Positions 1 to 64,000 of a DNA stretch of 64,000 nt are shown here, one piece after another. Below the pieces are notes generated by a model. That model searched no databases, was not told where the DNA came from, and was given only the letters and a program-made list of their open reading frames with translations. The DNA is from Panax quinquefolius. Taxonomy: Eukaryota > Streptophyta > Magnoliopsida > Apiales > Araliaceae. The stretch is taken from contig CM035163.1 in assembly GCA_020205615.1 (NCBI GenBank), positions 51,247,899-51,311,898 of the forward strand. Direction: 5' to 3'. Made by a program: the position numbers and the translations under genes. Numbering within the stretch: position 1 is the stretch's first letter; each line of letters begins with the position of its first letter.

Positions 1-261
1 AGGTAACTAAAACAAAATTTAAGGGTGAGGAATATTTGTATCACCGATAATTACAAAACATATTTGTGTATATGCGTATAGATTTTATAGTTAGAATGAG
101 ATATGAACATAAAATCTCCTCTCAGAAGTTATAAGCAGAAACTATGAATCATATATATAGTAAGAAAATGCATTGAATCATATCCGCTTTGTTATCTTAG
201 GTATTAATCCAGATAGCTCAATTCAACTATCAGGTCATGATGTAGGAAAAAGATCTTGAAA
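1..261. other. Left flank, nothing recognised
   Basis: AT-rich sequence before the first LTR. I see no coding potential, terminal repeats or known family here. The last five bases (TGAAA, 257-261) would be the left target duplication of copia-1, but the right partner is not visible. Confidence 0.3.
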
Positions 262-1017
262 TGTTGGGTTTTCTTGTGGGTCCTCACCCAAGAGGTGACA
301 AATCAAATTGGGCAAGCTTGCTGACTCACGGAAGAAACTTGGGAAGAACAGAAAAAGGACTTTTGTCCTTTTTGGTTTCTTTAACAAGTTGGTGACTCAT
401 GCACACATTTATATATAGATGCATGGTATATATATATAGTATGCAGCAAGAAAAAGGACAACAAAGGAATTGGTGTCTTGATTTTTCTTGCAAGGCTGCG
501 TGGCACATATAAATGTTGTAGGAGAGAGAAAAAGACATATATAGGTCCTTTGCCTATTTAATCTCCAAGGTTGCTAAGTGAAAATCTATAGCAAAAAGGA
601 TCTCATCCTGGAGAAGGGTGAAAGTGAGAGAAATCCCATCCAAAAGAAGGGTGAAAGAGAGAGAGAAAAGCTAAGAGAGAAAAATAGAAAGAAAAAAAAT
701 TAAAACAACTAGGTGAGTTGTTTGCGTTCCAGAGTTATTGTAGTGAAGTAATTTGAGTGTGTACTCAAATTAAGATATCTTTGTATTCTCTCAGTTTATT
801 ATAGTTATTTTTCGAAGATCGTCCCGTAATTTTTGTCTCTTGGTTTTAGACAGTGGCGGAACCAGAAAATTTTTAGAGGGGGTCAAAATACATCAGTAAA
901 AAAAATTATTTATTGACGTTTGGAATGCTTCTTTCAAATTTATTTTGCCTAATTATATTATTTCACAACACTCTATTCCAACCATTGTCAACCTTCAAGT
1001 TGTGAGTTTAATAACTT

Positions 1018-1057
<40 letters not shown>

Positions 1058-1752
1058 GCTCCTCCAGCGAACTGGAAGGAGCGAATTAATAATGAACCGG
1101 CTATAGCGACGATTTTTTCCGTCGCTATAGCATATAAAACCGATTTTTTATGCTAGTCAACTGATTAGCTACTTTTATAGATAACGTATAAATTATAATA
1201 TTATATATTCAAAACTTTATATTGTGGTTCTGGTCATCGTTCTTGGAGGCAACTGAGAGTAGCCACTCAAAGCAAGAAAATGAATTAAGTTATTCTCCTT
1301 TACAAAAAATTGATACTAAGGTATGATTAAGTCAGTAAGACAAATGAATGCAATATTAAGTAATTAATCATCAAACTTATTTAACATTATTTTATCTTAT
1401 AGTAATATTGTTAATTTATTATAGGTGAAAAGACATGAGAAAGCAAATAAATTAATACCATCTCATAACAAATATCAAGTTTAACTAATATTAACATGCT
1501 TCAGATTCCAGAGTTGGGGGATCATATGAACCCCCCCCCCCCCTAGCCCCCCACTAGTTCCGCCCATGGTTTTTGAGGGTTTTCTACATAAAAATCTTGG
1601 TGTCTTGTTCTTGGTTATTTCTATCTTATTATTTCTTGTAGTGATTATTATTTTGGTGGAACAACAAATTTAATTTATTTGGCATGTACTCGTGTTTTTG
1701 TTGTTTAATTTATCAAAGATAACATTATTTGAGAGGTGATTTTTTCCCAACA
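262..1752 (+). mobile_element. copia-1, 5' LTR (interrupted)
   Basis: The LTR starts TGTTGGG and ends CCCAACA, a 7-bp terminal inverted repeat, directly before a tRNA-Met type primer-binding site. The same sequence recurs from 2725 (GACTCACG-AAGAAACTTGGGAAGA, the GGACTTTTGTCC stretch, TTGGTGTCTTGATTTTTC), which defines the LTR pair. The 5' copy holds a 716-bp DNA-transposon insert at 851-1566. It lacks all three foldback inserts of the 3' copy, so those arrived after the element inserted or by exchange between copies. The style fits Tnt1-like copia elements. Confidence 0.8.
851..1566. mobile_element. Non-autonomous TIR element (MULE-like) in the LTR
   Basis: Imperfect terminal inverted repeats (CAGTGGCGGAACCAG left; TGGGCGGAACTAGTGG as the complement of the right end) bound 716 bp. 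Flanks are TGGTTTTAGA (841-850) and TGGTTTTTGA (1567-1576), a 9-10 bp duplication with one mismatch, as expected for Mutator-like elements; an 8-bp hAT duplication is the alternative. Inside are a (TA)n run (about 1020-1053), a hairpin AGCGACG...CGTCGCT near 1097-1122 and a poly-C tract at 1531-1543. No transposase is encoded. Confidence 0.6.
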
Positions 1753-1766
1753 AGTGGTATTAGAGG
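1753..1766 (+). promoter_or_regulatory. copia-1 primer-binding site
   Basis: AGTGGTATTAGAGG follows the LTR end directly. It matches the usual plant tRNA-iMet site TGGTATCAGAGC with one or two substitutions. Confidence 0.7.
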
Positions 1767-1803
1767 TAAGGTTATTTGCTAAGTTATTTTTGATAAATTT
1801 TAT

Positions 1804-2280
1804 GGAGGAATCAATCAGAACTATGATTTGACATCTTCAAATTTTTCGATCTGGAAGCCCAGAATGGATGATATCTTTTATTGCAAGGATTTTTATGATC
1901 TATTGGAGCTTAAGGAGTGAAGCCTGCGGATAAATCTGAGGATGATTGGAAAAAGATAAACAGGGAGACTATTGTTCACATCTAACAATGGATTGATCAA
2001 AATGTATTCTACCATATTTTGTAGGAGATGGAAGTTCACTAAAGGGTGTCTAGTGGTGAGTAGAGGAAAGAAGGCAAACACTCTTTACACAATGCGAACG
2101 CATGTGGAAGGTGTTGAAAATGGGGGAGTTATGTACAAAAGATGTGGTACAAAGCTATGCAAGATGGAAGAAAAGCCTTTAATGAGAATCACGAGAAGAA
2201 AGCTCTTCGCTTTAGATGGGTACCAGAAGTGAAGAAGGAAAGTGATAGCTCACAGTCAAGGTATAAAGCGGCTGTGAAAT
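1804..2280 (+). pseudogene. copia-1 gag remnant
   Basis: The conceptual frame reads NFSIWKPRMDDIFYCKDFYDL, then RFRWVPEVKKESDSSQSRYKAAVK, the pattern of the N-terminal gag of Tnt1-like copia elements (usually a Trp-Lys-x-Arg-Met block). The frame is broken by stops (TGA near 1917, TAA near 1983) and shifts. After about 2280 it jumps close to the end of pol, so the protease, integrase and reverse transcriptase genes are deleted. The identification rests on motif recognition only. Confidence 0.6.
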
Positions 2281-2438
2281 AATTAGGCAGAAAAAAAATC
2301 TGTCAAGTTTGAGTTATATCCTCCAATCGAGATGAACCATGTCGATGAGATAAAGTTGGGCATGAAGAAAGTTGAAAATTTCAAGAAGCTTGAGTGGAGT
2401 CAAGACTTCATTGGGATTAACTCCAAGTGAGTAGTTGT

Positions 2439-2662
2439 GGTTTGGTATACAAATTCAGTCTTGGAAGGTTTTACAGAAGTAGACATGGCATGTTCCAAAG
2501 GGTATTTGTTTACTTTTGCAGGGGGAGTTGTGTTATAGCAATCCAAGTTGCAAAAGTGTGTTGTTTTGCCTACTACTGAGTTGGAATACATTGCCACTAC
2601 TGAAGTTGGCAAAGAGATGTTATGGTCGAAACGATTTCTCCAATAGCTGGATTTGACACAGG
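2439..2662 (+). pseudogene. copia-1 RNase H remnant
   Basis: The frame shows GYLFTFAGG, SKLQKCVVLPTTELEYIA and EVGKEMLWSKRFLQ, diagnostic of the C-terminal RNase H of Ty1/copia polyproteins. Two in-frame stops interrupt it: TAG where copia has SWQSK, and TAG in the LQELGL block. Both fit single-base changes from Trp/Gln codons. It lies 60 bp before the 3' LTR, the normal place for the end of pol. Confidence 0.75.
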
Positions 2663-2706
2663 TATCGACTTTAAGTGACGGGTTCATGGTGAATACCTCC
2701 TCTCAT

Positions 2707-2724
2707 GGGTTTGGAGGGGAAGAT
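2707..2724 (+). promoter_or_regulatory. copia-1 polypurine tract
   Basis: GGGTTTGGAGGGGAAGAT sits directly before the TGTTGGG start of the 3' LTR, the expected plus-strand primer site. Confidence 0.65.
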
Positions 2725-2777
2725 TGTTGGGTAAACTTGGCGACTCACGAAAGAAACTTGGGAAGAAAAGAAAAGGA

Positions 2778-3046
2778 CTAAATTTCAAATTGCACCCTAA
2801 ACTTTAACTCTAAAATTGATTTGCACCATAAATTTTATTTTGAATTAAATACACTCTAAACTTTGAGTTTTAATACAATTTACACCTTTCACACTAAAGT
2901 TTAGGGTAAATATTATTTTGATATAGAGGGTGCGGATAGTACAAATTGTTTTGAAACTCAAAATTTAGGTTGCATTTAATTCAAAATAAAATTTATGGTG
3001 CAAATCAATTTTAGGATTAAAGTTTAGAGTCCAAATTGGAGATTAG
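2778..3046. mobile_element. Palindromic MITE, copy 1
   Basis: The left end (CTAAATTTCAAATTGCACCC) and the complement of the right end (CTAATCTCCAATTTGGACTC) start a near-continuous inverted repeat of roughly 120 bp per arm. Both arms share CTAAAATTGATTTGCACC and TTTTATTTTGAATTAAAT. No coding capacity. It is inserted just before GGAAAAAGGACTTTTGTCC of the LTR; the 5' LTR shows the empty site near 345-365. Confidence 0.75.
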
Positions 3047-3100
3047 ACAAGGAAAAAGGACTTTTGTCCTTTTGGTTTCTTTAACAAGTTGGTGACTCGT

Positions 3101-3101
<1 letters not shown>

Positions 3102-3168
<67 letters not shown>
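3102..3168. repeat. (AC)n-(AT)n microsatellite
   Basis: (AC)n runs over 3102-3130, followed by (AT)n over 3131-3168, at the left edge of the large foldback element. Confidence 0.9.
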
Positions 3169-3170
<2 letters not shown>

Positions 3171-4450
3171 CTGAATACTTTTATCCCTCTAAGTTGGCAC
3201 CCACTTTTTTAAAGTCGTCCCTAAAGTTCATTTTTCGCGAATTAGGTACTTAAAGCGACATTTTTTGGAATTTCGTTCCTATTACCTAATTTGACTCCAT
3301 CCCGACTCATTTTGACCCGACCAAGTTTCACCAATTAATTTTTTTTATAAAAACTAAAAAGTTTTAAAATTATTTTTAAAACAATTATTATTTTAAAAAA
3401 AATATTTTATTTTAAGATAATAAAATTTATTATTATTTTAAATATTTTTAAAAATAATTATTATTTTCAATAAAAATATTAGAAACTTATAGTTTTCATA
3501 ATATGAGTAAATTTAATAAAATATAGATTCAAAAATTAAATAAGAAAATAAAACTTTATTTTTAAAAAAGTAATTTTTTTCATATTTTATGCAAAAATTT
3601 ATTTTCAATTTTTTTTTGTATTTACCATTATTATTATATGTATTCTTAATATTAGAATTAAAAACTAAAACAAAAAATAGAAATTAAAATACAAAAAAAA
3701 GTAAAAGATAAATAAAAAAGTGATTCAATTTTTTAAAGAGAAGAAATTTAAAACTTTTAAAAATAATAATTATTTTCAAGAAAAAAATCATAATTTTTTA
3801 ATTTTTAAAAAAATTAATAAATTTTACAAAATATAGATTCAAAAAATAAACATTATTTTTGAAAAATATAAATTTTTATTTTTTAAAAATGAGTCAAATT
3901 TCATAAAATCTAGATTAAAAAAAGTAAACAAAAAAACTTTATTTTCATAAAACTAAAAATAGAAAGTTTTTATTTTTAAAAGATGTGTACATTTTCATAA
4001 AATAATTAAGAATTAAAAAATTTAACTTTAATTTTTTTTAATCTATATTTTATAAAACTTTACTCATTTTTGAAAAAATAAAAGTTTCTAATATTTTTTT
4101 CTAAAAATAATAATTATTTTTAAACTTTTTAAAAAGATTTTATTTTAAAATATTAAAATAATTATTATTCTAAAAATAATATTTTATTTTAAAATATTAA
4201 AAATTATATTTTATTTTAAAGTATTAAAAATAATTGTTTTTAAAATAAATATTACTTTAAAACTTTTTTTTTAAAAAATAATTGGTGAAATTGGGGTTGG
4301 GTTGAGTCAAAATAGGTCGGGTTAGGGTCAAATCAGGTATAAGGAAGGAAAACACCAGAAAATGTCACTATAAGAACTTAATTAGCGAAAAATGAACTTT
4401 ATGAACCACTTTAAAAGTGAGTGACAATTTGGAGAGATAGAAGTAATTAT
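3169..4450. mobile_element. Large AT-rich foldback element
   Basis: About 150-bp terminal inverted repeats: left CTCTAAGTTGGCACCCACTT, TAAAGTTCATTTTTCGCGAA and TTTCACCAATTAATTTTTTT are mirrored on the right by the complements of AAAGTGAGTGACAATTTGGA, TTAGCGAAAAATGAACTTTA and AAAATAATTGGTGAAATT. The roughly 950-bp interior is almost pure A/T and itself self-complementary (ATAATAATTATTTT-like blocks recur in both orientations). No open reading frame. Flanks are AT dinucleotide repeats, so any TA target duplication cannot be told apart. Confidence 0.7.
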
Positions 4451-4458
4451 ATATATAA

Positions 4459-4463
<5 letters not shown>

Positions 4464-4528
<65 letters not shown>
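4464..4528. repeat. (AT)n-(AC)n microsatellite
   Basis: (AT)n from 4464 to about 4511, then (AC)n to 4528. It mirrors the array on the other side of the foldback element. Confidence 0.9.
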
Positions 4529-4530
4529 GA

Positions 4531-4727
4531 GCTTATGCGCGGGAGTGCAGATATGACCACTTTTAGCGACGACTAAAATCGTCGCTAACTCGTCGTCATA
4601 GGGTCTAAACAAGTTGATGATAGCCTGTAATCGTCGCTTATAGCTTTGCTTGAGACCTTATGATTGACAGATTTAGCGATGGTTTTGTTTGTTTGTCAAG
4701 GTGGTCCATGATGCGTGATCAACGACT
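4531..4727. other. TAGCGACG-motif segment
   Basis: Contains TTTAGCGACGACTAAAATCG with its complement CGTCGCTAA, a further ATCGTCGCTTATAG and a TTTAGCGATGG. Similar TAGCGACGG motifs occur near the ends of some plant DNA transposons. No clear terminal repeats here, so I only record the motif cluster. Confidence 0.4.
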
Positions 4728-4741
4728 ATATATATATATAT

Positions 4742-4951
4742 AGTCCATTTCAAAAGCTCACCCCTTTATTTTCCATATCATGCTCATCCCCTTTAACGAC
4801 GTTTCGGTTCGTCGCTATATCAGAGAACCGTCGTGTCTTAGCTTTTAGTGACGGACAACATATAGCGACGGATCGAACCGTCGCCCGGTCCGTCGCTAAA
4901 GGAGATATGAAAGGTATGCAGGATCAAGGGGTAAGCCTTTGACCCTTTCCA
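4742..4951. mobile_element. Small foldback element with TAGCGACGG hairpins
   Basis: Ends are imperfect inverted repeats (TTCAAAAGCTCACCCCTTT left; GGTCAAAGGCTTACCCCTT as the complement of the right end), flanked by (TA)n on both sides. The interior carries several forms of the motif: AACGACGTTTCGGTTCGTCG, TAGCGACGGATCGAACCGTC and CCGTCGCTAAA. No coding capacity. Confidence 0.6.
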
Positions 4952-5211
4952 TATATATATATATAGATTGAAGGAAGAAAAATGACAACAAAGGAATTGG
5001 TGTCTTGATTTTTCTTGCAAGGCTGTGTGCCACATACACACATGTAGGAGAGAGAAAAAGGACATAGGTCCTTTGCCCATTTAATCTCTAAGGTTGCTAA
5101 GTAAAAATTTATGCGAGAAAGGAACCCATTTGGGAGAAGGGTAGATGATAGAAATCTTATCCTAGAGAAGGGTGAAAGAGAGAGATAAAAATAGAGAGAT
5201 TGGGTTCAATA

Positions 5212-5463
5212 CTAAATTTTATATTGAATTAAATGCACTCTAAATTTTGAGTTTTAATACAATTTGCATCTTTCACACTAAAGTTTAGGGTGCAAATTAT
5301 TTTGAGGTAGATGGTGCGGAGGGTGCAAATTGTTTTGAAACTCAAAATTTAAGATGCATTTAATTCAAAATAAAAGTTAGGATGCAAATCAATTTTAGGA
5401 TTAAAGTTTAGGGTCCAAATTAGAGATTAGTCCAAGAAAAAGGACTTTTGTCCTTTTGGTTTC
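5212..5463. mobile_element. Palindromic MITE copy 2 plus copia LTR fragment
   Basis: 5212-5430 is a second copy of the MITE at 2778-3046, with about 50 bp missing near its left end (CTAAATTTTATATTGAATTA). 5431-5463 (AAGAAAAAGGACTTTTGTCC) is the same LTR sequence that flanks copy 1. The MITE therefore occupies the same site in a second LTR copy and was probably duplicated with the LTR. The fragment ends at the gap. Confidence 0.65.
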
Positions 5464-5563
5464 NNNNNNNNNNNNNNNNNNNNNNNNNNNNNNNNNNNNN
5501 NNNNNNNNNNNNNNNNNNNNNNNNNNNNNNNNNNNNNNNNNNNNNNNNNNNNNNNNNNNNNNN
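5464..5563. other. Assembly gap of 100 N
   Basis: Exactly 100 Ns, the usual placeholder for a gap of unknown size. Elements on either side need not be adjacent in the genome. Confidence 0.97.
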
Positions 5564-5779
5564 AGGGTTTTGTTTGAGAGAGGAAGAGAGAGATGGTTTT
5601 TTGAACTTCAAATTTCAAAAAAGACGATTTTAATTTGTACTTGAAACTTCCCTCTCTCTATTTTGCTTAGTGGGACAGGTGTCGAATTTTGCATGGCTCT
5701 ACGAATTTTGACATAGAGGGATTGTACTGAATTGCCCTTAACTTCTTTTAAGATGATGTATTCTTTAGTGGGACTACAA
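5564..5779. other. Unassigned sequence right of the gap
   Basis: No coding or repeat signature seen except GAGAGAG-rich tracts. By position it should be the 3' non-coding end or 3' LTR of the minus-strand copia-2 element, but it does not match the LTR at 11618-13101. Confidence 0.3.
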
Positions 5780-5920
5780 TCGTTGAGATGGTCCTTGGAG
5801 TCGTCGAGTCTGTTCTACCATCAATGAGTCTGTGTAGCAGTCGTCGTGTCTGAGCTGTAAACGTAGAGTCTAAATTGCGATCATTGAGTCTGATTAGCAA
5901 TTGTAGAGTCTGATCAAGTT
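5780..5920. repeat. 20-bp tandem repeat, seven units
   Basis: Units start at 5780, 5801, 5821, 5841, 5861, 5881 and 5901 with a 20-bp period (the first is 21). The consensus is close to TCGTNGAGTCTGNTTAGCAA; examples are TCATTGAGTCTGATTAGCAA and TTGTAGAGTCTGATCAAGTT. The period is not a multiple of three, so it is not a coding repeat. It lies downstream of the copia-2 RNase H. Confidence 0.85.
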
Positions 5921-6097
5921 CTCGTTATGAACCTTTGGTTTAGCATTCTTCTTGGTTTAAGGTAGCTCAGGAAGGGCCAACCTCTTGAATGAAACAAGGG
6001 TTAGGTTTGTCCCTGAGGCACTTATCAGAGAGAATGCTTTGATTTATGCTTGATCATCATGAGGTGCTCCTTTGGTTTTGTTGATGTAGCTCTGCTA

Positions 6098-6157
6098 TCG
6101 TTGAGTCTGTATTATGATCGTTGATTTTGTTCAGTGTTCGTTGAGTTTTATGACACT
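6098..6157. repeat. 20-bp tandem repeat, second block
   Basis: Three further units of the 20-bp repeat start at 6098, 6118 and 6138 (TCGTTGAGTCTGTATTATGA and relatives), followed by TTCTACGATCGTGG. Confidence 0.75.
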
Positions 6158-6252
6158 TTGGTTCTACGATCGTGGACTTCCTTTGATCATGTCTTTGATT
6201 TCGAACGTAGCCCTTAAATCTGTATGGTTAGCACAAACTAGAGCATAATATT

Positions 6253-6919
6253 TCAGGTTTGTAAGTTAAGCATGCCTAGCTCACTTATCAATTTGTTGAA
6301 TCTGGATTCATCTAGAGGTTTTGTAAAAACATCAGCAAGTTGATTTTCAGTAGGGATATATTGTAAAGATATATTTCCATTTTGTACATGATCCCTAATG
6401 AAGTGATATCTTATTTCTATATGCTTAGTCCTAGAATGCATGATAGGATTATGAGTTATAGCAATTGCACTTGTGTCATCACAATGAATAGGTATGGATT
6501 TGAATCCAAACCCATAATTTGCTAGTTAATTTTTCATCCATAGGATCTCGAAAGACAAAGAATCGCCAACAAAGAATGTACTTTCGCTTTTGCGGTTGAG
6601 GTAGATATCAAGTTTTGCTTTCTTGCTAAACCAGTCACAAGTCTCATTACCTAGTAGTTGACAAGTGCCACTAGTACTTTTTTCTATCTATTTTGCGAAT
6701 TAAAAATCAAGATCTCAGTGTATCCTGTTAGCTCAAATGAGGATTCCTTGGGATACCAAAGCCCCAAGTGGGGTGTACCTTTGAGGTACCTGAAAATCCT
6801 CTTTACAGCAGATAAATGAGATTCTTTAGACAAGCACGAAATCTAACGCATGATGCATGTTGCAAACATTATATCCGGTCTCTTCGTAGTAAGATATAAA
6901 AGAGAGCTATCATACCTCT
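6253..6919 (-). pseudogene. copia-2 RNase H
   Basis: The minus strand reads, from about 6800 downward, YLKGTPHLGLWYPKESSFEL, then HIEIRYHFIRDHVQNGNISL and ENQLADVFTKPLDESRFNKL, the standard C-terminal blocks of copia RNase H (the LADVFTKPL motif is nearly invariant). At least ten stops lie between these blocks, so the domain is dead. It ends about 85 bp before the 20-bp repeat block at 6098-6157. Confidence 0.8.
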
Positions 6920-7715
6920 CAGACAGTTATATCAATACTTTTACCTTTTCATCTTTGTCAAGCTTGGTTGCAGGAGCAATTGGGGTTTTCATGGGAGAAG
7001 CTGATTCCATGCCATACTTCTTGAGTAAGTCTTTAATGTACTTGGCTTGGTTTATGAAAATTCCTTCATCAGTCCGCTTTACTTGCAGTCCAAGAAAGAA
7101 GTTCAGCTTACCCATCATACACATTTTGAATTTGCTCTGCATAAGCTTGGAGAATCTTTTGCATAACTTTTCATCAGTAGAACCAAATATGATATCATCA
7201 ACATAGATTTGAACTAATAGGACTTTGTCTTTATGCTTTCTAAGGAATAGTGTGGTATCTACTCTACCTCTAGTGAACCCATTTTCAATAAAAAAATTAT
7301 TCAGTGTTTCATACCATGCTCTAGGTGCTTGTTTAAGACCATATAAGGCTTTGTCTAATCTAAAGACATAATTAGAAAGAGATGGATTGATGAAACCTAG
7401 AGGCTACTCTATATAGACTTCTTCTTGAAGTTCACCATTCAAGAATGTACTTTTGACATCCATCTGGAAGACTTTGAACTTCATGTGAGCAGCAAAGGCA
7501 AGGAATATTCAGATGGCTTCTAGTCTGGCAAAAGGTACAAATGTCTCATCATAGTCAATGCCTTCTTCCTGAGAGTAGCCCTTGGCTACTAGTCTAGCCT
7601 TATTCCTGGTTATCACCCCATCTTCATCCATCTTGTTTCTGAAAACCCACTTGATTCCAATTACAGGATGGTTCTTTGGTCTTGGAACCAATCTCCAAAC
7701 TTTGCTTCTCTCAAA
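6920..7715 (-). pseudogene. copia-2 reverse transcriptase
   Basis: Minus-strand blocks include [20 protein letters not shown] and [20 protein letters not shown] at 7509-7691, the catalytic YVDDII at 7188-7205, and KLNFFLGLQVKRTDEGIFIN at 6927-7142. These are the conserved palm and thumb motifs of Ty1/copia RT in the right order. The catalytic YVDD is intact, but stops and shifts between 7206 and 7508 break the frame. The family enzyme copies the element RNA into DNA in cytoplasmic particles. Confidence 0.85.
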
Positions 7716-8351
7716 CTAATTAAGTTCTTCCTGCATGGCCTCTATCCAGCTGGAATCTTCCATAGCATCCTCTATCTTCTTCGGTTCTATTTGAGATAGG
7801 AAGCTTAGATAGAAGCATTCATTTTGAGTAGTAGCTCTTATTTTGACTCTTGTATTCGGATCTCCAATGATTAGATCTTGAGTGTGATCTCTTGCCCATC
7901 TGCTTCCTGTTGGAACAACCATTCTTATGCCTTCTTGTCTTAGATCCTCAAGATCTATTTCTTCTTCTTGATGTGGAGGCTCATTGTCTGGCACATGCCT
8001 CTCTACGATCTCATTCCCTTGCTCAACGATTTCGCTGTCTGGTACTACGATCGTAGTATTGAGCTCGATGACTTCGTTTGTAGTGTCTTCACTGTTGGTC
8101 GTAGTGTCTTGGAGCACTATTTTGTCTAAGTCTATTTCATCAAAGACGATGTGAATTGAGACTTCTACACTCAGTGTCTTCTTGTTGAACACTCTGTAAG
8201 CCTTGCTGTCTGTGGCATATCCAAGAAAGATTCCTTCATCTGATTTCGGTTGAAACTTTGTCAAGCATCTTGCTTTCCATTGTTGAGTATGTAGCATGCG
8301 CACAAATTTAACACATGAAAGTAGCTGACATTTGGCTTTCTTCCTTTCCAA
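7716..8351 (-). pseudogene. copia-2 integrase C-terminus and INT-RT linker
   Basis: A 211-codon open stretch. It begins with the integrase C-terminal GKO-type motif (FQPKSDEGIFLGYATDSKAY, RVFNKKTLSVEVSIHIVFDE), continues into an acidic low-complexity linker rich in E, D and T, and ends with DSSWIEAMQEEL, the start of RT. The linker is coded by short recurring motifs (ACTACGATCGTAGT near 8042-8055), similar in phase to the element's 20-bp non-coding repeats. Confidence 0.8.
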
Positions 8352-9440
8352 AGTTCATAAGGAGTCTTCTTAATCGTAGAGTGTATGAGTGATCTGTTCT
8401 GAGTATAACATGCAGTGTTGACTGCTTCTGCCCAGAAGTACTCCGGTAGATGAGCTGCAACTAGTAGAGTCCTTCCAGCCTTTATTAATGTCTTGTTCTT
8501 TCTCTCAACAACTCCATTTTGTTGGGGAGTTCATGGAGCTGAGAAGTTGTGACTAATCCCATTGTCTGTGCAGAACTGATCCATTTCTAAGAAATCAAAT
8601 TCTCTGCCATGATCACTTCTTATGGCCTTAATTTTCTCTCCTTTCTCATTCATCACCAGCTTGAACATCTTGATCAGTTGGGGGCTTGTTTCATCTTTTG
8701 AGGTTAGAAAGAATACCCATGTAAATCTGGTGTAGTCATCGACTACGACCAGTGAGTATCTCTTTCCCCCAAGGCTCGTCGTTGGAATTGGTCCAAAAAG
8801 ATCCATATGTAGTAATTGCAGAGGCTTGTCAATTGAGTTGATGGTTTTGCTCTTAAATGAGCTTTTGGTCTATTTCCTAAGTTGACAGGCATTGCAGGGC
8901 CTTTCTTTAACGAAGTTGAATTTGGGTAGGCTTGCAACTAGATCTTTTGAAGCTAATTTGGACATGATTTTGAAGTTGAGATGAGATAATCTTCGATGCC
9001 ATAGCCAGCTCATTTCTTCAGATACTTTAGCCAAAAAGCATATTGTCTCGTCTGAGATTAGTTGTCCAAGATTTACTGTGTAGACATTTCCTTCTCTTAT
9101 TCCGGTGAGCTTTACTACAGATGTCTTCAGGTCTCAGACTTGACATTGATTGTTGATGAATGTTACTTGATGACCCTTATCACAGAGTTGGCTAATGCTT
9201 AGAAGGTTGTGCTGTAGTCCTTCTACAGAGGCTACTTTACTGAATGATACTGCACCATTTCCGGCTAAGCCATAGCCTCTTATCTTGCCAGTGCCATTAT
9301 CTCCAAAGATGACCGAGGGACCCTACTTCTCTATGTAGTTAGATTGAAGGGCTTTGTTCCCAGTCATGTGTCTTGAACATCCACTATCCAGATACTAGGT
9401 TGTGTTTGTGGAGCTTCTTTCCTGAGGTAATATTAAGCCT
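8352..9440 (-). pseudogene. copia-2 protease and integrase
   Basis: The protease signature DSGCSRHMTG is coded at 9360-9389. The integrase zinc-binding region (LWHRRLSHLNF, then NACQLRK) follows near 8880-9000. The core has its three acidic sites in context: MDLFGPIPTTS/VVDDYTRFTW (about 8700-8806), IRSDHGREF (about 8605-8631) and PQQNGVVERKNKTL (about 8487-8528). Isolated stops (before YLDSG, after QLRK, after NFSAP) inactivate it, but every catalytic residue is still readable. The integrase family inserts the cDNA. Confidence 0.85.
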
Positions 9441-11564
9441 TCATTTTGGTACCCATATTTGCATGGGTCCTACTATGTTAGTACCCTTGGGGACCCAAAT
9501 CTGCTTGATTTTGGGTCTCATGTGCATGGAATTATAATGACAATTCACAGTCTTGTGACCAACTTTGTGGCATTCAAAGCATTTTATATGATGCATGATA
9601 GTGTGTGTGTGAAAGTTCTTCCTCCATTTGGACTTTTGTGGGTTATTGGTCATCTTCCTGCTAAGCTGATATTCCCTTTTCCATGTGTTCTCTTGTTTCA
9701 TTAATTGAGAAGAGTATATCTTACTTCTACTGTATCTTCCTGGTTGGTTCGTAGAGTTAATTTTATTAGACTCTACGATCCTTCGAGGTTGATGAGTAGT
9801 AGCTAGATTACTTTTCTCTTCTCTGAAACCTAGACCAGCATGAGATCCCTTACTCTTGGGAATATGAATTGAATCAGCTGGGCAGGGTTTGATAGGCTCA
9901 TCACTCTGTGAGGATTTCATAAATATAATGCCCCTACTTAACCTTGAGGCATCACTTATGCTATTTTCCTTTACTTTTTCCACACGTGGCTCTGAGGTAG
10001 ATTCCTCAAAGCTTAGCCCTGTTCTATCAGAGACGCTTCTCTGATTGGAGATTAAGGAGTCCATGGATGAAGAAGATTTATTCCATGTAGAGATGGTCTT
10101 TTCTAGATCCTCAATTTTTGAGGTTAGACTAGACTCTCGTTTTGCACTGAGCTCATTTGTTTGTCTCAAGAGATTATTCTCAGCTTCAAGCTTAGAGAAA
10201 GAATTAGTACTGAGAAGGGCTGTTTCTAGTTCTTCTTGAACCTTTTCTTTCTCCTTTTGAATAAGTGAATAATCCTTAGACAGAACTCTAAACCACTTCA
10301 TGTATTGGTGTAGATCGATGTTATGCCATGTAATGCGCTTCTAAGATCATCAATATCTACATCGAGAGTTAAAGTCAAATACCTCGTCGATACTTACTTC
10401 GTATATGTTGGAGTTCTGTTTATCCCTTGCATTTTTGGCCATTAAGCAGAGATTTTCTATTTGAGGATCTTCATTATCCCCAGATTCAGGAGTTGAGTCA
10501 TTGTCTGAGTCACTCCACGATCCTCCAGCTACAAGGCCTTTTTCTTTCTTCTGTGGCCCTTTGTTGCCTTTATTTCTTTCTTTGAATGAGATTTCTTCTT
10601 GAGTTCTTCTCTGAGAGGTTTGTTACAATTTGCAATGAAGTGGTCTGGTTTCTTTCAATTGTAGCATAGGTCATTTATTTGTTCCTGGCTACTGTAGTTG
10701 CTGACTTTCTTCGATTTGTTGGTTTTGCCTCGTCGCATGAACCTTCTTAGTCTTTTCACTAGCATTGCAAGGTCCTCATCATCATCTTCATCGTAGTCAG
10801 AATCAACTTCAGTGCTGACTTTGGAGGCATTATCTGTTGCTTTAAGGGCGACACCTTTATCCTTCTTTCTTCCTTTAGACAACATTTCGCCACTCGTGTC
10901 ACCCAACAGATTCGTGTAAATATGAGAGGTTGCCATATAACCGCTGAATGGTCATTTCATGTAGATTCTTTGATTCTCTGATGGCAGTGGTTTTGGCATC
11001 CCACTTGCTTGGTAAAGCTCTCATGAACTTTATGATAAGATCTTTATTTGGATAGACCTTTCCATAGGCTCGTAGAGAGTTGAGCAGTACATTAAATCTT
11101 TCGTAAGTGGCTGTAACGTTTTCTCCTTGAACATGAGCGAACATCTCATATTGCTGAGTCAAAAGAGATTGTTTGTTTTTTCTGACTTCTTCTGATCCTT
11201 CATGCATAATGAGCAGTGCTTCCCAAACCTTTTTTGCTGTTTTTCTGTTGACCACGTTTTCAAACAGATCATCTTCTAAAGATTGGAACAAGATGTTTTT
11301 GGCCTTTTTGTCGAGCTGTACAGCTCTCTTCTCATTCTCTGTCCATTCTTCCTTAACCTTGATCTGTACTCTGTTTGGGTCATCTGTAGTTGGTGCAAGC
11401 TTTGTAGGAATATAAGGCCTATTCTGAATAGTTTCAAATAGATCTTCATCTATTGCATCCATATAAGCTTGCATCCTAACCTTCCAGTTAGCAAATTTTT
11501 CTTTGTTGCACATTGGTGGCTTGCTACCTCCTCCAGTCTTTGATTCGCTTAGTAAGTGTGCCAT
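9441..11564 (-). pseudogene. copia-2 long gag
   Basis: Starts at Met 11564. The first 221 codons match the UBN2/gag family: NKEKFANWKVRMQAYMDAID, then AKKVWEALLIMHEGSEEVRK and FNVLLNSLRAYGKVYPNKDL. A frameshift near 10930 leads to an acidic stretch (DSDYDEDDDEDLAMLVKRLR) and a zinc knuckle CYN*KKPDHFIANC (10630-10665) whose second Cys is a stop. A coiled-coil segment (10301 downward, KEKEKVQEELETALLSTNSF) follows, and a second, intact knuckle CFECHKVGHKTVNC at about 9545-9590. The total of about 700 codons is long for copia and fits SIRE/Maximus-like elements. Confidence 0.8.
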
Positions 11565-11603
11565 TAGATCTACTCAAGCTTTTTAGGCTGTATTATAGAA
11601 CTT

Positions 11604-11617
11604 GCTCTGATACTAAT
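11604..11617 (-). promoter_or_regulatory. copia-2 primer-binding site
   Basis: The complement reads ATTAGTATCAGAGC, close to the tRNA-iMet site TGGTATCAGAGC. It abuts the LTR end at 11618. Confidence 0.75.
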
Positions 11618-13101
11618 TGTTAGTTCCTGGAGGCACGACAGATATCTAGAAGGGGGGGGGGGGTTGAATAGATAATTAAAACTTTTTCTTTTAACTTATT
11701 TAGGATGATGATAATCAGTGCACAACGGAATGAGTATTTAATACGCCTTCTGTTAGATATCTTGAGTTAATGAGAGTGAGGCAGTTATGACAATTATAGC
11801 AGATATAGCAGTTATAATGAACACAACAATTTTAAGTGGTTCAGAGCATTTAAAGCTCCTAATCCACTCTTCTACTCCCTGAGTAGGAAACCCACTAAGG
11901 ATGTCTGTTACACTTCTTGAATCTCACAGATTCCTTCTAGACCAGCAGTCTAGGTACTTCTTAGTTCACTCTTAAACTCTTCAAGTCCACCAGACTTGGT
12001 TTCTCACAGTTCACTTAGAACTCTTCAAGTCCTGCAGACTTGGTTCTCTTACTTTAGTTGATTGAAATGTTGTTTAGATCGTGACTGATGCTACTCAGTT
12101 GCTATTAAGCACTAGTTCGAAAGAACTGAGTAGTTGAGCAAGCTTTCCCTTTTTCTCAGATCGTAGAGTTGAGCATTGAGTGTTCTTGTGCATTTTTGGT
12201 CAATGCTTGTCTAATTTTCTCATCTGTCTTTGATATGTATATATGTGATCTTGAAATCTATCCGTTGAAGTCATCTGATGAGCCATTAAATGCGTTTGAC
12301 ATTTCTGAGCTTTGATGGAGACTTTTCTGCACATCTTCTGAATTGCACTCTGGCCCACTGACACAGCAGACTGCTTTCTCACCTAAAACCTCAAAAGGTG
12401 TTTTCCTCTGCCCAATGGTCCTTTTCTTAGCTTCTTGAATACGTCTCTTTTGATCAATACTAAGGATATCTTTTGTACCATTGGTACTGGTGAGAACTTC
12501 AACGTTCAAAACCCATTCCATATTTGTTGGAGTCTATCTTCAAATGAACGATAGGGCTTGATGTTTCTGACACAAGGCAGATGACACTCTACTATCCATA
12601 TCGTAGTGTCTTGCTATATTGATGCTTGCTCTTAAGAGAACACTACGATTTCTCGCAAGAATTTGCACACTACGATCTTTTCACACGACGATCATCACTT
12701 GCTCGTCTTGCAGACTCTGCATTTTCGAAAGCACACTACGATCTCTGAGTTAGCTTCGCCAAACGTTTGGACCACTCTACGATTTTCTGAAGAGGCCCTT
12801 CAAGGCAGATACACTACGATCATTTCAAAGACTATGATCCTCGCCTTTAGATTCTCGTGATTCTCATTGATCAAATAGGATAGACTACTATTCTCTTCAA
12901 AGCCTATCTATTTCTTTCTAGCCATAGATTAACCTAACATATTTGATCTCTTTATCTGTACAAGTGAACATTAAAGGCTAAGATCAACCTAACAATTTTG
13001 ATCTATCACTAAGTCCTTGTATATATATTCCTCGAAGGACTTTACACATAATCATGAGCATTTACTTTAAACATCAAATCATAATATGCATTCTTCCAAC
13101 A
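11618..13101 (-). mobile_element. copia-2, 5' LTR
   Basis: On the plus strand it opens TGTTAGTTCCTGGAGG next to the primer-binding site and closes ATGCATTCTTCCAACA at 13101. Beyond that, sequence of a different family (a Tekay LTR) begins without spacing. Length is 1484 bp. A poly-G run (11652-11662) lies near the internal end. CACTACGATC motifs recur between 12590 and 12890. No second copy of this LTR is visible in the window. Confidence 0.75.
12590..12890. repeat. Dispersed CACTACGATC motif cluster
   Basis: At least seven forms of CACTACGAT(C/T) occur in 300 bp (near 12595, 12641, 12667, 12732, 12774, 12813 and 12828) with irregular spacing. The same word occurs near 6171, 8006, 8042 and 9772, inside coding and non-coding parts of the same element. 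Confidence 0.6.
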
Positions 13102-14005
13102 GATTATACCGAATAATCCCTGGTCATAATCATACCAATAACTGTCCATCAATGCACTACGGGTCAATGAGGACTTTTACCACATCATTTATAATATTAC
13201 GGGTCATGATTATACCGAATGTTCCCTGGTCATAATCATAACAATCAATAGTCCATCTATGCACGTAAGCCAAAGATGACTTTCATCACAATATAAGCAT
13301 AAGGATGATGACAATGATATAAGAATTCAATTAAAAGAAAGCAAAGGATAAATTTTTAAAGATTTATAATTTAATTTATCCAGAATTCAATAATGATCAA
13401 ATTGCCAACATGATACTGTTTTGTGGAGTAAAATTCAAGAACGATATTGTATCAAAAATGATTTGGACCAAAAAGAAATTAATTTTTGTCATGAATAGTA
13501 CTTCGGGTGAATAGTATCCCATGAATAGTACTTGTGAATAGTACTTTGTGAATAGTACCCGTGAATAGTACTTTGTGAATAGTATCGTATGAATGAATAG
13601 TACTCATGGATAGTACTCTGACATGAAAAGCTTAAAATTTAACAAGAATGTGCAGAAAATATCCTTGTGAAATGATACTAGATGAAGCGCAAATTTCAAG
13701 GATATTCCACTAATTTCACGGAGTATAGAAGCAATACTTTAATAAAATGAGGGTATAATCAAAAATACGAGATGAAATAATATTACTCACATACTATAGA
13801 GTATGAAAAAAAAATATTATTCCTATGAATACTAAACAAAATAATATCCCTTAGCTCAGAAGAAGACTGGATACTGAAATAGTGAGGTAGCAGACTTCTC
13901 TTCTTTTTTCTCTCTATAGCTTCTCTCTCTATACTGAAATAGTGAGGTAGCAGACTAGATACTGAAATAGTGAGGTAGCTTCTCTTCTCTTTGTTATGAT
14001 ATAAC
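13102..14005 (-). mobile_element. Element B, partial LTR fused to gag
   Basis: Aligns by eye to 15664-16550 of the complete LTR at 15070-17762 (GGTCATAATCATACCAATAA, the GTGAATAGTAC array and GTGAGGTAGCAGACTTCTCT are shared). It covers only the transcribed half of the LTR. The left edge is the copia-2 insertion. At the right edge TACTGAAATAGTGAGGTAGC is present three times (13874-13980) before an abrupt junction with gag, a sign of rearrangement. Confidence 0.6.
13497..13612. repeat. GTGAATAGTAC tandem repeat in the LTR
   Basis: Degenerate 14-18 bp units (GTGAATAGTACTTT, GTGAATAGTACCC), about eight copies. The same array recurs in every related LTR of the window, always downstream of the LTR TATA box in element orientation. 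Confidence 0.8.
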
Positions 14006-14025
14006 AAAGTAACATAATAACTTTG

Positions 14026-14925
14026 TCGTTCTCCCTCCTTAATAATAGGTGTTGGTGCTGACGTCTTTCCATCATTATTGAATCTCCTATTCTTGAAATT
14101 TCCACTTCTATTATCTTGGTCATGATTACCACCGAAGTGGTTACCATTTCTGGCATGTTAATTGCCTCCATATTTGTTGTCACCGCTTCGATGACTACTA
14201 CCACTAGTATTATCGACTTACCGGCTGCTCTCTCTTTGTTGGGTTGACTCATTATCGTGCTCCAATAAATGAGCCCTATTTACAACATCTGAATACAAAC
14301 ACAGTTTGTGAGATAAGGTATTGACGTATCTCGGGTTTCAAACCTCTTAGAAACATCCGCGTCATTCTCTCCTCATTATCAACCAAGTGTGACGTAAACC
14401 GAGACAACTCGGCAAACTTAGCTTTGTACTGCGACACGATCATATTTTTTTGCTCTAGTTTGATGAACTCTACCTCCAGTAATCTTCCTCTCCTCGCAAC
14501 ATGAAGGTGGCAAAGGGAACCTTTTACTCCTCAGAGCATCCCAAGACATCAAATATCTTGGTGATCTGCTTTATCCACGTCTCCACCTTAAGTGGTTTTG
14601 GCTCTCCCAAAAACTCCAGTGGTCCCAGCTCCTTGAACTATTTAGCAGTGACCATCCATGAGTTTCCAGTGTTTCCACCTGCATTTTGAACAGGAGCCGC
14701 TCTCGCCTGATGTTACATGAATTGCATAAAGCCTCTGAACATCCCATCGTTCATCATTTGATCGGTGTTATTATTTACCTGAGGATTATTGTCTTTCTGT
14801 TGCACATTATCCTGGGTATTGATAGTTGGTGACTCAATGGTCTCATGTGCTTCATTGCTGATCTCAATATTTTCAGATGTCATTTTCAAACACTGCCACA
14901 AAATAAGGGTTAATTGACATGTCAC
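14026..14925 (-). pseudogene. Element B gag remnant
   Basis: The N-terminal 70 codons (Met 14925, or the internal MTSENIEISNEAHETIESPT) match the gag start of element C at 36653. Further matches include FKELGPPKFL-like sequence near 14600-14640 and the N/G-rich RNGNHFGGNH region near 14110-14160. The frame is broken by stops and shifts, and coding ends before the zinc knuckle (IIKEGE at about 14030), where LTR sequence takes over. Gag of this family forms the particle and binds element RNA. Confidence 0.65.
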
Positions 14926-15055
14926 ATATTATCCCTAAACTCTGATCGACCAATTAAATACCAAATAACTTAGGTAGGTCATACTAGCGAAGGATTTCCC
15001 CATCTCTCCCCTCCTAGTTCTTGTCTCACATCTCAGCCAGGGATCATATCCCTAA

Positions 15056-15068
15056 GCTTTAATACCAA
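15056..15068 (-). promoter_or_regulatory. Element B primer-binding site
   Basis: The complement reads TTGGTATTAAAGC, a tRNA-iMet site with one or two changes, directly inside the LTR end at 15070. Confidence 0.65.
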
Positions 15069-16054
15069 ATGTGACGCCCCCAAAATAGGTATACATCACC
15101 CATCTTGAGTCACCAAATACATGGTACAGAAATCAAATACAAACTTCTTTAATACAACTGTCGTAAAAAAAAATAATGACAAAACATAGTTGAAGTTTTT
15201 ACATGAATATTGTCTTCTAGACAATATCCAAACTTAAATTCAATCCTCATTACATTTATTATCACACTAAGTAGTGAGGACTGCTAAAACAACCATCTCA
15301 GACCATCACTCCGTTCCCCGACTAGTCCCGACTACGTTCTCATTTCCTAAAGAGAACAATAAAAGCAAAAGGGTGAGCTCAACTAGCCCAGTAAGAAATA
15401 TTATGACTAAGATAATGCAGAATAAATTATCATTAGCCTTCAACAAAGTGTTAAACCGATAAAATACAATAAACATCAAGTTTAATCTGCGAGCCGAACA
15501 AACAATTCATTAGAAGAGTCAAGTAGAGCATGATATCTACTATCTTCTATGATTTAAAAGTTTTTCATCAACTTTATCATTTGAGACTCGACAAATAAAT
15601 AAACCATATCATCGAATCATCCCTGCACTACGGGCCAAGGATATTCATGTAATCATCAATAGTCATGATTATATCGAATAATCCCTGGTCATAATCATAC
15701 CAATAACTGTTCATCAATGCACTACGGGCCAATGAAGACTTTTACCACATCATTTATAACATTACGGGTCATGATTATACCGAATTATCCCTAGTCATAA
15801 TCATACCAATCAACAGTCCATCTATGCACGTAAGTCAAAGATGACTTTCATCACAATATAAGCATAAGGATGATGACAATGATATAAGAATTCAATTAAA
15901 AGAAACCAAATGATAAATTTTTAAAGATTTATAATTTAATTTATCTAGAATTCAATAATGATCAAATTGCCAACATGATACTGCTTTGTGGAGTAAAATT
16001 CAAGAATGATATTGTATCAAAAATGATTTGGATTGAAAAGAAATCAATTTTTGT

Positions 16055-16225
16055 CATGAATAGTACTCTGGGTGAATAGTACCCCATGAATAGTACTTCA
16101 AGAATAGTACCCCGTGAATAGTACTTTATGAATAGTACTCGTGAATAGTACTTCATGAATAGTACTTTATGAATAGTACTTTATGAATAGTACCGTATAA
16201 ATGAATAGTACTCATGGACAGTACT
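16055..16225. repeat. GTGAATAGTAC tandem repeat, LTR of B
   Basis: About ten degenerate units (ATGAATAGTACTTTATGAAT and similar), an expanded version of the array at 13497-13612. Confidence 0.8.
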
Positions 16226-16594
16226 CCAGCATGAAAAGCTTAAAATTTAATAAAAATATGCAGAAAATATCTTTGTGAAACAATACTAGATGAAACGCAA
16301 ATTTCAAGGATATTCTACTAATTTCACGGAGTATAGAATCAATACTTTAACAAAATGAGGGTATAATCAGGAATACGAGACGAAATAATATTACTCACAT
16401 ACTACAGAGTATGAAAAAAAATATTATTACTATGAATACTGAACAAAATAATATCCCTTACCTCAGAAGAAGACTGGATACTGGAATAGTGAGGTAGCAG
16501 ACTTCTCTTCTTCTTTTTCTCTCTATAGCTTCTCTCTCTATAATTGCTCTTGTGAGTCTTAGTGAATTGGTGAGAATGAAAGAAGAATAATTTT

Positions 16595-16603
16595 CTATTT
16601 ATA
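16595..16603 (-). promoter_or_regulatory. LTR TATA box, element B
   Basis: The complement reads TATAAATAG. The same word lies at the matching place of the other copies (22426-22434, 31023-31031, 38249-38257, 48774-48782, 59103-59111). It marks the likely U3/R promoter. Confidence 0.6.
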
Positions 16604-17762
16604 GGAAAATATAGTTTCGATAATTGCACATTTTGGGGTTCAAAATATTACAGTATAATACCTTCATCTTTTCCTTCATTTTTAATTTAGTCCTGCAAGT
16701 ATTATCAAACTTGCATCACCTCCCCTAATAGTACATCATGTGAATCAATAGTACATTCATGTGAATCAATAGTTCTATACATGTGGAAAAAAATAGTTAC
16801 AGTATACTACATTTATCTATACCTCCATTTTTAATTTAGTCATGCAAGTATTATCAATCTTGCACCACCTCCCCTAATAGTACATGCATGTGAATCAATA
16901 GTACACACATGTGAATAAATAGTTATAAGCATTAAAAGTAAATAATTGCTCATTTATCCGATTAATTACCCGATTGGTCAATATAACATCCAGAAATCAA
17001 TTATTATCGAAATAAATGTCAATTTACACTAACACTAATAATTCCAACACAATGGAACTATCAATTTCATCTTTAATCAACACAAACTTATTCATCATTA
17101 ATATTATAACTCACAATATTTAACAACCAGATCATTCCCAGGAAAGAGAGGACTTTCCGATAAGGTTTTCTCTCTGTTGGCGCGCAATTAGGTGACCAAA
17201 CCTCTCCTCGACAGAACTTTCTAGACATAGTCAATATTGCAAATAATAATATGAATAACTTTGTCTTCTCAATTATTGATTTAATAATATAAAATATTGA
17301 TATTGTGACAATAATTGAATCAATAATATGAGAGATATTATGCAGCAATTACTATAGCAATAATTGAGTATAACTGAGTGACTTCTCACGTAAGCATCAA
17401 TAATCAATACTGTGTGCTACTATGCAACCACGCCAGATTCACTGTACTTTTTACCAATTTAGTAGTTCAATAGTTTAATGGTAAAACTTTCGCCGTTATT
17501 TTTATAAAAAGATAATTCTATCGTTTTCTAATTACGACAATACTTCCGTTATGGGGTCCACCAATGATTGTGTCATTGTACGAATATTCCCTGTTAAAAT
17601 GAATATTCCTCGACCAATCAAATATTATATAACCACTTGCTTACTTTGCAAAAATTATAAATATTACCCACAACTATAACATTATATCAAATCCACACCA
17701 TAATATTCAAAAATATATTTTGAGAAAAATTAATCTTTATTCATAAAAGTTGGGGTCTTACA

Positions 17763-19697
17763 ACCACTGGTCATGATCATGTCAAACATCTGTCCATCTA
17801 TGCACTACGGGCCCAATAGGACATTCACCACATCATTTGTTTGTAACATTACAGGTCATGATTATACCAATACATAATTCCTGGTCGTAATCATACCAAT
17901 CAACAGTCCATCGATGCACTACGGGCCAAAGATGACTGTCAGTACAATATAAGTATGATGATGATGACAATAATATAAAGAATCAATCAAGTGAGATCAT
18001 AACATAGATTCAATTTCAAGAATAAGATTCATAAAGATAACTTGGACAAAGAAAAGAAATTAAATTACATTGTGAATAAAGACTCATGAATAATACAAAG
18101 ATGAATAGTACCCATAAATAGTACTCCGACATGAAAAGATTAAAATTTAATAAGAATGTTCAGACCAATATTCCAACAAAATGATATTAGATGAAGCGCA
18201 AAACTTAAGAAATTTCTAATCATTTTAGGAATTATAGAAGCAATACTTACCATAGTAAGTTTAAATTTAGGAATATGAAATGAAATATTATCACTTAAAT
18301 GATATAGAGTATGAAAAAAATGATATCCCTTATGAGTATGGAAGGAAATAATATCATTTACGAGTATTGAAAGAAAATAACATTCTTTACGAGAAAAATA
18401 ATATCCTTTACCTTAGTAGGAAAGTAGTTCTAACTGGAATAACGAAGACTAGGTTGAGGAAATCTGGCACTGCTATCAACACTCAAAATATCCTTATACT
18501 CACAAGAAATACGCTCAATATTATAGAGAGAAAATTTTCTGATTCTGGTGTGAGTTTCATTGTTTAAATAAGCAACCTATTTATAGAAAAATGCTAGCAC
18601 ACCACTTCTAACAAATTTTGCACACGGATGATTTAGCAGCACACACATTTCAAAACAAAGATGTTCAAAACCAACTTCCTCACTCCACCCCTTTAATCAT
18701 ATGTTATTTGAAATAAAAGAATTCAAATTCAATTTGCTCTCTTCCTCCTTATTTTATTCTTATACCATAAATTTATTATAATAATATTGTCATTTAAATT
18801 ATAAAATTATACTATTATATTATCACATTATACTATTATAATGTAATATTATAATAATATATTTGAATGAATATTTTATCGGAGAAGATAATTAGGGTTT
18901 CATAGAAAAATATAACAACTTTCAGCAAATGTTTCATTTTAAAATTCCTCTATTTATATCAAAATTGAAGAAATATTTACTTATCATATTCATCAATTAT
19001 TTACAATTCTTCAATAATTATTTTTAATTAATATTATAGATTCACAATACATGACAATCAGATCGTTCCCAGGAAAGATGAGTCTTTCCGATAAGGATTT
19101 CTCCTTACTGGCGCCCAATTATATATCCTAACCCCTTTCCTTGACAGAACTTTCTATACATTATCAATAATACTATCTAATAATATCATTTCAATAATAT
19201 GAGTTACTGTTTCGTGATAATTATTGAATCAATAATGTAAAATACTATTCAATTATCACTGTAGCAATTATTGCATCAATAATACGAAAGACTATTTAAT
19301 TTTTACTGTATCAATTATTGAGTGACTTCTTACGTAAGAATCAATAATCAGAGATACTGTGCAATACCATGTGCTACTTTGAAACCACACGTATTACTGT
19401 ACTTTTATCACCGGGTATTTTAACAGTTTAACGGTAAAAGTTTTGCCGTTATTTTTTATAAAAAGGTTATTTCTGTAGCTTTCTATATCCGACAGTTATT
19501 CTGTTATGTGGTCCACCAATGATTGCACCGTTTTACAATATTCTCCGATAAAACGAATATTTTATGGTAACTTGTTTACTTTGTAAAATTTGCACATATC
19601 ACCCATAACCATAACATTATATCAAATCACACCTTATTATTCAAAATAATAGTTAGAGAAAATTAAATCTTTATTAATAAAAAGTTGGGGTTTTATA
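17763..19697 (-). mobile_element. Element C, 3' LTR (partial)
   Basis: Matches the 5' LTR from about 37440 onward (GGTCATGATCATGTCAAACA at 17768 and 37442; CTAGCACACCACTTCT at 18592 and 38266). The first 600 bp are missing because element B sits at the left edge. The right end (GGGGTTTTATA) is a decayed GGGGTCTTACA. Confidence 0.75.
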
Positions 19698-19698
19698 A

Positions 19699-19712
19699 AC
19701 TCCCCTCCTTAT
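19699..19712 (-). promoter_or_regulatory. Element C polypurine tract
   Basis: The complement reads ATAAGGAGGGGAGT, next to the 3' LTR. The same tract precedes the 3' LTR of elements T and S. Confidence 0.7.
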
Positions 19713-19751
19713 GAAATTTCGCCCTCGAAATTGATGTGCGTACCTAGTATG

Positions 19752-20269
19752 TCAAAGAGGTGAGTACCTTGATTTCATTTCAGATTCTAACTCCCAGGTC
19801 ATTTCCTCAATATCGTGGTTTGTCCATAAAACTTTGAGTTGAGGTATAACCTTTGAGCGTAGAATATATTCCTTCTTATCTAAGATTTTAACAGGTACCT
19901 CTAATTCAATAATGTGATTTGGGTCTTCCATATATTTATGTAACATAGATATGTGAAAAACGTTATGAACACGAGACATACTTGGTGGTAAGGCGAGTCT
20001 ATAAGCCATAGTTCCTACTTGATCGAGGATTTTAAATGGACCAATAAAGCGAGGGTTTGAGCTTTCCTCACTTCGTCGATTCTTGTTTCTGAAATAACAC
20101 CTTCTTGTACTTTATTCTTCATATTTATCAGCTCCGGGTCTATAGCTTGAGCAACTTTAACTTTATCGATTAAATTCAGTTTTACTCATATATTTGTCAT
20201 CTTCACGTGGGTCCCTAGAGTCTTTAACTCTATCTCCATCCTTTATAAATCATACAAAATGGATCTTTG
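19752..20269 (-). pseudogene. Element C integrase C-terminus and chromodomain
   Basis: 85 codons from Met 20009 carry the end of integrase (AYRLALPPSMSRVHNVFHIS) and a complete-looking chromodomain core LKVLWTNHDIEEMTW. Upstream (20010-20269) are pieces of the integrase zinc-binding region (LIDKVKVAQAIDPELINMKN, conceptual), fused directly to the C-terminal part, so the DDE catalytic core is missing. Chromodomains of this family steer integration to heterochromatin. A tailing EMKSRYSPL is the normal Tekay ending. Confidence 0.75.
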
Positions 20270-22555
20270 TGTGATGCCCCTAAAATAGGTATACGAAACC
20301 CATCTTGGGTCGCCAGATACACGGTACAGAATTTAAATACAAACTTCATTTATACAACTGTCGTGCAAAATATGACTACATATTTACTGTGAGTTTCAAT
20401 ACAAATATTGTAACGTATATATACGACAATATTCATACTCAAATTATTATAATGTCATATAAAGTACAACAACAAATATTTCAAGTCTTCAAAGGAACAA
20501 GAGAAGATTTATGTCCTCCTCATTCTAATGGAGTGTATTTTGACGCTTTCAAAGTTGGGTTCTCATCACCCTATTGTTGTTCACCAAAATAAATTATTAA
20601 GTGATGTATAATATACGACACACCCATCTTAAGTCTTCAATACAATTATATTTTGCATGTCATGCAGTTTTATAATGTATTGAGAAACTTCCACAGTCTC
20701 AGACCATTACATTATTCTCGTCATATCCCCAAGCCGACCCAAATTTACACTCTTAATACACGAAAAGGAATTGTGAAGAAAAAAGGTGAGCACAAATAGC
20801 CCAGTAAAGAATATTATGACTAAGATAATTAATTTATCAATAGCCTTCATCAGTAATAAATCAGATATTTAGAACATATGGTAGATGATAAAAGTTTTCA
20901 ACCATAATTGCAGCGGAATCAACAATCCATTAGAAGAGTCAAGTAGAACATAATGTCTACTATCCTCTGCAAATTAAAAGTCCATCATTAATATTTCATT
21001 ACTGTAATACCCATCAACAATTTTTTTTGTACCCAGTACAAAGAGAACTTTAATCACCTGTCTTCACCTGAACCACCAAAGATTATAGTTAAATTCAAAA
21101 CTCATATTTATAATCATGTAAATCAACAGTTTCTCCTTGCCACAAAGGCTTAATATAATGTTCACTCATTATCCTTACCCCAAAGGCTAAAGACGTTCAA
21201 ATGTAATAACAATGATCATACCAATCAGTTGTTTATCTTTTCACTATGGGCTAAAGATATTCAACTATAAAACCAATGGTCATGATCATACCAATCAATT
21301 GTCTGTCAATGCACTACGACCAAAGATATTCAACTGTAAGACCAATGGTCATGATCCTGCCAAGCACATCATCGAATTATCCATGCACTACGGGCCAAAG
21401 ATATTCGTTAGTATCACCAGTGGTCATGATCATGTCATACACCTGTCCATCTTTGCACTACGGGCTAATGAGGATTTTTACCACATCATTTGTAACATTA
21501 CAGGTTATGATTATACCGATACATAATTCCTGGTCATAATCATACCGATCAACAGTCCATCTATGCACTACGGGCCAAAGATGACTTTCATTACAATATG
21601 AGCATGATGATGCTGACAATGATATAAGCATTCAATTAAATGAGATCAAGGATAAATTTTAAAGATTTATAATTCAATTTATCCATAGTTTAAGAATGTC
21701 CAAATGGTTAACATGATACTATTTTTTGGAGTAAAATTCAAGAATAATATTCATGTAAAAATAAATTGGACAGAAAAGAAATCAATTTTTGTCGTGAATA
21801 GTACCTCGGGTGAATAGTGCCCGAGTGAATAGTACCCCGTGAATATTACTTCATGAATAGTATCACGTGAATAGTACCCCGGCAGGAAAAGATTAAAATT
21901 TAACAAGAATGTTCAGAAAAATATCCTTGTGAAACGATGCTAGATGATGCGCAAATTTCAAGGATATTCTACTAATTTCAAGGAGTATAAAAGCAATACT
22001 TATCAACATGAGTGTAGAATTTGGAATACGAAACGAAATAATATTACTTACATACTACATAGTATGAAAGAAAATATTATTTCTTACGAGTATTGAACAA
22101 AAATAATATCCCTTACAAATATTGAACGAAAATAATATTCCTTACGAATATTGAATGAAGATAATATCATTATCCTTACGAATATTGAACGAAAATAATA
22201 TTCCTTACGAATACAAAAAATAATATCGTAAGAGAATATGAAATAAATAATATCCCTTACCTTAAAAGGAGAGTATTTCTGACTGGTATAACGGGGATAT
22301 TCTTTAAGAAAACTTGCACTATTTTCTACACTCAAAGCTTTCTTAAACTCTAAAGAAATACGCTCAATATTATAGAAGAAGAATTCTCTGATTCTGGTGT
22401 GGTTTTCAATTCTAAACTAAGCATCCTATTTATAGGAGAATGGCTCGATACTATTTAGAAAATAAAATCATGGACTACACAGTGGAAAAAATCACAGATG
22501 ACGTTCGACGCGAATTCATTGAAAATTTTTAATTTTACTATGTTGCACTATGCAA
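20270..22555 (-). mobile_element. Truncated LTR inserted in element C
   Basis: Starts TGTGATGCCCCTAAAATAGG on the plus strand and runs through the same landmarks as the other Tekay-like LTRs (GCACTACGGGCCAAAG repeats, GTGAATAGTAC array at 21790-21880, complementary TATA box 22426-22434). It then stops short of the GGGGTCTTACA terminus: pol sequence of element C resumes near 22556. The upstream half of U3 is deleted. Between 22080 and 22260 a 30-60 bp unit (TTACGAATATTGAACGAAAA) repeats several times. Confidence 0.6.
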
Positions 22556-22662
22556 CACTATTCGTCATCTACCACGTTCACTTTTCCAAGAAGATATTGA
22601 ATGATATGGTCGTAATCTTTCAACAGCTCTAACCAACGACTTTGGCGCATATTAAGTTCGTT
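22556..22662 (-). pseudogene. Element C RNase H end fragment
   Basis: The complement contains RWLELLKDYDHIIQYLLGKV followed by NVVDD, the end of gypsy RNase H (family form: a Trp-Leu-Glu-Leu-Leu-Lys-Asp-Tyr block, then ANVVADALS). It is fused directly behind the RT fragment. The same fusion is seen in elements T and S. Confidence 0.6.
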
Positions 22663-23103
22663 CTAGGTGAAAAAATATTTTAGGCTTTTGGAGTATATTA
22701 GGATGTCATCAATAAAGACAACCACGAAATGATCCAAATATTTCTTGAATATTTGGTTCAGCATGTCCATGAAGGCAACATGGGCATTGGTCAATCCTAA
22801 AGATATAACTAGAAATTCATAATGCCCGTATCGAGTTTTAAAAGCAGTCATTGGAATGTCATCAGTTTTAATCTTTAACTGATGATATCCGAAACGAAGA
22901 TCGATCTTTGAGAAGAATTTAACAACTTGTAACTGGTCAAACAGGTCATCAATGCGAGGTAACATGTACCAATTTTTTATGGTGACATGGTTTAACTCCC
23001 GATAGTCAATGAAAAGTCGCATACTCCCATCTTTCTTCTTTACGAACAAAATAGGCGCGCCCCAAGGAGATATACTAGGACGAATGAAACCAATGTCTAA
23101 CAA
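22663..23103 (-). pseudogene. Element C reverse transcriptase fragment
   Basis: 146 open codons with [55 protein letters not shown] and the catalytic FIDDIL (22699-22716), the palm of Ty3/gypsy RT. The frame ends just after the active site ([11 protein letters not shown]), where a deletion joins it to the end of RNase H; the thumb, connection and most of RNase H are gone. The active-site residues are intact. Confidence 0.85.
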
Positions 23104-23120
23104 CTCATGTAGTTGGGTTT

Positions 23121-23780
23121 TTAACTCCTGAAGTTCAATAGGAGCAATTCGATATGGGGTTTTGGAAATGAGTTTTGTACCTGGTTCAAGGTCAATACAA
23201 AATTTGATTTCATGCTCTGGGGTAGGCCAGGAAGTTCTTCGGGAAATATGTCAGGAAATTCATTAACAATAGAAATATCATTCAAATTTAACGTATTTTT
23301 GTTTAAATCCATGATATGAGCTAAGAAAGCTTGACATCCATTTTTCAATAAACGAATGGCTTTATGGCTTGATATGACGGTGATTAATTTTAGTGGGTTG
23401 GTTGCTTTAATTCGCATAATAGGTTGATTAGGAATATGAAAACTAACGACCTTATGAAAACAATCAATTTTAGCATGATTAGTAGTTAACCAATCAATCC
23501 CTAAAATCACATCAAATGCAAGTATCTTCAAAGAGATGAGATCAATAGGTAATGTAAGGGTGCTGATTTGAATCAAACAAGATTTATAAACAGTGGATGT
23601 AATGAAGGTTTCTCCTAAAGGAGTTTCAATAGATAAGTCAAAGTCTAATTTCTCAGGAGTCAAGTTCAAACGTTGAGCACAATTAGGTGAAATAAAAGAG
23701 TGGATAGAACTGGTATCGAATAAGGTATAGACTTCGCAAGTGTTTATGATTAGCTTACCCGTGATAACTTCGTTCGGGTT
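23121..23780 (-). pseudogene. Element C protease and PR-RT spacer
   Basis: 182 codons from Met 23669 plus upstream codons. The aspartic-protease region reads VYTLFDTSSIHSFIS near 23690-23735; the usual D-T/S-G triad is DTS here. Then follow LNLTPEKLDFDLSIETPLGE, FDVILGIDWLTTNHAKIDC (the family's GMDWL block) and [20 protein letters not shown] leading into RT. The frame shifts near 23160 before RT. The family enzyme cleaves the gag-pol polyprotein. Confidence 0.8.
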
Positions 23781-24232
23781 CCTCGCTTTTTAGGAAGTCA
23801 CAAAAAATGCTCTCCCTTGAACCACCGACTTTGACTTGTCTGGGATAGCCTTTGGTGTCACCATCCCAGCTGGACTTGACTTCGCTGCATGAAAAAATTG
23901 AGCTAAGTGACCTTCCTTTCCGTAATTGTAACACACTTTGGGTTATTGCGTACAGTTTGGACTGATGTGTCCCTCTTGTCCGCATTTGTAGCATACGACC
24001 GGTAGTTGTTCTCCTTCCTTATAAACGAGTGCTGGTGCTTCCGCCGATGTCTTTCCATTTTCATTGTTGAATCTTCTCTTCTTAAAGTTGTTCCCACTTA
24101 GTTCACCTCTCCTATTATCTTAGCCATGATTACCACCGAAGTGGTTACCATTTCTGGCATGATAATTTCCTCCACAATGGTTATCATTGTTCCGATAGTT
24201 GTTGCCACCGGTACGATTATTATCGTGTTGTT
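23781..24232 (-). pseudogene. Element C gag C-terminus with zinc knuckles
   Basis: The correct frame contains CYKCGQEGHISPNC (about 23955-24000), a CCHC knuckle. About ten codons later a decayed second knuckle reads CYNYGKEGHLAQFF, with two Cys lost. Upstream is an N/G-rich stretch (RNGNHFGGNH). The segment is cut at 24232 by the hAT-like insertion and continues at 35856 on the far side of the stack. Confidence 0.7.
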
Positions 24233-24357
24233 TAGACCTGGAAAATGGCTGGGCTCATTTAACTACCAGCCAAAATGGCCCGATTTTTTGGGCTAAAATA
24301 TGAGGCCTGCATGTCTGCCCGCCAAATTTACCGGATTTTTTTTTTTAACAAAACAAT

Positions 24358-24430
24358 GCTCCTTTTGAGAATCAAACTCTAAACCTCCCCACTCCTTAAA
24401 CAAATGCTCAAACCAACTGAGCTACAAGGA
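24358..24430 (-). repeat. tRNA-like sequence, left arm
   Basis: The complement is 73 nt: TCCTTGTAGCTCAGTTGGTT (box A and D-arm GCTC...GAGC) through AGAGTTTGATTCTC (box B-like) to AAGGAGCA. The first five acceptor pairs (TCCTT/AAGGA) hold and the anticodon stem is poor. It is a tRNA-derived relic, not a functional gene. It is inverted relative to the copy at 24848. Confidence 0.55.
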
Positions 24431-24847
24431 TTTTCATTTTAAAGTCACTATATACCTTACTACATCTCTTTTTAATACTTTTTGTTTTAAAACAAACCTT
24501 GTTTTTTGACTAAAAAATGCAAATATCACCCCAAAAAAATAATAATTTAAGATAACAAATAAATTGTAAAAAAACTTAACTGATCATCTCATTTTTTGGC
24601 GACATGGGATGGACTAAAGAGTATAAATGATCTAACAATCATTAATAAAGAGAAATTGATGCATGTTAAATATATAACATACATATACATATATACTCCA
24701 CTATAGCTTATATATATATATATATATATATATAAGCTTTAAATTGGTGGGTCTTCCTTCATCTTAGCATGAACTTTCAATTTGCACGAAGGCTTGGATA
24801 GTTTATGCTAGTAGGAGTGCCGGGTAAGTGACTTTATAATAAAAAAA

Positions 24848-24922
24848 TCCTTGTAGCTTAGTTGGTTTGAGCATTTATTTAAGGAGTGTGAGAGGTCTAG
24901 AGTTCAATTCTAAAGGAGAGCA
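24848..24922 (+). repeat. tRNA-like sequence, right arm
   Basis: TCCTTGTAGCTTAGTTGGTT, then GAGCATTTATTTAAGGAGTG and AGAGTTCAATTCT. About 75 nt and clearly the inverted partner of 24358-24430. Together they form the inner part of the foldback arms, separated by about 420 bp of unassigned AT-rich sequence. Confidence 0.55.
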
Positions 24923-27569
24923 TTATTTATTTTTTTTTAAAAAGCCCGCAGGCCGGTGTAACAACCCGAGAATTTAGAAAATTATTTAAATCATAAATGA
25001 TGGATTAGAGGTTAAATAATAAACCTAGACAGAAAATAAGTGTATGGATTTGGCATTTTTGAAGGATTTTTATGGATTTAAAAAATTTTGTGGTGAATTA
25101 TTCAGGATTAAGTGTATATGTGTATATGTTCTGTGTGTATTGTCATGTATGTGTACAGAATGTGGTTAAGGGTCAAGGGTTGACCAGATAAATTATATCA
25201 GTGTCCAAACCCTAATATTATATTAAGAACGTCAATGTTCAATTAGAAAACCCTAGCGATTAATAAGAAACCCTGATACCGGCTCTGAAAACCCTAATTT
25301 CAGTTCTGGGAATCCAAAAACCTAATTTAGATCTCAAAGACTTAAGTGTATTGATTATGAGATTAATTAAGGGTAAAGCCTAACGAATTAGTTAGAAAAC
25401 CCTAATTTTAAAATTTGAAACCCTAATTGTTCCGTTAAAAACCCTAATATACAATTATGGACCTAATTGTTAAATTAACAATTTTAATTAGGATATATTA
25501 ATCCTAATTAGCAAGCTAGAATTTATGATTAGGAAATCTTAGTATAATTAGAGAATCCTAATTATAATTTAGAAATATTAATTTTCTATTTTGAAAACCT
25601 AAATTGGAAATCCTAGAAAATTGATTTTTAAAAACCTTAGATTTTAACCCTAAGGGTTAAACCCTAAGGGTCAAACCCTAAGGGATGAATCCTAAGGGTT
25701 TGCACAAGTTACCAATTTGCCATTAAAATTGAAAATCAAATGACTATTTTGCCCTTTTGTGCAATTCTTTATTAGTTAGCTTGCAAATCTTGTCATATAA
25801 TGGAGTTGGTGGCCTATAATAGATTGACTATGTGCTCAATATATCAGCAATCCCAGCCACATTTCATCAGCTATACATTGAATCAAAAATAAAAGTCAAA
25901 AAATAAGAAAACTTTCTTACTTTACTTAGCAAACTATCCAAGACCTTCTTTCTCTATAATTTTCGAGATGGGGAGTGAGAATGAGTGAGAAGATAAGCTA
26001 ACATCACCATTTAGCTTTTCAATAACAAATCAACAAGATCAGATTCAAAGATCTAAGCCTAGAAGGTATAAACCCTAAATTTTGTGATTTGATGTTATAT
26101 GTTGTGTTTAGATGTTTAAAGTTATGTATTAGGATGTCATTGAGTGATCTGGGTTGTTACATCCTAGATACATAACATATAGATGCACGAAAATCAAGTT
26201 TTCAAAATTGATCTTGAACCTTAAAAATGTTGTCTGACAAGCATATGTCAGGGCCCAAAGATCCTTATCTGTTAATGATTTGTTGTGTTTTAAGTTATAG
26301 ACTTGTTCTATGCCATGTAGACTTTGATCTGAACCTTGAATCAAGCCCATATCATTTTTATATTGCAAGTTATTTAGGGTCAAAGTACGTTGACCGACAT
26401 TGACTATTTGTTTCTGGGTTATCCAAATTTTTCCAGGAAGCTTCTCAACATCTTTATGATCACTGATCTTGCTGCTGTTAAGTGATTTGGCCATGTTTGT
26501 GTTATGGATTGGTAGATTGACATGAAAACTATATAGTAAAGCCCTTAGAACAACCAGTTCTTAATCAGGATCTAAGTTATAAGAGGTCAAACTTGGGTTG
26601 ACCGTCTGCCTATGAACATTTCTGGGTTTTCCAGAAATGTTCAAGAACAGTTTTTCTGGCCTACTTTGATCGGCTTAAATCATAAGTTGGTGTTGTTATT
26701 TGACTGAACTAGTGTTATACTGTTGTTCTATGACATAAGTTGTGAAGCCCCCAAATTCAGGTACTTGAAACCCGAATTCAGTGCTTCACGATACCATTTC
26801 TTTGAGCGGAATAATAATAATAATGTCATAAATATCAAACTTAATTTACATATCAGAGTTTTCTAAATCCCAGGTACGCGACCTTAAAATATTTCATTAC
26901 ATGATAGATAATAAATAACATCATCTTATTTAAGTCTAGCTATTACATAAGATAACACAAACTTATTCTCGATGACTTTCCTTTCCCTTTATTCTCGCAG
27001 AGCCCTCCGGCCAATCAGTCATACTTAATCGAAAACATTTAATTTAAGCAAGGATGAGCATTTGAGTGCCCAACAAGTAATAACAATTATAAATATTAGT
27101 TTGGAAGGATTAAATGTTTTCTTTGTACTACCCTTCTACAACAAATCAAAAGTTGTGAAAGTATCTGAACCAATAATAATAACATAACAACTCTCTATCA
27201 AATTTTGAAACTACGACCGCCTATAAATAGGGTTAAGGTGACATACTATGAACATTATTCTCAATTTTCAATAGGTTTAGCGTAACTTCATCCGCAAACC
27301 GTATAACTTACTGCACGGGGTGATCAAATGTTATGCCTGTATTGATCAATACTACATGCAAGAACGATATTATCATTCACTCTGTCCGCCTTAGGCGCAT
27401 AAAAATTTTCCTATGTTCGGGATGTTCATACTTAGTTTGGAATCTGAACCAAAACAATTTGATTGGATACAAAAAGGTTTTATCATAATCAACAACATTT
27501 CTAAATCTGTGTTTAGCTGGTCAAATAGCTTAGACGACTCTTTGTTATCGTATACATACTGGGGTCAAT

Positions 27570-27570
<1 letters not shown>

Positions 27571-27611
<41 letters not shown>

Positions 27612-27706
27612 ACATGTGTTTAAATACAATGATTATTCAAGTGGGGACACTTGAATAACCATGTTTAGACATTAACGAACAGAATATATATATATATATA
27701 TATATC
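27571..27706. repeat. (AT)n microsatellites in LTR Q
   Basis: Two (AT)n runs at about 27571-27609 and 27684-27706, with AT-rich sequence between. Confidence 0.85.
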
Positions 27707-29407
27707 TGAATTATAATATAGTACCATGTTGATAATCAATGATCAGATATAATATATATAACAATAGGGTTAATAATCTAATACAATAATAATATAATTC
27801 TGAAACTTTTTTACTCATGTCCATTGCATAAAGAAAATGCAAAGGTAAAGATACTTGCTCGATAATAATTGGAGTAAGTATAGAAAACTTGCCTGGTCTG
27901 TTGTTTACACAACTTAGTTCTACCTTTAATTCAACGACTTATCATTTATAAGATAGTTCTATTGATTAGAATAACATATCATAACACATCATAATGTTAT
28001 TTATAGTCAATACATAACCTAATCACATTGTCACATAGTTATATCAGTCATTAAGACACAAACAAACACTTATACAATCAAACTATATAGGTTTGGATTA
28101 ACTTCAGTAACATTTCGGTGTACCGACGGCTTTATCGGAAAATTATCGAGTTTAAAACTCTAGCCTGTATCTTAAATATTATTCTGGATACTTCAAATAT
28201 CAACCATAGGACTTATAATAATTTTTAATTAATTATTATAATTTATCATAATTTTTCAAACTCTGGAATCATTATTAAATGATTTAAATATTAAATAATT
28301 CTATTATCATTAATATTTAAATAATATTAAAGTATTAATGCAACCCTTTCAAAGTTATTTTATAATAACTCAAAATATTTTAAAGTATTAATTATTACCC
28401 TTAAATAATTTTTAAAACATTTAAAAATCATTTTTAAACAATTACCATTAATATTTAAATATTAAGGTATTAATCACTAAAATATTAAAAGTCATTTATA
28501 ATAAATTAAAATATTTTTAAACCACTTATATCCTTTTAAATCAATAAAATCATTTTTAATCTATTTATTTAATATTATTATTAAATAAATTTAATATCAT
28601 TAATATTAAATAATTAATGAAATTTATTTTAAAATATTGAAAGTTACATTTTATAACTTAAAATATTATTAAATACCTTATTATCATTTAAAATAATTTT
28701 AAATATAATAAAATCATTTTTAGTTAATTTATTTAATGCATTTATTAAATAAATTAAATATTAATAATATTCAAATAATTACTAATATTTATGGAAAATA
28801 TATCAAATTATTAAAAGTTAATTTTTATAACTTCAAATAATTTTTAAAACTAATTTTGTAATTTTTAGAATTTATTTACTATTTTAAATGATTTTTAGAA
28901 ATTAAAATAATTAAATTTAATAAGTCTGTTGCTATAGCCTTTAGCGACAGTAAGTGTCGCCTTAGGTGTTCTTGAGGCTCAAGAACACTGACATGCAGTT
29001 ATCGAGTGACCGACTTTGACCAGTGATCATTCACTGTGTAATGTGTTTCTGGGCTAACTATCGATCACAGCTTGTAGAACTAATGTAACACCACATCATT
29101 CAACAATAAACATGGCCAAATATCATAACACAAAAGAGATCTAAGCATTGAAGTGGTTGTCGGACACATTTCTTCATTTTGGGTTACCTGAAAATGAAGA
29201 ACGACTGAAAGCAAATACTTTTAGGTTTCCACTACTTTCTGTTCATGCAATGTTTTTGTTATTTGATAGTTATAGATTGTAGACAACATGTAGTACTACA
29301 GATCTATTACAAAGCATCAACAGAATCAACATTTAGAACCTGGTCAAACCATGTCAGTCGACCTGTTCATATGTTTTCTGGGTTACCCAGAAATCAGAGA
29401 ACATGCT

Positions 29408-31952
29408 TGTGACGCCCCCAAAATTAGGTATACGTCACCCATCTTGGGTCGCCACTTACATGGTACATAAATTCAAATACAAACTTAATTATACATCTGT
29501 CGTGTAACATACGACAATACATAAACTGAGAGTTCTAATAGGAATATTGTCATTTAGACAATATCCATACTCAAGGAGTCCTCATTACATTTATCATGTC
29601 ACACTATTTAATGTAATAGTGAGGACTACTAATGCTATCTTCGGGACCATCACTCTTTTCCCCGACTCATCCCAAATATATTATCATTTCAAAGAGAATA
29701 AAGGTGAAAGAAAGGGTGAGCTCAACTAGCCCAAGAAGAAATATTATAACTAAGATAATGCGTAATAAATTATCAATAGTCTTCAACAATGTTAAACCGA
29801 TAAAATACAATAGACAACCGCTTTAATCTGCAATGAATATGCAATCCATTAAGAGAGTCAAGTAGAAAATAAAATCTACTATCTTTTAGGTTTTAAAAGG
29901 TTTTCATCAATTTTATCACTAAGACTCGGCTTTAATGAATAAACCACAATATCTAATCATCCTCGTACTACTGGCCAAGGATTTTCATCAAATTATCAAT
30001 GGTCATGACTATACCGAATCACCCCTCGGTCATAATCATACCAAAACTATCCATCACCGCATTACAAGCCACCGAGGACTTTTGTCACATCATTTATATC
30101 AAGCCACGATTATACCGAATGATCCTCGTCATAATCATACTAAGTTCATCTATGCACGTAAGCCAAAGATAACATAATATAACATGAGGATGATGACAAT
30201 GACATAATAATTCAATAAAACAAGTTCACGAATTAATTTATTCGTGAACTAATAACGCCCAAATTGTCAACACGATCGCTTTGTAGAGTAAAATTCAAGA
30301 ATGATCGGAAGAATATTTCCATGAAAAGATATCGATGAAACGCAAATATCAAGGATATTCTACTAATTTCATGGAGTATAGAAGTCAAAGTTTTAACCAA
30401 CCGGGTATAATAAAGAATGAAATAACAAAAGAAATCACCATGCATGCGATTGATCATACAGCAAAAGTTATTCCAACAGAATAATAAATAACGGAACCGG
30501 TCCCAAGCGTAAAACGCATGCATGTGGATGTTCCAATGTATAATAATAAAGATTTTAACCAGTGTCCTGTAAAAACACATGATGTGATGTTCCAATGTAA
30601 TAATAATAAAGACAGAACCGAATCCTGTAAAACACACGCATGTGATGTTCCAATGGAAAATAAAATAATAGAAGAATATCACCAAGTATAGGAGATTCCG
30701 CATATACAAAGTTATTCCAATGTAATAAATAAGAATGGAATAATATAAGGATTTCACCAAGTATAGGGTATTCCGTATACATACAGTGTCATGTATAGGG
30801 TATGCCACTTTTACAAAGTTATTCCAATGTAATAATAAAGAATGGAATAACAGAAGTTCTCTTCAAAATAACACCCCTTACGAGTACAACAAATAATATT
30901 CCCTACCTTAGAAGAGCTGAATATTGGAAAAGTGAAGTAGCAAAATACTTTTCTTCTTTCTCTCTATAGTTTCTCTCTAGAGTTTCAGTGAATTCGTAAG
31001 AAATAATGAAGGAATGAGCTTTCTATTTATAGAAAAACTGAGGGTGGCTCTTGGTCTTAACGAAGGGTCAAAATGACTCTTGGTAATATCAAGAGACAAC
31101 TACTATTTCATGAAGGGGTAATTAACCTTGGAACACCGAAGAGGCGCTTAACTCTTGTAATATTGAAGGACAACTACTATTTGCGAAGGGGTAATTACTA
31201 TTGACGAAGGTAATTACTTATATTGACGAAGGTAATTACTATTCACAAAGGTAATTACTATTCACAAAGGGACTCTTAGATGATGACATATATTTTCCCA
31301 TAAAAAATAATCAAACTTACCACAAACGTCTCATAATGACTCTTTATATACATCAAGGATTGAATAAATATTACCACAAATCATTTTATTTTTAATCAAC
31401 ACATATTTAATCTTTCAACAATTATTAATCATTTATAACTTGTCGTCTCAATTAATAATTTAATACTATAACATATTATACGATGATAATGTGACAATAA
31501 TTGAATCAATAATATAAGAGATATGATGCAAAGAATTCTTCAGAAGTAATAGTTGAGCATAATGAGTGACTTCTCACGTAAGCATCAATAATCAATATCG
31601 TGTGCTACTATACAACTACGCCAGACATCGCATTTTACTACCGGGTAGTTCAACAGTTTTGACCAGAATAACACCTCTGCAAGTTATTTTTATAGAAAAA
31701 TAATTTTGTCGCTTTCTAACTACGACAATACTTCCGTTGTAGGGTCCACTAATGATTGAGCCGTCGCATTTAATATTCCCGACAAAAAGAATATTCTCCC
31801 ACCAAACGAATATTTTATAACAACTTGCTTACTTTGCAAAATTTATAAATATTACCCACAACTATAACATTATATCAAATTTATTCCATAATATTCAAAA
31901 AAAATATTTATAAAAAAAATTCATCTTTATTTATAAAAGTTGGGGTCTTACA
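29408..31952 (-). mobile_element. Solo LTR G (2.5 kb, Tekay-like) with perfect TSD
   Basis: Starts TGTGACGCCCCCAAAATTAGG, ends AAAGTTGGGGTCTTACA, flanked by ATGCT on both sides (29403-29407, 31953-31957). Landmarks match the LTRs of elements B, C and T. It lacks the long GTGAATAGTAC array but carries a 58-67 bp tandem array (30470-30860) and a complementary TATA box (31023-31031). No internal coding region, so it is a solo LTR left by recombination. It is the youngest layer of the stack. Confidence 0.85.
30470..30860. repeat. 58-67 bp tandem repeat in LTR G
   Basis: Units carry GATGTTCCAATGTAATAATA or GTTATTCCAATGTAATAA, with starts near 30530, 30589, 30648, 30715 and 30822. Related to the array at 48959-49400. 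Confidence 0.7.
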
Positions 31953-34020
31953 ATGCTCGACTTGGCTAGTTTGACCAGCCACTGAGTTCAATCAACTTGA
32001 TTAATTAGTGATCTAAAAGCATGTATCCACAGTACACATAACCAGCTATAACTTAGATGCAATAAAACTAACAAACAAACAACAACAAGCAAGATCCGAG
32101 GACACAAAGTCATTGTTAGACGCTTCTGGGCTAATCTGGGTTACCCAAAAAATCGAAAGTCATGGTCGGTCAATGGGGTTTGACCACCCATAACTTTCAT
32201 TCTGTGCACGACCTGAGGTAGATTCAAGTTTCAGAATACAGACCACATGTCATATTACAAGTTTAAACACTTAAACAACAAAAATGATAACCAGATAAAG
32301 ATCTATGTGGTCTGACATTCGGTTGTCAGACCACTTTTGAAAATTTCTCAGATTTTGTAAAAACTTAAATTCGAGTATCTAAGTGTTATAGATCTGAGTT
32401 ATAACAACCCAGATCACTCAATAACATCCTATTACACTACTTTAAACATCTAAACACCAAGATTAACATGAATCAAAAGGATTTCTAAGTTTAGGGTTTT
32501 ATACCTTTCTATGAACCAATCCTTGATTCTAGCTTTCTGATCTGCTAGAAGTGATAGTGGGGCTTGATTAGGGACTGGTCTAGCAAGGTAATTTTGGAGG
32601 TTTGAAGTTGAGAGAGTCTTGGTTGAGTGTTGGTGTATAAATGAGCAAGTTAGTAACCTTTCTCTCTCTTTGATCTTATATAACATGGTGTAATGCTCAT
32701 GGTTGATCATGTCTAGCAGATTTTTATTGATTAAAGGCTATTAATAGACCACATGGCTAGCTAGAGTTGGTCACCAACTAAAGTTATGGCAAGTTTTACA
32801 AGTTATCTATTAAATAATGCAAGAAGGGCAATTTGGTCATTTAGCTTTTACTTTTAGTGGCAAGGTTGACAATTCATTCTAACCCTTAGGATTTAACCCT
32901 AAGGTTTCCTAAGCTCTAAATCTAGAATTGTGTATTAGGAGCAAAATGGGAATCTTAGTTTCTAGAAATGTGAATTAGGGTTTCCTAATTGAATTAGGTT
33001 TCCTAATCACTTTAGGCTTGCAAAATAGGCTTTGTAAAATACTAATTACCATTAAGCTTTCTAAATTAGTAATTAGGGTTTCTAAACATTAACTAGGGTT
33101 TACCTAATTAACATTAAACATAATAATGGTAATTATTTACATAAAACATAAATTAACAAACATTGCAGTCATATTTGACTCTGTATTATAGTTTATTAGT
33201 AGTGCTAGGATTTGTACTGTTTTACTATAACTGTTCCACACATTAACATTACACACATATAAGACATGTTTATATTATCGAAATATAAATAATATTATAT
33301 TATTATTCTCATCCCTTATTCAAAAATCCGCATATAGGTTTTGAATTCATATCTGATATAACCTTCATAGATACCATTATTAATTAAGTTGAAATAATTA
33401 ACTTAATTAATATAATAAATACATATCATAATATTCATATCATATATACAATAATCATATCTTCATGGAAAATAAATAATAAATATTTTATTACAAGATT
33501 AATTTATTATAAAAATATAATCTACTATGATCAATAATTCTAAAAAAGAAATTAGTTACATCTAATAAATAATTTTATTTATCAGATATACACATATTCT
33601 TTACTTTGCACATATTCCCACCCTTATCTATATAAAAAAAAATTATTCGCAAAATTTCTTATTGAAAATTTTGGGTTATTACATAAGTACTACCACCAGG
33701 AATCATAAAACCACTTAGAACATGACCTGAGACTGGATTAATCAAGGTTTAAAAAGCAACCCTTGTAACTGCTTGACTTTTTCGGCAACCTAGAAACTCA
33801 AGAACACGTCTGACAAGATTTTCTAGGGCTTTAATCTTGCTGTTATGATGCAGGATGGACATGAAACTTGTTAATTCTTATAGTATTACATAAGTACTAT
33901 AACATTGATGTGCTAGACTGCCCAGAAAACATTAAGAACTAAGATCAAATCTTGGTCAAATATAGTCTCTCGATGTCTGACATGAAGTTCTAGCCTTTGC
34001 TCAAGAACACTCAAGAACAC

Positions 34021-34046
34021 CTATAGCGACAGTTTTGTCGCTATAG
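34021..34046. repeat. TAGCGACA hairpin in LTR P
   Basis: CTATAGCGACA, four-base loop, TGTCGCTATAG: a perfect 11-bp stem. A third half-site TTTAGCGACAG follows at 34051. A decayed partner is in LTR Q near 28930-28965. Confidence 0.8.
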
Positions 34047-35855
34047 GGCCCTTTAGCGACAGTTATTTTTCAAAAAATATTATTTTATTAAATAAATAGA
34101 AAAAAATAGTTTTTAATTATTAAAAATACATAATAAATTTCTAAAAATTATTTTAAAGCATAAAATGGGTTTTAATAATTTTGAATATATTTCATAATAT
34201 TTAATATTTTTGGAATATTAATGGTAATTAATTTATTTAATTATAATATTAAATAAATTATTTAAAAATGATTTTAATACATGAAAAATTATTTAAAAAT
34301 ATGTTATGGTGTTAGAAAATATTTTAAGTTATTTTTGATGACTTTTAATATTTTGTGATGAATTTCATTAATAATTTATTACTAATGGTAATTAATTAAT
34401 TTAATAAATGAATTAAATAAATTATGGAAAAATAGAATTAATGATTTAAAAATCATATAAAAATGAATTAAGTGTTATAAAAATATTTGAAGTTATAAAA
34501 TATAACTTTTGATATTTTGTCATGAAAATATTAATATTTTTAATATTAATAGCAATTATCGATAATGGATTTAATCGCTTAAAAATTATATAAATATGAT
34601 TTTATGGTTTTAAAATACTTTGTGATATTATAAATATATTATAATATTATGTTATGATTTTCATTAATATTTAATATGAAATAAATATTAATGATAAAGT
34701 AATTATATGGTATTTAAATTATAAATACGATATTAATGATTGAAAAATCATGATAAATGGTAATAATTATCTAAAAATTATTACGAATTTTTGAAAAATA
34801 TTTTTTTGACTGAAATAAATTATGTAAGATAAATTATGTAAGATTATTAGGCTCGATAATTATCCGACTAGACCGTCGGAATGTCGAAATTGTGCCGGGT
34901 TCAACTCAGACTGAAATAGTTTGACTTAATACCGAGTCTTAAGTAGTTTATGGATTGATAGAGTTATGTGTTATGTGTTTAGGTTATTCTATGATTATAT
35001 ATAATAGTATTATACTGTGATGATATTATTCTAACTTGGAAATCAATATTATTAATATTAGGTCTTCAGTTAAAGCTAGATAAATCACGTAACAGTAATC
35101 AACCGAACAGTCAAGTTTTCCTTAACTCATCTTCGAGTTGTTTATTCAATTATACTTATGGATAATCATTGTTGATTACCATGTCTATGAATTGTTAGAT
35201 CGTACTCTGTGCATATTGCATGTATTCATCAGGTATAAAATGCTGATCACCTTCATTACCATTCGGTCCAGATATAATTGATATATTCATGTACAATGTT
35301 CGTTCAGCTATGAAAGTTTATTCATGCTAGTTCACAATTATATTGTAGAATTTTAGCTTGCTTATTGTTCAAAATCTTTCTATCATGACATATCCTTAAT
35401 TTATTGAAGTTATACTTGCTAGGCAAACCTGTTGCTCACCCTTGCTATATCATGATAAACACTTGCAGATTAGGCGAATACTTCGGATACAAGGAAAGGT
35501 CAAAGACAAGTACAACTTGGGAAATATGTGTGCAGTTAGATTTGTAACAGTAATGTATGATAATAACTTTGTTTGTTAGATAGAATATTGATTCAGGTAT
35601 TATGTGAAGGTTTTCAACCTTGGAGATAGTGTGTAATATTTATCGTATAAATAATTTATGTTTATATCTTTCGCACTAGTTATAGAAATAGTATATCAGA
35701 TCCGTGGTGATTTGGGACCCGGATCTGGGGATGCTACAGCCGGGTCGGGCCAAATTTGGGTCGGTCTGTTTTCATGGGCTAAAAATGTTAATCCCAAAGC
35801 CCAATTTTTACGAGCTAGCCCAACCCGCGAACCCGAACCAATTTTTCCTGGTCTA

Positions 35856-36653
35856 ATGTTGTTGGTCATTCTCTTTTGGTTGAAAAGTCTCATTATCTCG
35901 CTCTAATAATTGAGCCATATTCACAACATCTGGATACAAACAAAGATTATGAGAAATGAGGTATTGACGAATTTCAGGTTATAAACCTCTCAAAAACATT
36001 TGTGTCAGTCGCTCCTCATTATCCACCACATGGGATGCAAACCGGGATAACTCCGCAAACTTGGCTTCGTATTGTGATAAAGTTATATTTTTTTGTTCTA
36101 GTTTGATGAATTTCACCTCCTTCATGTGACGAATACTTTCTGAAAAGTACTTTTCGTTGAACAATTCTTGGAACTTCTCCCAAGACATCTTAAGTGCGGA
36201 AAGATGAGTACGTTTTACGAATTCCCACCAGTAATATGCCTCTTCACGTAACATGAAGGTGGCAAAGGGAGCCTTTTGATCTTCTGTGCATCCCAAGACA
36301 TCAAATATCTTAGTGATCTGCTTAATCCATACTTCTACCTTAAGTGTCTCTGGCTATCCCAAAAATTTCGGCGGTCCCAACTCCTTGAATTGCTTAGCAG
36401 TGACCAGTCGTAAGTTACCATTATTTCCACCTGCATTTTGAACATGAGTCTCTCTCATTTGGTATTGCATGAATTGTAAAAAGCTCCTAAACATCCCATC
36501 GTTCATCATTTGGTCGATGTTGTTGTTTACAGGAAGATTATTTCCTTCTTGATGCACATTATCCTCGTTATTGATTGGCGGTGACTCAATGGTAGCATGT
36601 GCTCCATTGCTTATCACAAAATTTTCAGATGTCATTCTCAAATACTGCCACAA
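35856..36653 (-). pseudogene. Element C gag N-terminal part
   Basis: Met 36653 (or the internal MTSENFVISNGAHATIESPP) opens 99 codons with NDGMFRSFLQFMQYQMRETH and RLVTAKQFKELGPPKFLG. After a frameshift near 36350 comes the retrotransposon gag core from 36296: APFATFMLREEAYYWWEFVK, SWEKFQELFNEKYFSESIRH and EVKFIKLEQKNITLSQYEAK. The sequence runs to the hAT duplication at 35856 and continues beyond the stack at 24232. The family makes the structural capsid protein. Confidence 0.8.
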
Positions 36654-36817
36654 AACAAGGGTTAATTAAAGAAATTGACATGCCACATATTATCCCTATA
36701 TTCCGACCGACCAATTAAATAACAAATAAGCTTAGCTATGACACACTAGCGAAGAATTTACTCATCTCTCCCCTCCTAGTTCTAATCCCAAATCTCCACC
36801 AGAGATCATATCCCTAA

Positions 36818-36830
36818 GCTCTGAAACCAA
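36818..36830 (-). promoter_or_regulatory. Element C primer-binding site
   Basis: The complement reads TTGGTTTCAGAGC, one base from the tRNA-iMet site, separated by one base from the LTR. Confidence 0.75.
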
Positions 36831-36831
36831 C

Positions 36832-39409
36832 TGTGACGCTCCCAAAATTGGTCCACACAACCCATTCTGAGTAGCCAAATACATGGTACAGAAATCAAAT
36901 ACAACTTCATTAATACAACTGTCGTGCAAAATACGACAACACATACGCTATGAGTTTTAATACAAATATTATCTCGTAGACAATATCCAAACTCAAATAA
37001 AGTTCTTATTACAATTATTGTCACACTATTTTATAAAATAGTGAAAAATACTATAATAATTATCTTTAACCATTACTCCACTCCCCGACTAGTCCCAGTT
37101 ACATTCTCACTTCCTGAGAAGAACAATGAAATCAAAAGGAAAAAGGTGAGCTCAACTAGCCCAGTAAATAATATTATGACTAAGATAATGAAGAAAAATC
37201 ATCCTTAGTCCTCAACAGTGAAAAATCTGATAGAATACAATATGCAACAAATATTAGATCAACAACTGCATTGAAAATAGCAATCCATTAGAAGAGTCAA
37301 GTAGAGCATGATATCTACTATCTTCTATGATTTTAAAATTCCATCATCAATATTTTATCCCTGTAACACCAATAAATAAATATTTCAAATCAACAAATTA
37401 TCCATGTACTACGGACAAATGATATTCGTTTGTATCACTATTGGTCATGATCATGTCAAACATCTGTCCATCTATGCACTACGGGCCAAAGAGGACATTC
37501 ACCGCATCATTTTTCTGTAACATTACAAGTTATGATTATATCAATACATAATTCCTGGTCGTAATCATCCCAATCAACAGTCCATCGATGCACTACGGGC
37601 CAAAGATGACTTTCAGTATAATATAAACATGAGGATGATGACAATGATATAAAGAATCAATCAAGTGAGATCATAACATGGATTCAATTTCAAGAATAAG
37701 ATTCACAAAAGATAACTTGGACAAAGAAAAGAAATTAAATTCTGTTGTGAACAGTACTCATGAATAGTACCGTATGAATAGTACCTATGAATAGTATTCT
37801 GACATGAAAAGATTAAAATTTAATATGAATTTTTAGACCAATATTCCAATGAAATGATATTAGATGAAGCACAAAACTTAAGGAATTTCTAATCATTTCA
37901 GGAATTATAGAAGCAATATTTACCGTAGTAAGTTTAAATTTAGGAATATGAAATGAAATAATATCACTTATATGATATGGAGTCTAAAAAAATGATATCC
38001 CTTACGAGTATGGTAGGAAATAATATCATTTACGAGTATTAAAAGAAAATAACATTCTTTATGAGAAAAATAATATCTTTTACCTTAGTAGGAAAGTAGT
38101 TCTAATTGGAATAACGGAGATTATATTGAGAAAATCTTGCACTGCTATCAACACTCAAAATATCCTTATACTCACAAGAAATATGCTCAATATTATAGAG
38201 ATAGAATTTTTTGATTCTGGTGTGAGTTTCATTGTTTAACTAATCAACCTATTTATAGGAAAATGCTAGCACACCACTTCTGACAAATTTTGCACACGGA
38301 TGATTTAGCAGCACACATATTTCGAAACAAAGATTTTCAAAGCCAACTTGCTCACTCCACCCTTTTTTATCACATGTTATTTGAAATAAAAGAATTCAAA
38401 TTCAATTTGCTCTCTTCCTCCTTATTTTATTCTTATACCATAAATTTATTATATTAGTATTGTCATTTAAATTATAAAATTATATTATTATATTATCACA
38501 TTATACTATTATAATATAATATTATAGTAATATATTTGAATGAATATTTTATCGGAGAAGATAATTAGGGTTTCATAGAAAAATATAACAACTTTCGACA
38601 AATGTCTCATTCTAAAATTCCTCCATTTATATCAAAATTGAAGAAATATTTACTTACCATATTCATCAATTATTTACAATTCTTCAATAATTATTTTTAA
38701 TTAATATTATAGATTCACAATATTGACAACCAGATCGTTCCTAGGAAAGAAGGGGGTTTTTGATAAGAATTTCTCCTTACTGGCGCGTAATTATATAACC
38801 TAACCCCTTTTCTCGACACAAATTTCTAGACATTATTAATAATACTATCTAATAATACCATTTCAATAATATGAGTTGTTGTGTCGTGACAATTATTGAA
38901 TCAATAATATAAAATACTATTCAATTATTACTGTAGCAATTATTGCATCAATAATATGAAAGACTGTGCAATTTTTATTTTATCAATTATTGAGTGACTT
39001 CTTACGTAAGAATCAATAACCAGAGATACTATGCAATGTCGTGTCCTACTGTGCAACCACGCGTATTACTATACTTTTATCACCGGGTATTTCAACAGTT
39101 TAACAGTAAAAGTTTTGCCGTTATTTTTTATAAAAAGGTTATTTCTGTCGCTTTCTATATCCGACAGTTATTCCGTTATGTGGTCCACCAATGATTGCGA
39201 GCCGTCGTACGGATATTCCCGATAAAAAGAATATTCCCAGACAAAACGAATATTCCCTGAGAAAATGGATATTTTATGGCAACTTACTTACTTTACAAAA
39301 TTTGCACATATCACCCATAACTATTACATTATATCAAATCACACCTTATTATTCAAAAAACTATTTAGAGAAAATTAAATCTTTATTCATAATAACTTGG
39401 GGTCTTACA
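36832..39409 (-). mobile_element. Element C, 5' LTR (2.6 kb)
   Basis: Begins TGTGACGCTCCCAAAATTGG, ends ATAACTTGGGGTCTTACA. It carries a complementary TATA box at 38249-38257 and a short GTGAATAGTAC block near 37748-37790. The partner is 17763-19697. Right of it the sequence is Harbinger transposase, so the element inserted there. The right duplication would be CACAA (39410-39414); its left partner is lost. Confidence 0.8.
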
Positions 39410-39529
39410 CACAATACCTTCTAAAATAAGAGAAAGCATAAAATTTTTTCCTTACTTTAAGGTAAGTAATGAAAATTTCATTATTATCAGTGTTTTTGTT
39501 GTTATTTATCACCATTATATTGAATAAAA

Positions 39530-40269
39530 ATGTCTATTAATTCATTTAAGGATTTCATTAAAGCTATTGATGGTACACACATTCTAGCAATGGTAAAAGG
39601 ACATGATGTAAGCAGTTATCGTAATCATCATGGAAAAATATCGCAGAATGTATTAACAGTTTTGAATTTTGATTTCGAATTCATATATGTGCTTAGTGGG
39701 TGGGAGGGTTCATCTCATGATTCAAAAGTGCTAAGAGACGCTTTAACAAGAAGGAACAGACTTAATGTGCCACAAAGGTATGTACTTATCTTGTTTTTCA
39801 TTTTATTTGTTTGATATTAGATCCTACATTCCATAGTAATTTTTTAAATGGTATATAATTAGGAAAATTTTTCTTGGTGGATTGTGGATTTCCGAATTGG
39901 CGCCAATTTTTAGCTCCTTTTCGAGGTGTTCGATATCATTTTCAAGATTTTGTTGGCCAGGGTCGTGACCCCAAAAATGCAATCGAGTTGTTCAATCTTC
40001 CTCATGCTTCCTTAAGGAACTTAATTGAGAGAATATTTGGTATATTTAAATCGAGATTCACAATTTTCAAGTCTGCACCTCCATTTCCTTATAAAACTCA
40101 AGTAGAGCTTGTACTAGCTTGTGTAGGACTCCATAATTTTCTTCGTAAGGAGTGTATTTCAAATGAATTTCCTGTTGAACTAGATAACGAGTCTTCACTA
40201 TCTTCATCGTTACCACTCAATCAAGGAGATAATTTGGAACAAGTTTTTGAAACTCAAGAGCAAAAATGA
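39530..40269 (+). pseudogene. Harbinger transposase, C-terminal DDE part
   Basis: Exon-like part 1 (39530 to about 39777) has FKDFIKAIDGTHILAMV (first catalytic Asp) and LSGWEGSSHDSKVL (second Asp). A donor AG|GTATGT at 39776-39783 and acceptor TTAG at 39858-39861 bound an intron of about 84 bp. Part 2 runs to 40269 with FLVDCGFPNWRQFLAPFRGV, LRNLIERIFGIFKSRF (catalytic Glu) and CVGLHNFLRKEC, matching the DDE_Tnp_4 family. By hand count the canonical splice shifts the frame by one base, so it is probably dead. The N-terminal DNA-binding part is absent. The tail shows DMWRDVDHN, usual near the end. Confidence 0.85.
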
Positions 40270-40973
40270 GAGAATGCTAATGAATGGAGGACTGGTATAG
40301 CTTCTGATATGTGGAGAGACGTCGATCATAATAATAACAATGGCCGGTAACAAGGGTAATAGTTTTGAAATTCTTAAAAATTTTGAATTATTTTGAGTTT
40401 ATTTTGGTGATTATAAAGATGAGTGATTTTTGGTACCCAATTGTGATAAATTTTCTATAACTTGGTGGCAATTTACTCACATGTATGAAGTTTTGCGACT
40501 TTTGATCATATATATTTTCATTGTCATGTTATTTTGTGAAAAATAGAGTTTGGTATTCCTACTAAAAAACGTACGCATATGCGTAAATTATATATAGCTC
40601 AATGAAAAGTGAGCATAATTTTATGTTGCGTCTGTAGTTTTATATGTATCCGAGTATCCAAATGTATCATGAAATGAGTAGAATAATATGAAGGCTTTCA
40701 ATATATATAAAATCTCATACCATAATAATTTAATGAAATAATGAGATTTACTCTAGTTCATGAAAAAAGAGGGAGATGTTGTACACATGGGCCTATTAAC
40801 GATTGTTGCAAGATATATTAGAAGTATACAAAAGTCTATCACAGACTTGATAAAAAATTTATAAAAGTCTGTTACTTATTTAATGGAGTCTTTAAAATTC
40901 ATTAAAATTCACAAATTCTACAAAAGTCTGTCACTTAAAAAAAGTGTTTAAAAATCTTAATTGAATACACCCC
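40270..40973. other. Harbinger 3' non-coding end
   Basis: AT-rich, no open frame of note. Holds four forms of AAAAGTCTGT(C/T)AC between 40825 and 40935 in both orientations, likely subterminal transposase-binding repeats, and the terminal GAATACACCCC. Confidence 0.5.
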
Positions 40974-41280
40974 TCTAAATTCATTTGATATATTAGAGAA
41001 AGAGACAAAATTTTTTAATGGGAGGGACAAAGTTGACTTTAAATTTGTAACGTTAAGCTCATTTTTGAAAAAAAGAGTTCAGGGTGAAAATGGTATTTTG
41101 CAAAAAATATCAGGGACATTTTGGACTTTTGCCTATTTTTTATCATGATAATATTTAATGCGTGTTTGAATTTGAACATTTGGTTAAGACTTGAAAGTTA
41201 AATAAATTGTATTTAAAATAATAATTTTCATTTTAAACAAACAAAATTTTATATTACGTTTAAAATTCTAACAAAAAGTC
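40974..41280. other. Unassigned spacer
   Basis: Non-coding AT-rich sequence between the Harbinger end and a foldback element. I see nothing identifiable in it. Confidence 0.3.
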
Positions 41281-41570
41281 TAGGGGACCGGGTTTTGGGC
41301 GACCCACCAAATTTTTTATTTTTTATGACTCTTAAACAATTTATAATATTTATTGGAACATAAAATTTTACAGAATTCAGTGATTTAGGTGTCATTTGGA
41401 TACATGTAAAAAATAGGGTTGCACAAACTGTACAACCCTATTTTTTACATATATCCAAATGACACCTAAATCACTAGATTATGTAAAAATTCTAGTTCCA
41501 ACAAATATAAAAATTGACCAATAGCTAGACCGGTCTCCCAAAATCAATCCCCCAAAACCGGACACACCAG
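41281..41570. mobile_element. Foldback MITE with a long perfect stem
   Basis: Outer arms GGACCGGGTTTTGGG and GTCCGGTTTTGGGGG (complement of the right side) are imperfect. The inner arms TGATTTAGGTGTCATTTGGA and its complement near 41456-41475 extend for about 41 bp with two or three mismatches around a loop of about 11 nt (CACAAACTGTA). About 290 bp, no coding capacity. Confidence 0.7.
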
Positions 41571-41592
41571 AAAGACTGAAATTCTTGACACT

Positions 41593-42160
41593 TGTTGGGC
41601 CCTGATATTTCATGTACATGGTGGGCCGGACCGTTTGGGCCAAATCATTGAGTTGTATCCATTGGGTCTTAGAAGTATTGGTCCGGATCATTGGGCCGAC
41701 CCATTAGATAACTAAATATCTTCACCTGGACTTTGACCCGTGATGATGACAAAGATAACAGTTGACTGTTATCTCTGCCATGCATTAATGTGGATGGGAT
41801 CTAGTCGGCCGACGGTGGAGAACAGTGATGGGATGGAGCAGGTGAGTTGCTTGTAGTCGGCTGAGGTCACCAGTAGTGGGGGACTGTGTCAGATGGTAGT
41901 TGGTGGCACAAGAAACCGGACATGAGAGTATAAGTGGGCAAGGATATCACACAAGAAAAGGTAACTGATATTTCTCTCTCTAAAAATACTAGATATTATT
42001 TTCCTCCATTGTTAACCTTGTGATCGCCTGTACTGACTCTCACGCCGGAGCTATCCCCCGACGGTCGAAGCCGTCAAGCTTTTGGTGTTGTCGTGTTTAT
42101 TATGCAGGATCGGACGTTTCTTACATGATTGGGACATATGGAAGGATCATGGCGTTAACA
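41593..42160 (+). mobile_element. TAT element, 5' LTR
   Basis: Starts TGTTGGGCCCTGATATTTCA, ends ATGGCGTTAACA. The first part matches 57008-57330. Relative to the 3' copy it has an extra block (about 41849-41905, GTAGTCGGCTGAGGTCACCA and on) next to GTTG/CACAAG, so one copy has an indel of roughly 60 bp. Confidence 0.8.
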
Positions 42161-42180
42161 TTGGTGCTAGAAGGAGGGCT
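42161..42180 (+). promoter_or_regulatory. TAT element primer-binding site (candidate)
   Basis: TTGGTGCTAGAAGGAGGGCT follows the CA end of the LTR directly. It is not the tRNA-Met site used by the other elements here. I cannot name the tRNA with certainty. Confidence 0.5.
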
Positions 42181-42237
42181 TTTTTTAGTGTCTTGAGTTT
42201 TCAATCACAACTGTTCAGTTGTTCTACGTCGGAAGTT

Positions 42238-44211
42238 ATGGTGAGGAGTAGAACGGTTACACCGGAAGGACAGCCGATGGATGTTAGTTCGTCCATACAG
42301 CGAGTCTCTGTCAAGGATCGGTTAGGTCCTTCAAAAAGTGCTCATGATAGCAATGCTTCCAAACATAACTCAGAAGGTTCTCGTTTGAGAGCCCATGGTG
42401 AAGCTAGAAGAAAACTGGTTTTTGCTACTGACAAAGGCCGTGACCATGATAGGAAATGGGTAGAAGGCACACCACCTAGAACCCGACACCGAAGTGGTCA
42501 GGATGATAAGGCTTCCAAGATGACGAAGATGGCAGACGAGGCAGATAAAGCTTTGGAGGTTCTTCTGAAGCAGAGGGAGGACATAGCTGAGTAGATGCTT
42601 CGTATGGCCGAACTGAAGGATGAGGCGTCAAGTTATGTTAAACCCGAAAGGCATAGCAAATCTAGAGATGAGCAACCAAGAGAAGGGAAGGAGCATGTAC
42701 ACTCTGTTCCTGTGTCTCGAGGCCGACCTAGGGATCGAAGGAGGTCAAGAAGCCGTACTCCTGAGGTATTGAAGAAGGCACCTCACCCTATTGGTTCACG
42801 AGGTCACGGTGGCAATAGACGAAGAAGTAGGTCCAGGGAGTACGCACCAGAGAATACAAAGAAAGTATTCCGTCTTGATTATTCTCAACATGACGACAGG
42901 GCCCCACGCTGAAGTAGATCCAAAAGTCATACTCCCGAGAATCCACTTAAGGCACACCATTTTGTGGATACTCGTCAACGGAGAAGTTCATCGAGAGTAG
43001 TGGGTTCAGATGGAAGAGGTCGGTCCACTCACCAGAAGAGGATCTCTCCGGAGAAAGAAGTCTCGTCACAGCTGGAAGGAGTGGACTTTCTGGTTAGAGA
43101 GTTAAAAGAGCTTCGAAAGCAGTTGGCCGAAGTTCAACAAGTGAAGGATACCTCGGGAAAGAAGGCATCTCCTTTTTCCTCGAATATTCTTAAGGAGAAA
43201 GCTGATCCTACCAAGAAGTTGCCTCACATGGAGAGTTAGGATGGATCTGGAGATCCCTATGACCATAGTCAAGCGTTTGACAGGCTGATGGATTATTATA
43301 ACTTTACCGATGCTGCTAAGTGTCATACGTTCGTGACGACGCTTAGGAAGGATGCAAGGCAGTGGATGGGTACTTTGCCTTCAGATTCAGTCTCGTCGTG
43401 GTCTGAGTTATGCAACAAATTTCATGCTTGTTTTGGGAGCAACAGAAGGAGAGAAAAGCCTACGGGTTATTGGCTCACGTTCGATAGTATTCAAATGAGT
43501 CCCTTGGGCAATATGTGAAGCGCTTTAAGGAAGCAGTCGGCCAGGTGACCGATCTCAATGATCTTCAGGCTGTTGGATTTTTTTAGAATGGTTTAGATTT
43601 GGTGAAGTCAGAGAAACTGGTGAAGAAGCTGATATTTCACCATCCAAAGAGTCTGGCCGAAGCTTATGATAAAGCTGAGGGTTATATTGTGGTAGAAGAA
43701 GCTATGAATAGCTTAAAGCGTCCTTCTTCAGACAAATTGAAGGAGACAGACAGAGAGAAAGCTGAAGGTGATCAGAGGAAGGGGGAGGGAATAATGATCG
43801 GCCAGGAGGCAGCTCAAAGAAGTACAACAACAACTGGCATCAAGGAGGGAATCGTCCACCTGCTCCCACCCAGAAGGTGAATAAGGTATACACCAAACTG
43901 AATACGGATAGGGCTGTTATTTTGGATCATATTAGGAACCAACATTACTTTGAACCACCTCGTGACAAAATTAAGCCTGGGGCGGGCAATACTCACAAAT
44001 ATTGTGGTTATCATCAGGCATTGGGTCACAACACAAATGAATGTTGTAGTCTAAAGGAATTCGTGGAAAGGAAGGTTCAGAGTGGTGTGTTGGTCCAGTA
44101 TGTGGCCGGAAGGGATCATCAGCAGGAACAGCCGACCGATGATCGGACTGTTCAAGTGGTTCAACCGGTTCAACCTGTGCAACCTTCTCCTAATCAGCCA
44201 CCAAGGCACGT
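42238..44211 (+). pseudogene. TAT element gag, SR-rich
   Basis: Start chosen at 42238 (MVRSRTVTPEGQPMD); an upstream Met at 42082 lies in the LTR. One frame runs to 43518 with stops at 42592, 42910 and 43237, then a shift. An arginine/serine-rich block (RPRDRRRSRSRTP, GGNRRRSRSREYA, RRSRSKSHTPE) precedes the gag core (DHSQAFDRLMDYYNFTDAAK, WMGTLPSDSVSSWSELCNKF, then VKRFKEAVGQVTDLNDLQAV). The C-terminal zinc-binding region is KYCGYHQALGHNTNECCSLK (about 43998-44057), and a VQPVQPVQP tail ends at the insertion of element T. The family protein forms the particle; RS dipeptides resemble splicing-factor RNA-binding tails. Confidence 0.8.
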
Positions 44212-45894
44212 TGTGAGACCCCAAATTTTATGAATAAAGATTTAAATTTCTCAAAATATTTTTTTGAATATTATGGTGTGGATTTGATATAATGTTATAG
44301 TTATGGGTAATATTTATAAATTTTGCAAAGTAAGCAAGTTATTATATAATATTCGATTGGTCAAGGAATATTCGTTTTAACAGAAAATATTTGTACGACG
44401 GCACAATCATTGGTGAACCCCACAACGGATGTATTGTGGTAGTAAGAAAACGACAGAATTATCTTTTTATAACGGTGAAAGTGTTACCATTAAAACTGTT
44501 GAACTACCCGGTAGTAAAAGTACAGTAATACGCGTGGTTGCATAGTAGCATACGGTATTGATTATTGATGCTTATTTAAGAAGTCACTCAGTTATACTCA
44601 ATTATTGCTACAGTAATTGCTGCATTATATCTCTCATATTATTGATTCAATTATTGTCACAGTATCATTTGCATAATATGTTATCTTATTAAATCAATAA
44701 TTGAGACGGCAAAGTTATTCATATTATTATTTGAAATATTGACAATGTCTAGAAGTTCTGTCAAGGAGAGGTTTGGTCACCTAATTGCACGCCAATAAAG
44801 AGAAATCCTTATCGGAAAGCCCCCTCTTTCCTGGGAATGACCTGGTTGTTAAATGTTGTGAATTATAATATTAATGATGAATAAGTTCGTGTTGATTAAA
44901 GATGAAATTGATAGTTCCATTGTGTTGAAATTATTAGTGTTAGTGGAAATCGACATTTATTTCGATAATAATTGATGTCTGGAGGTTATATTGACCAATC
45001 GAGTAATTAACCGAATAAATTGCTATTGATTCACATGATTATAACTATTTGTTCACATGTGTGTACTATTGATTCACATTCATTTACTATTAAGGGAGTT
45101 GGTGCAAGATTGATAATACTTGCATGACTAAGTTAAAAATGGAGGTATAGATGGAGGTACTATACTGTAATTCATATTTTCTGGTATAATCATGATCGTA
45201 ATGTGACGAATGATGTGGTAAAAGTCCTCATTGGCCTGTAGTTCATTGATGGACAATTGTTGGTATGATTATGACCAGGGATTATTCGGTATAATCATGA
45301 CCATTGATGATTACATGAATATCCTTGGCCATGGTGCAGGGATGATGTGGTTTATTTATTAAGTTGAGTCTCCGCGATAAAGTTGATGAAAAACTTTTTA
45401 AATCATAGAAGATAGTAGATTTTATGCTCTACTTGACTCTTCTAATAGATTGCTTATTCCGCTGTAGTTGTTGATCTAAAATTTGTTGTCTATTGTATTC
45501 TATCAGTTGTTATACTATTGAAGGCTAAGGATAATTTATTCTGCATTATCTTAGTCATAATATTTCTTACTGGGCTAGTTGAGCTCACCCTTTCTTTCAC
45601 TATTCTCTTCAGGAAATGAGAATATAGCTGGAACGAGTCGGGGAATGGAGTGATGGTCCAGGATAAGTGGCTTTAGTAGTCCTCACTATTCTATGTAATA
45701 GTGTGATAATAATTATAATGAGGAATTCATTGAGTGTGGATATTGTCTAAAAGACAATATTTGTTTTAAAAACTCAGCTAAGTTTTGTCGTATTTTTACA
45801 CGACAGTTATATTAAAGAAGTTTGTATTTGATTTATGTACCATGCATTTGGCAACTCAGAATGGGTGACGTATACCTATTTTGGGGGCGTCACA
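44212..45894 (+). mobile_element. Element T, 5' LTR (internally deleted)
   Basis: TGTGAGACCCCAAATTTTATG ... TTTTGGGGGCGTCACA, 1683 bp. It lacks about 1.2 kb present in the 3' LTR (the region with the TATA box, the 57-75 bp array and the TACTATTCAC array); the break is near 45180. It keeps about 130 bp (45096-45170) that the 3' LTR lacks. Without TATA box and start site this LTR would not drive transcription in its present form. Confidence 0.85.
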
Positions 45895-45895
45895 G

Positions 45896-45909
45896 TTGGT
45901 ATCAAAGCT
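45896..45909 (+). promoter_or_regulatory. Element T primer-binding site
   Basis: TTGGTATCAAAGCT, tRNA-iMet type with one change, one base inside the LTR end. Confidence 0.8.
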
Positions 45910-46063
45910 TAGGGATATGATCCCTGGCTGAGATGTGAGACAAGAACTAGGAGGGGAGAGACGGGGAATTCCTTTGCTAGTATAACCTACCTAAGTTTAT
46001 TTATTATTTAATTGGTCGGTCAGAGTATAGGGATAATATATGACATGTTAATTAACTCTTATT

Positions 46064-46797
46064 TTGTGGCAGTGTTTGAAAATGGCAGCTAAAAATGTTA
46101 ACAATGGAGTGAATGAGACCGTTGAGACACCTTTAATCACTAACCAGGTTAATGTGATGTCAGACGAAGAAGAAATTAGAGATATCTACGTGGTGAGTGA
46201 AGAACTAATAGTTGCACCCGAGCTAGTTGCAGATGTAGCAGCTGAGAGTGAGGAAGAAGAGGAAGAAGAGGAACCTGAGGAGAATTTATTAGAAGAATTT
46301 TATGATAGAAATTTAGAATTACAAAATCGTATTCATGAGTTAGAAGAGCAAGCTGAAGAACGGCAGGCGGTCGTGGAGCAAAGAGATGTAACAATTTAAA
46401 ATTGTGTTACCCGATGTGTGATGCTTGAATAGAAGCACTCTTTGGCAGAGTATAAGATATTAGAGCTGGAATCTGAGAATGCTATGATCAAAGTTCTAAT
46501 GAAAGAAGAAGCAACTGAACGAATGATAATAGATGATGCATGGGTAAAAGCCACACGACGCATAGATATTATAGAAAAAGACGTTCGTTCCAATAAGGCC
46601 AAAATAGATGAAATGGATTTTGCTTTTTGGACAACAATTGGGAGAATCCAACATCGAATTTGGAATTACCCTATGCAGAGCGGTCAACCCCAATTCGATA
46701 TGGATCGGATAGTAATGATTCGAATCATGGATCAGGGATGTGACAAAGCAATTAAGGGTGGAATGTACTCTATAGCAAAGTTAAAATCGGTAGTTTA
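46064..46797 (+). pseudogene. Unfamiliar acidic coiled-coil frame in gag position
   Basis: The first 30 codons (MWQCLKMAAKNVNNGVNETV) correspond to the gag start of elements B and C. The rest does not resemble their gag: an acidic run (ESEEEEEEEEPEENLLEEFY), a predicted coiled coil (NLELQNRIHELEEQAEERQA) and a basic/aromatic tail (WTTIGRIQHRIWNYPMQSGQ, DQGCDKAIKGGMYSIAKL). About 244 codons lie in one frame with two stops (TAA 46397, TAG about 46430), each one C-to-T change from Gln. No zinc knuckle. It may be a captured host fragment or a gag lineage I do not recognise; function unknown. Confidence 0.6.
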
Positions 46798-46800
46798 AGT

Positions 46801-47100
46801 GAGAGCGTTTGTCGAGAAACCTGAACGAAGTTATTACGGGTAAGTTAGTTATAAACTCTTGCGAAGTCTATACCTTATTCGATACCAGTTTTACCCACTC
46901 TTTTATTTCTCTTGCTTGCGCTCAACGTTTAAATTTAACTCTAGAGAAGTTAGACTTTGACTTATTAGTTGAAACTTCGTTAATAGAAACCTTCATTCCA
47001 TGTGCTATCCAAGTCTTGGATGAGAGTCACAGTTTTGAATGATATTTCTATTGTTAATAAATTTCCTGACGTATTCTTGAAGACTTCTTAGCCTACCCCT
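46801..47100 (+). pseudogene. Element T protease fragment
   Basis: Reads EKPERSYYGKLVINSCEVYT, LFDTSFTHSFISLACAQRLN and LEKLDFDLLVETSLIETF, the same aspartic-protease region as element C (DTS in place of DTG). It shortens after about 47000, omitting the GIDWL block, then continues ISIVNKFPDVF... toward the PR-RT spacer. Broken by a stop and shifts. Confidence 0.7.
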
Positions 47101-47790
47101 ATAGCGTGAAATCGAATTTTGTATTGACCCCAGTACAAAACCCATTTCTAAAACCCTCAAATATTTCTTCAACTAAAATGAACGTAACATGCGCCAAAGA
47201 TGTTGGCTCGAGCTGTTGAAGACTACGAATATACCATTCAATATCATTGTGGAAGAGCGAATGTGGTAGCTGACGCATTGAGTAGAAGATCGTATGTGTT
47301 TACGAATGCGATTTTGTTAACACAAAAACCCATTTTGTATAACTTACAAATGACGAAGATATTGTTAAAGACTCTAAGGACCAACGTGGTGATATCAAAT
47401 ATACGAGTAGAATCAACTTTAATCGATAAAGTTAAAAGCCGTTCAAGCTACAGACGCGGAGATGATGAATGTGAAGAAGAAGGTTCAAGAAGGCATTATC
47501 TCAACCCTCGATTTAATTGGCCCATTTGAAATCCTCGATTGAGTAGGAACTGTGGCCTATAGACTCGTTTTACCGCCAAGTATGTCGTGTGTTTATAACA
47601 TTTTTTACGTATCGATGTTACGTAAATATGTGGATGAACCGAACCACGTTATTAAATTAGAACTAGACGAGATAACAGAAGATTTAACGTATGAGGAGAT
47701 ACGTGTTAAAAACTTGGATAAGAAGGATCGTATTCAACACTCAAAGGTTATACCTCAAGAGTAAAAATCTGAAATGAAGTCAAGGTATCT
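47101..47790 (+). pseudogene. Element T RNH-INT-chromodomain fusion
   Basis: Order: spacer (PVQNPFLKP), an RT-end relic, CWLELLKTTN-type RNase H end with ANVVADALSRRS (about 47255-47290), an integrase zinc-region relic (STLIDKVK), then IGPFEIL and AYRLVLPPSMSCVYNIFYVS with SMLRKYVDEPNHVI. The chromodomain core LKVLWTNHDIEEMTW of element C is absent: PQ-E joins directly to a stop and KSEMKSRYLHLF. RT, most of RNH and the INT core are deleted at the same joints as in element S. Confidence 0.75.
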
Positions 47791-47843
47791 TCATCTCTTT
47801 GGCATACCAGGTACATACATAAATTTTGAGGGCAAAATTTCAT

Positions 47844-47855
47844 AAGGAGGGGAGA
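47844..47855 (+). promoter_or_regulatory. Element T polypurine tract
   Basis: AAGGAGGGGAGA directly before the 3' LTR start at 47857. Confidence 0.75.
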
Positions 47856-48773
47856 TTGTGAGACCCCAAATTTTATGAATAAAGATTTAAATTTCTTGAA
47901 ATATTTTTTTGAATATTATGGTGTGGATTTGATATAATGTTATAGTTGTGGGTAATATTTATAAATTTTGCAAAGTAAGCAAGTTGTTATATAATATTCG
48001 ATTGGTCGGGGAATATTCATTTTAACAGGGAATATTTGTACGACGGCACAATCATTGGTGGACCCCACAACGGATGTATTGTCGTACTAAGAAAATGATA
48101 GAATTATCTTTTTATAACGGCGAAAGTGTTACCGTTAAAACTGTTGAACTACCCGATAGTAAAAAATGCGATGTCTGGCGTGGTTACATAGTAGCACACG
48201 GTATTGATTATTGATGCTTACGTAAAAGTCACTCGGTTATACTCAATTATTACTCTCTGATGATTGTTGCATCATATCTCTCATATTATTGATTCAATTA
48301 TTGTCACAATTATCATCTGCATAATATGTTATATTATTAAATTAATAATTGAGATGGTAAAGTTATTCATATTATTATTTGCAATATTAATGATGTCTAG
48401 AAGTTACATCGAGGAGAGGTTTGGTCACCTAATTGCAAGGCGTCAATAAGGAGAAATCCTTATCGAAAAGCCCCTCTTTCCTGGGCACGACCTGGTTGTT
48501 AAATATTGTGAATTATAATATTAATGATGAATACGTTGTGTTGATTAAAGATGAAATTGATAGTTTCATTGTGTTGGAATTATTAGTGTTAGTGGAAATC
48601 GACATTTATTTCGATAATAATTGATGTCTGGGGGTTATATTGACCAATTAGGTAATTAACCGGATAAATGAGTAATTAATTGCTATTGATTCACATGATT
48701 ATAACTATTTATTCATATGTGTATACTATTGATTCACATTCATTCACGTGCATTTATCGAAACTATATTTTCC

Positions 48774-48782
48774 TATAAATAG
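48774..48782 (+). promoter_or_regulatory. LTR TATA box, element T
   Basis: TATAAATAG, followed 30-60 bp later by CTCATTCCTTCATT and the transcribed-looking GAGAAGTCTGCTACCTCAC region shared by all copies. Confidence 0.65.
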
Positions 48783-48958
48783 AAGCTCATTCCTTCATTA
48801 ATTTTCACCAATTTACTAAAGCTATAGAGCAATTATTATAGAGAAAAATTATAGAGTGAAAGAAGAAGAGAAGTCTGCTACCTCACTATTCCAGTATCCA
48901 GTCTTCTTTTTAGGTAAGGGGTATTATTTCTTTCGTATTCATGAAGAGAGCTTCTGTT

Positions 48959-49400
48959 ATTCCATTCTTTATTATTAAGTTGGAATAACTTTGTCTATCA
49001 TCTTAATCCGCATACATGGTGAAATTCTTCATTATTCCATTCTTTATTATTATGTTGGAATCACACTGTCTATGCAAAGTACCACATACACGGTGAAATT
49101 CTTACATTATTCCATTCTTTATTATTACGTTGGAATATCACGTCATGCGGATTACGCATTTACCGATTCCATTCTTTATTATTCTGTTGGAATATCCTGT
49201 ATGTGCGTATTACGCATGACCTGGTTCCATTATTTATTATTTTGTTAGAATAACCTGTCTGTTCGGTCTATCGCATGCCTGGTGAATTCTTCTGTTATTC
49301 CATTCTTTATTATTCTATTGGAATAACTTGTCTATGTGGATTACCGCATACATGGTTAATGACCTTTCGTATTCATTCTTTATTAAATTATGGAAATGAT
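48959..49400. repeat. 57-75 bp tandem repeat in the LTR of T
   Basis: Seven units, each opening TTCCATTCTTTATTATT and containing GTTGGAATA and GCATACATGGTGAAATTCTT-like segments. Starts near 48960, 49035, 49110, 49166, 49224, 49298 and 49372. TTCCA and TGGAA in each unit can pair. Confidence 0.85.
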
Positions 49401-49539
49401 ATGTCTACGTGGATTACCGCATGGCGGGTGAAAATCCATTTGCAGTTTCGTATATTATATTATACTCGTATGAGATATCATTTCTTTTTGTACTCGTCAT
49501 GGAATATCATTTTCTTTGGTATTTTCTTTTAGGAGTTAC

Positions 49540-49760
49540 TATTCACGGGTTACTATTCACCCAGTTACTATTCACCTAGTATTATTCACTCGGGTATTCG
49601 GGGCACTTTTTGTGTCGGAGTAAAATTCACGAGTTACTATTCACGGGTTACTATTCACCCAAATTACTATTCACTCGAATATTATTAACTCGGATATTTG
49701 GGGTACTTTTTATGTCGGGGTACTATTCACGAGGAACTATTCCTGAAGTACTATTCACCC
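49540..49760. repeat. TACTATTCAC tandem repeat in the LTR of T
   Basis: Units GTTACTATTCACGG, GTTACTATTCACCC and variants, about twelve copies: the plus-strand view of the GTGAATAGTAC array of the minus-strand LTRs. Confidence 0.85.
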
Positions 49761-50740
49761 GAAAAATATATTTCTTTTCTGTCCAAATTATTTTGGTACA
49801 TGAATATTATTCTTGAATTTTACTCTACAAAGAAGAATCATGTTAACAATTTGGACGTTATTGATTTCTGGATAAATTAAATTATAAATCTTTAAAATTT
49901 ATCCTTGAACTTGTTTTATTGAATTATTATGTAATTGTCATCATCCTCATGCTTATATTGTGATTAAAGTCATCTTTGGCTTATGTGCATAGATGGACTT
50001 GGTATGATTATGATCGAGGATTATTCTTATAATCATGGCCGTAATGTGACGAATGATGTGGTAAAAGTCCTCATTGGCTGTAGTTCATTGATGGACGAGT
50101 TGTTGGTATGATTATGACCGTGGATTATTCGGTATAATCATGACCATTGATGATTACATGAATATCCTTGGCCATGGTGCAGGGATGATGTGGTTTATTT
50201 ATTAAGCTGAGTCTCAGCGATAAAGTTGATGAAAAACTTTTTTTAAATCATAGAAGATAGTAGATTTTATGCTCTACTTGACTCTTCTAATGGATTGCTT
50301 TTTCCGCTGCAGTTATTGATCTAAATCTTATTGTCTATTGTGTTCTATCAGTTGTTATACTGTTGAAGGCTAAGGATAATTTATTATGCATTATCTTAGT
50401 CATAATATTTCTTACTGGGCTAGTTGAGCTCACCCTTTCTTTCACTGTTCTCTTCAGGAAATGAGAATATAGCTAGGAGTAGGGAATGGAGTGATGGTCC
50501 AAGATAAGTGGCTTTAGTAGTCCTCACTATTCTATGAAATAGTGTGATAATAATTGTAATGAGGACTTCATTGAGTGTGGATATTGTCTAGAAGACAATA
50601 TTCGTTTTAAAAACTCAGCTATGTTTTGTCGTATTTTTACACGACAGTTGTATTAAAGAAGTTTGTATTTGATTTATGTACCATGTATTTGGTGACTCAG
50701 AATGGGTGATGTATACCTATTTTGGGGGCTTCACACATGT

Positions 50741-51668
50741 CATTGATGTTATTACCGAGGGGATAGCAGGAAAGTTGGTAGGGAAGAAGAGGCGTGGATA
50801 TTTGGATTCGGTTATGTCTGTGGCGGGTGTTCTCCCAAAGACCGACAAACCGTATCCAAGGATGGTCATATCCTTTATTGAAGAAGATTACCCTTCAGAG
50901 CCCATCGAACCCCACGAAGGAGTACTGGTGATTACTGCACAAGTTGGTTCAGTGGACATGAAGAGAATGATGATTGACAACGAGTCTTCTGTTGATATTC
51001 TGTATGCCCATGCTTATCAGAGGATGCATTTGGATGGGCGAAAGATGGAGGTCGGACAGGAAGCTCCCTTATATGGCTTTAGCAATGATCCAGTTAAAGT
51101 TGCAGGAACTATCGAGCTACCGGTTATCTTCGGTACTGCTCCTCAACAGGTAGAAATAATGTGCAAGTTTTATGTTATGAATGTAGATTCGGCTTACAAC
51201 GCCATTTTAGGAATACCTACTTTGACTGCTCTGCAAGCTGTGACGTCAATCCCTTATTTCAAAATCAAGTTCCCAACAGCACATGGAGTTGGAGAGGTAG
51301 CAGGGGACTTGGATCTGGCTAGACGTTGCTATCGGAATGCTGTGATTGCTTCGGGAGTAGGGGTCAGTAAGCAGAAACAGACTATGGCGATAGAAATTGA
51401 GCCCTTTACTGAAAGTAGTTCGGAACCATTGGTCATGCCGGCTGGAGAGACAGAGGTGTTCGAGCTAGTTCATGGCAAGAAGGATAAAACGGTGAAGATA
51501 GGTTCAGGCCTGCCGGAACCTCTCCGGACAAACCTTATAGAACTTCTTCGATGTTATGCGGACATCTTCTCATGGGAGCCTAATGATATGCCCAGGGTAA
51601 GTCGAAAGATTGCAGAGCACAAGCTGGAAGTGGACCCATCGAAGAAGCCAGTTCGACAGAAAAGATGA
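50741..51668 (+). pseudogene. TAT element protease region
   Basis: Continues the TAT frame on the far side of element T. Blocks: PYPRMVISFIEEDYPSEPIE, VLVITAQVGSVDMKRMMIDN-ESSVDILY (protease region; the family D-x-G is changed to DNE), LYGFSNDPVKVAGTIELPVI, VMNVDSAYNAILGIPTLTAL and the RT lead-in VDPSKKPVRQKR. The frame is open for more than 300 codons, then ends at TGA 51666, one change from CGA (Arg). Open-frame calls that begin at 50676 include LTR sequence and are artefacts. Confidence 0.8.
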
Positions 51669-52470
51669 AATTTTGCACCGGAGCGTCAGAGGATCATTGA
51701 TGAAGAAATTGTAAAGTTGTTAGCTGCAGATTTCATCTTTGAGATTGACTACCCGGAATGGATGGCGAATGTGGTGCTAGTCCAGAAGCAGAATGGGAAA
51801 TGGCGAGTCTGTATTGATTACACGGACTTGAATAAAGCTTTCCCGAAGGACTTCTATCCTCTACCTCACATTGATCAGCTCATCGATGCGACTTCGGGGT
51901 ATGCATTACTTAGTTTTATGGATGCTTTTTCAGGTTATCACCATATCTCCATGTGCAAAGAGGATATACCGAAGACGGCATTCATTATGCATCGTTCGGT
52001 GTATGCCTATAAGAAGATGACATTTGGCTTGATAAATGTTGGAGCTACCTATCAGAGGATGATGAACTTCGTCTTCCAGAAGTAGTTGGGGAGGAACATG
52101 GAAGTATATGTTGATGACATGATAGTAAAGAGCATGATCGTTCAGAAGCACTTGGACAATTTAGAAGAATGCTTTCAGACGGTCTGTCATCACAACTTAA
52201 GGCTAAATCTAACCAAGTGCACATTCGGGCTCGGTGCAGGGAAATTCCTGGGTTATCTAGTCAGTCAGAGAGGTATCGAGGCCAATCCAAAAAAGATCCA
52301 GGCTATTCTGAACATGAAGACTCCTCAATCATTCAAAGATATTCAGCGTCTAACAGGGAGGATTGCAGCTTTGAGGACGTTCATGTCTAAATCGGCAGAA
52401 AGATGTTTGCTGTTCTTTGACACGTTGAAAGGACCGAAGAATGCAAAGACGTTTCAGTGGACGTCGGAAT
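51669..52470 (+). pseudogene. TAT element reverse transcriptase
   Basis: FAPERQRIIDEEIVKLLAAD, WMANVVLVQKQNGKWRVCID, YTDLNKAFPKDFYPLPHIDQ, FMDAFSGYHHISMCKEDIPK and the active site YVDD (52107-52118), then GKFLGYLVSQRGIEANPKKI. All catalytic motifs of a Ty3/gypsy RT are present. One stop interrupts it (TAG 52083-52085, from Gln). With the stop at 51666 changed back by one base the frame would be continuous with PR. Confidence 0.88.
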
Positions 52471-52990
52471 GTGAAGATGCCTTCCAGGGAATAAAGACGT
52501 ATTTGTCTTCGGCACCTTTGTTGGTGAAGCCAGTTCTTGCTGAGCCACTATACTTATATTTAGCAGTTAGTTCACTGGCAGTGGGAGCGGTGTTGGTTCG
52601 AGAAGTTGGGGGAAAGCAGCATCCGGTTTACTATGTAAGCCATGTCCTTAGGGATGCTAAGACCAGGTATCCGAATATTCAGAAATTTGCCTTTGCTTTT
52701 ATGATAGCTAGTCGAAAGCTTAGGCAATATTTTCAAGGTTGGCTCTTGGTGGTTTACACGGATTAGCCTTTGAAGAAGGTTATAAGAAAGCCTGAAGTTT
52801 CGAGGAGACTTGCTACTTGAACAATGGAGTTGTCTCAATTTTTCATAGAATACCATCCCCGAACTGCTATAAAAGGTCAGGCTTTGGCTGATTTTATGGT
52901 AGAGTGTTCGTTTTCGTCGATGACGATTCGCGCAGAAGTCAAGTGTCTGATCGAAAGCGATTCGATTTTCTTGACCCAATCAAAGTTTGT
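52471..52990 (+). pseudogene. TAT element first RNase H (degenerate type)
   Basis: PLYLYLAVSSLAVGAVLVRE, QHPVYYVSHVLRDAKTRYPN and FAFAFMIASRKLRQYFQGW match the first RH of TAT elements, which lacks the usual first catalytic Asp (LAVSS here). Stops at 52764 (TAG in YTD*PLKK) and about 52818 (TGA in LAT*TMELSQF) fit CAG and TGG codons. It ends with TAIKGQALADFMVE. Confidence 0.8.
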
Positions 52991-52994
52991 GGAT

Positions 52995-53480
52995 GTTGTA
53001 TGCAGATGGGTCTTCTACTTCGAACATCAGTGGGGCAGGGATTATTTTGATAAGTCCAAAGGGATTCAAAGTGTAGCAGACCATCATATTTGGGTTCAGG
53101 GCAACTAATAACGAGGCAGAGTACGAAGCTGTGTTGGCAGGTTTACGACTGGAGAAGAGTCTGGAAATTCAGAAGCTAATCATCTATAGTGACTCCCAGC
53201 TAGTCATCAAGCAAGTCTCAGGGGAATATGAAGCTCGAGGTTCGAAAATGATCAAGTACAAGGTAGAGTTAAAGGATAGACTTCAATATTTCATCTCCTA
53301 TGAGTTTCAAGGCGTTGAATGTAATGATAATTCTATTGCCGATGCATTATCAAATCTAGCTATTACGGATGCTAGTAATTTTGATGGATCAGTTTATTTG
53401 GAGATTCTGCAGCAGCCTAGTATCCAACATGAATCGGTGATGTGTGTTGAGCGTTTTAACTATTGGCTGACTCCATATTT
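52995..53480 (+). pseudogene. TAT element second, archaeal-like RNase H
   Basis: LYADGSSTSNISGAGIILIS opens the domain, a stop (TAG about 53076) follows, then ATNNEAEYEAVLAGLRLEKS, IYSDSQLVIKQVSGEYEARG and NSIADALSNLA. The four acidic residues (ADG, EAE, SDS, ADA) of an RNase H are present. A second RNase H of this type is characteristic of the TAT lineage. The open frame continues into the tandem repeats at 53490; no integrase follows. Confidence 0.85.
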
Positions 53481-53489
53481 GGAATATTT

Positions 53490-53860
53490 GGCAGGTGGTC
53501 CTTATGAATTTGTTAGGCCCCGAGTGGTAAACAAATTTCATGGTGAAAGGAGGTTCAGATGGACTCACTGACCATTCGATGGTAGCCTATCTGGCAGATG
53601 GTCCTTATGAATTTGTTAGGCCCCGAGTGGTAAACAAATTTCATGGTGAAAGGAGGTTCGGGTGGACTCGTTGACCATTCGATGGTAGCCTATCTGGAAG
53701 GTGGTCCTTATAAATTTGTTAGGTCCCGAGTGGTAAACAAATTTCATGGTGAAAGGAGGATCGGGTGGACTCGCTGACCATTCGATGGTAGCCTATCTTA
53801 CAGGTGGTCCTTATGAATTTGTTAGGCCCCAAGTGGTAAACAAATTCCAAATGATGCAAG
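53490..53860 (+). repeat. 103-bp tandem repeat, 3.6 units
   Basis: Unit starts at 53490, 53593, 53696 and 53799 (exact 103-bp period) with GGTGGTCCTTATGAATTTGT, AAACAAATTTCATGGTGAAA and GACCATTCGATGGTAGCCTA in each. Units differ by a few bases. 103 is not a multiple of three, so no long coding repeat. It occupies the place where integrase normally begins. Confidence 0.92.
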
Positions 53861-54187
53861 GAGGTTCGGTTGGATTAATCTCTTACATGATCTGTCTCAC
53901 ACTTCGGTAACGATAAGTATTGCATTACTTTCTTACCTTATTTTGTTAAGTGTTGAGTTCGGGTTGTGTTATTCTTGATCTTAACTGTTATATGACTTGC
54001 TTGATTAACAGATTAAGTTCAAATTAAAAGAAGCTTATACATTTTTCAAGTTGATTGATACTGAATTATTAATAAGAAATAAATTACGCATAAGTCATAA
54101 GGAACAAATTTGATATTTCATTGATTAAATTGAAAGATAGAAAATTTTTTACAAAAGCCTAAATCTAGGAAGAAGCAATATCATTTT
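53861..54187. other. Spacer between repeats and antisense gene
   Basis: No integrase motifs, no open frame. TTGCTTGATTAACAG and AT-rich sequence only; it could include the antisense gene's 3' untranslated region. Confidence 0.35.
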
Positions 54188-56614
54188 CAGGCATTGTCTT
54201 CGCCGTCTGAAGAGTCGAGAAGGGCTGGATCTACCTTGGCTGCAACTAGCTTTGCTTTGCCCCGGCTTCGGTAGATCTCATACCCCTTAGAGTACATACG
54301 AATGATCTCTTCGTTCAGCTAGTTCGACTTCCGGTACTCTTCTTGAATTTGTTTGCAAAGTTCTTCGGTTAGAGGAGGACCTATGTCTCGAAGGGCCCGG
54401 AGCTCCCGAAGTTCTTCTTCAAACTTTTGACGCCTCTTTAGATGATGTGCTTCTTTAGTTTCAAGCTTGTTAACTTGTTTGGCCAGGCTCTGATTGGTTG
54501 CAACTAACTTTTCATTCTTCGTCATCATTATTTCATTCCTTTGGACTAAGTCGACATTCATATTGACGATTTCGTGATGATTGGCCTTGGTAGTCTTCAG
54601 CTCTTCCTTGGTCTGCTCCAAGTCTTTTTGAAGACATTTGTTATTGAAAAGCGCAATATCACGGTCACTTCTCTCTTTCGCCAAAGCCGACTTCAATATG
54701 GCGTTCTCTTTCCTTGCAGCCTCCTCTTCGGCTTCGGCTTCTTTTTATTTGGGACGTAAACGTCCAAAGATAGCATTCGTCTGCATATATTCAGTATTAG
54801 TCAAAGAATTTCATACATGGGCAGAAGACTACATGAACAATATATTAAGAAATTACCTTCGTCTAAAATTTCATTACTTCATCGATCAGATCCATGATTG
54901 AGCTGTTGTCGAATCGATTGTCATCGGTGTCCCGGACGAAGGTATTATACAAATGGAAGGGAAAATTAGCATTGAATTCGGGCCATAAAGTGGGGGAGAC
55001 CATGGCTTCATTCCTAAATTCAGCAGATGAGGGTTTCAAAGGAGAGTGTATAGGCTGTTCAGGAGGCGGTGGTGTTTCAGTATAGATATTTTTAGGAGAT
55101 GGAGATCGAGCATAAACTAGTTCTCGTGGAGGAGATGGGACAAATGTTGAGCTCGGTTGACTGTCAGAGGGTTGTTTTCTTTTATGACATAGTGCTGGAA
55201 TGGGCTCGACTTGCTCATCATCATCAGAAACCTATATTTCCACAGGGATTATTGGAGGGAGATCGGCTGAAGAAGAGGGCACTCGAAGGGCATCAGCAGT
55301 CAGAGGGGTAATTTTTGCTCTTAATTTCTTAACACGAAGGACTCGGGTCCGTTCGTTTAAGGGCATGTCAAGCAAGCTTCCTCTGGTTGGTGCAGGATTA
55401 GTGGTTGGTGCAGGATCTGGGGTAGGTGCAGATGAAGGCTCTGTTTCTATGGGAATGAATCTGGGTTTTCGGATGGCTCTCCTCTTTCGGCGAGGTTGAG
55501 TAGACTCGTCGAGTTGATTGGGATCGTCTTTTATGGATCTATGGCTTGGGCTTCAGCAGCTGGTATCTAGGTGGTTGAGGTATCTACAGGTGGGGCTTCA
55601 AGTAGTGGAGATTTGGCCATTGCTTCCGAAGACCTTCCGGATAAAAAGTCTTCCAAATCTCTTACATCTTAAGAGGTCGGTTTAATCAAAGATACTGCAA
55701 AAGGCAAAAAAACACATGTCAGAAATTTATACTATTGAAAATTTCAAATAATTGTACAATGAAATAGTTCAGAACTTACATTTATGGTTGTATAACCATG
55801 CTTGCTTGGTGAGGAGTCCATAATTCCACTACTCCTTCGGGAAATTCTCAAAGAGCTCTATCATTTCATTTACTCGCTCTTCAGGAATATCGCCAAAGTC
55901 TGCAGAGACTTTTTCTTGAATAGTCCAGTCCGACAGAGAAGAAATTTTTGGCCCCTTAACGAAGAACCATCCCTTATGCCATCCTTTGTTGCTGGAGGGG
56001 GTGGATACCAGAGAGTGTCTTTCAAATTTCTCACCTGTCTTCGGTGATTGTTTGCTCAAAGCTTTAAATCCCTTTCCTCGGGATTGGCCGACTTTGTAGA
56101 CAGTGAAGAAGAAGTCGAGGGTGGATTCGACGCCTACTTCATGGCAGAAGGCGATGAAGGCCAGGATGTGAATATAGGAGTACGGAACTAATTGGGTGAA
56201 CCCAACACCAATAAACCCTAGGAGGGTAACAAGGAAGATATGGAGAGGGAATCGAATCCCCTTTTCAAAAAGAGTTACCAGAATGGCTGTCCAGCCTTCC
56301 GGACGCTGATACATACGTTCATTTGTGGTGGGAGCTTGTACCAAATGGGTGGCAGGAATCTGGTAACGGGTCCGAATGTTACGTAGTTCTATTTCAGTCA
56401 CAGAAGAAGGAGTATTCGCATGGGGAAAATGCTCCTTACTCTTGAAGAATGTAGAAGGGCTAGGAAGAGGTTTCGGAGGCACAGATTTCTTACTTGGAGT
56501 AGAAGCCTTGGGGTTCGAGCTCGAAGCCTCTTTGGAAGGGTTTGGGTTAGGTGAAACAGAGGTGATAGGATTTACAAGAATGGGAGTACTCTGATCGGAA
56601 TCTTGGGAAACCAT
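54188..56614 (-). pseudogene. Antisense gene of the TAT element (transposase_28-like)
   Basis: Minus-strand gene with inferred exons 56614-55780, 55694-54857 and 54780-54188, joined by GT-AG introns of 85 bp (55779-55695) and 76 bp (54856-54781). Start at Met 56614 (MVSQDSDQSTPI); an in-frame Met at 56704 is possible. Exon 1 has a Ser/Pro-rich head, then a domain (PEGWTAILVTLFEKGIRFPL, FIGVGFTQLVPYSYIHILAF, EVGVESTLDFFFTVYKVG, GWHKGWFFVKG) like Pfam's putative gypsy-type transposon family. Exon 2 is low-complexity. Exon 3 is a coiled coil (LEQTKEELKTTKANHHEIVN, LAKQVNKLETKEAHHLKRRQ) ending DSSDGEDNA. Stops at about 55828 and in exons 2-3 show decay. Function unknown; antisense frames here are known in TAT elements. 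Confidence 0.75.
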
Positions 56615-56990
56615 TGCTGGAGATTTGCAAAGAAGAGAAAGATTCGAGAGAGAAAGAAAGAGTACGAAGCGTCTAAAATTCAAATTAACAGGTAAAACTG
56701 TCAAATTTGGGGAAAAAGACCTTTTATACTGGCGGTTTATTCAACTTTTTGCGAAACTCAAGGGCGGCACGTTTAATGCTGGTAATGATGAAGATGAAGG
56801 GGTAACGTCTGATTTTGGTCTTAAGTATTAACCGGAATGGGCTTCCTGACTGGGCTTCCAGTTTTTATCTTTGAGATTATTTGAAATTCACCAGATTGGG
56901 CTTCAGTTAATTTGGGCCTTTAGTTGGTCTTATTATGTTTCTAAACACTTTGGGCCATTTGCAGTCTTTCATTAAACATCCTGTTTGAAT

Positions 56991-57007
56991 AAAAGACCGG
57001 GGGGCAA
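56991..57007 (+). promoter_or_regulatory. TAT element polypurine tract
   Basis: AAAGACCGGGGGGCAA runs up to the 3' LTR start TGTTGAGCCC. Confidence 0.75.
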
Positions 57008-57330
57008 TGTTGAGCCCTGATATTTCATGTACATGGTGGGCCGGATCGTTTGGGCCAAATCATTGAGTTGTATCCATTGGGTCTTAGAAGTATTGGGCTG
57101 GATCATTGGGTCAACCCATTAGATAACTAAATATCTTCACTTGGACTTTGACCCGTGATGATGACAAAGATAACAGTTGACTGTTATCTCTGCCATGCAT
57201 TAATGTGGATGGGATCTAGTCGGTCGGCGGTGGAGAACAGTGATGGGATGGAGCAGGTGAGTTGCACAAGAAATCAGACATGAGAGTATAAGTGGGCAAG
57301 GATATCACACAAGAAAAGGTAACTGATATA
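57008..57330 (+). mobile_element. TAT element, 3' LTR (truncated)
   Basis: Matches 41593-41971 with few differences (GATATTTCATGTACATGGTG, AGATAACAGTTGACTGTTAT, AAGAAAAGGTAACTGATAT) apart from the roughly 60-bp indel. It then stops at about 57330, where the 5' copy continues TTCTCTCTCTAAAAATAC. The remaining 190 bp are not found before 64000. Confidence 0.8.
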
Positions 57331-57360
57331 GGTCATGACAAAATTATGTAGTTTTTCTTT

Positions 57361-57500
57361 ACCAACGGTCGTTGAAAGTTCTCGCTACGGTCATGACCGT
57401 CGCTATAGATATCTATAGCGACGCTTGGCGACCGTCGCTATAGGCTTGTGTTTTATAAAACACTATAGCTACGGTCGATGACCGTCATTTTAGACTTTTT
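57361..57500. repeat. TAGCGACGG palindrome cluster
   Basis: A perfect 26-bp palindrome at 57398-57423 (arm CGTCGCTATAGAT), a perfect 14-bp palindrome ACGGTCATGACCGT at 57387-57400, then GGCGACCGTCGCTATAG and ACTATAGCTACGGTCGATGA. The motif is that of 4742-4951, 1090-1125 and 34021-34046. Confidence 0.85.
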
Positions 57501-58800
57501 AAATTTTAAAAAAAAAATTGTGTACATTTATCCAACAAACACAGATACAATATAAAATAAAACATAAAAAAAAATATTGTATACATGATTTAAAATCATT
57601 CACATTACAACATTAAAATATAATAGTTGAATAATTCATCCCCTAAAATACGATTATCATTATTACAAGGAAAAAAGAGTTCTTTCCCCCCTTTGATGTT
57701 GTTTATCGAGCTCCTAAACAGTTAATTCATTGCATAAGAAAGGACACGCTCTTCATGAATCTGATGCTCCAAAGACGAGTAAAAGAAATAAGAAATGTCA
57801 ATCCAAATAAAATGATTTCCTACCATATGAAAAGGACAGAATCATCGGCAACAAGCCTCTTTGCACTTACAAACACACACCATCCTGTTGTAGGTAAATG
57901 TCTCTTTGGTTGGCCTGTAAAAAGAATGAAATATAAATTTTCTTAAAATCATAAGGCATCTTTCCAAAATTATACCATTTCTAAAAGGTGCCATGTACAA
58001 CTGGTAGAGTTAAATATCTTTTAAATCCAATTGGCTAGCAACTTGGATTTGAAGGGTGCCAACACATTTTAAGAATTAAATTAGAGCCTCAAACCTAATG
58101 GAAGTTAACTGAACTTGGCACACATAATATTTCATTTAAGAAGGAACCTTGAAAGTTGACAATGGGTAAGATATGAAAGAAAAAAATAGGTCAACTCAAT
58201 ACTATTATGGAGTAACATAAATCCTTGAAGAAAGAGAGAAAAATCTAGGTAACAACTGATAGTGAGCTTACATCAGCAAAGATCACTTCCCGACATCTGT
58301 ATAAGGCATTGCCACTTGCTTTTCTTATAAATTTTCAATATCACGACATTTCAAATTGCATGCGAATTTAAGTACAACTAACTTGTTGCTTAATTAAAAT
58401 TTCTAGGCAAATCTTTTCTCAAAGACTATTAAAAATATAAGTTTTTTCATTTAATTAGTATAATCTCAATTACTCAAATGCAGAGACAGTAGAAAAAGTT
58501 ATTTCTTCTAATTAGTACAAACAAACTCAGATGACATCCATCTAGTTTCCAAACATCATAAAATCAACCAGAAAATGACTTCCAACTATTAAAACTGAAA
58601 CAAAGAAAATTTTAGGAGCAAAACAATAAAAGAAGACAAATCCACGATTGTCGCCTCTGCAATAGCTATCGTGAGAAAAACAAGGTCACTATACATGAGA
58701 GAAAACAAGGTGACTTGAAACCAATATAGACAGTGATAAAATTGATTGTAAACACATTACTACTGAAAAGGCCCACCACATTTTTATAAGTGATAATAAC
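57501..58800. other. Unidentified insert tail
   Basis: 1.3 kb, AT-rich. A 63-codon plus-strand frame at 57755 (MNLMLQRRVKEIRNVNPNKM) shows no family I recognise. The mix of short exon-like and AT-rich intron-like stretches could be a gene fragment carried by a DNA transposon, perhaps CACTA- or MULE-like given the palindromes at 57361-57500. No terminal repeats located. It ends at the LTR start 58801, probable left target bases ATAAC. Confidence 0.35.
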
Positions 58801-60278
58801 TGTGACGCCCCCAAAACAGGTTATTACAACATAATAATAAAGAATGGAATAACAGAAGAATTTCACCATGTATGTGGTACTTCGCATAGACAGGTTATTC
58901 TAACATAATAATAAAGAATGGAATAACAGAAGCTCTCTTCATGAATACGAAAGAAATAATACCCCTTACCTTAGAAGAAGACTGAATACTGGAGTAGTGA
59001 AGTAGCAGACTTCTCTTCTTCTTTCTCTCTATAATTTCTCTCTATAATAATTGCTCTTGTGAGACTTAGTGAATTGGTGAAAAATGAAGGAAGAATGAGC
59101 TTCTATTTATAAAAAAATATAGTTTCAATAATTGCACGTTTTGGGCTCTCAAATATTACAAAGATAATACCTTCCTCTTTTCCTTTATTTTTAATTTAGT
59201 CCTGCAAGTATTATCAAACTTGCACCACCTCCCCTAATAGTAAATCATGTGAATCAATAGTTCTAGACATGTGAAAATACGAATTACAGTATAGTACCTC
59301 CATCTATACCTCCATTTTTAACTTAGTCATGCAAGTATTATCAATCTTACACCAACTCCCCTAATAGTAAATGAATGTGAATCAATAGTACACACATGCG
59401 AACAAATAGTTATAATCATGTGAATCAATAGCAATTAATTGCTCATTTATCCGGTTAATTACCCGATTGGTCAATATAACCTCCAGACATCAATTATTAT
59501 CGAAATAAATATTAATTTTCACTAACACTAATAATTCCAACACAATGGAACTATCAATTTCATCTTTAATCAACACGAACTTATTCATCATTAATATTAT
59601 AATTCACAATATTTAACAACCAGGTCGTTCCCAGGAAAGAGGGAGCTTTCCGATAAGGATTTCTCCTTATTGGCGCGCAATTAGGTGACCAAACCTCTCA
59701 TTGACAGAACTTCTAGACATTGTCAATATTGCAAATAAAAATATGAATAACTTTGTCGTCTCAATTATTGATTTAATAATATAGCATATTATGCAAATGA
59801 TATTGTGACAATAATTGAATCAATAATATGAGAGATATGATGCAACAATTATTGTAGCAATAATTGAGTATAACTGAGTGACTTCTTACGTAAGCATCAA
59901 TAATCAATACCGTGTGCTACTATGCAACCACGCCAGACATCTTTATTTTTTACTACCGGGTAGTTCAACAGTTTTAACGGTAACACTTTCGCCGTTATTT
60001 TTATAAAATGATAATTCTGTCATTTTCTAACTACGACAATACTTCCGTTGTGGGGTCCACCAATGATTATGCCGTCGTACAACTATTCCTTGTGAAAATG
60101 AATATTCCCCGACCAATTGAATATTCCCCGGCACAACGAATAACAACTTGCTTACTTTGCAAAAAAATTCAAATATCACCCTTAACTTTAACCTTTTATC
60201 AATTTAACCATTTACGAAATAAAATAATAATTATAAGAAAATTGAATACTTTCATTTCATAAAATTTAGGATCTCACA
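58801..60278 (-). mobile_element. Element S, 3' LTR (internally deleted)
   Basis: TGTGACGCCCCCAAAACAGG at the left, AAAATTTAGGATCTCACA at the right. About 1.2 kb of the transcribed half is missing: after 20 bp it jumps to TTATTACAACATAATAATAA of the 57-75 bp array. The upstream half is complete with a complementary TATA box at 59103-59111. The internal region lies to the right, so this is a minus-strand 3' LTR. Confidence 0.8.
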
Positions 60279-60293
60279 ATCTCCCCTCCTTAT
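60279..60293 (-). promoter_or_regulatory. Element S polypurine tract
   Basis: The complement reads ATAAGGAGGGGAGAT, identical in core to the tract of element T. Confidence 0.75.
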
Positions 60294-60312
60294 GAAATTT
60301 CGCCCTCGAAAT

Positions 60313-60600
60313 TTATGTACGTACCTGGTATTCGAAGAGATGAGAATACCTTGACTTCATTTCAGATTCTAACTCTTGAGGTATAACCTTTAAGTGTCGA
60401 ATATAATCCTTCTTATCCAAGATTTTAACATGTATCTCCTCATATGTTAAATCTTCTGCTATCTCGTCTAGTTCAATAATGTGGTTCAGATCATCCACAT
60501 ATTTACGTAACATCGATACGTGAAAAATGTTATGAACATGCGACATACTTGGCGGTAAAACGAGTCTATAAGCCACAGTTCATACTCAATCGAGGATTTC
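60313..60600 (-). pseudogene. Element S integrase end with deleted chromodomain
   Basis: 87 open codons: AYRLVLPPSMSHVHNIFHVS, MLRKYVDDLNHIIELDEIAE, DLTYEEIHVKILDKKDYIRH, then KVIPQELESEMKSRYSHLFE. Compared with element C exactly 15 codons (LKVLWTNHDIEEMTW) are missing between PQ and ELESEM, the conserved aromatic core of the chromodomain. The reading frame is preserved. Element T has the same junction. Confidence 0.8.
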
Positions 60601-60994
60601 AAATGGGCCAATTAAATCTAGGGTTGAGATAACGCCTTCTTGAACCTTCTTCTTCACATTGATCAGCTCCACGTCTGTAGCTTGAACGACTTTTAACTTT
60701 ATCGATTAAAGTCAATACTACTTGTATATTCGCTATCTTTACGTAGGACCCTAGAGTCTTTAACTCTATCTTCATCATTTATAAGTTATACGAAATAGGT
60801 TTTTTTGTGTTAACAACATCGCACTCGTAAACGCATACGATCTTCTACTCAACGCGTCAGCTACCACGTACGCTCTTCCACAATGATATTGAATGGTATT
60901 GTCGTAGTCTTCAACAGCTCGAGCCAACATATTTGGCGCATTATATGTTCGTTCTAGGTGAAGAAATATTTAAGGGTTTTAGAAATGGGTTTTG
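60601..60994 (-). pseudogene. Element S integrase N-terminal and RNH-end fragments
   Basis: The complement holds LIDKVKVVQATDVELINVKK (conceptual, with shifts), ANVV.. ADALSRRSYAFTSAMLLTQK-like codons near 60840-60900, and a WLELLKTTTIPFNIIVEERT-like RNase H end near 60880-60940. Then come the PR-RT spacer TQNPFLKP and the break by the next LTR at 60995. Same deletion joints as element T. Confidence 0.6.
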
Positions 60995-63900
60995 TGTAAG
61001 ACCCCAACTTATTATAAATGAAATTAAACTTCCTCTATTTATTATTTTGAAATAGTAAGGGTTGATTTGATTAATGTCGTTAGTTATGGGTAAAATACGC
61101 AAATATTTCAAATAAGCAAGTGGTTATAAAATATTCATTGTTGTCGGGGAATATTCGTTGGGTTGTGGAATATTCTTACTGTCGGGGAATATTCGATGCG
61201 ACGGTAGCACCTTGTGTGTGGGCCCCATAACTTAAAGAGATTGGATGAAGAAAACGACAAATATAAGTTGTTTATAAATAATTGCATGTAGTTATTACAG
61301 ATTATCTTTGTTGGAATACTCGGTGGTTAAAACACAAGAAGATACGTGGTATTGCACCAATTATTGATTCTCACGTGAAGGCACTACTCAATAATTGTTA
61401 CAAAGAATTACTTGCTTAATATTTTATTTTATTGATTCAATAATTGCTACATTAATATTTTATATTATTGTTATTTCAATAATTGTCATTACACAGTATT
61501 TTTCTTTATCAGATTAATAATTCATATTATTTGAATAATATTATTAGATAACATTATTGGCAATGTCTAGAAAGTTTTGTCTAAGGAGAGGTTTGGTCAC
61601 CTAATTGCGCGCCAGTAAGGAGAAATCCTTATTGGAAAGCCCCATCTTTCCTGGGAACGGCATAGTTGCCAATATTGTGATTCTGTAATATTATTTGTGA
61701 ATAATTAATTATTGATTTATATGATAAGGAAAATATTCATTTTATGTGGATATAGATGGAGAAAATTTTAAAGTGACAATTGTTGAAAAATTGATATTTT
61801 ATCTTTTCTGATAAATAATTCATTTAAATATATTATTATATTTTAATAATATAATAATGGTGATATTTTTACAATGGATGTGGGATATATGAATATATGA
61901 GAAGGAAGATTATTTTTGTTGCAAAAGTTGTTTAAAACATGTTAAACATGTCTGTGGGCCCATTTCTTGACTGAAATTTGATTATAACCTGTAAAATCGC
62001 CCGTTTGTGGATTTCAGTCAACTTCTGTTTGGAATTTGGAAAAACTTTCTTCTGCAAAGTTGTAGAGAATTAAATTTCTTATGGAATGGGCATAAGATTT
62101 AAATTTTTCTGATAAAAGGACTATTTATTATGAATTATTGAAGTTCCAAAGTTCCGGAATAATTGATTTTTGGAAATTTTAATTATTTTTATTAATAAAA
62201 ACTTTTTTACATTTTGTGGGCCTCATTAAACATGTGTAAAGTGCTGAAATTAGGTGATTCAAAGTGGGCGTAAGAAAATTTAATTATATATTAATATTTT
62301 ATTAAATTTTCTACTTTGGTGTTCTAAGCAATTTTCTATAAATAGGGTGCTTAGGTTAGAATTGAAAATCACACCAGAAACTGAAGTTTTCTCTCTCTAT
62401 ATTATCGAGCGTATTCTTGTGAGTATTTTGATACTTTAAGAGTTGCTATACGGTGCAAGTTCCTTCAGCATTATATCTGATATTCCAGCCAGAAGTACTA
62501 TTCTTTTCAAGGCAAGGGATGTTATATTTTTTTTAAAATGATATTATTTCTTCTAATATCATTATGCCGGAATATTGGTAAGATTTTTCTTGTGAAATTC
62601 TCGTCTTTTAGTGTCGGGGTTACTATTCACGTATACGGCACTATTCACTAATTATTGATTCTTACGTAAGAAGGCACTACTTAATAATTGTTACAGTAGT
62701 TACTGTTCAATATTTTATTTTATTGATTCAATAATTGCTACGTTGATATTTTATATTATTGTTGTTTCAATAATTGTCACTACAAAGTATTTTCATTATC
62801 AGATCAATAATTCATATTATTTGAATAATATTATTAGATAACATTATTGGCAATGTCTAGAAAGTTACATCTAAGGAGAGGTTTGGTCACCTAATCGCAC
62901 GCTTAGAAAGGAGAAATCCTTATTGGAAAGCCCCTCTTTCCTCGAATAGCACAGTCACAAGATTGTGATTCTCGTAATATTATTTGTGAATAATTAATTA
63001 TTGATTTATATGATAAGGAAAATATTCATTTTATGTGGATATAGATGGAGAAAATTTTTAATGTGACAATTGTTGAAAATTGATATTTTATCTTTTTCGA
63101 TAAAATAATTCATTTAAATATATTATTATATTTTAATAATATAATAATGATGATATTTTTACAATAAATGTGGGATATATGAGTATATGAGGAGGAAGAG
63201 TATTTTTGTTGCATTAAATGATAAACACATGTTTTGTGTGTCGGTGGACCCCATTTCTTGACTGAAATTTGATTATAGCCTGTAAAATCACCCGTTTGTA
63301 GATTTCGGTCAATTTCTGTTTGGAATTTGGAAAAACTTTCTTCTGCAAAGTTGTAGAGAATTAAATTTCCTATAGAGTGGACATAAGATTTGAATTTTTC
63401 TGATAAAAGGGCTATTTTTTATGAATTATTGAAGTTCTGAAGTTCCGAAATAATTAATTTTTGAAGTTTAAAATATTTTATTTATGAAAAACGTTTTTCT
63501 TACTTTTATTGAGTGGGTGGCTGATGTTTGAACTCAATTAGTGTGCGTAGGAGGTTTTGGAAAAATAATAATAATAATATTTATTAAATTTTCTGCTTTG
63601 GTGTTCTAAGCATTTTCCTATAAATAGGGTGCTTAGGTTAGAATTGAAAATCACACCAGAAACTAAAGTTTTCTCTCTCTTTCTCTCTCTATATTATCGA
63701 GCGTATTCTTGTGAGTATTTTGATACTTTGAGTGTTGCTATACGGTGCAAATTCCTTCATCACTATATCCAGTAGTCCAGCCAGAAGTACTATTCTTTCG
63801 AGGTAAGGGATGTTATTTTTTAAAAAATGATATTATTTCTTCTAATATCATTATGTCGGATTATTGGTAAGATTTTTCTTGTGAAATTCTTGTCTTTTAG

Positions 63901-64000
63901 TGTCCGGGTTACTATTCACGTATACGACACTATTCACAGAAAAATTAAATTTTAGTTTTTTGTCCAAAATATCTATTATGGATACTAGCTTTGATTGTAT
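60995..64000 (+). mobile_element. LTR (plus strand) with a tandem duplication, runs off the window
   Basis: Starts TGTAAGACCCCAACTTATTA directly inside element S. Shares landmarks with the other LTRs (GGAGAGGTTTGGTCACCTAA, GGAGAAATCCTTATTGGAAA, AAAGCCCCATCTTTCCTGGG). The 1.29-kb stretch 61359-62648 is repeated at 62650-63937. No end is seen before 64000. Confidence 0.75.
61359..63937 (+). repeat. 1.29-kb direct tandem duplication with two promoters
   Basis: Unit 1 starts AATTATTGATTCTCACGTGA (61359), unit 2 AATTATTGATTCTTACGTAA (62650), and both end GGTTACTATTCACGTATACG then ACTATTCAC. Each includes TATAAATAGGGTGCTTAGG (62337 and 63619), so the promoter is doubled. Units differ by small indels and substitutions. 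Confidence 0.9.

Follow-up and report, generated by a model that had tools for sequence, protein, structure and literature searches.

How many transposable elements lie inside one another at 24225-39409 of a 64,000-nucleotide stretch of Panax quinquefolius DNA (hereafter the window), and how much of their history can be read from the scars that they left? The window is AT-rich and carries many related LTRs, and four nested insertions are readable in this segment, namely a hAT-type foldback in the gag region of element C, solo LTR P in the foldback, solo LTR Q in P and solo LTR G in Q (Table 1). All four target duplications reported by the initial annotation are present at their junctions, with 7/8 identical bases for the foldback and 5/5 for each of P, Q and G, which confirms the nest as an observation. 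The nesting of the five elements, from C through the foldback, P and Q to G, is backed by these duplications and by uninterrupted relatives within the window. The interpretation that came with it, a nest six deep, is partly supported: five elements and four tested insertions stand, whereas the sixth layer, a Harbinger remnant containing C, is represented by one junction only. Ordinary nested transposition in repeat-rich plant DNA, with the layers added in the order C, foldback, P, Q and G, very probably accounts for the locus.

Table 1. Features of the nest and its surroundings (positions in the window)
Feature	Position	Strand	Evidence
PIF/Harbinger-type transposase remnant, proposed host of C	39524-40266	+	DDE_Tnp_4 in two open stretches, Plant_tran in one
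Element C, 5' LTR	36832-39409	-	tRNA-Met-like primer site beside it
Element C, gag, right of hAT insertion	35864-36665	-	Pfam gag domain in 35982-36353
Element C, rest of gag, protease, partial reverse transcriptase	22666-24224	-	RVP_2, RVT_1; gag homology to 14025-14182
Element C, integrase C-terminal SH3-type domain	19755-20111	-	SH3_Tf2-1
Element C, 3' LTR, incomplete, cut at 17763 by element X	17763-19698	-	92.0% identity to 5' LTR over 1,931 aligned sites
Foldback, left 8-bp target duplication	24225-24232	.	GTGTTGTT
Foldback, right 8-bp target duplication	35856-35863	.	ATGTTGTT, 7/8
Foldback, left part, ending with GCCGG 24952-24956 (P duplication, left copy)	24233-24956	.	Inverted ends, arms, empty site in element X gag
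Foldback, right part, after GCCGG 35739-35743 (right copy)	35744-35855	.	Inverted ends, duplication
Solo LTR P, first part, ending with TAAGT 26736-26740 (Q duplication, left copy)	24957-26740	+	TG..CA ends, GCCGG duplication
Solo LTR P, second part, after TAAGT 33684-33688 (right copy)	33689-35738	+	TG..CA ends, duplication
Solo LTR Q, one part, ending with ATGCT 29403-29407 (G duplication, left copy)	26741-29407	-	Relation to P
Solo LTR Q, other part, after ATGCT 31953-31957 (right copy)	31958-33683	-	Relation to P
Solo LTR G, 2,545 bases, LTR family of element C	29408-31952	-	End-to-end alignment with three LTRs

According to Pfam, the parts of element C follow one another in the order gag, RVP_2, RVT_1 and integrase C-terminal domain, and its gag is split by 24233-35855; the integrase core was not found in the pieces scanned. 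From their likeness and the order of the parts between them, we infer that the two LTR sequences assigned to C belong to one element. On the right, the LTR of C is complete and its end (39409) borders immediately on the transposase region. This is the arrangement expected after an insertion and suggests that C lies within the Harbinger remnant. This outermost step did not hold up as firmly as proposed: junction 39409/39410 has no counterpart with which a duplication could be compared, the Harbinger remnant is seen on the right side of C and was not found on the left, and its relation to C depends on this single junction because the left end of C was not found in the window. To reach that end one would have to pass both element X (LTR 15070-17762) and a copia element whose own end is at 13101; searching 1-13101 with the initial 610 bases of the C LTR gave no match. 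Doubtful, yet to be taken seriously, is therefore the alternative that C never inserted into the Harbinger element, a deletion or rearrangement having joined its right end to a transposase fragment, so that the nest would be five deep. Besides the missing left end, it can draw on the N-terminal half of the Harbinger transposase, which was not seen (no Pfam match in five of the seven listed open stretches tried in 1-5463), whereas the complete LTR end at the junction argues for insertion. Elsewhere in the window, 41337-41516 forms a near-perfect palindrome with 85-base arms (86% complementary, spacer of 3 bases) and resembles a small foldback element, and 53485-53874 is a tandem array of 3.8 copies of a 103-base unit with 91% matches.

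Element C carries more than one stack, since element X interrupts its 3' LTR at 17763 and is itself cut by a copia-type element at 13101 (stack 6256-17762). Element X comprises the LTR named above, a gag remnant and a partial second LTR at 13102-13933; a second copy of the copia LTR was not found in 1-6400, bar one 17-base match. Inside C, a further LTR of its family occupies 20270-22442 and separates the RNase H end from the integrase C-terminal part; the outer end of this LTR (20270) is clear, and the inner one, near 22442, is lost. Three stretches, i.e. 19699-20262 in C, 47330-47854 and 60280-60800, are collinear from the RNase H end to the end of the integrase C-terminal part, the one in C running beyond a truncated LTR. 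C shares 406/485 bases with the 47 kb copy and 418/482 with the 60 kb copy, and the two copies share 467/516 with each other. All three seem too short to hold an integrase core, and C and the two copies may have in common an internal deletion, that is, may belong to a non-autonomous lineage that spread. As to the reverse transcriptase, 7,999 relatives were scored, and the named ones among the 120 listed are mostly flowering plants (Tanacetum, Cucumis, Gossypium and others); like the Plant_tran match, they point to plant DNA. Three listed relatives bear bacterial labels, namely Nesterenkonia (86%, the top identity among the matches listed), Aciditerrimonas and Salmonella, and these labels were taken for contamination.

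The LTR pair of C differs at 155 of 1,931 sites (K2P 0.0856; the 3' LTR is incomplete), and slower substitution rates than the one applied here would make the element up to 9 million years old. At 1.3e-8 per site per year, the rate used in the excerpted text of PMC7251063, its age comes to about 3.3 million years. As about one-quarter of nested elements show an LTR divergence above that of their hosts, according to the same excerpt (PMC7251063), this age is only an approximate upper limit for elements that inserted into C at its present site. Ages of P, Q and G, which the initial annotation had hoped to obtain from LTR divergence, are out of reach of this method because a solo LTR has no partner; C alone offers an LTR pair.

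The first insertion inside C is a foldback of 836 bases, which combines an 8-bp duplication with short terminal inverted repeats of 13 bases (12/13 identical), two hallmarks of hAT elements; its termini presumably resemble hAT ends as well. Its arms share 168 of 215 aligned bases with 40 gap positions and reach an alignment score of 150, as compared to a maximum of 51 in 200 shuffles, and the element looks non-autonomous. A tRNA-like look of the arms was dropped as a candidate, as ARAGORN reported no tRNA gene, and an Rfam search returned six microRNA-family matches, all below threshold (best 29.7 bits vs a gathering score of 90). For the empty-site tests, each flank of an insertion was placed separately on an uninterrupted relative within the window. 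The foldback site, tested on the gag of element X, closes with a residual of 0, and the alignment across the junction is ungapped.

P measures 3,834 bases without Q, and Q 4,393 bases without G. Both are flanked by perfect duplications at TG..CA ends (GCCGG and TAAGT, respectively) and lie in opposite orientation, with two blocks of similarity of 1,137 bases (69.6%) and 429 bases (72.3%); a global alignment gives 2,197 identical positions in 3,705 ungapped columns. They have their 5' end in common, their 3' ends are weakly alike, and within the window they match only each other. Complete elements bounded by LTRs of the P or Q type were not seen there, so that the status of P and Q as LTRs derives from ends, duplications and mutual homology. 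The empty site of P closes loosely in the left arm of the foldback itself (residual 9; right flank score 31 vs a shuffle maximum of 28). That of Q, placed in Q's own sequence, closes with a residual of 20 when flanks of 400 or 600 bases are used but not with flanks of 200 (residual 219), where the right flank scores 47 against a shuffle maximum of 50.

G differs from these two in that its family is known from the window: positions 1-2545 align end to end with the LTRs 36832-39409 (C; 1,700/2,341 aligned bases identical), 15070-17762 (X; 1,835/2,330) and 47855-50735 (1,977/2,425). Its duplication ATGCT is perfect on both sides at TG..CA ends, and its empty site closes in P with a residual of 1 base whether the flanks are 200, 400 or 600 bases long, the scores at 200 bases being near those of shuffles (58 vs 53, 65 vs 52). 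Among seven LTR sequences of this family whose CpG ratio was measured, G ranks first with 0.96, against 0.67-0.92 for the remaining six. A young layer should show this, although the margin to 0.92 is small. CpG decay was discarded as a clock for comparing layers, as the families differ in composition, and the within-family comparison alone was used.

By the primer-site and Pfam searches, P, Q and G appear to lack an internal region: no tRNA-Met-like primer site, the only type sought, occurs in them within 3 mismatches, and, of the 11 open stretches overlapping them that encode at least 70 amino acids, 10 have no Pfam family at its cut-off. Purine-rich runs that could pass as polypurine tracts, two in Q and two in G, count against solo LTRs. 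The three were also considered as miniature LTR elements with terminal direct repeats and rejected as such, there being one 25-base match in P and none in Q or G. A 21-base motif of P and Q gave 0 matches in viral_contigs.

LTR elements are copied through RNA and integrate leaving a 5-bp duplication, and hAT elements move by cut and paste. On this basis, the following sequence of events is proposed. C, a Ty3-type LTR retrotransposon, would have inserted first. A short non-autonomous hAT-type foldback, mobilized by the transposase of a partner, would then have entered the gag of C, leaving the 8-bp duplication. The foldback would next have received a long-LTR retrotransposon, of which solo LTR P is left after collapse. 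A relative, oppositely oriented, would have entered P and been reduced to Q, and finally a member of C's LTR family would have entered Q and been reduced to G. In each collapse, the LTRs at both ends of the element would have recombined to a single LTR between intact duplications. Such recombination within one element is favoured because the duplications match on both sides.

The order of these events had been called unambiguous, which goes too far. The insertions of P, then Q, then G must have occurred in this sequence. That the foldback preceded P is likely and not forced by the nesting, because an element that transposes by cut and paste could have carried P. Nor does nesting, which orders insertions only, give the order of the collapses to solo LTRs, and P may have been a complete element at the time Q inserted. 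It is unlikely that the foldback acquired P, and perhaps Q and G, elsewhere and entered the gag of C loaded: although the cargo of a cut-and-paste element can predate the outer insertion, and the duplications and empty-site closures are compatible with this course, a short non-autonomous foldback of 836 bases would hardly move with 3.8 to 10.8 kb of cargo. Had it done so, the spatial nesting would be right, the entry of the foldback into C before P wrong, and the age of C no ceiling for P, Q and G. We also see little chance that the locus is a hot spot where one long-LTR element after another targeted the LTRs of its relatives and collapsed in place; if true, both self-targeted insertion and LTR recombination would have been favoured here within a few million years.

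How much weight can the duplications bear in support of stepwise insertion of the foldback, P, Q and G? With the ends fixed, the probability of a chance duplication is 0.00067 for the foldback, 0.0014 for P, 0.0014 for Q and 0.0013 for G. With the ends freely chosen, little could be concluded from 5-bp duplications by themselves: identical 5-mers occur in 801 of 442,236 TG..CA pairs lying 2-12 kb apart in 22000-42000 and in 17 of 5,902 pairs with P-, Q- or G-like ends, sets to which the three real pairs belong by construction. Support for the insertions therefore comes from ends that are fixed by homology, i.e. by the full-length alignment for G, the inverted repeats for the foldback, and the common 5' end and long internal blocks for P and Q. 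Empty sites that fail to close in other copies had been named as the finding that would speak against the nest; no such failure is seen for the foldback and G, whereas for P and Q the closure is loose. When excision boundaries were scanned by +/-12 bases (625 pairs per site), the proposed bases did not come out on top (ranks 24, 370, 263 and 19); the scan has no power at the divergence of these relatives, so that placement at the level of single bases relies on duplications and ends rather than on relatives. That P or Q is no solo LTR at all, through misplaced ends or an assembly error in the stack, is very improbable, as the weakly similar 3' ends, the loose empty sites and a run of 100 N in the window (5464-5563) are set against perfect duplications at TG..CA ends, long common blocks and a nest interior without N.

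Stacks of this kind are common in plants, and nests of this depth have precedents. For bread wheat chromosome 3B, the excerpted text of PMC4290129 counts 30,199 nested insertions, at most 8 layers deep, as well as 3,998 solo LTRs flanked by duplications; as compared to the nests in that excerpt, the window has several solo LTRs in line inside a hAT-type foldback. The nesting of Q in P, i.e. in a relative, resembles the autoinsertion described in part of PMC6911290, in which elements, Tekay among others, are nested in their own family. LTRs are uncommon as targets in that account, whereas here both Q and G entered LTR sequence, whether already solo or still belonging to a complete element. Solo LTRs are taken as recombination products in the excerpt of PMC7251063, where longer LTRs are described as more prone to this recombination (citing Du et al. 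2012). At 3.8, 4.4 and 2.5 kb, P, Q and G are far longer than the median LTR of 552 bp given there, and following that source their length may have favoured recombination.

Taken together, the locus is a well-preserved but ordinary nest, in which three solo LTRs in line on a foldback make a nice case and no new kind, and no view of how such elements work is changed by it. It provides a compact record of at least five transposable elements and four insertion scars. As such, it can serve as a test case for nest-reconstruction software and may be used to ask whether LTR collapse and insertion order are separately datable.
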